NCBI RefSeq assembly: GCF_013185065.1
Contig: NZ_JAAVTO010000022.1
Location: forward strand, 1-39,958
DNA length: 39,958 nt
Origin: Adlercreutzia sp. ZJ473
GTDB taxonomy: Bacteria > Actinomycetota > Coriobacteriia > Coriobacteriales > Eggerthellaceae
Direction of reading: 5' to 3'
In this document: in pieces, positions 1-39,958 of the stretch
Layout: each line of letters begins with the position of its first letter
How positions within the stretch are numbered: the stretch's first letter is position 1
Notes under the pieces: generated by a model
What the model was told of the DNA's origin: nothing
Databases searched by the model: none
The model's input: the letters and a program-made list of their open reading frames with translations, nothing else
Made by a program: the position numbers and the translations under genes

Positions 1-20
1 TATCCTGTAAAGTGTCCATG

Positions 21-82
21 GTGGCCGTTGCCTTTCTGATGAATCGGTTACTTTCGCAAAAACGATTCTAGGCAATGGCCAC
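21..82. repeat. Long imperfect hairpin
   Basis: The 13-base arm at 21-33 (GTGGCCGTTGCCT) is complementary to 70-82 with one G-T mismatch. Inside it, GAATCG (41-46) pairs with CGATTC (63-68). It resembles an extragenic palindrome. No T-run follows it on either strand, so a terminator role is not supported. Confidence 0.6.
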
Positions 83-128
83 TTCTATCTCAAAGCGACT
101 CCTGACACCAACTTTCGGCACGCGATCC

Positions 129-260
129 GTTATCGGTGGTCCAAGCCGCAAAAACCGCCGATAACGAGCCCTTTTCATCCACTTTCTTCGAGAAATCGCC
201 GATAACGGGGTGTTTTCATCCAGTATTTCCCCAAGGTGGATGAAAAACCGCCGTTGTCGG
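129..260 (+). repeat. Two-hairpin extragenic repeat, copy 1
   Basis: This 132-base element contains two hairpins. In the first, GTTATCGGTGG (129-139) pairs with CCGCCGATAAC (155-165). In the second, CCGATAACGG (199-208) plus TTTTCATCC (213-221) pairs with GGATGAAAA (238-246) plus CCGTTGTCGG (251-260). It aligns without gaps to 6989-7120 in the same orientation, at about 85% identity by hand count. Confidence 0.8.
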
Positions 261-281
261 TGTCGTGGGCGGCAAGAGTGC

Positions 282-315
282 CATGGGGGCATGGGCAGCA
301 TGGGGGCATGGGCGC
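282..315 (+). repeat. 17-bp G-rich tandem repeat with G-quadruplex pattern
   Basis: Two tandem 17-base units begin CATGGGGGCATGGGC at 282 and 299. Together they give four runs of at least three G (285-289, 293-295, 302-306, 310-312) with short loops of 3, 6 and 3 bases, which fits the canonical G-quadruplex pattern on the plus strand. Degenerate versions of related words continue to about 400. Confidence 0.65.
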
Positions 316-564
316 CGTGGGCGCCATGGACAGCACGGGAGATGTGGGAGGTGTGGACAGCACGGACAGCGTGGGAGGTGCGGGCGGCGCGGGAAGGGGC
401 CCGTTGGCGTCGCGCCACGCTCCGTGCTGTCATGGGTCGAGGAAGGGAGATTGCGCGATGTGGCGTGCTCTGCGTGGGCGCGGATTGTGGAAGGAGCTTG
501 CTGCCGCAGACTGTGGCCGGAGCTTCGCCCATCGCCTCTCGGCAGGGCGAAGATGCCGAGCGTT

Positions 565-608
565 CCTGCCCGAAACCCTCGCATAAGTTTGCGTGCGTTT
601 CGGGCAGG
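565..608. repeat. 12-bp perfect inverted repeat
   Basis: CCTGCCCGAAAC (565-576) is the exact reverse complement of GTTTCGGGCAGG (597-608), with a 20-base loop. No T-tract follows it on either strand. It lies 44 bases before a TATAAT box, so it could be an operator or an extragenic palindrome. Confidence 0.6.
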
Positions 609-651
609 ATGCGCGTTTTCGCAGAACGGCAACGCGAGCTCGGATAGAAGC

Positions 652-657
652 TATAAT
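652..657 (+). promoter_or_regulatory. Putative -10 box of the toxin cassette
   Basis: A perfect TATAAT lies 65 bases before the ATG at 723. No good -35 hexamer stands at 16-18 bases spacing, so promoter strength is uncertain or depends on an activator. Confidence 0.35.
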
Positions 658-722
658 GGCGAAAAGCGGCAGGTGCTTCTGATGGGAGGGCGTGAGGACC
701 GAAGCGAGGAGGCGAACTCGGC

Positions 723-1202
723 ATGGAGCTTTATCATGGGAGCAACGTTGAGGTGCGAAGCCCCAGGCTTCTGAGAGATCAGCGTGCTTTGGATTTCGGA
801 AGCGGGTTCTACACGACTTCCGACTTGCGGCAGGCATCATCGTGGGCAAGGCGTACGGCTCGCCTTCGCGGAAAAGGACGTCCTTGCGTTACGGTCTATG
901 AGGTTGACGAATCGTCTTTCGATGACTTGCGCGTCCTCAGGTTCAACGAACCTGACGAGGCTTGGCTGTCCTTCGTGGCGAAGAACAGGAGGAGCGAGAG
1001 CATCCCAGGTGATTGGGACGTCGTTGTCGGACCGGTGGCGAATGACCAGACGATGCCCACGCTGCTGCTCTTTATCGACGGGTTTCTTACAGCTGACCGA
1101 ACCATAGAGCTGCTCATGCCCCAGAAGCTGAAGGACCAGTTCGTGTTCAAGACCGTAGAGGCGCTGAGGCGCCTCCGCTGCATTGAGGTGATTTCGGTAT
1201 GA
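723..1202 (+). CDS. DUF3990-type ADP-ribosyltransferase-like protein (putative toxin)
   Basis: This 159-residue protein starts at an ATG with GAGGAGG ten bases upstream (706-712). The N-terminus carries YHGS (residues 4-7), then FGSGFYTT and a WARR stretch. This pattern is found in DUF3990 proteins, which I recall as members of the ADP-ribosyltransferase fold group. The C-terminal half contains WDVVVGPVAND and a LMPQKLKDQF-like segment. The stop overlaps the next start (ATGA), and two small genes follow, suggesting a toxin with linked partners. A second copy at 6976-7437 keeps only the C-terminal part. Toxicity is inferred from family and operon form. A host-beneficial modifying enzyme is possible. 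Confidence 0.65.
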   Translation: MELYHGSNVEVRSPRLLRDQRALDFGSGFYTTSDLRQASSWARRTARLRGKGRPCVTVYEVDESSFDDLRVLRFNEPDEAWLSFVAKNRRSESIPGDWDVVVGPVANDQTMPTLLLFIDGFLTADRTIELLMPQKLKDQFVFKTVEALRRLRCIEVISV

Positions 1203-1444
1203 AGAGAATCCCCTATTTCGCCGTTGACTACTATGATCGGCACGTGATCAGGCGCATTGTCAACGATTTCGAGATGGAGCAGATGGATGCCGTGAGGGCG
1301 TTCCTCACGTCCGAGACGCATGGTCTTTTGGAACGCATCGAGAACGGGATGTGGGACTACTCTGAATACGGGATATACGATATGTGGAAAGCGGAGCAAA
1401 GAACCGGTGATCCGCGAAACTCGGCATACATGAGAGGGGAATAG
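1199..1444 (+). CDS. Small partner protein of the DUF3990 cassette
   Basis: This 81-residue acidic protein overlaps the upstream gene by 4 bases, so translation is probably coupled. A paralogue lies at 7437-7688. The two share the pattern YYD...RIV, SET, a G-I-(Y/F)-D-M-W segment and E-Q-(R/I)-T-G-D-P-R-N-S near the C-terminus. I see no membrane segment, signal peptide or catalytic motif. Its position between the toxin-like gene and the DUF3791-like gene suggests an antitoxin or accessory role. I do not recognise the family with certainty. Confidence 0.6.
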   Translation: MKRIPYFAVDYYDRHVIRRIVNDFEMEQMDAVRAFLTSETHGLLERIENGMWDYSEYGIYDMWKAEQRTGDPRNSAYMRGE

Positions 1445-1445
1445 C

Positions 1446-1664
1446 GTGTCTGATCTGGCAAAAGAAACGGAGTTCTTCATTTTCCTGATCGAATGCTATG
1501 CCGAGGCGAAGGGGCGTCCTGCGGGAGATGTTCTGCAAGAGTGGGACGCTCACGGCATTACGCAGGAGATATACGACAACTACGAGATGTACCACAGCGA
1601 GCGCATCGAGAACGCCTTCGAGGACATCGACAGCCTCCTGGCGACGGGAAGGCACGCGTGGTGA
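1446..1664 (+). CDS. DUF3791-like small protein (putative antitoxin partner)
   Basis: This 72-residue protein starts at GTG one base after the preceding stop, with AGAGGGGA just upstream. The FFIF segment near the N-terminus, a central YDNYEMYHSE and a C-terminal EDIDSLL resemble DUF3791 proteins, which often neighbour DUF3990 genes. The last 122 bases of its reading region (1541-1662) match 7767-7888 with a single mismatch, while the first part of the two genes is clearly diverged. This points to recent recombination between the cassettes. Confidence 0.65.
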   Translation: MSDLAKETEFFIFLIECYAEAKGRPAGDVLQEWDAHGITQEIYDNYEMYHSERIENAFEDIDSLLATGRHAW

Positions 1665-1810
1665 GATCGCGGTATGCGATGGCATGCGATCGAGGGGTTC
1701 TGCGGGATCGTTCATCATCGCGTTCATCGGCGCCTCGCGGCAGCGCCGGCGCGAGGCGCGGCGTGGAACGGACCGCTGCTTCATCGCCTTACGCCAACGC
1801 TGATAATGCC

Positions 1811-2230
1811 ATGCCCAGCATAAGCATAGAGAATCAGATAGTGCGAAAGGGGTTGGAGCTCGGATTCTCCAACGTCGGCTTCGCCGCGCTTCGCGACTAC
1901 CCTGAGTACCTCGAAGAGGTTCGCTCTTGTCCCAGCTACGAGGTATTCGCAGAGGCTGACGATGCCCTGATAACTCGTCTCAGCAGGGCGAAGGCGCTTA
2001 ATCCTTGGGCGAGCAGCATCGACCGTTGGGCCGTGCAGGCTTGACCTCGGTCGCCCATCATGCGCAACTACACCAAGAACCTGGACGTCTTTCGTCACAA
2101 TGCCGCTATCGCTCTGGGCAACACCAGCGACCCGCGCCGCCTTCCAGCGCTTCGCGCGGCGCAAGCCTGCATTGACGATCCCGATGCGCTGAAGGCTGTC
2201 GATTGGGCCATTGCGCGACTCGAAGCGTGA
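1811..2230 (+). pseudogene. Internally deleted queG-like (epoxyqueuosine reductase) remnant
   Basis: One frame reads from ATG 1811 through a single TGA (2042-2044) to TGA 2228-2230. The first part (KGLELGFSNVGFAAL ... AKALNPWASSI) resembles the N-terminus of QueG-like cobalamin/Fe-S reductases. The part after the TGA (RHNAAIALGNTSDPRRLPAL ... ALKAVDWAIARLEA) resembles the C-terminal HEAT-like repeat of QueG. The total is about 140 codons, against roughly 350 or more in the intact family. The whole cobalamin-binding core and the ferredoxin-type cysteines are missing. I infer an internal deletion. No ribosome-binding site is evident. Confidence 0.6.
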
Positions 2231-2285
2231 CAGGGGGTCAGCGTGACGAGTGGGCGCCAAAAGCGCGACGTGAGGTCACACGCCG

Positions 2286-3086
2286 CTACGCTTTTGGGTC
2301 GTGGCATATGCGCATGCTGTCGGGTCGTGCAGAGCAGATAAGCGTAAGGTCGTAAGCCCGCGCGAGCTCGATGGTGGCGTCGGTAGGTACGGCCTTTGTG
2401 ACAAGTATCGGCACACTCGCACGAATAGCCTTCATCACCATGTCAACAGGAATGCGCCCGCTTGAGAACACCATTGCCTGTCGCAGATCAACTCCTGCGC
2501 GCAATGCCGCTCCGAGTGCCTTGTCGAACGCATTGTGGCGTCCCAGGTCCTCACGACAGCACACAATGCGGCCATCTACCAGCACATAGCAGCTATGCGT
2601 GCCGAACGTGCACTTGTGTAGCGGCGAGTCCTGCGCAAACGTGCGCGCAGCAGCAAACACCCACGAGTGCTCCCACGCGATGGGCACCACCTTTTCGGAC
2701 GCACCATCGGCATCAAAGTAATGGTTGTACAGCTTGTTGCCCGTGCAGCATGAAGGCACCACATTTATACCGGTCTTCGAGAAATCGGCTACACGATTGC
2801 GTAGGGTCACGCGCGCTCGCGTGCCGTGCTCGCAGAGGTACACCGATTCAACGTCAATCACGCCTGAGATGACCCCTTCGGAAAACAATCGCCCGATCAC
2901 CAAGTCAATCAGGTGGTTGGGCGTGCACACGATGCGCATGGTCAGAATCTCGTTCACGAATACGTCGAGATTGTGCTCAACGAGCACCGTGGCGTCTCCG
3001 GGAACCTCAGCCCCATCTGCGTTCACGCAACGCACCTCATATGATGCGGTGGCTTCTTCTTCAGTATGTCGGTCGAGAATAATCAT
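2286..3086 (-). CDS. fdhD: Formate dehydrogenase accessory sulfurtransferase FdhD
   Basis: This 266-residue protein has the FdhD hallmark EDLGRHNAFDKALG (the EDxGRHNAxDK box) and the FSSGRIP segment that follows it. FdhD moves sulfur from the cysteine desulfurase IscS to the bis-MGD cofactor before insertion into formate dehydrogenase. In E. coli this uses a CxxC loop. Here that loop reads SCCTGN around residues 112-117, with adjacent Cys113 and Cys114 and no cysteine three residues on. The gene lies downstream of selA-selB-selC on the same strand, fitting co-expression with selenoprotein formate dehydrogenase. The start at 3086 has only a weak ribosome-binding site. GC looks lower than in the sel genes. 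Confidence 0.9.
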   Translation of the reverse strand: MIILDRHTEEEATASYEVRCVNADGAEVPGDATVLVEHNLDVFVNEILTMRIVCTPNHLIDLVIGRLFSEGVISGVIDVESVYLCEHGTRARVTLRNRVADFSKTGINVVPSCCTGNKLYNHYFDADGASEKVVPIAWEHSWVFAAARTFAQDSPLHKCTFGTHSCYVLVDGRIVCCREDLGRHNAFDKALGAALRAGVDLRQAMVFSSGRIPVDMVMKAIRASVPILVTKAVPTDATIELARAYDLTLICSARPDSMRICHDPKA

Positions 3087-3139
3087 GGAAACATGAAGGT
3101 TGCGTGCTTGCTCGTTTATGACAGGTTGATGTGGCTATC

Positions 3140-3236
3140 TGGCGGAGACGTGTGCGAATCGAACACACCCGAGACGTTCTGCGCGCCTCACAACGGCTTT
3201 GAAGGCCGCGGGAGCCACCAGGCCCCATCCGTCTCC
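3140..3236 (-). tRNA. selC: tRNA-Sec (UCA anticodon)
   Basis: Read on the minus strand, the gene begins GGAGACGG and ends CGTCTCCGCCA, giving the long acceptor stem typical of tRNA-Sec with an encoded CCA. The anticodon loop is CTTCAAA, with anticodon UCA at 3202-3200. A long variable arm (TGTGAGGCGCGCAGAACGTCTC region) and a GTTCGATTC T-loop follow. The length is 97 bases. It lies between selB and fdhD, so the full SelA/SelB/selC set is contiguous. It reads UGA in fdhA and selD of this window. Confidence 0.95.
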
Positions 3237-3314
3237 TTGTGACAGTGGACGGGCATTCGCGTTGCGTGCTTGTGTTCGCTTATGTGCGTGCGCTTGCTTG
3301 CCCGAACCTTGTCG

Positions 3315-3343
3315 ATAATAGCGCGGAATATGCCCGCGCCGTT
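3315..3343 (-). promoter_or_regulatory. Putative promoter for selC-fdhD
   Basis: On the minus strand, TATTAT (3320-3315) forms a -10 box. With 17 bases spacing, the -35 position (3343-3338) reads AACGGC, a poor match, and directly abuts the palindrome at 3343-3360. A weak -35 beside an operator suggests activator dependence. Confidence 0.4.
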
Positions 3344-3360
3344 TGGAAATCGACTTCCAA
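3343..3360. promoter_or_regulatory. Palindromic operator candidate, TTGGAA-N6-TTCCAA
   Basis: This is a perfect 6-base inverted repeat with 6-base spacing, next to the proposed selC-fdhD promoter. A near-identical site lies at 8018-8035 before yedE (GTGGAA-N6-TTCCAA). A weaker one lies at 16576-16593 before fdhA. Confidence 0.5.
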
Positions 3361-3406
3361 TTGAGGGTATGCGGCGAGCGTCCGAAAAGCGTGTGGTGCT
3401 CGCCCG

Positions 3407-5326
3407 CTACACCAACGCGCGGAGGTCGCCTGTGCGGCGGGTCACGCCGGTGTTGTCGAACAGCTCGAGCAGGGGCATGGCGAACTTGCGAGAGATACCC
3501 ATGGCCTCCTTGAGGTCGGCGGCGGTCGACGGCCCGTGCGCGTTGATGTGAGCGACGATCGCTTCTCGGCAGCGCTCGATTGCGCAGGTGGCGTAGTAGC
3601 GGCTAGCATCGACGCGCACGATGCGTCCTTCGCGCTCGAGCGCCGTGGCGGCCTTGCGGGCGATCGTCAGGTCGATTCCCAGGTCAGAGACGATATCCTC
3701 CAGCGCAGGCGGGGTGACTCCTGCCTTGACGAGCGCCTGTTCCAAGGCGTCTGCGGCGCGCTTTTCGGCGGCGCGTGCTCCTGCGCCTGCTCGGGGGTGG
3801 CTCACCTCGCCGCCAGCATGGGCTGCGATGCCGCGTCGCACCGCCTCGTCGAGCAGCGCGCCAAAGCACCCGGCGTCGGCCGCAGGTGTCACCTGCTGGC
3901 GCAGTGCCTCCTTGGAAAGCCCCGTGGCCTGCGGGTTTGCTGTGTGGAAGTTCAGCAGCGTTTGTTCCATGCGTGCGAGTGTCTTCTGCACGAGCGCGCC
4001 AAGCGCGTACCGCGTGCCGAGCACGGCAACGCTTTCCGCTTCATGGAGGCGCGTGAGGCTTGCGCGCACCGGCACCTCGTCAAGCCCGCAGGCGCGCGCG
4101 ATCTCTTCAGCCGTTTCGGGGAGTGCGGCCAGCTTGAGGTGCGCTTTCACGGCTGCATCGACGTCGCCTTCGGCCAGCGCTTCGAGCAGCGTGTGCTCCT
4201 CGGGTGCGAGGTTGGTGCGTCTGCGTGGGTGCGGGCTTATGACCGTGCCGCCACCGATGACGTGTACGGGAGAATACGAGCGAACGACGAACTGGTCGCC
4301 GTAGGCCACAGGAAGCGGTTCCTCAAGCCTGACCTGCGCGAACGTATGTTCTCCCGAGCCGAGCGACTCGGCGTCGTCCATGAGCAGCACGCGCCCCAGA
4401 ACCTCGCGCGTGCCGTGCGCCACGTGGACGCGTGCGCCGGTCTTGAACGGGCGACCGAACGCGAATGGGTCGAGATAGGTGAACGCGGCGTCGAAACGGT
4501 CCGACGTGCTCGCCGCCTGCGGCGCGCATAGGAAGTCGCCCGGGCGCACGTCGTCGATGGAGAGCCCCGCGAGGCTTGCGGCCACGCGGTTGCCCGCCGC
4601 GGCCTGCTCGCATGCGGTGCCGTGCATCTGCACCGAGCGCACGCGGGTGGAACGACCTGAGGGCAGAATGCAAAGCGCGTCGCCTTCCGCGAGCGTGCCG
4701 CTCCACAACGTTCCCGTGACCACGGTGCCGAAGCCCTTCACGGTGAACACACGGTCGACGGGCAGACGTGCGGACCCCGTCCCCTTGGTGCGCTGCGCAT
4801 GGCGGCATGCCTCGTCGAGCGCAGCGCGCAGCTCGTCGAGCCCCTCGCCCGTGCGGCTCGATACGCCTATGACGGACGCGCTCGCAAACGGGCCGCCAGC
4901 CAGGTGCGACCTCACCTCGTCTTCCATGAACGCGCGCCACTCCTCGTCGACCAGGTCGATCTTGGTGAGCGCCACCACGGCGGTGCGCACGCCGAGGATC
5001 TCGAGCACGGCCATGTGCTCGACGGTCTGAGGCATGACGCCGTCGTCGGCGGCGACCACGAGCAGCGCCACGTCGACGCCGGTGGCGCCTGCCACCATGT
5101 GGCGCACGAACTTCTCGTGCCCGGGGACGTCAACCACGCCCATGGTGCGCCCGCTTGGAAGCTTGAGCTGGGCGAATCCCAGCTCGATGGTGATGCCGCG
5201 GCGCTTCTCCTCGGCCAGGCGGTCGGGGTCGGTGCCGGTGAGGGCGCGCACGAGCGATGACTTGCCGTGGTCGATGTGCCCGGCGGTGCCCAGGATCAGG
5301 GAAGGCGAGGGCTGCGCGGCGCTCAC
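3407..5326 (-). CDS. selB: Selenocysteine-specific elongation factor SelB
   Basis: This 639-residue GTPase delivers Sec-tRNA to the ribosome at UGA codons marked by a SECIS hairpin. The EF-Tu-like part shows the P-loop GHIDHGKS (residues 16-23), the RGITIELGF switch I segment, DVPGHE (G3) and TKID (G4). Beta-barrel domains and then a C-terminal region of winged helices follow, which in the family bind SECIS RNA. I chose the GTG at 5326 because it gives a 4-base GTGA overlap with the selA stop and places the start just before the P-loop domain. selC and fdhD lie downstream. Confidence 0.95.
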
Positions 5327-6795
5327 GAGGCGCTCCTCTCATCGTCGGCGTGCGCGAAGTAGGCTGCCAGCGCGCGCGTGATCTCGTCGACCTCGCCCTC
5401 GTTGAGGACGGTGCGTGCGTCGAACAGGAGCGCCTCCTGGTGGATGCGCGCGATGATGGGCACGGGGTTCTCCCTGACCAGGTACTCCTCGCATTCCTGC
5501 GCACTGCCGCGCGCGAAGCTCAGGCGCACGGCGTAAGTGTCGATGTCGCGCATGGGCAGCGCCCCGCCGCCTGCTCGGCTGATCTCGGGAACCACCGTCA
5601 CGTTGGCACAGCCTTCCGGCAGCACAGCGCGCATGCGGGCTGCAAGCGTCTCGGCGCGCTCGCGCACCTTTTCGGCGGACATCTCGAGCATGCGCAGCGT
5701 GGGGATCTCGGCGCGTGCCAGCTCGGGATCGAGGTAGAGGCGCAGCGTGGCTTCGAGCGCGGCGAGCGTCATCTTGTCGAGGCGCAGCGCGCGGGCGAGC
5801 GGGTTTCTCTTCAGGCGCCCGATGAGCTCGGCCGACCCGATGACGATGCCCGCTTGTGGGCCGCCGAGGAGCTTGTCGCCTGAGAACGATACGAGGTCGC
5901 ATCCCGCTGCGAGGGAGGCGCCCACGGTTGGCTCGGCATGTTCGCCGAGATTGCGCATCTCGAGCAGCGCGCCCGAGCCGAGGTCTTCGTACACTAGGAT
6001 GCCGGGCGCAGAGGCGTCGCGAGCTCGCCGCGCGGATGTGGCAGCGTCGGCAATGCGGCGCAGCTCGCGGGCGCTTACGCTTTCGGTGAAGCCGATCAAA
6101 CGGTAGTTCGACGTGTGCACCTTGAGCAGCAAGGCGGTGTCGTCGCTGATGGCGCGCTCGTAGTCGAACGCGTGCGTCTTGTTCGTGGTGCCCACCTCGC
6201 GCATACGTGCGCGGGAGAGCTCCATGATGTCGGGGATGCGGAACGACCCGCCGATCTCCACCAGCTCGCCGCGCGACACAACGGCCTCGCGCCCGGCGGC
6301 GAACTCGGAGAGCACCATCATGACGGCCGCGGCGTTGTTGTTTACGGCGATGGCCGCCTCGGCGCCGGTTAGCTCGCAGATGAGCTGCTCGCAGTGGGCG
6401 TGGCGGCTCCCACGACACATGCCCTTCGTGTCGTACTCGAGCGTGGAGTAGCCGCGTGCCACCTCGGTCACGGCCGCCACGGCGCTCTCGGCGAGCACGC
6501 TGCGCCCGAGGTTGGTGTGCACGATCACGCCCGAGGCGTTCACCACGTGGCGCAAAGACGGCATGAGCATGCGCTCGGCGAGCGTGTGCGCCTGCGCGGC
6601 CACGGCTTCGACGGCGACATCGACTTCGCGCCCTTCGCGCAGGTCAGCTCGCGCGCAGCTCACCGCCTCGCGCACCGCGCCCAGAAGCGCCGCATGGGGG
6701 AGCACGGCGCGCATGCGGTCGAGCAGCGAGCTCGCTAGGACGTCGTCGACGCTCGGAAGGCTCCGAAGCCGTTCGTTGAGGGAAGAGGTGGTCAT
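5323..6795 (-). CDS. selA: L-seryl-tRNA(Sec) selenium transferase SelA
   Basis: This 490-residue PLP enzyme converts seryl-tRNA-Sec to selenocysteyl-tRNA-Sec with selenophosphate. It shows the N-terminal LPSVD segment, [14 protein letters not shown] (about 86-99), the ENLGSG-like EDLGSG (270-275) and the PLP lysine in [14 protein letters not shown] (Lys308). I chose ATG 6795 because [10 protein letters not shown] leads straight into the conserved N-terminus and a GGAG lies upstream. The open frame extends further, but through the repeat and promoter region. The gene overlaps selB by 4 bases, so the two are probably coupled. Confidence 0.95.
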
Positions 6796-6903
6796 AAGTG
6801 CTCCGTTCGCTGCTTGATGAGTCGCCGCGCCAAGGCTCGAGGCGCAAGGGCGCGCGCCCGACCGCGCGCGGCTTCGCGCGACATCGGGCAACGTTGAGTC
6901 CTG

Positions 6904-6930
6904 AGTATACTCGTATGAGGAAGCTGTCAG
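6904..6930 (-). promoter_or_regulatory. Putative selA promoter
   Basis: On the minus strand, CTGACA (6930-6925) and TATACT (6909-6904) are separated by 15 bases, about 109 bases before the selA ATG. The -10 lies within the perfect palindrome GAGTATACTC (6903-6912). The short spacing lowers confidence. Confidence 0.35.
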
Positions 6931-6933
6931 GGG

Positions 6934-7120
6934 CCGATAACGGTATCTTTCCATCCACCGCGTGCTAAAACGTGGATGAAGCAAGGTCGTTATCGGTGGT
7001 TCGAGCCCCAAGAACCGTCGACAACGAGCCATTTGCATCCGCTTTCGTCGAGAAATCGCCGATATCGGGGTATTTGCATCCAGAATTCCCCCAAGGTGGA
7101 TGAGAAAGCGCCGTTTTCCA
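6934..7120 (+). repeat. Two-hairpin extragenic repeat, copy 2 (with extra 5' hairpin)
   Basis: Positions 6989-7120 align without gaps to 129-260. This copy also has an upstream arm: CCGATAACG (6934-6942) and CATCCAC (6952-6958) pair with GTGGATG (6972-6978) and CGTTATCGG (6988-6996). Its 3' end runs directly into the truncated toxin gene. Confidence 0.8.
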
Positions 7121-7437
7121 CGGTTTCATCGTTTGAGTTTGACGAATCGCGCCTGCCTGATCTGAACGTTCTGCACTTCGAGGACGCCACAGTGGATTGG
7201 CTGAAATTCGTCGGCGATAATAGGTTCGGACGCGTCAAATCTGATGATTGGGATATTGCGATAGGCCCCGTGGCGAACGATGCCACCATGCCGGTCCTGA
7301 GCCTCTTCTTCGCCGAGGTGTACACAGAAGAAGAGACGATACGCCGCTTGCTGCCGCAAAAACTCAAAGACCAGTATGCGTTCAAAACCCAAAGGGCAAT
7401 TGATTTGCTTCGGTTCCATGAGGTGGTGAAGGCGTAA
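6976..7437 (+). pseudogene. N-terminally truncated DUF3990-type toxin fused to repeat sequence
   Basis: From about 7130 the frame (SFEFDESRLPDLNVL ... DDWDIAIGPVAND ... LLPQKLKDQYAFKT) is clearly related to residues 60-159 of the protein at 723-1202. The N-terminal half carrying YHGS and FGxGFYT is absent. In its place the open frame reads back through the palindromic repeat to an ATG at 6976, with no ribosome-binding site. I infer a deletion joining the repeat to the middle of the gene. If translated, it should lack ADP-ribosyltransferase activity. Its stop overlaps the next ATG (TAATG). Confidence 0.7.
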
Positions 7438-7688
7438 TGGGCATTCGATCGCACATTAACAGCTACTATGACAACGCGGTGGTGGGGCGAATCGTCGAAA
7501 AGTACGGCATTGCGCCCATGGAGGCCCTGGAATCATATCTGCACTCCGAGACATACCGAATGTACCTTGACCCTGAGCTCGAGATGCTAGAGTTCTCCCC
7601 TGCGGGGATTTTCGATATGTGGGAAAGCGAGCAGATCACGGGCGATCCACGCAACTCCCTTTACATAAGGAGGGATGAGTGTGCCTAG
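7437..7688 (+). CDS. Small partner protein of the truncated DUF3990 cassette
   Basis: This 83-residue paralogue of the protein at 1199-1444 shares SET, GIFDMW and EQITGDPRNSLYIR. It begins at the ATG overlapping the stop of the truncated toxin by one base and overlaps the next gene. The frame is intact although its presumed toxin partner is broken. It could therefore persist as a stand-alone antitoxin against related toxins. The family is not recognised with certainty. Confidence 0.55.
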   Translation: MGIRSHINSYYDNAVVGRIVEKYGIAPMEALESYLHSETYRMYLDPELEMLEFSPAGIFDMWESEQITGDPRNSLYIRRDECA

Positions 7689-7890
7689 GGAAATGGAGTT
7701 CTTCATCTTCCTCCTTGAGAAATACGCGGAGGAGAAGGGCGTAACCGCGACGAACGCATTCGACCAGTGGGACGCTCACGGCATTACGCAGGAGATATAC
7801 GACAACTACGAGATGTACCACAGCGAGCGCATCGAGAACGCCTTCGAGGACATCGACAGCCTGCTGGCGACGGGAAGGCACGCGTGGTAG
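7681..7890 (+). CDS. DUF3791-like small protein, copy 2
   Basis: This protein of about 69 residues is nearly identical to the C-terminal half of the product of 1446-1664. I prefer GTG 7681 because AAGGAGG (7667-7673) lies seven bases before it. The ATG at 7675 would be only one base from that site. It overlaps the end of the preceding gene. The N-terminal part (EMEFFIFLLEKYAEE) is diverged from copy 1, but from 7767 the DNA is the same to within one base over 122. Confidence 0.6.
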   Translation: MPREMEFFIFLLEKYAEEKGVTATNAFDQWDAHGITQEIYDNYEMYHSERIENAFEDIDSLLATGRHAW

Positions 7891-8017
7891 AGCTCCGGCG
7901 CGTCACGGCATGTGGCAGAAGGGCTTGACGAGGGCGCCCATCATCGCTTCGCGGTAGCCTTAGTGCGGCGCAGCGCGCGGCATGACCAGCGAGCCCAGCG
8001 CTGGCGCGGGCTTTGCC

Positions 8018-8035
8018 GTGGAAATAAAATTCCAA
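8018..8035. promoter_or_regulatory. Palindromic operator candidate GTGGAA-N6-TTCCAA
   Basis: It matches the site at 3343-3360 in both half-sites (one base different) and in spacing. It lies upstream of the yedE cluster. I do not see a convincing -10 at the expected distance. Confidence 0.45.
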
Positions 8036-8245
8036 TTTGATCAGGCGATATGCTGACAAGGGATCGCTTGCGCCTGCTGGCTGCACGCCCGCGCTTGCAC
8101 GTTCCCTCTGGGCGCGCGATTCGGGCCGATGGGCGCCTTGCACGCTTGCCGTGCTCTCTTGGGCGCGCTTATAGTAGGGATGTCGCGAGACGGGCTTTCT
8201 TCTGCGCTGCTCGTCGTTTCTGCCTATGGGCGACGTTCTCCATAG

Positions 8246-8362
8246 GGCTCCGAGAGGGCCCGCGGACGCGGTCATCTCGCTTGCGGCTCCGAGGGGAGCT
8301 GCGGGCGTAATCGCTCTGCTCACGGCTCCGAGAGGAGTCTGCGGGCGCGGTTCTTCTGCTTG
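8246..8362 (+). repeat. Three 39-bp tandem repeats with hairpins in the yedE leader
   Basis: Units start with GGCTCCGAG at 8246, 8285 and 8324. Each can fold into a 6-bp hairpin with a small loop: GGGCTC/GGGCCC, GGCTCC/GGAGCT (loop GAGG) and GGCTCC/GGAGTC (loop GAGA). The stems differ in sequence but stay paired. The period is a multiple of three, and the frame would encode a repeated Ala-Pro-Arg-Gly unit if translated. Confidence 0.6.
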
Positions 8363-8489
8363 CGCGCCCGTCTCTTTCTGCGCCGTTTTCCCGTTTGGAG
8401 CTCCTGCGTCGCTTTCGCTGCGCCGCATGCCGTGCGCGCGGCAAAGGCGTCTTGCAGGGGCGCTTTTCAAGAGAAGAAAGAAGGAACTC

Positions 8490-9653
8490 GTGGATTTGTT
8501 CACTCAGAAGAAGGGACTCGCGCTCGCGGGCCTCGTCGTCGGCGTGGGGCTGGCGATCCTGGCGTTTCTCGGCAACCCGCCGAACATGGCGATGTGCGCG
8601 GCCTGCTTCATTCGCGACATGGCCGGCTCGCTCAAGCTGCACACCGCCGCTCCCGTGCAGTATTTCCGCCCTGAAATCGTGGGCCTGGTGGTGGGTTCGT
8701 TCTTGATCGCGGTGGCCACGCGTGAGTACCGCTCGACGGCGGGGTCGTCGCCCATGACGCGCTTCGTGCTCGGATTCATCATGATGATCGGCGCGCTCGT
8801 GTTTTTGGGCTGCCCGCTGCGCATGGTCATCCGCATGGCGGCAGGCGACCTGAACGCGTGGGTGGGCCTCATCGGCTTCGTACTCGGCGTGGGCACCGGC
8901 GCGCTCTTCCTGAAGCGTGGCTTCTCGCTCGGGCGCGAGTACGACACCAACAAGGCGGCCGGCGCGGTGCTGCCCATCTTGCTCATCGCGGGTCTCGTGA
9001 TCAGCATCGCCACGGCCGCGTTCGTCGTGAGCGAGACGGGCCCCGGCTCCAAGCACGCGCCGTGGCTCGCAGCTCTCGTCGTGGCGCTCGTGGTGGGCGC
9101 GTTGGCGCAGAAGGCGCGCATCTGCTTCGCAAGCGGCCTGCGCAACGCGTTCCTCGTGCGCGACTTCGAGATGCTTCTGCCCATCGCGGGCATGTTCGTG
9201 GTCATGGTGATCTACAACCTGGCCACGGGCAGCTTTAAGCTGAGCTTTGACGGCCAGCCCATCGCGCACTCCCAGCACCTGTGGAACATCCTTGGCCTGT
9301 ACGCCGTGGGCCTCGGCGCGGTGCTTGCCGGCGGCTGCCCGCTGCGTCAGATGATCCTGGCCGGCCAGGGATCGTGCGACGGTGCCGTCACCTTCCTCGG
9401 CATGCTGGTGGGCGCTGCATTCGCTCACAACTTCGGCCTGGCGGGCGCGGCTGCGGCGGCGGCCACGGCTGAGACCGCCGCGGTGGCGGGCGGCCCGGCC
9501 TTCGCCGGCCAGGTGGTGCTCGTGTGCGGCATCGTCGTGCTGCTCGTGATCGGCGCGGCCAACGTGCGCAGGCAGAAGGCCGCCGCGTCGGCGCCTGCTG
9601 CGACGAAAGTCCCGGCGCTCGACGCCGACGAGGCCGCCCCGGCGGCCAACTAG
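8490..9653 (+). CDS. yedE: YedE-family putative selenium transporter
   Basis: This polytopic membrane protein of 387 residues is rich in Gly-Ala helices, with about ten predicted membrane segments. Family-typical cysteine-containing turns include GCPLRMV, CFASGLRNAFL and GGCPLRQM. YedE/YeeE proteins carry sulfur species such as thiosulfate, and the subgroup next to yedF and selD is annotated as selenium-related. The GTG at 8490 (VDLFTQKKGLAL) has AAGGAA four bases upstream and begins immediately before the first helix. An upstream start at 8226 would add about 88 low-complexity residues. The C-terminus is an Ala-rich tail. It heads the selenium cluster. Confidence 0.8.
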   Translation: MDLFTQKKGLALAGLVVGVGLAILAFLGNPPNMAMCAACFIRDMAGSLKLHTAAPVQYFRPEIVGLVVGSFLIAVATREYRSTAGSSPMTRFVLGFIMMIGALVFLGCPLRMVIRMAAGDLNAWVGLIGFVLGVGTGALFLKRGFSLGREYDTNKAAGAVLPILLIAGLVISIATAAFVVSETGPGSKHAPWLAALVVALVVGALAQKARICFASGLRNAFLVRDFEMLLPIAGMFVVMVIYNLATGSFKLSFDGQPIAHSQHLWNILGLYAVGLGAVLAGGCPLRQMILAGQGSCDGAVTFLGMLVGAAFAHNFGLAGAAAAAATAETAAVAGGPAFAGQVVLVCGIVVLLVIGAANVRRQKAAASAPAATKVPALDADEAAPAAN

Positions 9654-9761
9654 TCCCCGGCGGTCAACGAGCCCCTGGTGGCAGGTGAGCTCTCGGCGGC
9701 AAGCGTGCGCGAGACACGCGAAATGAAACTTGGGCGCATGCGCCCGCGAGAAAGGAATATC

Positions 9762-9968
9762 ATGATCGAAGTAGATGCCCGCGGGCTTTCTTGCCCCGAG
9801 CCCATGCTGATGGCCACTGACGCCGTGCGCTCCTCGAATGGCGAGGAGGTGCGCGTGCTCGTGAGCTCGGCCACGGCGCGTGACAACGTGAGGAACGTGG
9901 CGCGGAAGGCCAAACGCGAGGCCGTGGTCGAGGAGCTCGGCGCCGACTTCGCGATCACCATCAGGTAG
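9762..9968 (+). CDS. TusA/SirA-family sulfur or selenium carrier
   Basis: This 68-residue protein has the CPEP motif (DARGLSCPEPMLMA) at the N-terminus, as in TusA-type persulfide carriers. The cysteine accepts sulfur, or here plausibly selenium, as a persulfide/selenide from a desulfurase. The start is ATG 9762 with AAAGG upstream. An upstream in-frame ATG at 9678 would add an unrelated N-terminus. It sits between the YedE transporter and DUF3343, which supports a trafficking role. Partner specificity is inferred from context. Confidence 0.8.
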   Translation: MIEVDARGLSCPEPMLMATDAVRSSNGEEVRVLVSSATARDNVRNVARKAKREAVVEELGADFAITIR

Positions 9969-9995
9969 CGAGGGCGAGAGACGGAGGGTAGCGGA

Positions 9996-10256
9996 ATGGG
10001 GAAGGCGATGCCGCATGTCGTAGCGACGTTCTACACGACCACGGCCGCGCTCGCCATGCAGCGAGCGGGCGCGCGGCACGGTCTGCGCGGGCGGCTTGCT
10101 CCCATTCCGCGCCAGCTCTCCGCAGGCTGCGGCTTCGCGTGGCGCGAACCGGCAGCAGGCGGCGAGGAGGCTGTGGCTGCGGCTGCCGACGCCGTGCGCA
10201 CCGCTCTCGAGGTCGAGGGGATCGAGGCTGAGGGCGTGGTACTGCTCGACCTGTGA
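9996..10256 (+). CDS. DUF3343 protein (putative Se/S carrier)
   Basis: This 86-residue protein has the DUF3343 pattern: an N-terminal FYTTTAAL segment, a central LAPIPRQLSAGCGFAW with one conserved cysteine, and a C-terminal helix-strand. DUF3343 members neighbour selenium genes and are proposed, not proven, Se/S carriers. A second member of the same family lies at 13597-13857. Both keep the SAGCG motif. It ends just before the desulfurase gene. Confidence 0.75.
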   Translation: MGKAMPHVVATFYTTTAALAMQRAGARHGLRGRLAPIPRQLSAGCGFAWREPAAGGEEAVAAAADAVRTALEVEGIEAEGVVLLDL

Positions 10257-10272
10257 GACGAGGATGACGACG

Positions 10273-11424
10273 ATGATCTACTTTGACAACGCGGCGACCA
10301 CCTTGCAGAAGCCGCCTGAGGTGGCTCGCGCGGTGGCAGCGGCGCTCTCGTCGTTCGGCGGCGTGGGGCGAGGCGTGCACCCGGCCTCCCTAGCTGCGGG
10401 GCTTGCCGTGTATGAGGCGCGCGATGCGGTGGCGCAGCTGCTCGGCGCGCCGAGCGCTTCCCGCGTGGCGTTCGCTGCGAACGCCACGGAGGCCCTGAAC
10501 ATCGCCATCCGCGGGCTTCTGCCAAGAGACGGCGTTGCGGTGACTACGGCGGCGTCGCATAACTCGGTGCTGCGCCCGCTGTTCGCCGCGCGCGACGAGT
10601 GCGGCTGCGAGGTACGCGTGGCGCCGCATGACGCGCGCGGGGCGCTCGACTACGCCGCGCTCGAGCGCTTGGCGCGCGGCGCTGACCTGGTGGTACTCAC
10701 ACACGCCTCGAACCTCACGGGCGACGTGTACGACGCCTCGCGCGTCGCGCGCATCGCGCACGAGGCCGGCGCGCACGTGGTTCTCGATGCGGCGCAGACT
10801 GCCGGCGCCCTCCCCGTTGACATGGCGGCGCTCGGCGTGGACGTCCTGTGCTTCACGGGCCACAAGAGCTTGATGGGGCCGCAGGGCACGGGCGGCCTGT
10901 GCGTGGCCGCGGATACGGATGTGCCGCCGCTTCTGGAGGGCGGCTCGGGTACGCACAGCTTCGACGAGCGCCACCCGCGCTTCATGCCTGAGTCCCTTGA
11001 GGCGGGAACGCTCAATGCGCACGGCCTGGCGGGCTTGGCGGCGGGCGTGGCGTACCTGCAGGCGCGCGGCGTGGCTGACGTGGCCGCGCACGAGGCGCGC
11101 CTCGTCCAGCGCCTGCGCGCGGGCCTTGCGCGCATGCCGGGCGTGCGCGTGCTCGGCGGCGGGGAGTCCGCGGGGCATTGCGGCATCGTGGCGCTCAACG
11201 TGGGCGAGGCCGACTCGGCCCTCGTGGCTGACCGCTTGGCAGCCGAGTGGGGCATCTGTACGCGCGCGGGTGCCCACTGCGCGCCGCTCATGCACCGCGC
11301 GCTCGGCACCGAGTCCCAGGGCGCCGTCCGCGTGAGCTTCGGCGCCTTCAACACGGAGGACGAAGTGGACGAGTGCCTGGAGGTTCTGGAGGTGATCGCG
11401 CATGACGTATCGTGTGGGCGTTGA
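10273..11424 (+). CDS. Class V aminotransferase / cysteine desulfurase family protein
   Basis: This PLP enzyme of about 383 residues begins IYFDNAATT. It contains the HNSVLRPL segment, DAAQTAG, the PLP lysine in FTGHKSLMGPQG and a catalytic-cysteine loop CTRAGAHCAPLMH near the C-terminus. It resembles the desulfurase family linked to selenium and thiolation genes rather than housekeeping IscS. The likely role is release of sulfur or selenium from Cys/Sec and loading onto the Cys carriers beside it. I prefer ATG 10273 because a GAGACGAGG lies about ten bases upstream. ATG 10264 is nearly as possible. It overlaps the activase gene by 23 bases. Confidence 0.8.
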   Translation: MIYFDNAATTLQKPPEVARAVAAALSSFGGVGRGVHPASLAAGLAVYEARDAVAQLLGAPSASRVAFAANATEALNIAIRGLLPRDGVAVTTAASHNSVLRPLFAARDECGCEVRVAPHDARGALDYAALERLARGADLVVLTHASNLTGDVYDASRVARIAHEAGAHVVLDAAQTAGALPVDMAALGVDVLCFTGHKSLMGPQGTGGLCVAADTDVPPLLEGGSGTHSFDERHPRFMPESLEAGTLNAHGLAGLAAGVAYLQARGVADVAAHEARLVQRLRAGLARMPGVRVLGGGESAGHCGIVALNVGEADSALVADRLAAEWGICTRAGAHCAPLMHRALGTESQGAVRVSFGAFNTEDEVDECLEVLEVIAHDVSCGR

Positions 11425-12166
11425 TATCGGTTCGACAGCGGCGAAGGTGGTGGTGCTCGACGGAGACGAGCTGGTGTTTACCCTGCTTGAGCCGACGGGC
11501 TACAGCAGCGTAGACGCCGCCGAGCGCATCGAGGCGGCGCTCGTACAGGCGGGCTTTCCGCTTGAGGAGTGCGATGTGGTGGCCACGGGTTACGGGCGCG
11601 TGTCGGTTCCCTACGCGCGCAAGGCGGTCACCGAGATCACCTGCCACGGACGTGGCGCGGCGTTTCTATTCGGACCCGATGGCGTGGTAGTAGACATTGG
11701 CGGGCAAGACACGAAGGCTATCGTGCTCGAGCGCGGACGTGTGGCGAAGTTCAACATGAATGACAAGTGCTCGGCGGGAACAGGCAAGTTCCTCGAGATT
11801 ATGGCAAACCGCATGGGCGTCACTCAGGTGCAGCTCGAACAGCTGGCGCGTCGCGGTCATCCGACGCAGATTTCGTCTATGTGCACGGTGTTTGCGGAGA
11901 GCGAGGTTATCTCGCTTATCGGCGCGGGCACCCCGCGCGAGGACATCGCCTGGGGCGTCATCGAGTCGGTGGCGGCGAAAGTGCGCCCGCTTGTGCCGAG
12001 TGTCGCAGGCGCGCGTCATTTTCTCACGGGCGGTCTGTGCGAGAACGACTATCTGGTGGAGCGCCTGTCGGCTCAGCTCGATGCCAAAGTGGAAACCTGC
12101 CCGCAAGCTCGGTTCGCCGGTGCTATTGGCGCGGCCTTGTCGGTTCCGCTTGCAAGTGCGGAATAA
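11402..12166 (+). CDS. 2-hydroxyacyl-CoA dehydratase-type activase (ATP-driven Fe-S reductase)
   Basis: This 254-residue ASKHA-fold ATPase has GVDIGSTAAKVVV (phosphate 1), VDIGGQDTKA (phosphate 2) and the two cysteines that hold the dimer-bridging [4Fe-4S] cluster, Cys123 in NDKCSAGTG and Cys161 in SSMCTVF. Such activases fire low-potential electrons into a partner Fe-S enzyme at the cost of ATP. Its start lies inside the desulfurase gene behind a near-perfect GGAGGTGAT (11388-11396), so expression is coupled. The partner is probably the product of 12312-13466. Base composition looks less GC-rich than its upstream neighbour. Confidence 0.85.
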   Translation: MTYRVGVDIGSTAAKVVVLDGDELVFTLLEPTGYSSVDAAERIEAALVQAGFPLEECDVVATGYGRVSVPYARKAVTEITCHGRGAAFLFGPDGVVVDIGGQDTKAIVLERGRVAKFNMNDKCSAGTGKFLEIMANRMGVTQVQLEQLARRGHPTQISSMCTVFAESEVISLIGAGTPREDIAWGVIESVAAKVRPLVPSVAGARHFLTGGLCENDYLVERLSAQLDAKVETCPQARFAGAIGAALSVPLASAE

Positions 12167-12294
12167 GCGCGGTGCTCTAAGGGGCACGTGCTGACTTCGG
12201 TGTGCTGTTTACGGTTCGGCCAACTTCATCTGCGGCCCACATCAGCTATGACCAGCGTATACAACTAACACACTTCGTCTTATTGGTGGAGCTT

Positions 12295-12315
12295 ATGAGA
12301 AAGAAGAAATCATGA
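12295..12315 (+). CDS. Possible six-codon leader peptide before the dehydratase-family gene
   Basis: ATG 12295, preceded by GGTGGAG, opens a frame encoding MRKKKS. Its TGA overlaps the ATG of the next gene (ATGA). The main gene has only a weak site of its own (AGAAAGAAG), so coupling is plausible. There is no further evidence for translation. Confidence 0.25.
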
Positions 12316-13466
12316 CAACACAAGACTTACCTGCCATTTTTGAGGAGTTCGATGAGTCGCGGCGCGCGGGGTTCATCAACGCAATGAACTTCAAGGAAAC
12401 TGGCGGTCGCCTGGTGGGGTATCTGTGCAGCTACACGCCGCTCGAGGTCATTGAGGCAGCGGGTGCCTCCGGTGTGGCACTGTGCGGCATGAGTAACGAA
12501 CCAGTTGCCGAGGCCGAGACGGTGCTGCCTAAGAATCTCTGCCCGCTCATCAAGAGCACCTATGGGTTCGCGCATGCTGACAAGTGCCCCTACACCTATT
12601 TCGCCGACGTCATTGTGGGTGAGACCACTTGTGATGGTAAGAAGAAGATGTACGAGCTGCTCTCCGACATCAAAGACACGTACGTGTTGCAGCTGCCGCA
12701 GGGTCAGGGACGTGCATGGGCTCAGGATGCGTGGCGTGAGGAGGTGCGTCTGCTTAAGGAGGAACTCGAGCGTCGCTACGACATCACGGTAACTGATGAT
12801 GATCTGCGTTCAGCTGCCGAGGTACGCAATCGCTTCCGCCGCGCCATGGTCGAACTCTACGAGCTGCAGGCCAACGTGCCGCCGGCCATGAGCGGTGTGG
12901 AAATGATGACCACGGCGCTGCAGAGCACATTCAGCTTTGATATCAATGAGAGCATCGAGCGCGTGGAGTCGCTGTTCGAGAAGCGTCGGAATGCCTACGA
13001 GGCAGGGGAGCGTCCTATATCAGTTGACGCGAAGCGCATTCTTATCACGGGATGCCCCTCAAGCGGCGTCATCCAGAAGGTGGGCATGGCTGTCGAGCGT
13101 AACGGCGGCGTTATCGTGTGTCTGGATGACTGTTCGGGCGAGCGCACACAAGCCATGATGATTGACCCGCAAGCAGACGACATCCTTGGTGCCATTGCCG
13201 AGCGCTACCTGGCCATCCACTGCTCGGTTATGACGCCGAACTCCGAGCGCATGGACAACACGGCCGCCATGTGTGAGAAGTATCATGTCGACGGCGTGAT
13301 CGACCTCACGCTTACCGCGTGCCATACCTTTGCCGTGGAGTCCGAGCTCATGAGCCGCAAGATGGAAGAGATCGGCGTGCCCTATCTGCAGATCGAGACT
13401 GACTACGCAACGGCCGACCAAGGGCAGATCGACACGCGTATAGCGGCCTTTATCGAAATGCTGTAG
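12312..13466 (+). CDS. Double-cubane-type 2-hydroxyacyl-CoA dehydratase family protein
   Basis: This 384-residue protein has the family segment [13 protein letters not shown] (Cys107), preceded by LCSYTP (Cys39), CGMSNEP (Cys58), CPLIKSTYG (Cys77) and KCPYTYF (Cys92). It has later cysteines in [19 protein letters not shown] and LTACHTF. The single-chain form next to an activase fits double-cubane cluster proteins (DCCP with its ATP-dependent reductase), which reduce small molecules, rather than a two-subunit acyl-CoA dehydratase. No CoA-pathway gene is nearby. Its place between a desulfurase and YedF suggests a selenium or sulfur reduction step. The substrate is unknown. Confidence 0.75.
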
Positions 13467-13596
13467 GCTGGTGCGAAACAGCATCGGCGCGAGGGGCGCG
13501 CGGGCTGGCGCTGAGTCGAGGCTTACGACCAAGGCATGCGGCTGCGGCGCGTCAGCCTCGAGTTAGCACAAGGAATCGAAAGGGAAGAAGGTTCTC

Positions 13597-13857
13597 GTGT
13601 CAACGTACGTGATCGCATTCGAGTCGACCCATGCGGCCATGGCGGCCTCGAAGACGCTCGCCTCGGGCAGCGTGGACTTCCAGACCATTCCCGTGCCCAC
13701 CGCGATCAGCGCGGGCTGCGGCATCGCCGTGAGGTTCGACGCGCCTGACCCCGAGGAGGTGCTCGCGCGCATCTTCGGCGCGAAGCGCGACACGGGCCTG
13801 GCCTCCCTCTACCGCGCCACCGGTGACAAGACCTACGAGCGCGTCTGCGCCCTGTAG
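13597..13857 (+). CDS. DUF3343 protein, second copy (putative Se/S carrier)
   Basis: This 86-residue protein starts at GTG 13597 with GGGAAGAAGG upstream. It shares VPTAISAGCGIAV, the conserved-cysteine region, with the DUF3343 product of 9996-10256, but is otherwise diverged. Two family members in one cluster suggest carriers for different donors or acceptors, perhaps one per side of the double-cubane step. It lies 55 bases upstream of yedF. Confidence 0.75.
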   Translation: MSTYVIAFESTHAAMAASKTLASGSVDFQTIPVPTAISAGCGIAVRFDAPDPEEVLARIFGAKRDTGLASLYRATGDKTYERVCAL

Positions 13858-13912
13858 CCAAGGAGGCGGCGGGCCCATCGCCCGCGCGCCGCGAAGGAAA
13901 GGAAGCTCTACC

Positions 13913-14536
13913 ATGACCAAGATCCTCGACGGATTCGGCAAACCCTGCCCCATGCCGCTCGTGATGGCGAAGAAGGAGATCGACGCGGGCTGCCATGACC
14001 TGGCCGTCCAAGTTGACAATGAGACGGCGGTGAAGAACCTCACGCGCCTGGGGAAGAAGACCGGCCTTGCGGTGGCGTGCGACGTCATCGAGGGCGGCTG
14101 GCTCATGACGTTCTCCGAGGGCGACGGCACCACTCCCGCCGAGCCTGATCTGGCCGCGGCCATCTCCGCGGGCCCGGCCTGCTCTGCGGGCGGCGGCTGC
14201 GGATATGCGGTGTTCGTGGGGAAAGACCACGTGGGCGAAGGCGACGGCGAGCTCGGCTACAACCTCATGAAGATGGCGCTCTACACGCTTTCCGAGAGCG
14301 ATGAGGTGCCGGCGAGCCTGCTGTTCATGAACTCCGGCGTGAAGCTCGTGGCGGGTGACGAGCAGCAGATCGTCGACAGCGTGCACGCGCTCGAGGAGAA
14401 GGGCACCGAGGTGCTCGTGTGCGGCACCTGCCTGGACTTCTACGGCGTGAAGGAGAGCCTGAAGGCTGGCGAGGTATCCAATATGTACGACATCCTGGGA
14501 CGCATGCAGGAGGCGGCGAAGGTCATCACGCTGTAG
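13913..14536 (+). CDS. yedF: Selenium metabolism protein YedF
   Basis: This 207-residue protein has an N-terminal TusA-like domain with the CPMP motif (GKPCPMPLVMA) and a C-terminal DsrE-like domain (residues ~95-207: FVGKDHVGEGD ... LLFMNSGVKL ... EVLVCGTCLDFYGV). This two-domain form is the YedF family, which co-occurs with SelD and is implicated in selenium trafficking. ATG 13913 is preceded by GAAGGAAAGGAAG. Upstream in-frame starts would add unrelated sequence. A strong hairpin follows the stop. The conserved cysteines are present. Confidence 0.85.
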   Translation: MTKILDGFGKPCPMPLVMAKKEIDAGCHDLAVQVDNETAVKNLTRLGKKTGLAVACDVIEGGWLMTFSEGDGTTPAEPDLAAAISAGPACSAGGGCGYAVFVGKDHVGEGDGELGYNLMKMALYTLSESDEVPASLLFMNSGVKLVAGDEQQIVDSVHALEEKGTEVLVCGTCLDFYGVKESLKAGEVSNMYDILGRMQEAAKVITL

Positions 14537-14544
14537 CGTTTCGG

Positions 14545-14584
14545 GCGCCCCGCTAGCGAAGAGCCGGCGGGGCGCACTTTGTCT
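14545..14584 (+). terminator. Terminator of the selenium cluster
   Basis: GCGCCCCGC (14545-14553) pairs exactly with GCGGGGCGC (14567-14575) over a 13-base loop, followed by ACTTTGTCTT. It lies 9 bases after the yedF stop. Confidence 0.7.
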
Positions 14585-14752
14585 TCCTGCCGCTCTCATG
14601 GGCGCTCGGCTTGAGGTGAAAAGGCAGGTGACGCGCCTGCGCGAGCGGCGCGTAAAGCAGACCGAGCGGCGGCGGGCGACGTGCGGAAGACGCGCTGCCC
14701 GAGGTTGCCCTCGTGGAAACATCTTTCTAAATTTAAGCGTATTTCCCTAACG

Positions 14753-14758
14753 TATAAT
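14753..14758 (+). promoter_or_regulatory. -10 box of the TetR gene
   Basis: A perfect TATAAT lies in a locally AT-rich stretch. The -35 region is not clear. It implies transcription from about 14765, so in-frame starts upstream of that point are unlikely. Confidence 0.45.
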
Positions 14759-14797
14759 CCCACGCTACGAGAAGAGAAGAGAAATTGGTGGGAGTTC

Positions 14798-15361
14798 GTG
14801 GGCAAATACGAGGACATGAGAGATGCGGCATTGGCCATCATGAGCGAGGGCGGCGTTCGCGCGCTCACGCTTCCGCTTCTGTTCGAGCGCGCGCATACGG
14901 GCGCAGGTACGTTCTACCATTACTTCAAGGATCGCGAGGACCTGATCGAGGCGGTGTTCGTCTACTGCTACAGCGTGGCGGTGCACGAGCTGGCCGACAA
15001 GGACGACCCCGCGGCTCCCACGCGCCAGCGCTTTGATGATCTGTGCAAGCACATGTACCACGCCTACGTGTTCTACCCCCAGGAGCTGAACTTCCTGTAC
15101 TGGCACACCTTCGGCTACGTCGAGCCTGACGTGAACTGCTGCCGCGTGATCCCGTCGGTCATGCTGCTCACGGGTATCATTGACACCGCGCAGAAGGAGG
15201 GGCTCGTGCGCACCGACGTGGCGCCGTCCGTCATGGCGCGTGTGGTGCGCGGCATGGTGGCGAGCGTGTTCTGGGGATACGAGCGCGATGCCTACGTGAT
15301 GGACGAGACTGCCGCCGAGCGCTTCGCGGCGAGCGCCTGGCGCGCCATCGAGGAGCTTTGA
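14798..15361 (+). CDS. TetR/AcrR-family transcriptional regulator
   Basis: This protein of about 187 residues has the N-terminal TetR helix-turn-helix (RDAALAIMSEGGVRALTLPLLFERAHTGAGTFYHYFKDREDLIEAVF). The C-terminal ligand domain is unassigned and contains Cys-Cys in VNCCRV. I chose GTG 14798 because it follows GGGAG and lies after the TATAAT at 14753. ATG 14816 is an alternative. The open frame extends back to 14681, but through the promoter. Its place between yedF and selD suggests control of selenium or formate dehydrogenase genes. The ligand is unknown. Confidence 0.8.
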   Translation: MGKYEDMRDAALAIMSEGGVRALTLPLLFERAHTGAGTFYHYFKDREDLIEAVFVYCYSVAVHELADKDDPAAPTRQRFDDLCKHMYHAYVFYPQELNFLYWHTFGYVEPDVNCCRVIPSVMLLTGIIDTAQKEGLVRTDVAPSVMARVVRGMVASVFWGYERDAYVMDETAAERFAASAWRAIEEL

Positions 15362-15388
15362 CGAACGCTTAGCCTGCGCCGACGCGCC

Positions 15389-16465
15389 CTAGTCCGAGAA
15401 CGTGATCTTGCAGGCGGAGTCCTCCACCACGCGCCCGATTCTCCAAGGGGCCCGCCCGCTCTCGCGCGCGAACGTCGCCTCGAACGCCGCGGCGCGCTCA
15501 GGCGGCACGGCCGCCAGGATCCCGCCTGAGGTCTGCGGATCGCAGATCACCGCCATGCGGTTGTCGAACTCGTCATCGCCAAGCTCGCCTTGGACGACGA
15601 ACGGCGCGGCGTAGTCCATGATCGAGAACGTGCGGTTCGGGCGGCAGTACGCGCACGACAGCTCCCACGCGCGCTCGAACAGGGGCAGCGCGTCCCAGTC
15701 GAGCACGGCGCCGACGTGGCTCGCCTCGAGCATCTCGTGCAGGTGCCCGGCCAGGCCGAACCCTGTCACATCGGTGGCCGCGTGTGCGCCCGCTTCGAGC
15801 ATGGCCGTGCCGCCAGCGCGGTTGAGCTCCTTCATCGACGCGATGACCGGCGCGAACGTCGCGGCGTCCACCTCGCCGATCTTGTACGCGGCGCTCACGA
15901 GCCCCACGCCGAGCGGCTTGGTGAGGAAGAGCACGTCGCCGGCGCGCGCACCCTCGTTGCGCATGATGAGTTCGGGGTGCACGGTGCCGAACACGCACAG
16001 GCCGTACTTCGGCTCGGGGTCGTCCACCGAGTGCCCGCCCACGATGAGCGCGCCTGCCTCGGCCACGGCGTCGGCGCCGCCCGCGAGCACCTCGCGCGCC
16101 ACGGCGTTGCCGAGCGCGCAGTCGAGCGCGAGCACGTTCAGGGCGCACACGGGGGTCGCCCCCATGGCGAACACGTCGGAGAGCGCGTTGGCCGCGGCGA
16201 TGCGCCCGAAGTCGTACGGGTCGTCCACCAGGGGCGTGAGGAAGTCCACCGTGAGCACGGCGGCCACTTCGTCGCTCAGGCGGAACACCGCTGCGTCGTC
16301 GCTCGTCTCGAAGCCGAGCAGCAGGTTGCGTGCGAAGGGCGAGCTATCGTTCGCGCCGCTCAAAATGGGTGCGAGTATGTCGGCGAGGTCGCCCGGACCC
16401 CACTTCGCCGCTCAACCGCCCTTCGACGTTAGCTCGGTGAGGCGAACGCGCTCCTTCTCGCTCAT
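15389..16465 (-). CDS. selD: Selenide, water dikinase SelD (selenocysteine-containing)
   Basis: This 358-residue enzyme makes selenophosphate from selenide and ATP. The frame beginning after an internal TGA lacks the catalytic N-terminus. Reading upstream from ATG 16465 (ribosome site GGAGGG) gives an N-terminus with LTELTSKGG-Sec-AAKWGPGDLADIL, where the TGA at 16414-16412 is codon 18 and sits exactly at the catalytic Cys/Sec position of SelD. Downstream motifs include ANALSDVFAMGA, VGGHSV, TDVTGFGLAGH and CDPQTSGG. SelD is thus itself a selenoprotein, fed back by its own product. The gene is divergent from the fdh operon. Confidence 0.93.
16382..16414 (-). promoter_or_regulatory. Sec UGA and candidate bacterial SECIS in selD
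   Basis: The UGA (16414-16412) is followed by a foldable stretch. GGCGA (16409-16405) pairs with TCGCC (16386-16382). GGTC (16399-16396) pairs with GACC (16390-16387) around the loop CGGGC, with a one-sided AGTGG bulge. The form and distance fit SelB-bound SECIS elements. Confidence 0.7.
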
Positions 16466-16575
16466 GGCACCCTCCTTTCGCGTTGCTCGCATCGCCCCAT
16501 TATAGGCCAACCCCCGTCCCCGCGCTCCGCACGTCCCCGCGCGTTCACCCGTGGCCTTGCCTTCGGCAATTCATG

Positions 16576-16621
16576 CCTGAAGAATAATTCCAGTTAAGGT
16601 TTTGTGCGCAAGCTGTTATGT
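16576..16621 (+). promoter_or_regulatory. Putative fdhA promoter with weak palindromic operator
   Basis: CCTGAA-N6-TTCCAG (16576-16593) is a degenerate form of the sites at 3343 and 8018. It ends 21 bases before a TTATG-type -10 (16615-16621), much the same geometry as at selC (22 bases). The -35 region overlaps the right half-site. Confidence 0.35.
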
Positions 16622-16631
16622 TCAAAAAGGA

Positions 16632-16679
16632 GACCTGGAGCCTCGGAGGTGCGCTTCGGCATGCCCTGAGCTTCAGGTC
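16632..16679 (+). promoter_or_regulatory. Structured 5' leader hairpin of fdhA
   Basis: GACCTGGAGC (16632-16641) pairs with GCTTCAGGTC (16670-16679), ten pairs including one G-T, enclosing a GC-rich segment. It lies within the presumed untranslated leader, about 40 bases before the ATG. I could not match it to a known riboswitch. Confidence 0.35.
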
Positions 16680-16718
16680 AAAGGAGGAAAGCGAGAAGAG
16701 GAAAGGAGTGGGTAGCTC

Positions 16719-19700
16719 ATGCAACTGACACGCAGAGGCTTCTTCAAGAGCATCGGCGCCGCGTTCGCTGCGACGGCAGCCTTCGAGGTCGTGGCAGCGT
16801 CCCCGGCTCTGGCTGTTGAGACGTCCAAAGAGTGGAAGCTCGTGAACACCGAGGAGTACACGAACATCTGCTGCTACTGCGCAGGCGGATGCGGATCGTT
16901 GTGCTCAGTGCGCGACGGCGAGCTCATCAACCTTGAGGGCGACCCCGACCACCCCATCAACAAGGGTGGCCTGTGCCCGAAGGGCGCCTCGATGTTCCAG
17001 CTGCGCAACATCGTGGACCCGCAGACGCGCGAGGTCATCAAGAATCCCGAGCGCGTGACCAAGCCCATGGTGCGCCGTCCCGGTGCCAAGGACTGGGAGC
17101 CCATCACATGGGAGGACGCGATCAAGGAGATCGCACGCAAGGTGAAGGATACGCGTGACGCCACCTTCATCGAGAACGAGGGCGGCATGACCGTCAACTG
17201 GACCCCCGGCATCGCAAGCTTGGGCGGTTCGCAGGAGAATTCCGAGGAAGAGTACCTCATCTTGAAGATGATGCGCTCGCTTGGTGTCGTTGCGATCGAC
17301 AACCAAGCCCGTGTTTGACACGGCCCCACTGTCGCCGGTCTGGCGGCATCATTTGGTCGCGGCTCCATGACGAGCCATTGGTGCGACTTCCAAAACACCG
17401 ACGTGATCCTGCATTGCGGGTCCAACTCCGTCGAAAACCACCCCGTGAGCTCCAAGTGGCTGAACAAGGCGCATGAGCGCGGGGCGAAGTGGATCGTGGT
17501 CGATCCGCGCTACACCCGTACTGCCGAGATGGCCGACATCTACTGCCCCATTCGCTCGGGCACGGACATCGCGTTCTACGGCGGCATGTACCACTACATC
17601 ATCGAAAACCTGATCGAGCCGAACCTGGCCGATTACCTGGCGGGCAAGGAAGTTCCCGTCTATAACTTCGAGTATCTGCTCAACTACACCAACGCGAGCT
17701 ACCTGCTCGATCCCGAGTACTCCTTCGACGTCGAGTCGGGCCTGTTCTCAGGCTACGACGAGGCGACCAGGACCTACTCCAACCACTCCTGGCACTACCA
17801 GACCGAGTCTGAGGAGCAGTGGGATACCGCGGGCGACTACGCCTGGGCGGTCAAGCCGGGCGTGCCCGAGTTCACCACCCCCACGCTGCAGCACCCGAAG
17901 CGCGATATGACGCTGCAGGACCCGATGTGCGTGTACCAGCAGTTCAAGAAGCACTACTCCCGCTACGACATCGAGACCGTGTGCAACGTCTGCGGCATGG
18001 ACCGCCAGACGCTCGAGCTCGTCTACGAGACGTACTCAGCCTCCGCGGCGCCGGGCAAGGCCGGCATGATCCTGTACGCCCTCGGCCAGACGCAGCACAC
18101 CTACGGCGCCCAGAACACGCGTGCCATGTCGGTCATGCAGCTGCTCTTGGGCAACATCGGCGTGCCTGGCGGCGGCGTGAACGCGCTGCGCGGCGAGCCG
18201 AACGTCCAGGGCGCCACTGACATGGGCATGATGGTGAACGAGCACCCTGCGTACCTCAAATGGGCCAACACCACCGATCGCTCGTCTCTGCGCAAGTGGC
18301 TTGAGTCCCAGACGTATTCGGACGGCTACTACACCAACAAGCCCAAGTTCATCGTGTCGTCGCTTAAGGAGTGGTTCGGCGAGAACGCCACCGTGGAGAA
18401 CGACTACGGCTACGACTGGTGGCCGAAGGTCCCCTCCAAGAAGACCGACCAAGACTACACGCACATCTCAACGTTCGAGCTCATGAGCCAGGGCGTCATC
18501 AAGGGCTACTTCAACTGGGGCATGAACCCCTGCCACTCAGCCCCGAACGCGTCCAACGTGCGCCGCGCCATGGCCAACCTCGACTGGCTCGTGGTGGCTG
18601 ACCAGGTGGCTACCGAATCCGCCACCTTCTGGAAGGCGCCTGACATGAGCCCCGAGGAGATCAACACCACGGTGTACTTCTTGCCGTGCGCGCTCATCTA
18701 CGAGAAGCCGGGCGTCATCCTGAACTCCGGCCGCTGGCTGCAGTATCGCTACCAGGCCGTCGAGCCGTGGGACGAGGCCAAGCCCGACTACGAGATGTGC
18801 GATTTGCTGTGGACCGAGATTTGCAGGCTCTACGAGGCGGAGGGTGGCGCGAACCCCGATCCGATTCTCAAGACCAAGTGGGACTACTACATCGACGGCA
18901 AGATCGATCCGCGCCCCGTGGCGTGGGCCCTCAACGGCTACCGCGTGGCGAACTCCGACTTCGCCGACGAGAAGGTCGATCTGCTCTCCGGCTACTCCGA
19001 GATGGCCGCTGACGGCTCCACGGCGTGCGCCATGTGGATCTACTCTGGCTTCTGGAACAACAACGACGCTCCGCTCGACCCGGCCGCCCAGCCCATCGGA
19101 CGTCGCGACAACGATGACAAGTCGGGCCTCGGCCTGTACTCGAACTGGGCGTTCAGCTGGCCCTCGAATCGCCGCATCCTGTATAACCGCAACTCGGCTG
19201 ACATGAGCGGCAAGCCGTGGGCTGCCGACAAGAAGCTCGTCGAGTGGACGGGGGAGAAGTGGGACCTGGTCGACCAGGCCGACTTCGTGGCTGCCAAGAA
19301 TGGTGCGCCCGTACCGCCCAATAACAAGACGTTCTTCATGCTCTGGGAGCAGAACGGCCGTCTGGAGAGCTACGGCATGGAGGACGGCCCCGTCCCCGAG
19401 TTCTACGAGCCCTTCGAGAGCCCGGTCGAGAAGAACCTGCTCAACGGTGCGCTCTCCTCGCCGTGCATGCGCTTCGCCGAGTACGAGTCCACCAAGCACG
19501 GCGACGCTGCAGACTACCCGATTGTGGCCACCACCTACTCGGTGACCGAGCATTGGCAGACCGGCGGCCAGTCGCGCGCCTGCCCCGCGCTCGTGGAGGC
19601 CATGCCCGCCCAGTTCGTCGAGATCTCCGAGGAGCTGGCGGCTGAGAAGAGCATCAAGCCAGGTGACAAGGTGCGCGTGTTCAACAACCGCGGCTCGGTC

Positions 19701-19925
19701 GTGGTTGACGCGGTGATCACCAAGCGCCTGAAGCCGATGCGCGTCCACGGCGTGACCCAGCATCTGGTGGGCCTCACGCACCACTACAGCTGGGCCGGCG
19801 TGTTCGGCACCGAGGCTTCCACCGTGAACGACCTCACCCCGAACGTGGGCGATCCCAACTCGTTCACGCCGGAGTACAAGGCGTTCCTCGTTGACATCGA
19901 GAGGGCGATAGGGGGTGCGAAGTAA
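16719..19925 (+). CDS. fdhA: Formate dehydrogenase catalytic subunit, selenocysteine-containing (Fdn/Fdo type)
   Basis: This subunit of about 1068 residues oxidises formate at a bis-MGD molybdenum or tungsten site on the outer face of the membrane. The N-terminus has a Tat signal (TRRGFFKS, residues 4-11) and the [4Fe-4S] motif CCYCAGGCGSLC, then LCPKG. The TGA at 17316-17318 is codon 200, in NQARV-Sec-HGPTVAGLA, the family's selenocysteine site. Reading on gives the full molybdopterin domains to 19925. The DNA after the TGA closely resembles the E. coli fdhF/fdnG SECIS. The stop overlaps the fdhB start by one base. The length agrees with FdnG. Confidence 0.96.
17316..17355 (+). promoter_or_regulatory. 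Sec UGA and SECIS hairpin in fdhA
   Basis: After TGACACGGCCCC, the stem CGCC (17333-17336) pairs with GGCG (17342-17345) around the loop GGTCT (17337-17341). The GGUCU loop and its distance from the UGA match the E. coli formate dehydrogenase SECIS. Confidence 0.85.
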
Positions 19926-20857
19926 TGGCGGAGAAAGCTATCTTATTTGACACATCCCGCTGCACGGGGTGCCACGCTTGCCAGATCGCGTGCAAGTGCT
20001 GGAACAACCTGCCCTCGCCTACGGGGCTGAACGAGAACAAGTTCTCGGGCACTCATCAGAACCCGCCTGACCTGAACGGCCAGACGCGCCTGATCATGAC
20101 GTACAACGAGTCCGAGGGCACCCTGCCCACCAAGACCGTCCAATGGGCGTTCGGGCGCCGCTCCTGCCAGCATTGCGCAGACGCGCCGTGCGCGAGCATC
20201 TGCCCGGCGGGCGCCATCTACAAGGACGTGGTCACCGGCATGGTGACCACGGATAACTCCAAGTGCGTGGCTTGCCAGTACTGCTCGACGGCCTGCCCCT
20301 TCGACGTACCGCGCTACGACGGCGTGCAGGGTACCATCAACAAGTGCACAGGCTGCGTCGACCGCATCGAGCAGGGCATGGCCCCGGCCTGCGTGACCAC
20401 GTGCCAGCCCGAGGCGCTCGCTTTTGGCGACCGCGACGAGATGCTGGTCGAGGCCGAGAAGCGCCTTGAGATGCTCAAGCAGCGCGGCTACGAGAACGCC
20501 GTCATATACGGCGCCGAGGAGATGGGCGGCCTGCACGTCATCCAGGTGCTCAAGTACGGCGTTGAGGCGCATGGCCAGGTGGCCAACCCGACGGTGAGCC
20601 CGGTGACTACGCTCACCAACCTCATGAAGCCGGTCACGGGTGTGGTTTCGGGCGTCACGGTGCTCGGCCTGGCCGCCATGTTCGGCCTGGCCGCCGGCTA
20701 CAAGCGCGACAAGGTGGTGTACAACGCCGAGACCGAGGACACGATCAGCCTCATCACGGGCGACGTCGTGAAGCACGGCGACGGCCAGGACACCACGTCG
20801 GTGAAGGACCACATCCTGGAGAACCTTCCCGGCAAGAAGGGAGGCGACCATGAGTAA
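19925..20857 (+). CDS. fdhB: Formate dehydrogenase iron-sulfur subunit
   Basis: This 310-residue electron-transfer subunit carries four cysteine clusters: CTGCHACQIACKCW (near residue 15), CQHCADAPCASICP, CVACQYCSTACPF and CTGC ... ACVTTCQPEA. These fit four [4Fe-4S] centres. A C-terminal helix (VSGVTVLGLAAMFGLAAGY) anchors it in the membrane, as in FdnH. It starts in a TAATG overlap with fdhA and overlaps the next gene by 8 bases, so the operon is tightly coupled. It passes electrons from FdhA to the cytochrome subunit. Confidence 0.94.
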   Translation: MAEKAILFDTSRCTGCHACQIACKCWNNLPSPTGLNENKFSGTHQNPPDLNGQTRLIMTYNESEGTLPTKTVQWAFGRRSCQHCADAPCASICPAGAIYKDVVTGMVTTDNSKCVACQYCSTACPFDVPRYDGVQGTINKCTGCVDRIEQGMAPACVTTCQPEALAFGDRDEMLVEAEKRLEMLKQRGYENAVIYGAEEMGGLHVIQVLKYGVEAHGQVANPTVSPVTTLTNLMKPVTGVVSGVTVLGLAAMFGLAAGYKRDKVVYNAETEDTISLITGDVVKHGDGQDTTSVKDHILENLPGKKGGDHE

Positions 20858-21611
20858 CGCACGTGTTCAGGTTACCCCCGAGCAGGTCGTGGAGAACAAG
20901 CGGTTCCTGGAAGCTCGCGAGCAGAAGGGCACCGAGCGCTACATTGTCCGCCACTCCAAGCAGGCGCGCATCACGCATGACGTCACCATCATCGCGTGCA
21001 TCCTGCTGTGCATCACGGGCCTGTTCGTGTTCGTGCCGCCGCTGTCCCAGGCGGTCGGCTCCGACGTGGTGTTCATCATTCGCATGGGTCACCGCGTGAT
21101 CGGCGTGGTGTTCGTGGCGGTACCGCTCATCAGCGCCATCATGGCGCCGAAGGGCGTGGCGCATATCTTCAGGAACCTCTTCGCCAGGTGGGACTCCGAC
21201 GACAAGAAGTGGATGATCCTGTTCTTCCCCTACCTGTTCATGGCGAAGTGGATCCATATGCCCGACCAGAGCGAGGTCAAATCCGGCCAGCGCTTCGCTG
21301 ACGGCATGCTGTGGTTCGCGGGCGCGCTCATGGGCGTCACGGGCGTCGTGATGCTTCTGGGCTCCACCGTGTTCGACTTGGACGGTGGCGTGTACGCCGT
21401 CATGCTGCTTCTGCACGACATCGGGTTCTTCCTGATCGCCGTGTTCGGCATGGCCCATATCTTCCTGGGCGCGGGCATCTTCCAGCCCTACCGCGGCACC
21501 CACAGGCTCATGTTCGGCGACGGACTCGTCTCCGAGTCCGATGCCCTGTACCACTGGGGCCACTGGGCGCGCGAGGAGATCGCAAGCGGCAAGAACGTCA
21601 TCGAGAAGTAG
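20850..21611 (+). CDS. fdhC: Formate dehydrogenase cytochrome b subunit
   Basis: This 253-residue membrane protein of the FdnI/FdoI type has about four transmembrane helices. Histidines suitable for heme b ligation lie in HSKQARITHD, RMGHRVIGV and LLHDIGFFLIAVFGMAH. It passes electrons from FdhB to the quinone pool. It starts inside fdhB. Two very stable hairpins follow before fdhE, so fdhE is probably expressed at a lower level. Confidence 0.92.
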   Translation: MSNARVQVTPEQVVENKRFLEAREQKGTERYIVRHSKQARITHDVTIIACILLCITGLFVFVPPLSQAVGSDVVFIIRMGHRVIGVVFVAVPLISAIMAPKGVAHIFRNLFARWDSDDKKWMILFFPYLFMAKWIHMPDQSEVKSGQRFADGMLWFAGALMGVTGVVMLLGSTVFDLDGGVYAVMLLLHDIGFFLIAVFGMAHIFLGAGIFQPYRGTHRLMFGDGLVSESDALYHWGHWAREEIASGKNVIEK

Positions 21612-21624
21612 AGGGCGCGCCGCT

Positions 21625-21652
21625 CCCGCCCGCCCCTCCGGGGGCGGGCGGG
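21625..21652 (+). terminator. GC-rich hairpin 1 after fdhC
   Basis: CCCGCCCGCCCC (21625-21636) pairs perfectly with 21641-21652 over a TCCG loop, 13 bases after the fdhC stop. No T-tract follows, so it may stabilise or attenuate the mRNA rather than end it. Confidence 0.6.
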
Positions 21653-21670
21653 GCGCCTGCACGCGCTGCT

Positions 21671-21712
21671 GCGAGCCCCGCGGGCCTTGCGAAGAAGGCC
21701 CGCGGGGCTCGC
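21671..21712 (+). terminator. 18-bp perfect hairpin 2 between fdhC and fdhE
   Basis: The 18-base arm at 21671-21688 pairs without mismatch with 21695-21712 around the loop GCGAAG. It ends 28 bases before the fdhE ATG. Without a T-run it looks more like a 3'-end protector or partial terminator. Confidence 0.65.
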
Positions 21713-21740
21713 AAGCAAGCTATGACGAAGGAACTGTTCC

Positions 21741-22634
21741 ATGAACCTGAAACTCATCGACGCGGCGATCGCCGCGTACACCGGCAAGCTCGACGACGCT
21801 GACGCGGCGCGCTTGGCGTTCTTCCGCGCGCTGTGGGACGTGCAGGCCGCCTGCGCGGCCGAGGCGCCCGCCCAGGTTGCCTGGGAGGCGCCGGCACCGT
21901 CTGACGTGCGCGCCGCCTACGAGGACGCCCGTCCCGTGCTGAGCGTCGCGCCTGTCGCCATCGACGCTGACGCGCTCGCTGCGGCGCTCGGCAAGCTCGC
22001 GGGTGTGTTCGCCGACGCAGGCGGCTTCCCCGACAATGTGGTCGCGGCGTTCGCGCGCGTGAAGTGGGACCGCGTGGTACGTGCGAGCGACCTCGCGCTC
22101 GCAGGGTCGGACCCGAGCGCATGGCTCGCCGACTTCGCGGCCGTGCTCGCCGACGACGGCATGACCGAGGATCAGGCGCACCTCGGCGCCTTGGCGGCGT
22201 CTCTGGCGCTCAAGGTGCAGCTCGAGCGCCCGGCGCAGGCCGCCATGGGCGCGCTGCGCGCCGCCGGCGCCGCCGAGCCGCGTCCGCTTCTGTGCCCGGT
22301 GTGCGGCAGCGCTCCGCACCTGGCGCACGTGGGCGGGGCCACCTCGTCAGCGGGGCGCGGGCGCGCGCTCGTGTGCCCCCAGTGCGCGGCGGTGTGGGAG
22401 TTCGAGCGCGTGCGCTGCGCGCGCTGCGGCACGCGCAGCCAGGCGCACCTGCACTTCTTCAACGTCGAGGGTGATGACGCGCACCGCCTGGCCACGTGCG
22501 ACGAGTGCGGCGGCTACATCCGCACGCTGTACTCCGAGGACGCCTTGGCGCCCTGCTCCTACGAGGTCGAGGACGTGGTGATGGCCCGCCTCGACGCCAT
22601 CGCGCAGGACCCGGGCAGGGGAGGGGAGCACTAG
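21741..22634 (+). CDS. fdhE: Formate dehydrogenase accessory protein FdhE
   Basis: This 297-residue rubredoxin-like maturation factor has an N-terminal helical domain and four C-terminal CxxC pairs: CPVCGS, CPQC, CARCG and CDECGG. They form the metal-binding part of FdhE. FdhE is needed for maturation of Tat-exported formate dehydrogenases and interacts with the catalytic subunit. ATG 21741 has GACGAAGGAA upstream. It is the last gene of the fdh block. A small hairpin (22635-22649) follows at once. Confidence 0.9.
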   Translation: MNLKLIDAAIAAYTGKLDDADAARLAFFRALWDVQAACAAEAPAQVAWEAPAPSDVRAAYEDARPVLSVAPVAIDADALAAALGKLAGVFADAGGFPDNVVAAFARVKWDRVVRASDLALAGSDPSAWLADFAAVLADDGMTEDQAHLGALAASLALKVQLERPAQAAMGALRAAGAAEPRPLLCPVCGSAPHLAHVGGATSSAGRGRALVCPQCAAVWEFERVRCARCGTRSQAHLHFFNVEGDDAHRLATCDECGGYIRTLYSEDALAPCSYEVEDVVMARLDAIAQDPGRGGEH

Positions 22635-22649
22635 CGCCTCTTCGAGGCG
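22635..22649 (+). terminator. Short hairpin after fdhE
   Basis: CGCCTC and GAGGCG pair around a TTC loop directly after the stop codon. It is weak and lacks a T-run. The stronger terminator is at 22795-22840. Confidence 0.35.
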
Positions 22650-22650
22650 A

Positions 22651-22779
22651 AAGCGGCCTTTCCGGTGTTCAAACGGCTTGCCAGCATGGCGGCTTGGCAA
22701 GCGACTCGCCCTTTACATGCATATTGAGTTTCCGCAGTACGTGTACGCCGCGGCTGTTTGAACACCGAAAAGGCCGCTT
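22651..22779. mobile_element. MITE-like element with 27-bp terminal inverted repeats
   Basis: The arm at 22651-22677 (AAGCGGCCTTTCCGGTGTTC...) is the reverse complement of 22753-22779 with 25 of 27 positions matching. The 75-base interior is non-coding and has its own small inverted repeat (CTTGCCA/TGGCAAG). I see no transposase and no clear target duplication. Confidence 0.55.
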
Positions 22780-22794
22780 GGCAGATTATAAGCA

Positions 22795-22840
22795 GAAACC
22801 GCCCGCGCGAGCGAGATGCCGCGCGGGCGGTTTCCGTTTT
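22795..22840. terminator. Bidirectional terminator between fdhE and the secreted-protein gene
   Basis: GAAACCGCCCGCGCG (22795-22809) pairs perfectly over 15 bp with 22820-22834. CGTTTT follows on the plus strand, and an AT-rich segment (TTATAATC) follows on the minus strand. It separates two convergent genes. Confidence 0.75.
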
Positions 22841-22894
22841 GCGGACGAGGGGTCGCGGCCGCGACTGCGGGGCTCGCAGGCGGGCCGACAGATG

Positions 22895-23551
22895 CTAAGC
22901 GCGGGTGTCGCTTACGTGCTGGCAGGCGTCGCCGTAGAGCACGTAGCCGTCCGAGGCCGTGATCTCGTTGCCGTACACGGGGTCGAGCGCGACGAAGTTG
23001 CCCAGCGTGAGGTTGTCGGGGTCGTGCGCATCCCTAAACCCGATGAGGCAGATCCAGTGCTCGCCCCACGAGCCGGCCACGTGGATGACGGTCGGGCGCC
23101 CGGCGGATATCTCGTCGTAAGCCTCCCGCAGCAGCGCTGCGTCAGACCCGAGGCTGCGGAACGACGAGTTCCCGCCGCCCCAGCGGGGCCACGTGCAGCA
23201 GCCGCAGCCGTAGAAGGAGTGGTCGGTGGCCTGCCCGGTGATGACGGCATCGCCGTAGGCGCAGGCATAACCGGGGCAGCAGATCATGTGGCCGTCAGCC
23301 ACCTGGTTGCCGATCTGCGCGATGACGGCGGGGTCGTAGGGAAGCGTGCGGTTGGCCTTGAGGTCGGCCTGCGCCTGGGTGACCTTCGCGGCAACCTCGC
23401 GCGCGATGGCGGGCACGCTGAGCGCGCCGGGCGCTCCTTCGGCGGCGAGGGCCGGCGCGGGCGCAGCTGCGAGGGAGAACGCCGCGAACGAGGCGGCGAG
23501 GGCGGCGGCCGCAAGAGGTCGCGCGAGGCGTTCGAATACGCGTTGGGGCAC
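22895..23551 (-). CDS. Secreted papain-like (C39-type) cysteine peptidase-like protein
   Basis: This protein of about 218 residues has an N-terminal signal peptide: a basic start, then a long Ala/Phe/Leu core ending near APALAAEG. The mature part has CCPGYACAYGDAVI (candidate nucleophile Cys), CGCCTWPRWGGGNSSF, GEHWICLIGF (candidate His) and VALDPVYGN (candidate Asp/Asn), as in C39-like or papain-like exported proteins. I prefer GTG 23551, with AAAGGA about nine bases upstream, over the frame extension to 23620. The target and activity are unknown. Several extra cysteines suggest disulfides or metal binding. Confidence 0.6.
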   Translation of the reverse strand: MPQRVFERLARPLAAAALAASFAAFSLAAAPAPALAAEGAPGALSVPAIAREVAAKVTQAQADLKANRTLPYDPAVIAQIGNQVADGHMICCPGYACAYGDAVITGQATDHSFYGCGCCTWPRWGGGNSSFRSLGSDAALLREAYDEISAGRPTVIHVAGSWGEHWICLIGFRDAHDPDNLTLGNFVALDPVYGNEITASDGYVLYGDACQHVSDTRA

Positions 23552-23835
23552 GTGAAAGCGTCCTTTCCCGGCCGCATAGGGTGCGTTTGACGTGGGCGCG
23601 GCCGCCGAAGAGGTTACCAAAGCGTCGCCGCCTCGTCGGAAATCGCCTCAATCTGTGCGAGCTGTCCACATCCGATGCACCCAACCCCCACGTCTTGCGC
23701 ATCCATTCTCCACGTCCGCTGCGCCCTTTCCCCACAACGTCTTCGAAAGAAAACCAACACCCCAGGTGAGAGCCTTGTTAGTCACCTTTGACGCTCTGCC
23801 GAGCCGCCGTCAGAAGGCGTCGCGGCCCCAAAACG
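23552..23835. other. Intergenic stretch without recognised genes
   Basis: It lies between the divergent start of the secreted-protein gene and the end of the DUF5692-like gene. The open frames present lack ribosome sites. I see no clear promoter or repeat apart from the terminator that follows. Confidence 0.4.
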
Positions 23836-23866
23836 CGGAGAGCCTGCCTGGGGGCGGGCTCTCCGA
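23831..23866 (-). terminator. Terminator of the DUF5692-like gene
   Basis: CGGAGAGCC (23836-23844) pairs with GGCTCTCCG (23857-23865). On the minus strand the stem is followed by CGTTTTGGGG, a short T-run, 30 bases after the stop codon. Confidence 0.65.
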
Positions 23867-23895
23867 GGGGGTGCTTGCGGTGCGCTGTCGGCTTG

Positions 23896-24948
23896 CTACC
23901 GGTGCGCGGCCTCGAGACGGGCGAGCTCCTCGGGCGTCGCCGACTTCGGGGCGGTTGCCAGCAGGCGCTCGGCGGACTCGCGGCGCGCCATGGCGTGCTC
24001 GAAGTCCCTCGTGCCCACGAAGACCTCCTTGAGCCACGGGTTCACGCCGAGCTTCTTCGCGCGGTACAGGATGTAGGCGAGCGCGGCCACGTTGGCGGCC
24101 AGGGCCACGGCGGAGACGGCGAGGTTCACGTCGGGGTTGTTCACCGACTGCGCGGCGAAGATGGAGTCGTTCGCGAACATCGGGAACACCTGGCAGAACA
24201 TGCACCAGGTTGCCAGCGTGAACGCGCGGTTCTGGATCCAGCCGCCCCTGTTCCACAGGAAGCAGGCGATGGTGGGGGCGAGCAGCAGGGCGACGCCGCA
24301 GTACCAGGAGTGCGTCGGCAGGCAGTTGTAGGTGTAGCAGAAGTTCCACAGGTCGTAGGCGATGATGAAGACCCACGTCATGTCGGGCCACAGCATGTCC
24401 TTGCGGTCCTTGGAGATGTAGATGCCGAGCCATCCGGTCATGCAGGCGATGTTCAGGATGCCGGCGATGCCGTTGAGCACGTTGTGCCAGCCGCCGTAGA
24501 GCAGGACGCCCTCGGGGGACACCCAGGTGGTGCCGAACGCGCGCACGGCGCTCTCGAAGTCGCTCACCACGGCGATCAGGATGTTGATGGCCACGATGAC
24601 GAACGGGAAGTACTTGAACCACTGCGAGCGGCCGATCTTGGTCCACGAGTACTTCAGCATCATGAAGCCGATGCAGCCCGCGGTGGCGGCGTACACCTTC
24701 GCGTAGTGGAACCAGCCGTTCATGTCGGTGTGCGTGGGGTTGGCAAGCGCCCACTCGGCGCCCATCGCCGCGCTGATCTCCACGACGAGGCAGTACACCG
24801 TCATGGCGCCGCACAGGCCCACGAACACGGTCAGGCCGCCGACCTTCGTGCGCCGCTCGAACTCGTTCAGCAGGATGAGCGCGACGAGGACGACGATCAT
24901 CCCGGCCCATTGGTATAAGGCTTGGTCGCCGTATACGTCAAACAACAT
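23896..24948 (-). CDS. DUF5692-like polytopic membrane protein
   Basis: This 350-residue protein has about nine hydrophobic helices, rich in Trp, Tyr and Cys, and a charged C-terminal tail (RRESAERLLATAPK...). I recall similar proteins as DUF5692 in gut Coriobacteriia, but the function is unknown. ATG 24948 is preceded by AAAGGAGG seven bases upstream. The TetR gene lies just upstream on the same strand and a short-chain dehydrogenase beyond it, also on the same strand. A linked role in uptake or conversion of a small hydrophobic substrate is possible. No transport signature is visible. Confidence 0.6.
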   Translation of the reverse strand: MLFDVYGDQALYQWAGMIVVLVALILLNEFERRTKVGGLTVFVGLCGAMTVYCLVVEISAAMGAEWALANPTHTDMNGWFHYAKVYAATAGCIGFMMLKYSWTKIGRSQWFKYFPFVIVAINILIAVVSDFESAVRAFGTTWVSPEGVLLYGGWHNVLNGIAGILNIACMTGWLGIYISKDRKDMLWPDMTWVFIIAYDLWNFCYTYNCLPTHSWYCGVALLLAPTIACFLWNRGGWIQNRAFTLATWCMFCQVFPMFANDSIFAAQSVNNPDVNLAVSAVALAANVAALAYILYRAKKLGVNPWLKEVFVGTRDFEHAMARRESAERLLATAPKSATPEELARLEAAHR

Positions 24949-25041
24949 GAGAACCCCTCCTTTGGGTTTGCGAGGCAGGTTGCCCCGCGCTTCGACTCCA
25001 GCCCTCGGGCGGCTTCAAGCCGCCCCTCCCCGCGTCTGACA

Positions 25042-25115
25042 CCCTCGCTTCCGTCTGAGCCTTGCAGCTGCCCTTTGCGTCCGCTCCCTCGCTTCCGTCT
25101 GAGCCTTGCAGCTGC
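25042..25115. repeat. Exact 30-bp direct repeat
   Basis: The 30 bases at 25042-25071 (starting CCCTCGCTTCCGTCTG) recur exactly at 25086-25115, a period of 44. They lie between the TetR gene and the DUF5692-like gene. The repeat could be a slippage product or a regulator site. Confidence 0.8.
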
Positions 25116-25124
25116 TCCCGCGCC

Positions 25125-25742
25125 TCAGCGGTCCATGTGCAGCGTCTGTGCGATGAGGTCCTTGATCACCTCGTCGCTCACGTCGGGGTTGCGGCGCAGG
25201 AAGGCCGTCACCCCGATGAGCAGCACGTAGAACGTCTCGTACACGTGCGTGATGCGCAGCTCGTGCAGCGCCTCGTAGTCGCGCACGGTGTGGCTCTCCA
25301 TGAAGCGCGCCACGCGGTCGGCCACGCGGTTGATGAACTCGATGTAGAGCGACGCGTTCTCCTTCGAGGCCAGCGCGATGCGGAACGAGTCGTTCTCGAA
25401 CAGCGCGAGCCGCAGCAGGCGCACCACGCTGGTGAGGGCGTCCTCGATCTCGCCGACCGTGCGCTGGGCGTCCCAGTAGTGCACGGCCTCGATGAAGTCG
25501 GCGACGTACGTGTCGAGCACGGCTGACGTGACGGCTTCCTTGTTGGGGAAGTAGTGGTAGAACAGCGAGCGCGTGACGCCGACTCGCTTGGTGATGTCCT
25601 GGATCGAAGTGCGGGACAGTCCTTTCTCCTCGTACAGGCTGCGGGCGGCGTCGATGATCTCCTCGCGCCGCTCGCGCACGTTTGCGCCTCTGCGCGTCGG
25701 GGGATGGGAAGCGCGTGCTGCTTCGTTTTCCTGCGAGTGCAT
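25125..25742 (-). CDS. TetR/AcrR-family transcriptional regulator
   Basis: This 205-residue regulator has a canonical TetR helix-turn-helix (ERREEIIDAARSLYEEKGLSRTSIQDITKRVGVTRSLFYHYFPNKEAV). The C-terminal ligand-binding domain is not assignable. ATG 25742 has AAGGAGG four bases upstream, which decides the start over an extension to 25784. It lies between the dehydrogenase and the DUF5692-like gene, all on one strand. The upstream region (25916-25975) has three copies of CGTCAAT, which may be its operators. It is probably a substrate-responsive repressor of the cluster. Confidence 0.85.
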   Translation of the reverse strand: MHSQENEAARASHPPTRRGANVRERREEIIDAARSLYEEKGLSRTSIQDITKRVGVTRSLFYHYFPNKEAVTSAVLDTYVADFIEAVHYWDAQRTVGEIEDALTSVVRLLRLALFENDSFRIALASKENASLYIEFINRVADRVARFMESHTVRDYEALHELRITHVYETFYVLLIGVTAFLRRNPDVSDEVIKDLIAQTLHMDR

Positions 25743-25915
25743 AGGCCCTCCTTCAACGGCTGGTTTGCGCGCGTCCAGCAGCATGGCGAAGCCCCGATCC
25801 TACCGTCTGGCGGCGTTGCGCGGAACGTCCGCGCGGATGCCCGCTCTTTGCGGGCATCCTGGTTTTGCAGGTGTTTCGTCGTGCTGCGGACACCATACGT
25901 CGCTTGTTGACAGAT

Positions 25916-25975
25916 CGTCAATCGACAGATTCGGCGATCCGTCAATCCGTTTACGTAAATCGGGAAAACGTCAAT
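25916..25975 (-). promoter_or_regulatory. Triple ATTGACG direct repeat upstream of tetR
   Basis: On the minus strand ATTGACG occurs at 25975-25969, 25946-25940 and 25922-25916, spaced 29 and 24 bases. ATTGACG also resembles a -35 core (TTGACG). This suggests overlapping promoter and operator sites for the TetR gene. Confidence 0.4.
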
Positions 25976-26006
25976 GTTCTTGAGGGATTTCCGCTCCCAG
26001 ACGCAA

Positions 26007-26048
26007 CGCGACCCGCCGATGATGCGGGGCATCCGTCAGCGGGTCGCG
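26007..26048. repeat. 10-bp perfect inverted repeat
   Basis: CGCGACCCGC (26007-26016) is exactly complementary to GCGGGTCGCG (26039-26048), with a 22-base loop. It may be a terminator or RNA structure downstream of the dehydrogenase gene. Confidence 0.5.
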
Positions 26049-26069
26049 TCGGGGGGTATCGAATTGTAC

Positions 26070-26105
26070 GGGCCGCCCGCGCCCGCGGGCGGGAGCGGGC
26101 GGCCC
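26070..26105 (-). terminator. Hairpin downstream of the short-chain dehydrogenase
   Basis: GGGCCGCCCGC (26070-26080) pairs perfectly with GCGGGCGGCCC (26095-26105). It lies about 75 bases after the dehydrogenase stop on the minus strand. No clear T-run follows. Confidence 0.5.
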
Positions 26106-26178
26106 GCAGGTGCGGGCGTGGGCCGGGCTGGTCGCTTGCGGGAGCGAACGGCAGTCGAGTGGCTGCAGGCCCAGGCGC

Positions 26179-26979
26179 TTACGGGCGCTGGCCCATGCCG
26201 CCCTCGAGCGTGATGGTCTCGCCGCTCATGAACTTGAAGTCGGGGCTGGCGAGCTGCACCACCACGCGGCCGATCTCGGTCTCCACGTTGCCGTAGTGGC
26301 CCATGGGGGGCATGTGCACGTTGGCCTCGAACGCCTCGGGGTAGGCGTCCTTGAAGTTCTCGAGCGCCGCGGTCCACGCCAGCGGGCACACCACGTTCAC
26401 GTTGATGCCGTCGGGGCCCCACTCGGTGGCGGCCACGCGCGTCAGGCCGCGGATGCCCTCCTTGGCGGCCGCGTAGGCGCACTGGCCGAAGTTGCCGAAC
26501 AGGCCCGCGCCGGAGGCGAAGTTGATGACCGAGCCCTTCGTCTCCTTCAGATGCGGGTAGCACGCCTGCATGTAGTAGAAGGTGGCGTAGAGGCCCGAGT
26601 AGATGGCCAGGTCGAACTGCTCGGGGGTGTGGTCGGCGAGCGTGACGCCCGAGGCGGACGCCTGCGCGTTGTTCACGAGCACGTCGATGCGCCCGAACTT
26701 CTCGATGGCCGCGTCGACGACGCCCTGCGTGACGGCCTTGTTGTCGGCGCCGGCGTTCACGTCGGCGGCCATGATGAGGACCTGGATGCCGTGCTCGGCC
26801 TCGAGACGCTCCTTGGCGGCTTCGAGCTTCTTCACGTTGCGGCCGGTGATCACCAGGTTCGCGCCTTCCTTGGCGTAGGCCGTGGCGATGCCGTAGCCGA
26901 TGGAGCCGGCCGATCCGTCCTTGAGCGCCGCGAAGCCGGCGCCGGTGATGATGGCGGTCTTACCTTCGAGAAATCCCAT
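26179..26979 (-). CDS. Short-chain dehydrogenase/reductase with expanded glycine motif
   Basis: This 266-residue Rossmann enzyme is NAD(P)-dependent. The cofactor loop is expanded: TGAGFAALKDGSAG runs into SIGYGIA, about nine residues more than the usual TGxxxGxG. Other SDR marks are NNAQ (usually NNAG), the catalytic Ser in NFASGAG, YAAAK with the catalytic Tyr and Lys, and a C-terminal MSGETITLEGG. ATG 26979 has AAGGAGG upstream. The cluster with TetR and the DUF5692-like protein suggests oxidation or reduction of a small hydroxy or keto compound. The substrate is not readable. Confidence 0.8.
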   Translation of the reverse strand: MGFLEGKTAIITGAGFAALKDGSAGSIGYGIATAYAKEGANLVITGRNVKKLEAAKERLEAEHGIQVLIMAADVNAGADNKAVTQGVVDAAIEKFGRIDVLVNNAQASASGVTLADHTPEQFDLAIYSGLYATFYYMQACYPHLKETKGSVINFASGAGLFGNFGQCAYAAAKEGIRGLTRVAATEWGPDGINVNVVCPLAWTAALENFKDAYPEAFEANVHMPPMGHYGNVETEIGRVVVQLASPDFKFMSGETITLEGGMGQRP

Positions 26980-27276
26980 GGGGCCTCCTTGTGGACGAGC
27001 GCGCCAGGTGAGTGCGCAGCGCGCATGAGCGTGAGGGAACGAGTTCATCCTAGGCGAAGGGGAGGGGCGGGGGTGAAACGAAAAGGCCAGATGCCGCGAG
27101 GGGCAGGTGGAAGGCGGCGCAAACGGACGCGCGGGCACGCGCGGAAGGTTGGGCCGACGGCGCGTCAGACCGCCCGAACTGCGGATAGTTGGTGCGCATC
27201 TAACGTTCTCTTGACAGACGTGGTACAATGTGCAGCTGTTATCTGTATCTGCAACATACGATAGGATGTTTCGAGC

Positions 27277-27603
27277 ATGGATTTGGCTAAGCAAGCGAAA
27301 ATCGTTGACTCTATTCATGATACCCTCAACGACTTTGTTGGTCAACGACTCAAGGTCCGCGCCAACATGGGCCGCTCCAAGATCGTCGAGAGCGAAGGCG
27401 TTCTGACCCAGGTTCACCCGCAGCTGTTCATCATGGAGGTCGACCGCAAGCGCGGTCGCACGGCGCGTCAGTCCTACCAGTACGTCGACGTGCTCACCGG
27501 CATGGTCGAGCTCTCCCAGAACGGCGAGCCTCTGTTCGCGCCCTTCATCGAGGAGATCGCCGCCGAGGAGGAGGTCCCCGTCGAGGAGCGCGTGCTGATC
27601 TAG
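27277..27603 (+). CDS. veg: Veg family protein
   Basis: This 108-residue protein resembles B. subtilis Veg, a small highly expressed protein linked to biofilm control. The core is DFVGQRLKVRANMGRSKIVESEGVLTQVHPQLFIMEVD, then SYQYVDVLTGMVELS, a small beta-barrel-like fold. The C-terminal acidic tail (IAAEEEVPVEERVLI) is longer than usual. It is a single-gene unit with a strong terminator. TTGACA and TACAAT occur upstream (27205-27235) but not at promoter spacing. It is divergent from the dehydrogenase. Confidence 0.8.
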   Translation: MDLAKQAKIVDSIHDTLNDFVGQRLKVRANMGRSKIVESEGVLTQVHPQLFIMEVDRKRGRTARQSYQYVDVLTGMVELSQNGEPLFAPFIEEIAAEEEVPVEERVLI

Positions 27604-27623
27604 CAGGCATCTCTCGCGAGAAC

Positions 27624-27668
27624 GAGGCGCCCGCGCAGCCCGATGGTTGCGCGGGCGCCTCTGCGTCT
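27624..27668 (+). terminator. Terminator of veg
   Basis: GAGGCGCCCGCGCA (27624-27637) pairs perfectly over 14 bp with 27648-27661, with a 10-base loop, 20 bases after the stop. The T-tract is weak (TGCGTCTC). Confidence 0.7.
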
Positions 27669-27746
27669 CCCCTGCTTGCGGCTTCGGGCTCGGCTTCGGA
27701 CGAAGGCGCGGCGGGACGTGTTCAAAATGTGAACGCAAGTTTTTCA

Positions 27747-27775
27747 TTGACAAAAGCGCGCGCAAGCATCAAAAT
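27747..27775 (+). promoter_or_regulatory. Promoter of tRNA-Ala
   Basis: TTGACA (27747-27752) and CAAAAT (27770-27775) are spaced by exactly 17 bases, 42 bases before the tRNA. A GTTCA...TGAAC palindrome lies just upstream. Confidence 0.6.
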
Positions 27776-27816
27776 ACTGCCTTGCGCATGACGCGAAAGC
27801 GCTGCGCCACGCACGT

Positions 27817-27892
27817 GGGGATGTAGCTCAGCTGGGAGAGCATCACGTTCGCAACGTGGGGGTCGTGGGTTCGAATCCCATCATCTCCACCA
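27817..27892 (+). tRNA. tRNA-Ala (CGC anticodon)
   Basis: This 76-base cloverleaf has acceptor GGGGATG with CATCTCC, the D-arm GCTC/GAGC, an anticodon stem TCACG/CGTGG with loop TTCGCAA (anticodon CGC at 27850-27852), and a T-arm GTGGG-TTCGAAT-CCCAT. CCA is encoded. It decodes the Ala codon GCG, a common codon in this GC-rich genome. Confidence 0.95.
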
Positions 27893-27901
27893 CGTCATTC
27901 C

Positions 27902-27935
27902 AAGCGCCTCGGACTCCGGGGCGCTTCTCATTTCC
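27902..27935 (+). terminator. Terminator after tRNA-Ala
   Basis: AAGCGCCTCG (27902-27911) pairs with CGGGGCGCTT (27917-27926), with one G-T, around a GACTC loop. CTCATTT follows. Confidence 0.6.
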
Positions 27936-28082
27936 GGGGGCCTCTCAGGGGATTCGAGCCGTGAGGCCGAACGCCGTCAGGAGAACAGCTCTGCGGGCTG
28001 CTCTCAGGCGACCGCCCGAAGGCGCCTGCGCCGAAGGCCGATAGCGTTAACCCAGAGCGTCCGCCGAAGGCCTCAACCCCAT

Positions 28083-28128
28083 CTGTCCGTATCAATTCTC
28101 CCATACCTGTCCGTTTTGTGCCGAACAA
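28083..28128 (+). promoter_or_regulatory. Composite operator candidate before molybdoenzyme operon A
   Basis: CTGTCCGT occurs at 28083-28090 and again at 28107-28114, a 24-base period. An inverted, degenerate half-site CGAACAA (28122-28128) stands 8 bases after the second CTGTCCG. The same architecture lies before operon B (35554-35599). MocR regulators commonly bind direct repeats. Confidence 0.55.
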
Positions 28129-28170
28129 ACTTTAGGCATAAAGAAATGGTCATTATTGGGAGGAGAGGTT

Positions 28171-30621
28171 ATGGAGAACAAAGGAAATGAAAATTCCGTC
28201 CTTGTCCGAAACATGTCAAGGCGGAACTTCATGAAAGGCGCGGCAACCATGGGAGCTGCATGTGCCGGAGCGGGCATGCTCTCGGCCTCTGGTTGGCTGT
28301 CTCCCCGTGAGGCGTTGGCGGATGACGTCGATTCCGAGCAAGAGGAGAAGTCCTTCACGTATCATTGTGCCAACTGCGGAAACCCGGCCTGCGCATTGGA
28401 ATGCACCACGAGAGGCGGCAAGCTGGTAAAGATCGAGCCGAACCAGGGGTGGAATGATCCGCGCCTTGCGACGATATGCCTCAAGGGCATCAGCGAGATC
28501 AACCGCATCTACAGCGAGGATCGCTTGCAGACCCCGCTGAAGAGGGCTGGCGAACGTGGAGAAGGGAAGTTCGTCGCCATAACGTGGGATGAGGCCATCT
28601 CTACGGTGGGGGATAGCCTGAAGAAGGCAATCGAAGAGCATGGCCCCAAGTCGGTGTGCTTCTACTCGTCTTCAAGTGCGAACACCGACGACGGCATCAG
28701 GTGGCTTCCCACCTTGCTGGGAACGCCCGCGAGGCGCGCTCATCCTGCGGGAGGTGGAATCGACTGCGGCATCGGCAACGGGTACGACGACACGACGGGC
28801 AATTACGCGCCTGTGGTTCCGCAAAGCTCCGATGTCCGCACGTGGAAAGACTCCGACGTCATGGTGCTGGTGGGTCATAACCCGGCAGAATCACGGCTTC
28901 ACAGCGTCCGCTATGTTCTGGAGGCGAAGGAGGCCGGCTCGGAGCTCATCGTCGTGGATCCTCGATACACGACGACCGCTCAGCATGCCGATTGGTGGAT
29001 TCCCATCAAGCCGGGCACCGACCCGGCGCTCATCACCGCCTCGATCCATCACATCATAGAGAACGGCCTGTACAACGAAGAGTTCGTTCTTGAGCATACG
29101 GCGTTCCCGTTCTTGGTCGACGTGGAGGCAGGCACTTACCTGCGGGCTACGCCGGAGACGAAGGATGAAGCCGGAAACGTCGTGAAGGGCGACGTGAACC
29201 CCTTCATGGTCTGGGATTCGGCAGCTAACGCGGTCGCTCCCTATAACAGCGGGGCTGCGCCGGAGCTCTTCAAGGAGGTCGTTGTAGACGGCAAGACCTA
29301 CAAGACGGTCATGCAGCTGGCCAAGGAGACGTACGAGGGCGCTACGCCGGAATGGGCTGCGGAGATAACGGAGATCCCCGCGGAAGACATCAAGAAGCTG
29401 GCGGAGAAGTACGCCACCGCGGGAAGCGCCGTGCTGAGCTACGGGATGGGCGGGGCGGACAAGTACCCCAACTCGGACATCACCGGCCATGGCATGTCCC
29501 TGCTGGTGTCGCTGACCGGCCACATCGGTCGTCCCGGCACGGGGTTCGGCGAGGGAATCGTTCCCCTCAACCATCCAGCCGCCATGGGCAAATGGAAGCT
29601 GCCCGAGCAGTTCAAAGTCTCCAAGCTGCCGCAGAGCGCCGCGACCTTCACCCAGGAGGAGAGCCCCGTGAGGGTTCTGTTCGGCATCGGCAACCCGATC
29701 AACCAGCTCTTCGCCAACAGCGAAGCCACTGACAAGTGGGTGAAGTCGCTCGACTTCGTGGTGTGCATGAACCCCTACCATTGTCCGAGCGTTGACTATG
29801 CCGACATCGTCCTTCCGACAACCACGGGGTTTGAGTCCGAGTACGACGTTCGCGGTTTGCAGAACAGGAGGGACCATGCCGTTCTGGCCGAGAAGGTCAT
29901 CGAGCCTCTGTTCGACTCCCACACCGACTTCGAGGTCGAGCGCATGCTGTGCGAGTACCTCGGGTTCGGCGACTACATCCCGAAGGATCCCGAGGAGTTG
30001 GTGAACGCGCTGCTGTCGGGGGCGAAGGATCCGTGGAAGGGAATCACGGTGGACACCCTGAAGCAGAACAACGGCATTCAGCCTCTAGCCGTCTCCCCTA
30101 AGCCCGTGGTCAACTACGCTGATCTGAAGTTCCCCACGGCATCGGGCCGCTTGGAGGTATTCCACCCGTCGATGGCCAAGCACGGCCAGGCGCTGCCCGT
30201 TCACGAGGACTGCGAGGAGATCACGAGCGAAGAGGTCGCATCGAAGTATCCGCTGCAGTACGGTCAGGTCAGGTCCAGAAATCGCGTTCACTCGCAGTTT
30301 GCCGGAACCCATTGGATCAAGGACGTCAACGGGGAGCCCGCGATAAGGATCAACCCGAAGGACGCGGAAGCTCGCGGCATCAAAACCGGCGATGTCGTAC
30401 GCGTCTACAACGACCGCGGATCGGTCAAGTTCGTAGCCCAGGTGGCGAAAGACATGCGCCCGGGGCAGATCTCCATCCAGGAAGGCTGGTGGCCGAGCCA
30501 GACGATAGAGGGGAACTTCCAAAGCCTTACGAACGACAAGCTGGTCGATCGTCAGCGTGACAGGAAGTACGGCCCGATCATCCCCTTCATGGATACCAAG
30601 GTCGAAGTAGAGAAAGCTTAG
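28171..30621 (+). CDS. Tat-exported molybdopterin oxidoreductase, catalytic subunit A
   Basis: This 816-residue protein is a DMSO-reductase-family enzyme with a Tat signal (SRRNFMK, residues 16-22) and a [4Fe-4S] motif CANCGNPACALEC, then ICLKG. The bis-MGD domains include GIGNGYDDTTGNYAP, VVDPRYTTTAQHADW and the C-terminal NDRGSVKF dinucleotide-binding segment. ATG 28171 follows GGGAGGAGAGG. The frame contains no UGA, so it does not use selenocysteine. It is paralogous to the enzyme at 35650. The ferredoxin and NrfD-type anchor that follow point to a quinol-linked reductase of the Psr/Phs/Ttr/Arr kind. The substrate is not assignable. GC looks slightly lower than in operon B. Confidence 0.88.
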   Translation: MENKGNENSVLVRNMSRRNFMKGAATMGAACAGAGMLSASGWLSPREALADDVDSEQEEKSFTYHCANCGNPACALECTTRGGKLVKIEPNQGWNDPRLATICLKGISEINRIYSEDRLQTPLKRAGERGEGKFVAITWDEAISTVGDSLKKAIEEHGPKSVCFYSSSSANTDDGIRWLPTLLGTPARRAHPAGGGIDCGIGNGYDDTTGNYAPVVPQSSDVRTWKDSDVMVLVGHNPAESRLHSVRYVLEAKEAGSELIVVDPRYTTTAQHADWWIPIKPGTDPALITASIHHIIENGLYNEEFVLEHTAFPFLVDVEAGTYLRATPETKDEAGNVVKGDVNPFMVWDSAANAVAPYNSGAAPELFKEVVVDGKTYKTVMQLAKETYEGATPEWAAEITEIPAEDIKKLAEKYATAGSAVLSYGMGGADKYPNSDITGHGMSLLVSLTGHIGRPGTGFGEGIVPLNHPAAMGKWKLPEQFKVSKLPQSAATFTQEESPVRVLFGIGNPINQLFANSEATDKWVKSLDFVVCMNPYHCPSVDYADIVLPTTTGFESEYDVRGLQNRRDHAVLAEKVIEPLFDSHTDFEVERMLCEYLGFGDYIPKDPEELVNALLSGAKDPWKGITVDTLKQNNGIQPLAVSPKPVVNYADLKFPTASGRLEVFHPSMAKHGQALPVHEDCEEITSEEVASKYPLQYGQVRSRNRVHSQFAGTHWIKDVNGEPAIRINPKDAEARGIKTGDVVRVYNDRGSVKFVAQVAKDMRPGQISIQEGWWPSQTIEGNFQSLTNDKLVDRQRDRKYGPIIPFMDTKVEVEKA

Positions 30622-30629
30622 GTGAGATC

Positions 30630-31247
30630 ATGACGAAGCTTGGCATTGCGATCAATCAAAGCCGTTGCGTCGGCTGCAACACCTGCTCTGTCTCGTGCAA
30701 GATGCAGAACAGAATCCCGTCGGGAATGCTCTGGAACAGGGTGCTGACCAACAATTCCGAGGTGGCGGACAGCGCCGAAGGCGAGTACCCCGATCTGCGC
30801 AGGACCTATACGCCGCTGGCCTGCCAGCACTGCGAGAACCCGGCCTGCCAGAGGGTGTGCCCGACTGGCGCCACCTACAAGGACGACAAGGGCCGCGTGG
30901 AGATCGACTACGACAAGTGCATCGGCTGCCGCATGTGCATGGCGGCCTGCCCCTACAACGCCCGCGTGTTCAACTGGGCCGAGCCCGTGCGCGACCCTGA
31001 CTTCGCCTATGGCGACAAGGACGTTCCCCTGCGCCCCAAGGGAGTCGCGGAGAAGTGCACGCTTTGCAAGGAGCGCACGGACAGGGACGAGGAGCCCATG
31101 TGCGTGAAGTGCTGTCCGGTGGGGGCCCGCGTGTACGGAGACCTGGATGACCCGAACTCCGAGATCTCGAAGATAGCAAGGCTCGGCACTGCGAAGGTGC
31201 TGGAAGAGCACTTCGGAACCAAGCCGCAAGTGCGCTACTACAAATAG
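30630..31247 (+). CDS. Four-cluster ferredoxin subunit of molybdoenzyme A
   Basis: This 205-residue electron-transfer subunit has four cysteine sets: CVGCNTCSVSCKM (residues 13-25), CQHCENPACQRVCP, CIGCRMCMAACPY and CTLC ... MCVKCCPVGA. It fits four [4Fe-4S] clusters as in NrfC/TtrB/PhsB proteins. It has no signal peptide and would be exported with the Tat-borne catalytic subunit. It lies 8 bases after gene A. DNA at 30867-30985 is identical to 38319-38437 in operon B. Confidence 0.9.
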   Translation: MTKLGIAINQSRCVGCNTCSVSCKMQNRIPSGMLWNRVLTNNSEVADSAEGEYPDLRRTYTPLACQHCENPACQRVCPTGATYKDDKGRVEIDYDKCIGCRMCMAACPYNARVFNWAEPVRDPDFAYGDKDVPLRPKGVAEKCTLCKERTDRDEEPMCVKCCPVGARVYGDLDDPNSEISKIARLGTAKVLEEHFGTKPQVRYYK

Positions 31248-31268
31248 GGAAGGTAAGGAGATAGCAAG

Positions 31269-32504
31269 ATGACAGCTTTGTTGAAGAAACCTGCCTTCGT
31301 AGCGCTCGTGGCGCTGGCGCTCGTCGGCATCGGCTGCTGGATATACCAGCTGGCTTCGGGCCTTGGCATAACGGGCATGTCCAACGCCAACTCGTGGGGC
31401 CTTTACATCATGATGTTCATGCTGTTCGTCGGCCTCTCGGCCGGCGGCCTCATCGTGGCAAGCTCTGCCAGCGTGTTCCATATCGAGCGCTTCAAGGCAG
31501 TGGCCATGCCGGCGGTGATTCTCTCCACGGCCTGCATCTGCGTGGCCGGCATGTTCGTGCTCATCGACGTCGGCGGCATCCAGCGCGTGTGGTGGATGCT
31601 CGTAAGCCCCAATCCCACGAGCCCGCTTTTGTGGGACATGTGCGTGATCACGCTCTACCTCGTCATCAACATCATCTATCTGGTGTTCATGAGCTCGAAG
31701 AAGGAGGGCGCCGAGCGCAAGGTCGCCATCGTCAGCCGCTTCGCGCTGCCCATCGCGATCCTCGTCCACAGCGTCACCGCTTGGATTTTCGGCCTGCAGA
31801 TCGCGAAGGAGGGTTGGTACACGGCCGTCCTCGCTCCGATTTTCGTGGCGAGCGCCATGGACTCGGGTCTGGCCCTCTTGCTCTGCGTTCTCGCAGGCTT
31901 GAGGAAGGCCGGCAAGTTCGACGTGGACCAGAAGCTCTTCTCTACGCTTGCGGGCCTTCTTGCGACCTGCATCGCGGTCGACGCGTTCTTCATCGGGTGC
32001 GAAGTGCTCACCATGGCCTATCCTGGCGCCGCCGGGGCGGAGACGCTTGCGATCATGGCAACGGGCCCGACTGCGCCGTTCTTCTGGTTCGAGGTGATCG
32101 GCGGCCTCGTCGTTCCGTTCTGCATCCTCGTCTTCGCGAAGAACCGCGAGAAGACGAGCCTTGTCGTTGCTTCGAGCGCGCTCGTCATACTCGGCGTGTT
32201 CTGCAAGCGCATATGGCTGCTCCTCACCTCGTTCGTGATTCCCAACGTCGAGGGCGCGCCCGGGATGTCCCTTGGAACCTTCGCGGCTCAGAACGGCGGC
32301 GGGGAGATGTGGTCGCTCTTCGGCTCTTACTGCCCGACGCTGCCGGAGATCCTCATCGCCCTTGGCGCCGTCAGCGTCGGCGCCATCATCTTCTACGTGA
32401 TAGCGCAGAACCTCATGTTCAAGAAGGAGACGGCTGCTTCGGCAGGCGGCAAGAGCGAGGCTCCTTCAGGTTCTTCCGAGGATTCGCTGACGGCAACTGC
32501 GTAA
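31269..32504 (+). CDS. NrfD/PsrC-type membrane anchor of molybdoenzyme A
   Basis: This 411-residue integral membrane protein has eight to ten helices. It contains the NrfD-family patterns NSWGLYIMMFMLFVGLSAGG and WIFGLQIAKEGWYTA, and an acidic, Ser-rich cytoplasmic tail. The family exchanges electrons with quinones and lacks heme. Together with the two preceding genes it forms a complete three-subunit membrane oxidoreductase. It starts 21 bases after the ferredoxin gene. An inverted repeat follows at 32518-32564. Confidence 0.88.
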   Translation: MTALLKKPAFVALVALALVGIGCWIYQLASGLGITGMSNANSWGLYIMMFMLFVGLSAGGLIVASSASVFHIERFKAVAMPAVILSTACICVAGMFVLIDVGGIQRVWWMLVSPNPTSPLLWDMCVITLYLVINIIYLVFMSSKKEGAERKVAIVSRFALPIAILVHSVTAWIFGLQIAKEGWYTAVLAPIFVASAMDSGLALLLCVLAGLRKAGKFDVDQKLFSTLAGLLATCIAVDAFFIGCEVLTMAYPGAAGAETLAIMATGPTAPFFWFEVIGGLVVPFCILVFAKNREKTSLVVASSALVILGVFCKRIWLLLTSFVIPNVEGAPGMSLGTFAAQNGGGEMWSLFGSYCPTLPEILIALGAVSVGAIIFYVIAQNLMFKKETAASAGGKSEAPSGSSEDSLTATA

Positions 32505-32517
32505 TTCCCCTCTCTTG

Positions 32518-32564
32518 CGGATGGGGAATCCCTCTCTCCCTCCCTTTGCGGATTCCCCAATCCG
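32518..32564. repeat. Inverted repeat after operon A
   Basis: CGGATGGGGAATCC (32518-32531) pairs with GGATTCCCCAATCCG (32550-32564), with one bulged base, around an 18-base pyrimidine-rich loop. It may be a terminator or processing site between the anchor gene and the MFS gene. Confidence 0.5.
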
Positions 32565-32692
32565 TGCGGATTTCAGCTCCCTAGGGCATTGCGTGCAGGG
32601 CGAAGGCAAGATGACGTGGCCTGTCTGCCTGAGCCCTGCATGCGTGTCGCGGAGCCTTTTGTTTTCTCGTTCGGCTACTTGCAAGGATCAAC

Positions 32693-33922
32693 ATGTCCCA
32701 ATCTCCAACGCGCATAGTCACGCGCGATTTCGTGTTGCTGTTCGTCGGCAACTTCATCGTGATGGCCGTCTACTTTCTGCTGCTGACCACCATGGCCTAT
32801 TACGCGGCGAGCTCGTTCGGCGTGGAGTCCTCCCTCGCGGGGCTGGCTGCCTCGGTGTTCTTGGTCGGAGGCGTGATCGGGCGCATCTTGAGCGGCAGAT
32901 ACGCGCAGGGCCTCGGGATGAAGCGCATGGCGCTCGTCGCGCTCGTCGTCCAAGTGCTCATGTGCGTGCTCTACTTGGCGGACGGCTGGGGGATAGGCTT
33001 TCTCATAGCCGTGCGGCTTGTCCACGGCATATCGTTCGGCGTGGCGAACACCGTGATGCCGGCCTTGGCCGTGAGCGCCCTGCCGGCGGAGCGCCTTGGC
33101 GAGGGCACGGGGTACTTCATGCTCTCGAGCTCCCTCGGCTTGGGCATCGGACCCCTCATGTCGGTGCTGACGGCGCTGGGGTTCGACTACTCGCTCCTCT
33201 TCGTCTTGTGCATCGCGTTGTCGGCCGTAGCGCTCCTGGTCACCGTTCCCGTGAAGGCGTCCGACCGCTCGGAAGGGGCGTCTGGCCGCCCGGAGGGGGC
33301 GTGCGCCTCAGAGGGAAGCGCCCCTTCAGCATCGGAGCCGAAGCGGGGCCTCGCGTCTTTCATCGACACCTCGACCTTCACCTTCTCGGTGTTCATGCTC
33401 CTGGTGGCGTTTTCGTACTCGTCGATCAACGCGTTCATCAACAGCTACGCCATCGACTTGGGTATGGGCGTGTACGCCCCGTTCGTCTTTCTGGTCTACT
33501 CGGTGACCTTGCTGGTAACGCGGCTGTTCACGGGGCGCCTGCAAGACCGCTACGGCGAGAACTGCGTGCTCTATCCCTCCATCGCGTCGATGGGCGTGGG
33601 GCTGCTGCTCGCCGCGTTCGTCAGCTCCCCCGCGATGCTCCTCGCGTGCGGCGTGTTCATGGCGACGGGCTTTGGCACGAGCATGTCGGTGGGGCAGGCC
33701 GCCGCCATAAGGCTCGCCACCGGCAACGACACCTCGCGCACCATCTCCACCTTCTTCCTGCTCTGCGACGGCGGGTGCGGCATCGGCCCGTTCATATGGG
33801 GGTTCGTCCTGTCGGGCTTCGGGTACCAGGCCATGTACCTCTCGTGCGCCGTCGTGGCGTTCTGCGCGGTGCTGTACTACCGCGCGGTCTGCAGCCGCAA
33901 GATGAAGCGCTGCCGAGCTTGA
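32693..33922 (+). CDS. Major facilitator superfamily transporter
   Basis: This 409-residue membrane protein has two six-helix halves. A motif-A-like segment (GRILSGRYAQGLGMKRM) stands in the first half, and GRLQDRYGENC in the second. The central cytoplasmic loop carries a low-complexity stretch with SEGA/PEGA-type repeats (about residues 180-215). ATG 32693 has AAGGATC upstream. Its place between the two paralogous molybdoenzyme operons and the MocR regulator suggests movement of the substrate, product or a regulator ligand. Specificity is unknown. Confidence 0.8.
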   Translation: MSQSPTRIVTRDFVLLFVGNFIVMAVYFLLLTTMAYYAASSFGVESSLAGLAASVFLVGGVIGRILSGRYAQGLGMKRMALVALVVQVLMCVLYLADGWGIGFLIAVRLVHGISFGVANTVMPALAVSALPAERLGEGTGYFMLSSSLGLGIGPLMSVLTALGFDYSLLFVLCIALSAVALLVTVPVKASDRSEGASGRPEGACASEGSAPSASEPKRGLASFIDTSTFTFSVFMLLVAFSYSSINAFINSYAIDLGMGVYAPFVFLVYSVTLLVTRLFTGRLQDRYGENCVLYPSIASMGVGLLLAAFVSSPAMLLACGVFMATGFGTSMSVGQAAAIRLATGNDTSRTISTFFLLCDGGCGIGPFIWGFVLSGFGYQAMYLSCAVVAFCAVLYYRAVCSRKMKRCRA

Positions 33923-33994
33923 GGCGCCCCGTAACCTGAGTTTGCCTGGTCTGGCATGGCGGAGATGCCGGGGGATTGCCGGGAGCTCCCGCGT

Positions 33995-34083
33995 CCAGCG
34001 GGCGACAACTGCCCAGTTGGCAAAGCCGTCCAGCGGGTGACAGCCGCCCAGCGGGCGTCAGCCGCCCGGCGGCTCAGTCGCCG
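33995..34083. repeat. Imperfect 18-bp tandem repeats
   Basis: CCAGCGGGYGNCARCYGC-like units occur at 33995-34012, 34030-34047 and 34048-34065, with a degenerate unit after. They fill the gap between the convergent MFS and regulator genes and run into the end of the regulator. They contain short GC stems. Confidence 0.5.
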
Positions 34084-35540
34084 AGCCAGGCGCGGCGCAG
34101 GGCCCTCACGCCCGGCTCGATGTCCTCGAACGCTATGGCGGAGAAGCCGATCATCACGCTGCTCGTGGGCGCGGTGCTGGGGAAGCGCATGCGGGCGGTG
34201 CCGTACACCTTGACGCCCTGCGCGAGCGCGGCGTCGATCAGCTGCTGCTCGCTCATGCCATTGTGAACGGTCACGTACAGGTGCATGCCCGTGTCGGTGC
34301 CCGAGATGTCCAGGACGCCGCCCATCTCGGCGCGCAGGCAGCGCAGGAGCTCGTCGTGCCGGCGGCGGTTGCCCTTCGCCGTCTTGCGCACGTGGGCGTC
34401 CCAGTGCCCCTGGGCGATGAACCGGGCGAGCGTCTCCTGGTTGAGCCACGAGACGGAGGGGTGCGCGTAGTTGAACAGGTCCCAGTAGCGCTCGAGCAGC
34501 CGCGGCGGCAGCACCGCGTAGGCGATGCGCAGGCTCGGCGAGAGCACCTTCGACACGTTGCACAGGTAGATGACCCTCCCGTAGGCGTCGAGCGACTGCA
34601 GCGACGGGACGGGGCGCGTGGAGTAGCGGAACTCGTTGCAGCTGTCGTCCTCGATGATGTAGGCGTCATGCTCCTCGGCCCACTTGAGCAGCCGCGTGCG
34701 CGCGTCGAGGGGCAGGAGCAGCCCCGTGGGGAACTGGTGCGAGGGGGTGCAGAACACGACGGTGGGACAATGCCGCTCGACGGCTGCGAGGAATGCCTCG
34801 ACGCCCTGGTCGGAGGGCAGCGGGACCAAGGAGAAGTCCTGGCGGCGCGCCACCTCGCGCACGGTGGCGTAGCCCGGGTCCTCCATGCCGATGACGTCGG
34901 TCGCGCGGTTGAAGAGCTGCATGATCATCGTGAGCGCCTCGCCCGTCCCCGCCTGCACGACGACCTGCTCGGGGGAGCAGTCCACGCCGCGCGTCCGGCG
35001 GAGCAGCCGCGCCAGCTCCGCCTGAAGCGAGCCCACCTCGTCGGTGTAGGCGTAGCGGGCGAACTCGGGGGCCGTCTTGGCGTACAGGACCTCGTCGAGG
35101 AGCTGCCGCCAGGTGCGCACGGGGAAGGAGTCGGGCTGCAGGTTGGCGTAGGAGAAGTCGTAGCGCATCTCGCCGCCGCTGCGGTTCTCCGCGAAGAACG
35201 CCTCGCGGTCGCGGGTCTCGGCGAGCTTGCGCACCTCCTCCTCGCCTGACGCGCGCTCCAGCTTGAAGTAGTCGGAGTCGACGTGCTCGACGACGTACCC
35301 CGAGCGCGGCACGTTGGCGACGAGCCCCTCGGTCGTGAGCTGCAGGTAGGCTTGCTCGACGGTCGTGTGCGACACGCCCAGGTCCGAGGAGAGCTTGCGG
35401 ATGGAGACGAGCCGGTCGCCTTGGACGAGCCTGCCTGACATGACGGCGTCTCGGATCTGCTCGTATATCTGCTGGTAAAGCGGTGCCCTCGCCGTCTCGT
35501 CAAGCTGCAGGAGCACTTCCGCCTTCCTCTTCGCGCTCAT
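34074..35540 (-). CDS. MocR-type regulator (GntR DNA-binding plus aminotransferase domain)
   Basis: This 488-residue protein has an N-terminal winged helix of the GntR type (PLYQQIYEQIRDAVMSGRL ... SIRKLSSDLGVSHTTVEQAYLQLTTEGLV) and a class I aminotransferase-like domain. The PLP lysine is in NVSKVLSPSLRIAY. Related MocR proteins (GabR, PdxR, TauR) bind PLP plus an amine ligand and act on direct-repeat operators. ATG 35540 is chosen for its GTGAGG six bases upstream. A longer frame would run through the operator. It is divergent from operon B and shares that control region. It may also control operon A. Confidence 0.88.
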   Translation of the reverse strand: MSAKRKAEVLLQLDETARAPLYQQIYEQIRDAVMSGRLVQGDRLVSIRKLSSDLGVSHTTVEQAYLQLTTEGLVANVPRSGYVVEHVDSDYFKLERASGEEEVRKLAETRDREAFFAENRSGGEMRYDFSYANLQPDSFPVRTWRQLLDEVLYAKTAPEFARYAYTDEVGSLQAELARLLRRTRGVDCSPEQVVVQAGTGEALTMIMQLFNRATDVIGMEDPGYATVREVARRQDFSLVPLPSDQGVEAFLAAVERHCPTVVFCTPSHQFPTGLLLPLDARTRLLKWAEEHDAYIIEDDSCNEFRYSTRPVPSLQSLDAYGRVIYLCNVSKVLSPSLRIAYAVLPPRLLERYWDLFNYAHPSVSWLNQETLARFIAQGHWDAHVRKTAKGNRRRHDELLRCLRAEMGGVLDISGTDTGMHLYVTVHNGMSEQQLIDAALAQGVKVYGTARMRFPSTAPTSSVMIGFSAIAFEDIEPGVRALRRAWLGD

Positions 35541-35553
35541 CTTGAACCTCACT

Positions 35554-35602
35554 CTGCCCGCATTTACATTACGCAATCTGTCCGTTTTTGAGCGGGCAGA
35601 TT
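35554..35602. promoter_or_regulatory. Composite operator candidate between mocR and molybdoenzyme operon B
   Basis: CTGCCCGC (35554-35561) and CTGTCCGT (35578-35585) repeat with a 24-base period. CGGGCAG (35593-35599) stands inverted 8 bases after CTGTCCG, inside a larger AATCTGTCCG / CGGGCAGATT palindrome (35576-35602). Spacing equals that of the operon A site. Confidence 0.6.
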
Positions 35603-35649
35603 CATTTTACCCTGCTCGTTGGGTGAATGACGAGAAGAGGAGGGATTTC

Positions 35650-38073
35650 ATGAACGAAACCAAACGCAGTTCACTCGCAAGCGCGACGACGATGTCGCGC
35701 CGCGGCTTCATGAAGGCCGCAGCCGTCGCAGGCGCCATAGGCGCCGCATCGGGCGGCATGTTCGGCGCCGGCTCCTGGTTCGCGCCGACGACGGCGCACG
35801 CCGAGTCGGAGGAGCGCACCTTCTACACGTTCCACCAGACGCTGTGCACCGGCAACTGCAGCTTGAAGTGCACCATGCGCGACGGGCGCCTGTGCAAGGT
35901 GGAGCCCAACGACATGCTTGACGAGGAGTACTCGATGTGCTGCGCCCGCGGCATGTCCGAGATCCAGCACATCTACGGCGACACGCGCCTGCAGACGCCG
36001 CTGCGCCGCGTAGGCGAGCGCGGCGAGGGCTCGTTCGAGGCCATCACCTGGGACGAGGCCATGAAGGAGGTCGGCGAGAAGCTGAAGGCCGTCTGGGATC
36101 AGCACGGCAAGGAGAGCGTGTACGTGTCGCTTTCCAGCGAGCCGCGCTTCGGCCTGCTCGCCGGCCTGCTCTCGGCCTCGACCTACGTCGAGCCGGGCAT
36201 CGACATCGGCATCGGCAACGGCCTCGACCCCGCCACCGGCCAGAGCGGCTTCTACCCGGGCACGAACGAGACGCGCGACATGGTCAACTCGAAGTTCATC
36301 ATGATCAACGGCCACAACTTCGCCGAGACGTGCATGATGCAGGCGCGCAACCTCCTCGACGCCATCGAAGCCGGCGCCGAGGTCGTGGTGGTCGACCCGC
36401 ACTTCTCCACCACGGCGGGCATCGCGAGCAAGTGGATCCCCATCACGCCGGGCGCCGACGCGGCGATGTACCTGGGCATGATCAGCCACATCCTGGACAA
36501 CGAGCTGTACGACGAGGAGTTCATGCGCGCACACAGCTCGATGCCCTACCTGGTGAAGGCCGACGGCTCGCTTCTGCGCTGGCATGAGGTCTCCGGCGAG
36601 GCCCCGCGCCAGGTCGAGGACGCGAAGACCAAGAAGGTCAAGGAGTTCGACCCCTTCGTGGTGTGGGACTCCAAGACCAACGGGCCGAAGGTCTACGACG
36701 ACGCCGCTGCCGAGCCGGCGCTCTCGGCGCCCGCGTCGAGCGGCTACGCCACGGTGTTCGACCAGCTGAAGGAGAGCCAGAAGGCGTACACGCTGGACTG
36801 GGCGTCCGAGAGGACCGGCATCTCCGTCGACGACCTCGCCTACATCGCCGAGCGCTACGCGTCGAGCGGCGCCTCCATGCTGGGCCTCGGCATGGGCGGC
36901 TCGGACAAGTACAGCAACGCCGACGTGCTGGGGCACGCGGTCGCCGTCCTGGTGGCGCTGACCGGCAACATCGGCGGCCCGGGCAAGGCCGTGGGCAGCT
37001 TGAACGGCGGCCGCGGCCACAGCGCCTCGCTGGCCTCGTGGAAGTTCCCCGATGCCTCGATGAAGGCCAACACGCTCCCGATGTTCGCCTACGACTTCCG
37101 CACGCAGGAGAACGACGTGCACGCGGTCATCTCGGTGGGCAACACGCTGCAGCAGTTCTTCGCCAACATGAACCTCACCGCGGAGTGGCTGAAGACGCTC
37201 GACTTCGTGCTGGAGATCGACATCTACGACTGCGAGAGCGCTCGGTTCGCCGACATCGTGCTGCCGGCATGCACGAAGTTCGAGTGCCCCGAGGAGGTGG
37301 GCGACGTGAAGTGCGCCTCCAACCACATCATGACGGTGGGACGCGGCCTCGACCCGCTCTTCGAGAGCAAGACCGACTTCCAGATCATGCTGGAGATCGC
37401 ACGCGCGGTCGGCCTTGACGACGCCATGCCGCAGACCGCCGAGGAGTGGGTGCGCTACCAGGTGGACAACAACACGGCCAAGGCGCTCGAGGGCGTCACG
37501 CTCGACAAGCTCCAGGAGAACCACGGCCTCATGCCCCTCGCCGGCATCGAGAAGCCGCGCATCGGGTTCGCCGACCAGAAGTACAAGACCGAGTCGGGTC
37601 GTCTGGACGTCTACTACGAGAAGATGGCGAAGTGGAACCAGGCGCTTCCCACCTGGGAGGAGTGCAGCGAGATCTACGCGGACAACCCGGCCCGCGCCGA
37701 GTACCCCTACCAGATCACGCAGACGCGCAGCCGCTTCCTCATCCACTCGATGTTCTACGACGCCAAGTGGATGAACCAGTACGTGGACGCGCACGTGGAG
37801 ATGAACCCAGCCGACATGGCCGAGGAGGGCATCGCCGACGGCGACCTCGTCGAGTGCTACAACGACCGCGGCTCGTTCAAGTGCGAGGTCGTGGCCAACG
37901 AGGCGGTGCGCCCGGGATCCGTGCGCACGACCGAGGGCGCATGGTCGCGCAACATGGACGGCGGCAACATCCAGACCGTCACCAACGACTGGATGCCCGA
38001 CCGCCGCGTCGACTTCATGAAGGGCGGCGTCACGCCGTTCAACGACACGCTCGTCGCGATCAGGAAAGCGTAG
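35650..38073 (+). CDS. Tat-exported molybdopterin oxidoreductase, catalytic subunit B
   Basis: This 807-residue paralogue of the product of 28171-30621 has the Tat motif SRRGFMK at the same residues (16-22). Its cluster motif is CTGNCSLKC, then a CCARG. The cofactor segments are IDIGIGNGLDPATGQSG, VVDPHFSTTAGIASKW and the C-terminal NDRGSFKCE. No in-frame UGA is present, so it is a cysteine/serine/aspartate-type rather than a selenocysteine enzyme. ATG 35650 follows GAGGAGG. An earlier in-frame start would include the operator region. The substrate is unknown and may be related to that of operon A. Confidence 0.88.
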   Translation: MNETKRSSLASATTMSRRGFMKAAAVAGAIGAASGGMFGAGSWFAPTTAHAESEERTFYTFHQTLCTGNCSLKCTMRDGRLCKVEPNDMLDEEYSMCCARGMSEIQHIYGDTRLQTPLRRVGERGEGSFEAITWDEAMKEVGEKLKAVWDQHGKESVYVSLSSEPRFGLLAGLLSASTYVEPGIDIGIGNGLDPATGQSGFYPGTNETRDMVNSKFIMINGHNFAETCMMQARNLLDAIEAGAEVVVVDPHFSTTAGIASKWIPITPGADAAMYLGMISHILDNELYDEEFMRAHSSMPYLVKADGSLLRWHEVSGEAPRQVEDAKTKKVKEFDPFVVWDSKTNGPKVYDDAAAEPALSAPASSGYATVFDQLKESQKAYTLDWASERTGISVDDLAYIAERYASSGASMLGLGMGGSDKYSNADVLGHAVAVLVALTGNIGGPGKAVGSLNGGRGHSASLASWKFPDASMKANTLPMFAYDFRTQENDVHAVISVGNTLQQFFANMNLTAEWLKTLDFVLEIDIYDCESARFADIVLPACTKFECPEEVGDVKCASNHIMTVGRGLDPLFESKTDFQIMLEIARAVGLDDAMPQTAEEWVRYQVDNNTAKALEGVTLDKLQENHGLMPLAGIEKPRIGFADQKYKTESGRLDVYYEKMAKWNQALPTWEECSEIYADNPARAEYPYQITQTRSRFLIHSMFYDAKWMNQYVDAHVEMNPADMAEEGIADGDLVECYNDRGSFKCEVVANEAVRPGSVRTTEGAWSRNMDGGNIQTVTNDWMPDRRVDFMKGGVTPFNDTLVAIRKA

Positions 38074-38081
38074 GTGAAGAG

Positions 38082-38699
38082 ATGACGAAACTGGCTATCG
38101 CGATAAACACCGCGCGCTGCATTGACTGCATGACGTGCGCGAACGCCTGCAAGATGCAGAACAACGTGCCGTCCGGCATGCTGTGGAACCGCGTGATCAC
38201 CGAAGGGGCCGACTCCGTGAACGGCGCCGTGGGCTCCTACCCCAACCTCACGCGCACCTTCCTGCCGCTGGCCTGCCAGCACTGCGAGAACCCGGCCTGC
38301 GAGAAGGTGTGCCCGACCGGCGCCACCTACAAGGACGACAAGGGCCGCGTGGAGATCGACTACGACAAGTGCATCGGCTGCCGCATGTGCATGGCGGCCT
38401 GCCCCTACAACGCCCGCGTGTTCAACTGGGCCGAGCCTCTGCGCGATCCCGACTTCAACTACGGCGATCCGCGCGTGCCGGTTCGCCCGCGCGGCGTCAT
38501 GGAGAAGTGCACGCTGTGCAAGGAGCGCACGGACGACGGCGACGTCCCCATGTGCGTAGCCTGCTGCCCGACCAAGGCGCGCGTCTTCGGCGACCTCGAC
38601 GACCCGGGCTCCGAGGTCTCGAGGCTCAAGCGCGAGAAACCTGTCCGCATCCTGCTTGAAGACAAGGGCACGCGCCCGCAGGTCTTCTACGTCAGCTAG
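38082..38699 (+). CDS. Four-cluster ferredoxin subunit of molybdoenzyme B
   Basis: This 205-residue protein is the same length as its operon A paralogue. Its four cysteine sets are CIDCMTCANACKM, CQHCENPACEKVCP, CIGCRMCMAACPY and CTLC ... MCVACCPTKA. It starts at ATG 38082 after GTGAAGAG, 8 bases behind the catalytic gene, as in operon A. It shares 119 identical bases with operon A (38319-38437). It carries electrons between the NrfD anchor and the catalytic subunit. Confidence 0.9.
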   Translation: MTKLAIAINTARCIDCMTCANACKMQNNVPSGMLWNRVITEGADSVNGAVGSYPNLTRTFLPLACQHCENPACEKVCPTGATYKDDKGRVEIDYDKCIGCRMCMAACPYNARVFNWAEPLRDPDFNYGDPRVPVRPRGVMEKCTLCKERTDDGDVPMCVACCPTKARVFGDLDDPGSEVSRLKREKPVRILLEDKGTRPQVFYVS

Positions 38700-38711
38700 G
38701 GGGTGTCAACC

Positions 38712-39911
38712 ATGAAGACCAATACGTTTAGAAAGCCCGTCCTGGCCGTGTTCGGCGTGCTCGCCGCCGTCGGCGCGGCGTGCTGGGCCTACCAGCTGGC
38801 GTGCGGCCTGGCCGTGACCGGCATGTCCAACGCCAACTCGTGGGGACTCTACATCTGCATGTTCATGCTGTTCGTGGGCCTGTCGGCCGGCGGCCTCATC
38901 GTGGCGAGCTCGGCGCACGTGTTCGGCGTCGAGCGGTTCAAGGCCGTGGCCAAGCCCGCCGTCATCTGCTCGACGGCGTGCATCTGCGTCGCCGGCATGT
39001 TCGTGCTCGTCGACCTCGGCGGCATCGCGCGCGTGTGGCGCATCCTGACGGGGCCGAACCCCCTGTCGCCCCTGCTGTGGGACATGTGCGTCATCACCGT
39101 CTACCTCGTCATCAACGTCCTCGACCTCGTCTGGATGCAGAGGGGCGACGAGGACAAGGTCCGCAGGCTGTCCTACGTGGCGCTGCCGGTGGCCGTCCTC
39201 GTGCACAGCGTGACGGCGTGGATCTTCGGCCTGCAGATCGCGCGCGCCTGGTACACGGCCGTCATGGCGCCGATCTTCGTGGCCTCCGCGCTCGACTCCG
39301 GCCTCGCGCTGCTCCTGCTCGCGCTGCTGCTGCTCGACAAGGTCGGCGTCGCCGCGCTCGACGACGGCCTCATGGCGTCGCTCGGCAAGCTGCTGGCCAC
39401 GTTCGTCGCCGTCGACGCGTTCCTCATCGCGTGCGAGCTGCTCACGATGGCCTACCCGGGCGCGGGCGAGGCTGTGGCCCTCTCCGAGATGCTCGCCGGC
39501 GCCACGGCCCCGTTCTTCTGGTTCGAGGTCGTGGGCGGCCTGCTCGTGCCGTTCGTCGTGCTCGCCGTTGCGGGGAACCGCCGGAGGCGCGGCGCGGTGG
39601 CGCTCGCCTCGGCGCTCGTCGTGCTGGGCGTGGCGTGCAAGCGCGTGTGGCTGCTGTTCACGAGCTTCGTCCACCCCAACGTCTACGGCGGCCCCGGCGT
39701 CACGTCCGGCACCCTCGCCGCGCAGCAGGACCCCGCGGCCATGTGGATGCTGCTCGGCTCCTACGCGCCGACCCCCGTCGAGGTCCTCGTGGCCCTAGGC
39801 GTCGTGTCGGCGGGCGCGCTCGTGTTCATGGTCCTGTCGAACAGGCTGGTCGCGGGCGCCCCGGCCGGCCGCGCCTCCGGGGCCGGCCGCGCCGCCTCGG
39901 CCTCGAAGTAG
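38712..39911 (+). CDS. NrfD/PsrC-type membrane anchor of molybdoenzyme B
   Basis: This 399-residue multi-helix quinone-interacting anchor is paralogous to 31269-32504. It contains NSWGLYICMFMLFVGLSAGG, WIFGLQIARAWYTA and a Gly/Ala/Arg-rich tail (GAPAGRASGAGRAASASK). I prefer ATG 38712, about six bases after GGGGGTG, over GTG 38703. It completes operon B. A GC-rich inverted sequence follows at the window edge, so whether further genes belong to the operon cannot be seen. Confidence 0.87.
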   Translation: MKTNTFRKPVLAVFGVLAAVGAACWAYQLACGLAVTGMSNANSWGLYICMFMLFVGLSAGGLIVASSAHVFGVERFKAVAKPAVICSTACICVAGMFVLVDLGGIARVWRILTGPNPLSPLLWDMCVITVYLVINVLDLVWMQRGDEDKVRRLSYVALPVAVLVHSVTAWIFGLQIARAWYTAVMAPIFVASALDSGLALLLLALLLLDKVGVAALDDGLMASLGKLLATFVAVDAFLIACELLTMAYPGAGEAVALSEMLAGATAPFFWFEVVGGLLVPFVVLAVAGNRRRRGAVALASALVVLGVACKRVWLLFTSFVHPNVYGGPGVTSGTLAAQQDPAAMWMLLGSYAPTPVEVLVALGVVSAGALVFMVLSNRLVAGAPAGRASGAGRAASASK

Positions 39912-39958
39912 CCCTCCCCGACGGCGCGCCGGGGCCCCTCCCCGGCCGCGCCCCCGCC

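Follow-up and report, generated by a model that had tools for sequence, protein, structure and literature searches.

The double-cubane protein DCCP reduces acetylene, hydrazine, azide and small unsaturated molecules in vitro, and as late as 2025 its physiological role was described as unclear (PMC11971306); in Calderihabitans it is repressed by CO (PMC7306483). For Slackia, Table 1 of Lin 2015 connects YedE/YedF/LysR/DUF3343 through STRING with an activase gene and a dehydratase subunit gene (PMC5322559), and a 2023 preprint links DCCP provisionally to selenium (PMC10418091). The first-pass annotation of the locus analyzed here spoke of an undescribed step of selenium assimilation; the association itself is therefore partly in print, but the description stands for the reaction, none being assigned in the available portions of these two sources. 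A literature search returned no biochemistry or genetics on the proposed selenium role. The closeness of the accessions suggests that NF040772, the family model for DCCP, was curated in the same effort as the SAO, SclA and LysR_Sec models. To our knowledge, published models of selenium delivery to SelD name carriers (YedF, DUF3343) and no low-potential reductant.

The window, i.e. the whole stretch of DNA analyzed, comprises positions 1-39,958 of contig NZ_JAAVTO010000022.1 of Adlercreutzia sp. ZJ473 (GCF_013185065.1). It contains the following features.

3140-3236, minus strand: tRNA-Sec (ARAGORN and Rfam RF01852, 71.5 bits)
3407-5326, minus strand: selB, Sec elongation factor (ORF; as a seed it retrieves homologues in Sec loci)
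5323-7038, minus strand: ORF (as a seed it retrieves homologues in Sec loci)
8490-9653, plus strand: yedE, putative selenium transporter (TIGR04112, 451 bits, cut-off 200)
9762-9968, plus strand: TusA-like small protein with a CPEP motif (PF01206, 46.5 bits; start from ORF)
9996-10256, plus strand: first DUF3343 copy, resembling Se/S carriers, its single Cys45 within SAGCG (PF11823, 55.5 bits)
10264-11424, plus strand: class-V cysteine desulfurase, Sec-lyase-like (nearest model TIGR01977, 373.9 bits, slightly below the cut-off of 377; start inferred from ORF)
11402-12166, plus strand: activase, putative DCCP reductase (TIGR00241, 235 bits, cut-off 125)
12312-13466, plus strand: DCCP (NF040772, 6ENO homology, fold and ligand alignment; see below)
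13597-13857, plus strand: DUF3343 copy 2, Cys41 in SAGCG (PF11823, 62.4 bits; AlphaFold pLDDT 90)
13913-14536, plus strand: yedF, TusA and DsrE domains (TIGR03527, 168.5 bits, above the cut-off of 110)
15389-16465, minus strand: selD, itself a selenoprotein (TIGR00476, 351.6 bits, one TGA inside)
16719-19925, plus strand: fdhA, formate dehydrogenase-like, a selenium consumer (two collinear ORFs)

Profile searches of the ORFs recovered every gene named in the first-pass annotation from yedE through yedF, on a single strand and in the claimed order: yedE, TusA-like, DUF3343, cysteine desulfurase, activase, DCCP, second DUF3343, yedF. The GTG start of yedE at 8490 is plausible, with an SD-like AGAAGG upstream, and the desulfurase and activase genes overlap by 23 bp. 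The desulfurase (10264-11424) scored 294 bits on the SclA model (NF040779), below its cut-off of 525. Near the activase-DCCP pair lie fdhD, tRNA-Sec, selB, selA, the Sec-containing selD, with its in-frame TGA read at about 16412-16414 within GGUAAK, and fdhA, interrupted by a TGA at 17316-17318. Since the arrangement recurs across Coriobacteriia and Clostridia, it cannot be ascribed to chance.

The annotation had described a single-chain protein with DCCP-like cysteines, and family score, ligands and fold all agree with this. The protein belongs to NF040772, 'double-cubane-cluster-containing anaerobic reductase' (476.2 bits, cut-off 350), and its Cys39, 77, 107, 274, 304 and 337 align with the six [8Fe-9S] cluster ligands of BzdN, which are Cys36/73/100/263/293/327 (PMC11971306). 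These six positions are invariant in an alignment of 16 DCCPs. Cys58 and Cys92 are likewise invariant among DCCPs. The AlphaFold model (pLDDT 87) found its best structural matches in 6ENO and 7YZM/7YYL and superposed on 6ENO with a TM score of 0.90 and an rmsd of 1.9 A over 367 columns, which places the protein in the 6ENO fold. The adjoining gene encodes the cognate ATPase: the activase matches DCCP-R (7yyl_E) at 4e-39, and its cluster cysteines Cys123 and Cys161, correctly identified beforehand, align with the MNDKC and SSTC motifs of 1HUX, the 2-hydroxyglutaryl-CoA dehydratase activator whose cluster-region cysteines served as the reference.

The co-occurrence check proposed earlier was run on 291 Clostridia, a Coriobacteriia set, Enterobacterales, 14 control genomes and the 79 genomes behind 80 related DCCP loci; four SelD-like paralogues (about 220-240 bits) were excluded from the counts. 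The outcome was positive. All 32 DCCP-bearing Clostridia carried selD, against 34/259 of those lacking DCCP (p 1.5e-24, no phylogenetic correction), whereas Clostridia with HGD-D paralogues only stayed at baseline (14/53; p 2e-12 against 32/32, again with no phylogenetic correction). Among Coriobacteriia selD was found in 45/48 DCCP-positive genomes versus 49/71, the three exceptions being incomplete genomes, and within one genus of 12 genomes it was present in 8/8 with DCCP and 0/4 without. DCCP occurred in just two control genomes, E. coli and M. jannaschii, which are also the sole two with a true selD. Both DCCP-bearing Enterobacterales carried selD (2/2, consistent but of no statistical power), as did 77 of the 79 genomes behind related loci; two DCCP-bearing MAGs had no visible selD. 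Homologues living mostly without selenium genes or beside a dehydratase partner, which the annotation had said would count against its reading, were not the pattern seen: they live mostly with selD in each of these samples, and a second dehydratase subunit does not as a rule lie beside them. The DCCP-activase pair is almost restricted to selenium users, E. coli included, and DCCP occurs essentially only together with selD. The reverse does not hold: DCCP was absent from 34 of 66 selD-positive Clostridia, which shows that selenium can be used without it.

Gene neighbourhoods were compared at 44 unselected Clostridia DCCP loci and 20 paralogue loci. DUF3343 was the most frequent neighbour of DCCP, lying nearby at 25/44 loci and at none of the 20 paralogue loci (p 4e-6); at 22 of these 25 it shared the strand of DCCP and lay no more than 500 bp away. 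A desulfurase was found nearby at 11/44 versus 0/20 and any selenium-linked marker at 34/44 versus 1/20, while 10/44 DCCP loci had no recognisable selenium gene within about 9 kb. The Cys-Gly of DUF3343 was invariant in 38 linked carriers, and a fold search gave weak PII/ACT-like matches (best E 0.014). The DCCP tree shows selenium contexts in each of its two large clades and in many of its sub-clades, and LysR_Sec_metab, SAO and methyltransferase/corrinoid contexts recur around DCCP genes. SelA does not have to be present: selA was missing in 5/32 DCCP-positive Clostridia, in three of which DCCP adjoins selD, and in SelA-negative, SelD-positive Clostridia the order YqeC-YqeB-YedF-SelD-DCCP-activase-MocA recurs in selenium-cofactor clusters. 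The pair therefore tracks selD and not selenocysteine insertion, and a role confined to Sec insertion, after the SelD step, is disfavoured. The earlier placement of the pair as acting for SelD is strengthened by this adjacency, and the tracking of selD fits a step in selenide supply.

Taken as a whole, the earlier reading is partly supported, its selenium half holding. We give about an even chance to the proposal that the activase and DCCP form a dedicated reductase of selenium metabolism, converting selenium at the Se(0) level to selenide for SelD. ATP hydrolysis by the activase would push electrons, probably drawn from ferredoxin or flavodoxin, onto the double-cubane cluster of DCCP, which would then reduce the Se(0)-level selenium to selenide, the substrate of SelD. 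Candidate forms are a selenopersulfide on the desulfurase/Sec lyase, on DUF3343 or on YedF, and elemental selenium; DUF3343, as the most regular partner, is the likely hand-over carrier. For the reaction from carrier-bound or elemental selenium to selenide, the electron donor, the direction, the substrate and the product are what we infer; co-occurrence data cannot reveal the identity of the substrate, and cleavage of organic selenium or another low-potential role would suit these data too. ATP is not required when low-molecular-weight thiols reduce selenite, which leaves the need for a very low potential without proof; the potential of the Se(0)/HSe- couple, near -0.73 V, carries no weight here, a literature search having given no usable value.

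A serious rival, though an unlikely one, is reductive cleavage of organic selenium, in which DCCP would break C-Se bonds of methylselenol, selenoethers or imported organoselenium and so free selenide, by analogy with the nitrogenase-like MarHDK, which breaks C-S bonds. Five DCCPs lie in methyltransferase/corrinoid clusters and five others in SAO operons with a MerB-like SaoL and sulfonate-type ABC importers. According to the part of the preprint available, MarHDK-like genes occur in non-selenium versions of such clusters (PMC10418091), and DCCP may be their counterpart in the selenium clusters; its in vitro action on small unsaturated molecules is in line with this. Against it, the window and most Coriobacteriia neighbourhoods hold a desulfurase/Sec lyase and Cys carriers and no methyltransferases or SAO genes, and DUF3343, with its one invariant Cys, is easier to reconcile with a persulfide or selenopersulfide carried on a protein.

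Less probable again is redox maintenance, the pair activating or repairing another protein of the pathway (Sec-containing SelD, YedF disulfides or Se-regulated factors) and not acting on selenium. Activation of partner enzymes is an established use of activase-type ATPases, and the SelD beside the pair is often a selenoprotein. Yet DCCP has a full six-Cys cluster site of its own, in three loci it adjoins a Cys-type SelD without any Sec, and several lineages keep it away from SelD with DUF3343 as sole companion.

Improbable to a further degree is a general low-potential reductase that acts in detoxification or on small molecules, nitrogenous or unsaturated, and has no more in common with selenium genes than its anaerobic hosts. 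The known activities on acetylene, hydrazine and azide, the CO repression in Calderihabitans and the DCCPs without selenium neighbours would suit it, but selD is not enriched among genomes with HGD-D paralogues, which are just as anaerobic, the selD correlation persists inside one genus and clustering with selenium genes recurs in both large clades; the paralogue control led us to reject a general anaerobic correlation as the main explanation. An ordinary pair of 2-hydroxyacyl-CoA dehydratase and activase that came to lie here by accident agrees with the Pfam HGD-D and activase families but was rejected as having a negligible chance, because the protein is a single chain from a single HGD-D gene (a dehydratase would be expected to have two dissimilar subunits, with CoA-ester pathway genes nearby) with six cluster Cys, scores far lower on the HadC (95.6 vs 700) and BzdN (97.3 vs 453.8) models than on NF040772, and stands apart from dehydratases in the tree, and because, as the annotation had noted, no CoA-substrate gene was seen among the translated ORFs over 39.96 kb (the family-library search covered 8.2-16.4 kb).

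The strict family-wide tie to selD, common to Sec users and users of selenium cofactors, joins two questions, the physiological role of DCCP and the supply of free selenide to SelD without toxicity, and makes both testable; the selenium link, which points to a part in readying selenium for use, is the first testable physiological job for the DCCP family. The wider form of the Se(0) reductase reading, in which DCCP and its ATPase are a widespread ATP-powered enzyme that supplies SelD with selenide from carrier-bound or elemental Se(0), both in anaerobes and, as yjiM-yjiL-ytiA, in E. coli, is put forward tentatively, at somewhat short of an even chance. If true, it would give DCCP its first physiological function and would fill a gap in these organisms, the reduction that has to precede selenophosphate formation, for Sec as well as for Se-cofactor synthesis.

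Among known systems, the closest is the DCCP/DCCP reductase of Carboxydothermus hydrogenoformans (6ENO, 7YYL, 7YZM), with which the window protein shares full-length homology (E 2e-75, 36-37% identity), the fold (TM 0.90), the six double-cubane Cys and an activase partner gene. Unlike that canonical DCCP, it belongs to a second sub-clade and lies among selenium genes with carriers. BzdN/BzdO of class I benzoyl-CoA reductase and HadBC of 2-hydroxyisocaproyl-CoA dehydratase have the same fold, superfamily and type of ATPase activator, and BzdN the same six-Cys double cubane, but they consist of two different subunits and act on CoA esters, and the window protein scores far under their cut-offs. 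The NADH oxidoreductase COG1252, which cyanobacteria and several others carry as a fusion with SelD, has likewise been proposed to reduce a selenium compound for SelD (PMC2432076), but it is an unrelated protein with neither ATP nor a double cubane. The selenium region Shel_25110-25470 of Slackia heliotrinireducens shares the gene set of the window (YedE, SirA-like, DUF3343, Sec lyase, activase, dehydratase subunit, YedF and SelD; PMC5322559, Table 1); its activase and dehydratase figure there as STRING partners only, with no comment or double-cubane naming in the available part of that source. E. coli K-12 YjiM-YjiL-YtiA represents the minimal module, three closely packed genes for a DCCP 45% identical to that of the window, with all key Cys kept, for an activase and for DUF3343; unlike the window cluster, it does not adjoin selD or yedF.

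On the forward strand, the window encodes the two partners of the pair:

11402..12166, + strand, activase
12312..13466, + strand, double-cubane-cluster protein (DCCP)

The product of the second gene was 2-hydroxyacyl-CoA-dehydratase-like in a Pfam/NCBIfam scan of the region and scored 476 bits against NF040772, 'double-cubane-cluster-containing anaerobic reductase' (cut-off 350). It matched the C. hydrogenoformans DCCP along its full length, and its AlphaFold model was superposed on 6ENO and 7YZM with a TM of 0.90. The first-pass annotation had described its cysteines as DCCP-like, and all six double-cubane ligand positions of BzdN (Cys36/73/100/263/293/327; PMC11971306) indeed have counterparts in the alignment, Cys39, 77, 107, 274, 304 and 337; Cys58 and Cys92 were additionally invariant in 16 aligned DCCPs. 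Given the NF040772 score, the fold match and the six ligand cysteines, the protein carries, as judged from its sequence, all the marks expected of a double-cubane protein. HadC, BzdN and other dehydratase/reductase subunits were rejected as assignments, their scores lying far under the respective cut-offs. The activase cysteines singled out earlier, at positions 123 and 161, align to the cluster motifs of 1HUX.

The pair belongs to a + strand run that comprises, by NCBIfam and Pfam scan, YedE, a TusA-like protein, DUF3343 (PF11823, currently 'Putative Se/S carrier' in Pfam), a class-V cysteine desulfurase, the activase, the DCCP, a second DUF3343 and YedF. The activase gene begins inside the desulfurase gene, with 23 bp shared, and neighbouring genes elsewhere in the run are mostly separated by about 7 to 145 bp, so a single predicted transcript is likely. 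The run is preceded on its 5' side by fdhD, tRNA-Sec, selB and selA, and followed 3' of YedF by a TetR regulator, selD and fdhA, the last two with in-frame TGA codons (16412-16414, GGUAAK, and 17316-17318, respectively). Their products are probably selenoproteins, so the cluster would hold its own selenium consumers. No CoA-ester enzyme was found among the window ORFs, the outer ones being judged by reading their translations, in agreement with the earlier remark that no CoA-substrate gene is nearby. The locus is a true double-cubane family member inside a true selenium cluster.

The rest of the window, read from translated ORFs, contains formate dehydrogenase, molybdopterin oxidoreductase and regulator genes, with two consecutive molybdopterin oxidoreductase/FeS/NrfD-type respiratory operons at 28156-39911. 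The fdhD-selB-selA block is flanked by two similar sets of small ORFs (723-1780 and 6976-7890), whose common proteins resemble, by eye, DUF3990/DUF3791-type pairs, possibly a toxin-antitoxin system or mobile element. Judged by eye as well, a short and apparently truncated ORF at about 1838-2050 looks like the N-terminal portion of a protein of epoxyqueuosine reductase type.

The first-pass annotation had proposed that the pair reduces a selenium or sulfur species to selenide for SelD, with co-occurrence with selD as a check, and the check was positive in both classes sampled. Among 291 Clostridia genomes selD was found in 32/32 with DCCP versus 34/259 without (Fisher p 1.5e-24, kinship ignored), and genomes with only sub-cut-off HGD-D paralogues, the control, remained near the 23% baseline (14/53, 26%). 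DCCP exceeded the cut-off in 48 of 119 Coriobacteriia genomes, 45 of which have a true selD, the three exceptions being 82-86% complete; selD was present in 49/71 genomes lacking DCCP. Within one 12-genome genus (g16) the figures were 8/8 versus 0/4, and in the window's own family 7/7 versus 3/9. Of 14 named control genomes only E. coli and M. jannaschii have DCCP, and only these two have selD above cut-off. In a public genome scan, the source genomes of 80 related loci had selD in 77/79 cases, the exceptions being two MAGs. These samples overlap and their counts are kept separate.

The 80 loci were scanned with HMMs built from window genes. Desulfurase, DUF3343, YedF and SelD were almost always jointly present at the Coriobacteriia loci; whole or partial window-type combinations occurred at Clostridia loci L041, L054, L059, L061, L089, L090, L092 and L103. 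Fusobacteriales (L064), Dehalococcoidales (L065) and Brachyspira (L078) showed partial combinations. These loci had been chosen for resembling the window protein, so 44 DCCP loci were also taken from the Clostridia sample without such selection; 20 HGD-D paralogue loci from selD+ genomes served as the control, all with flanks of up to ~9.4 kb on each side. DUF3343 was nearby at 25/44 DCCP loci versus 0/20 paralogue loci (p 4e-6), in 22 of the 25 within 500 bp and on the same strand; the window-type desulfurase at 11 versus 0. Strict selenium markers (SelD, SelA, SelB, YedF, YedE, Se-LysR, YqeB, YqeC or SAO protein) were nearby at 12 versus 1, which is borderline alone (p 0.05). A strict marker, DUF3343, desulfurase or MtaA-type methyltransferase accompanied 34/44 DCCP and 1/20 paralogue loci. 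Further repeated contexts were the selenium-associated LysR regulator (NF040786), corrinoid methyltransferase clusters and the SAO operon (members SaoB, SaoC, SaoE, SaoL and SaoX). DCCPs lie within or next to SAO operons at L077, L083, L093, L142 and L155, and this association may aid interpretation of those operons.

In a FastTree tree DCCPs stood apart from the HGD-D paralogues, and selenium-linked contexts appeared in both large DCCP clades and many sub-clades. Two sub-clades, ~36% identical, are frequently encoded side by side: L032 (5630 and 9986), L033-L035, L037, L065, L074, L094, L100 and L106. They might form a heterodimer (cf. BzdNO, HadBC) or serve two substrates. L032, an 88%-identical relative of the window, has a second DCCP, of the canonical type, and an extra DUF3343, both absent from the window.

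DCCP+ Clostridia have selA in 27/32 genomes. DCCP-activase pairs lie inside selenium-dependent molybdenum hydroxylase maturation clusters in four SelD+ SelA- Clostridia (L112, L113, L114 and L117). Three of the five selA-less genomes (L112-L114) share the order YqeC-YqeB-YedF-SelD-DCCP-activase-MocA-like, with three more genes between YqeB and YedF in L114; in a fourth, L117, the pair accompanies desulfurase, YedF, DUF3343, YqeB and YqeC. At L112 the NCBIfam names are 'selenium cofactor biosynthesis protein' for YqeC and 'selenium-dependent molybdenum cofactor biosynthesis protein' for YqeB, and the next gene past the activase comes closest to the MocA model, under its cut-off. The system is that of the selenium-dependent molybdenum hydroxylases (Haft and Self 2008, PMC2276186). 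Selenium in such clusters is destined for cofactor rather than selenocysteine. Since the pair tracks selD, not Sec insertion, the arrangement would most simply place it at or before selenophosphate synthesis.

Activases of this superfamily drive electron transfer by hydrolysing ATP. The action of a Sec lyase or desulfurase ends with zero-valent Se or S on a cysteine, whereas SelD uses selenide, so a reductant is required. Encoded next to a desulfurase, two carriers with one cysteine each, YedF and SelD, the DCCP-activase pair would be a natural candidate, and potentials near -1 V are attainable in theory (PMC11971306). A role of the pair in selenium metabolism is well supported and very probable. 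That it would convert carrier-bound or elemental Se to selenide for SelD is the best single reading, held with moderate confidence. The strongest rival, reductive cleavage of organic selenium, draws on the methyltransferase and SAO contexts of some DCCPs; both are selenium-supply roles and the data fit either.

E. coli K-12 MG1655 carries a minimal DCCP-activase-DUF3343 module:

L177:1669-3851 (E. coli K-12 locus; 4563668-4565850), yjiM-yjiL-ytiA, tight unit

It has a matching place (at least 80% query coverage) in 5321/5426 complete E. coli genomes. YjiM keeps the six ligand cysteines, Cys58 and Cys92, and YtiA matched the Se/S carrier family at 48.9 bits. In a YgfI experiment yjiM was among the most reduced genes, as were hyc genes (PMC9068703), which is at most a hint of anaerobic expression.

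Lin et al. 2015 include a STRING table for Slackia placing the activase and the 2-hydroxyglutaryl-CoA dehydratase subunit beside YedE, YedF, LysR and DUF3343; no passage discussing either protein was found in that text (PMC5322559). A preprint on the mlp cluster describes the dicubane protein as 'provisionally linked' to selenium (PMC10418091). A reductant proposed earlier for SelD was an unrelated NADH oxidoreductase (PMC2432076), and the physiological relevance of DCCP reactions was stated as unclear (PMC11971306). New here are the assignment of the window locus to the double-cubane family and the near-strict dependence of DCCP on selD, set against paralogues as control. Also new are the module with DUF3343, its counterpart in E. 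coli, and the place of the pair in selenium-cofactor clusters that are free of Sec.

The Cys-Gly of DUF3343 was invariant in 38 linked carriers, which would fit persulfide or selenopersulfide hand-over. At canonical-type DCCP loci DUF3343 frequently has a C-terminal cysteine tail, NP(N/H)RDxYC, and window-type carriers are without it:

L033:11155-11421, DUF3343 with the tail
L039:2888-3148, DUF3343 with the tail
L094:8875-9132, DUF3343 with the tail
L137:9023-9280, DUF3343 with the tail
L144, L146, L149 and L152, DUF3343 with the tail

This tail of the canonical-DCCP loci recalls the swinging arm of DsrC.
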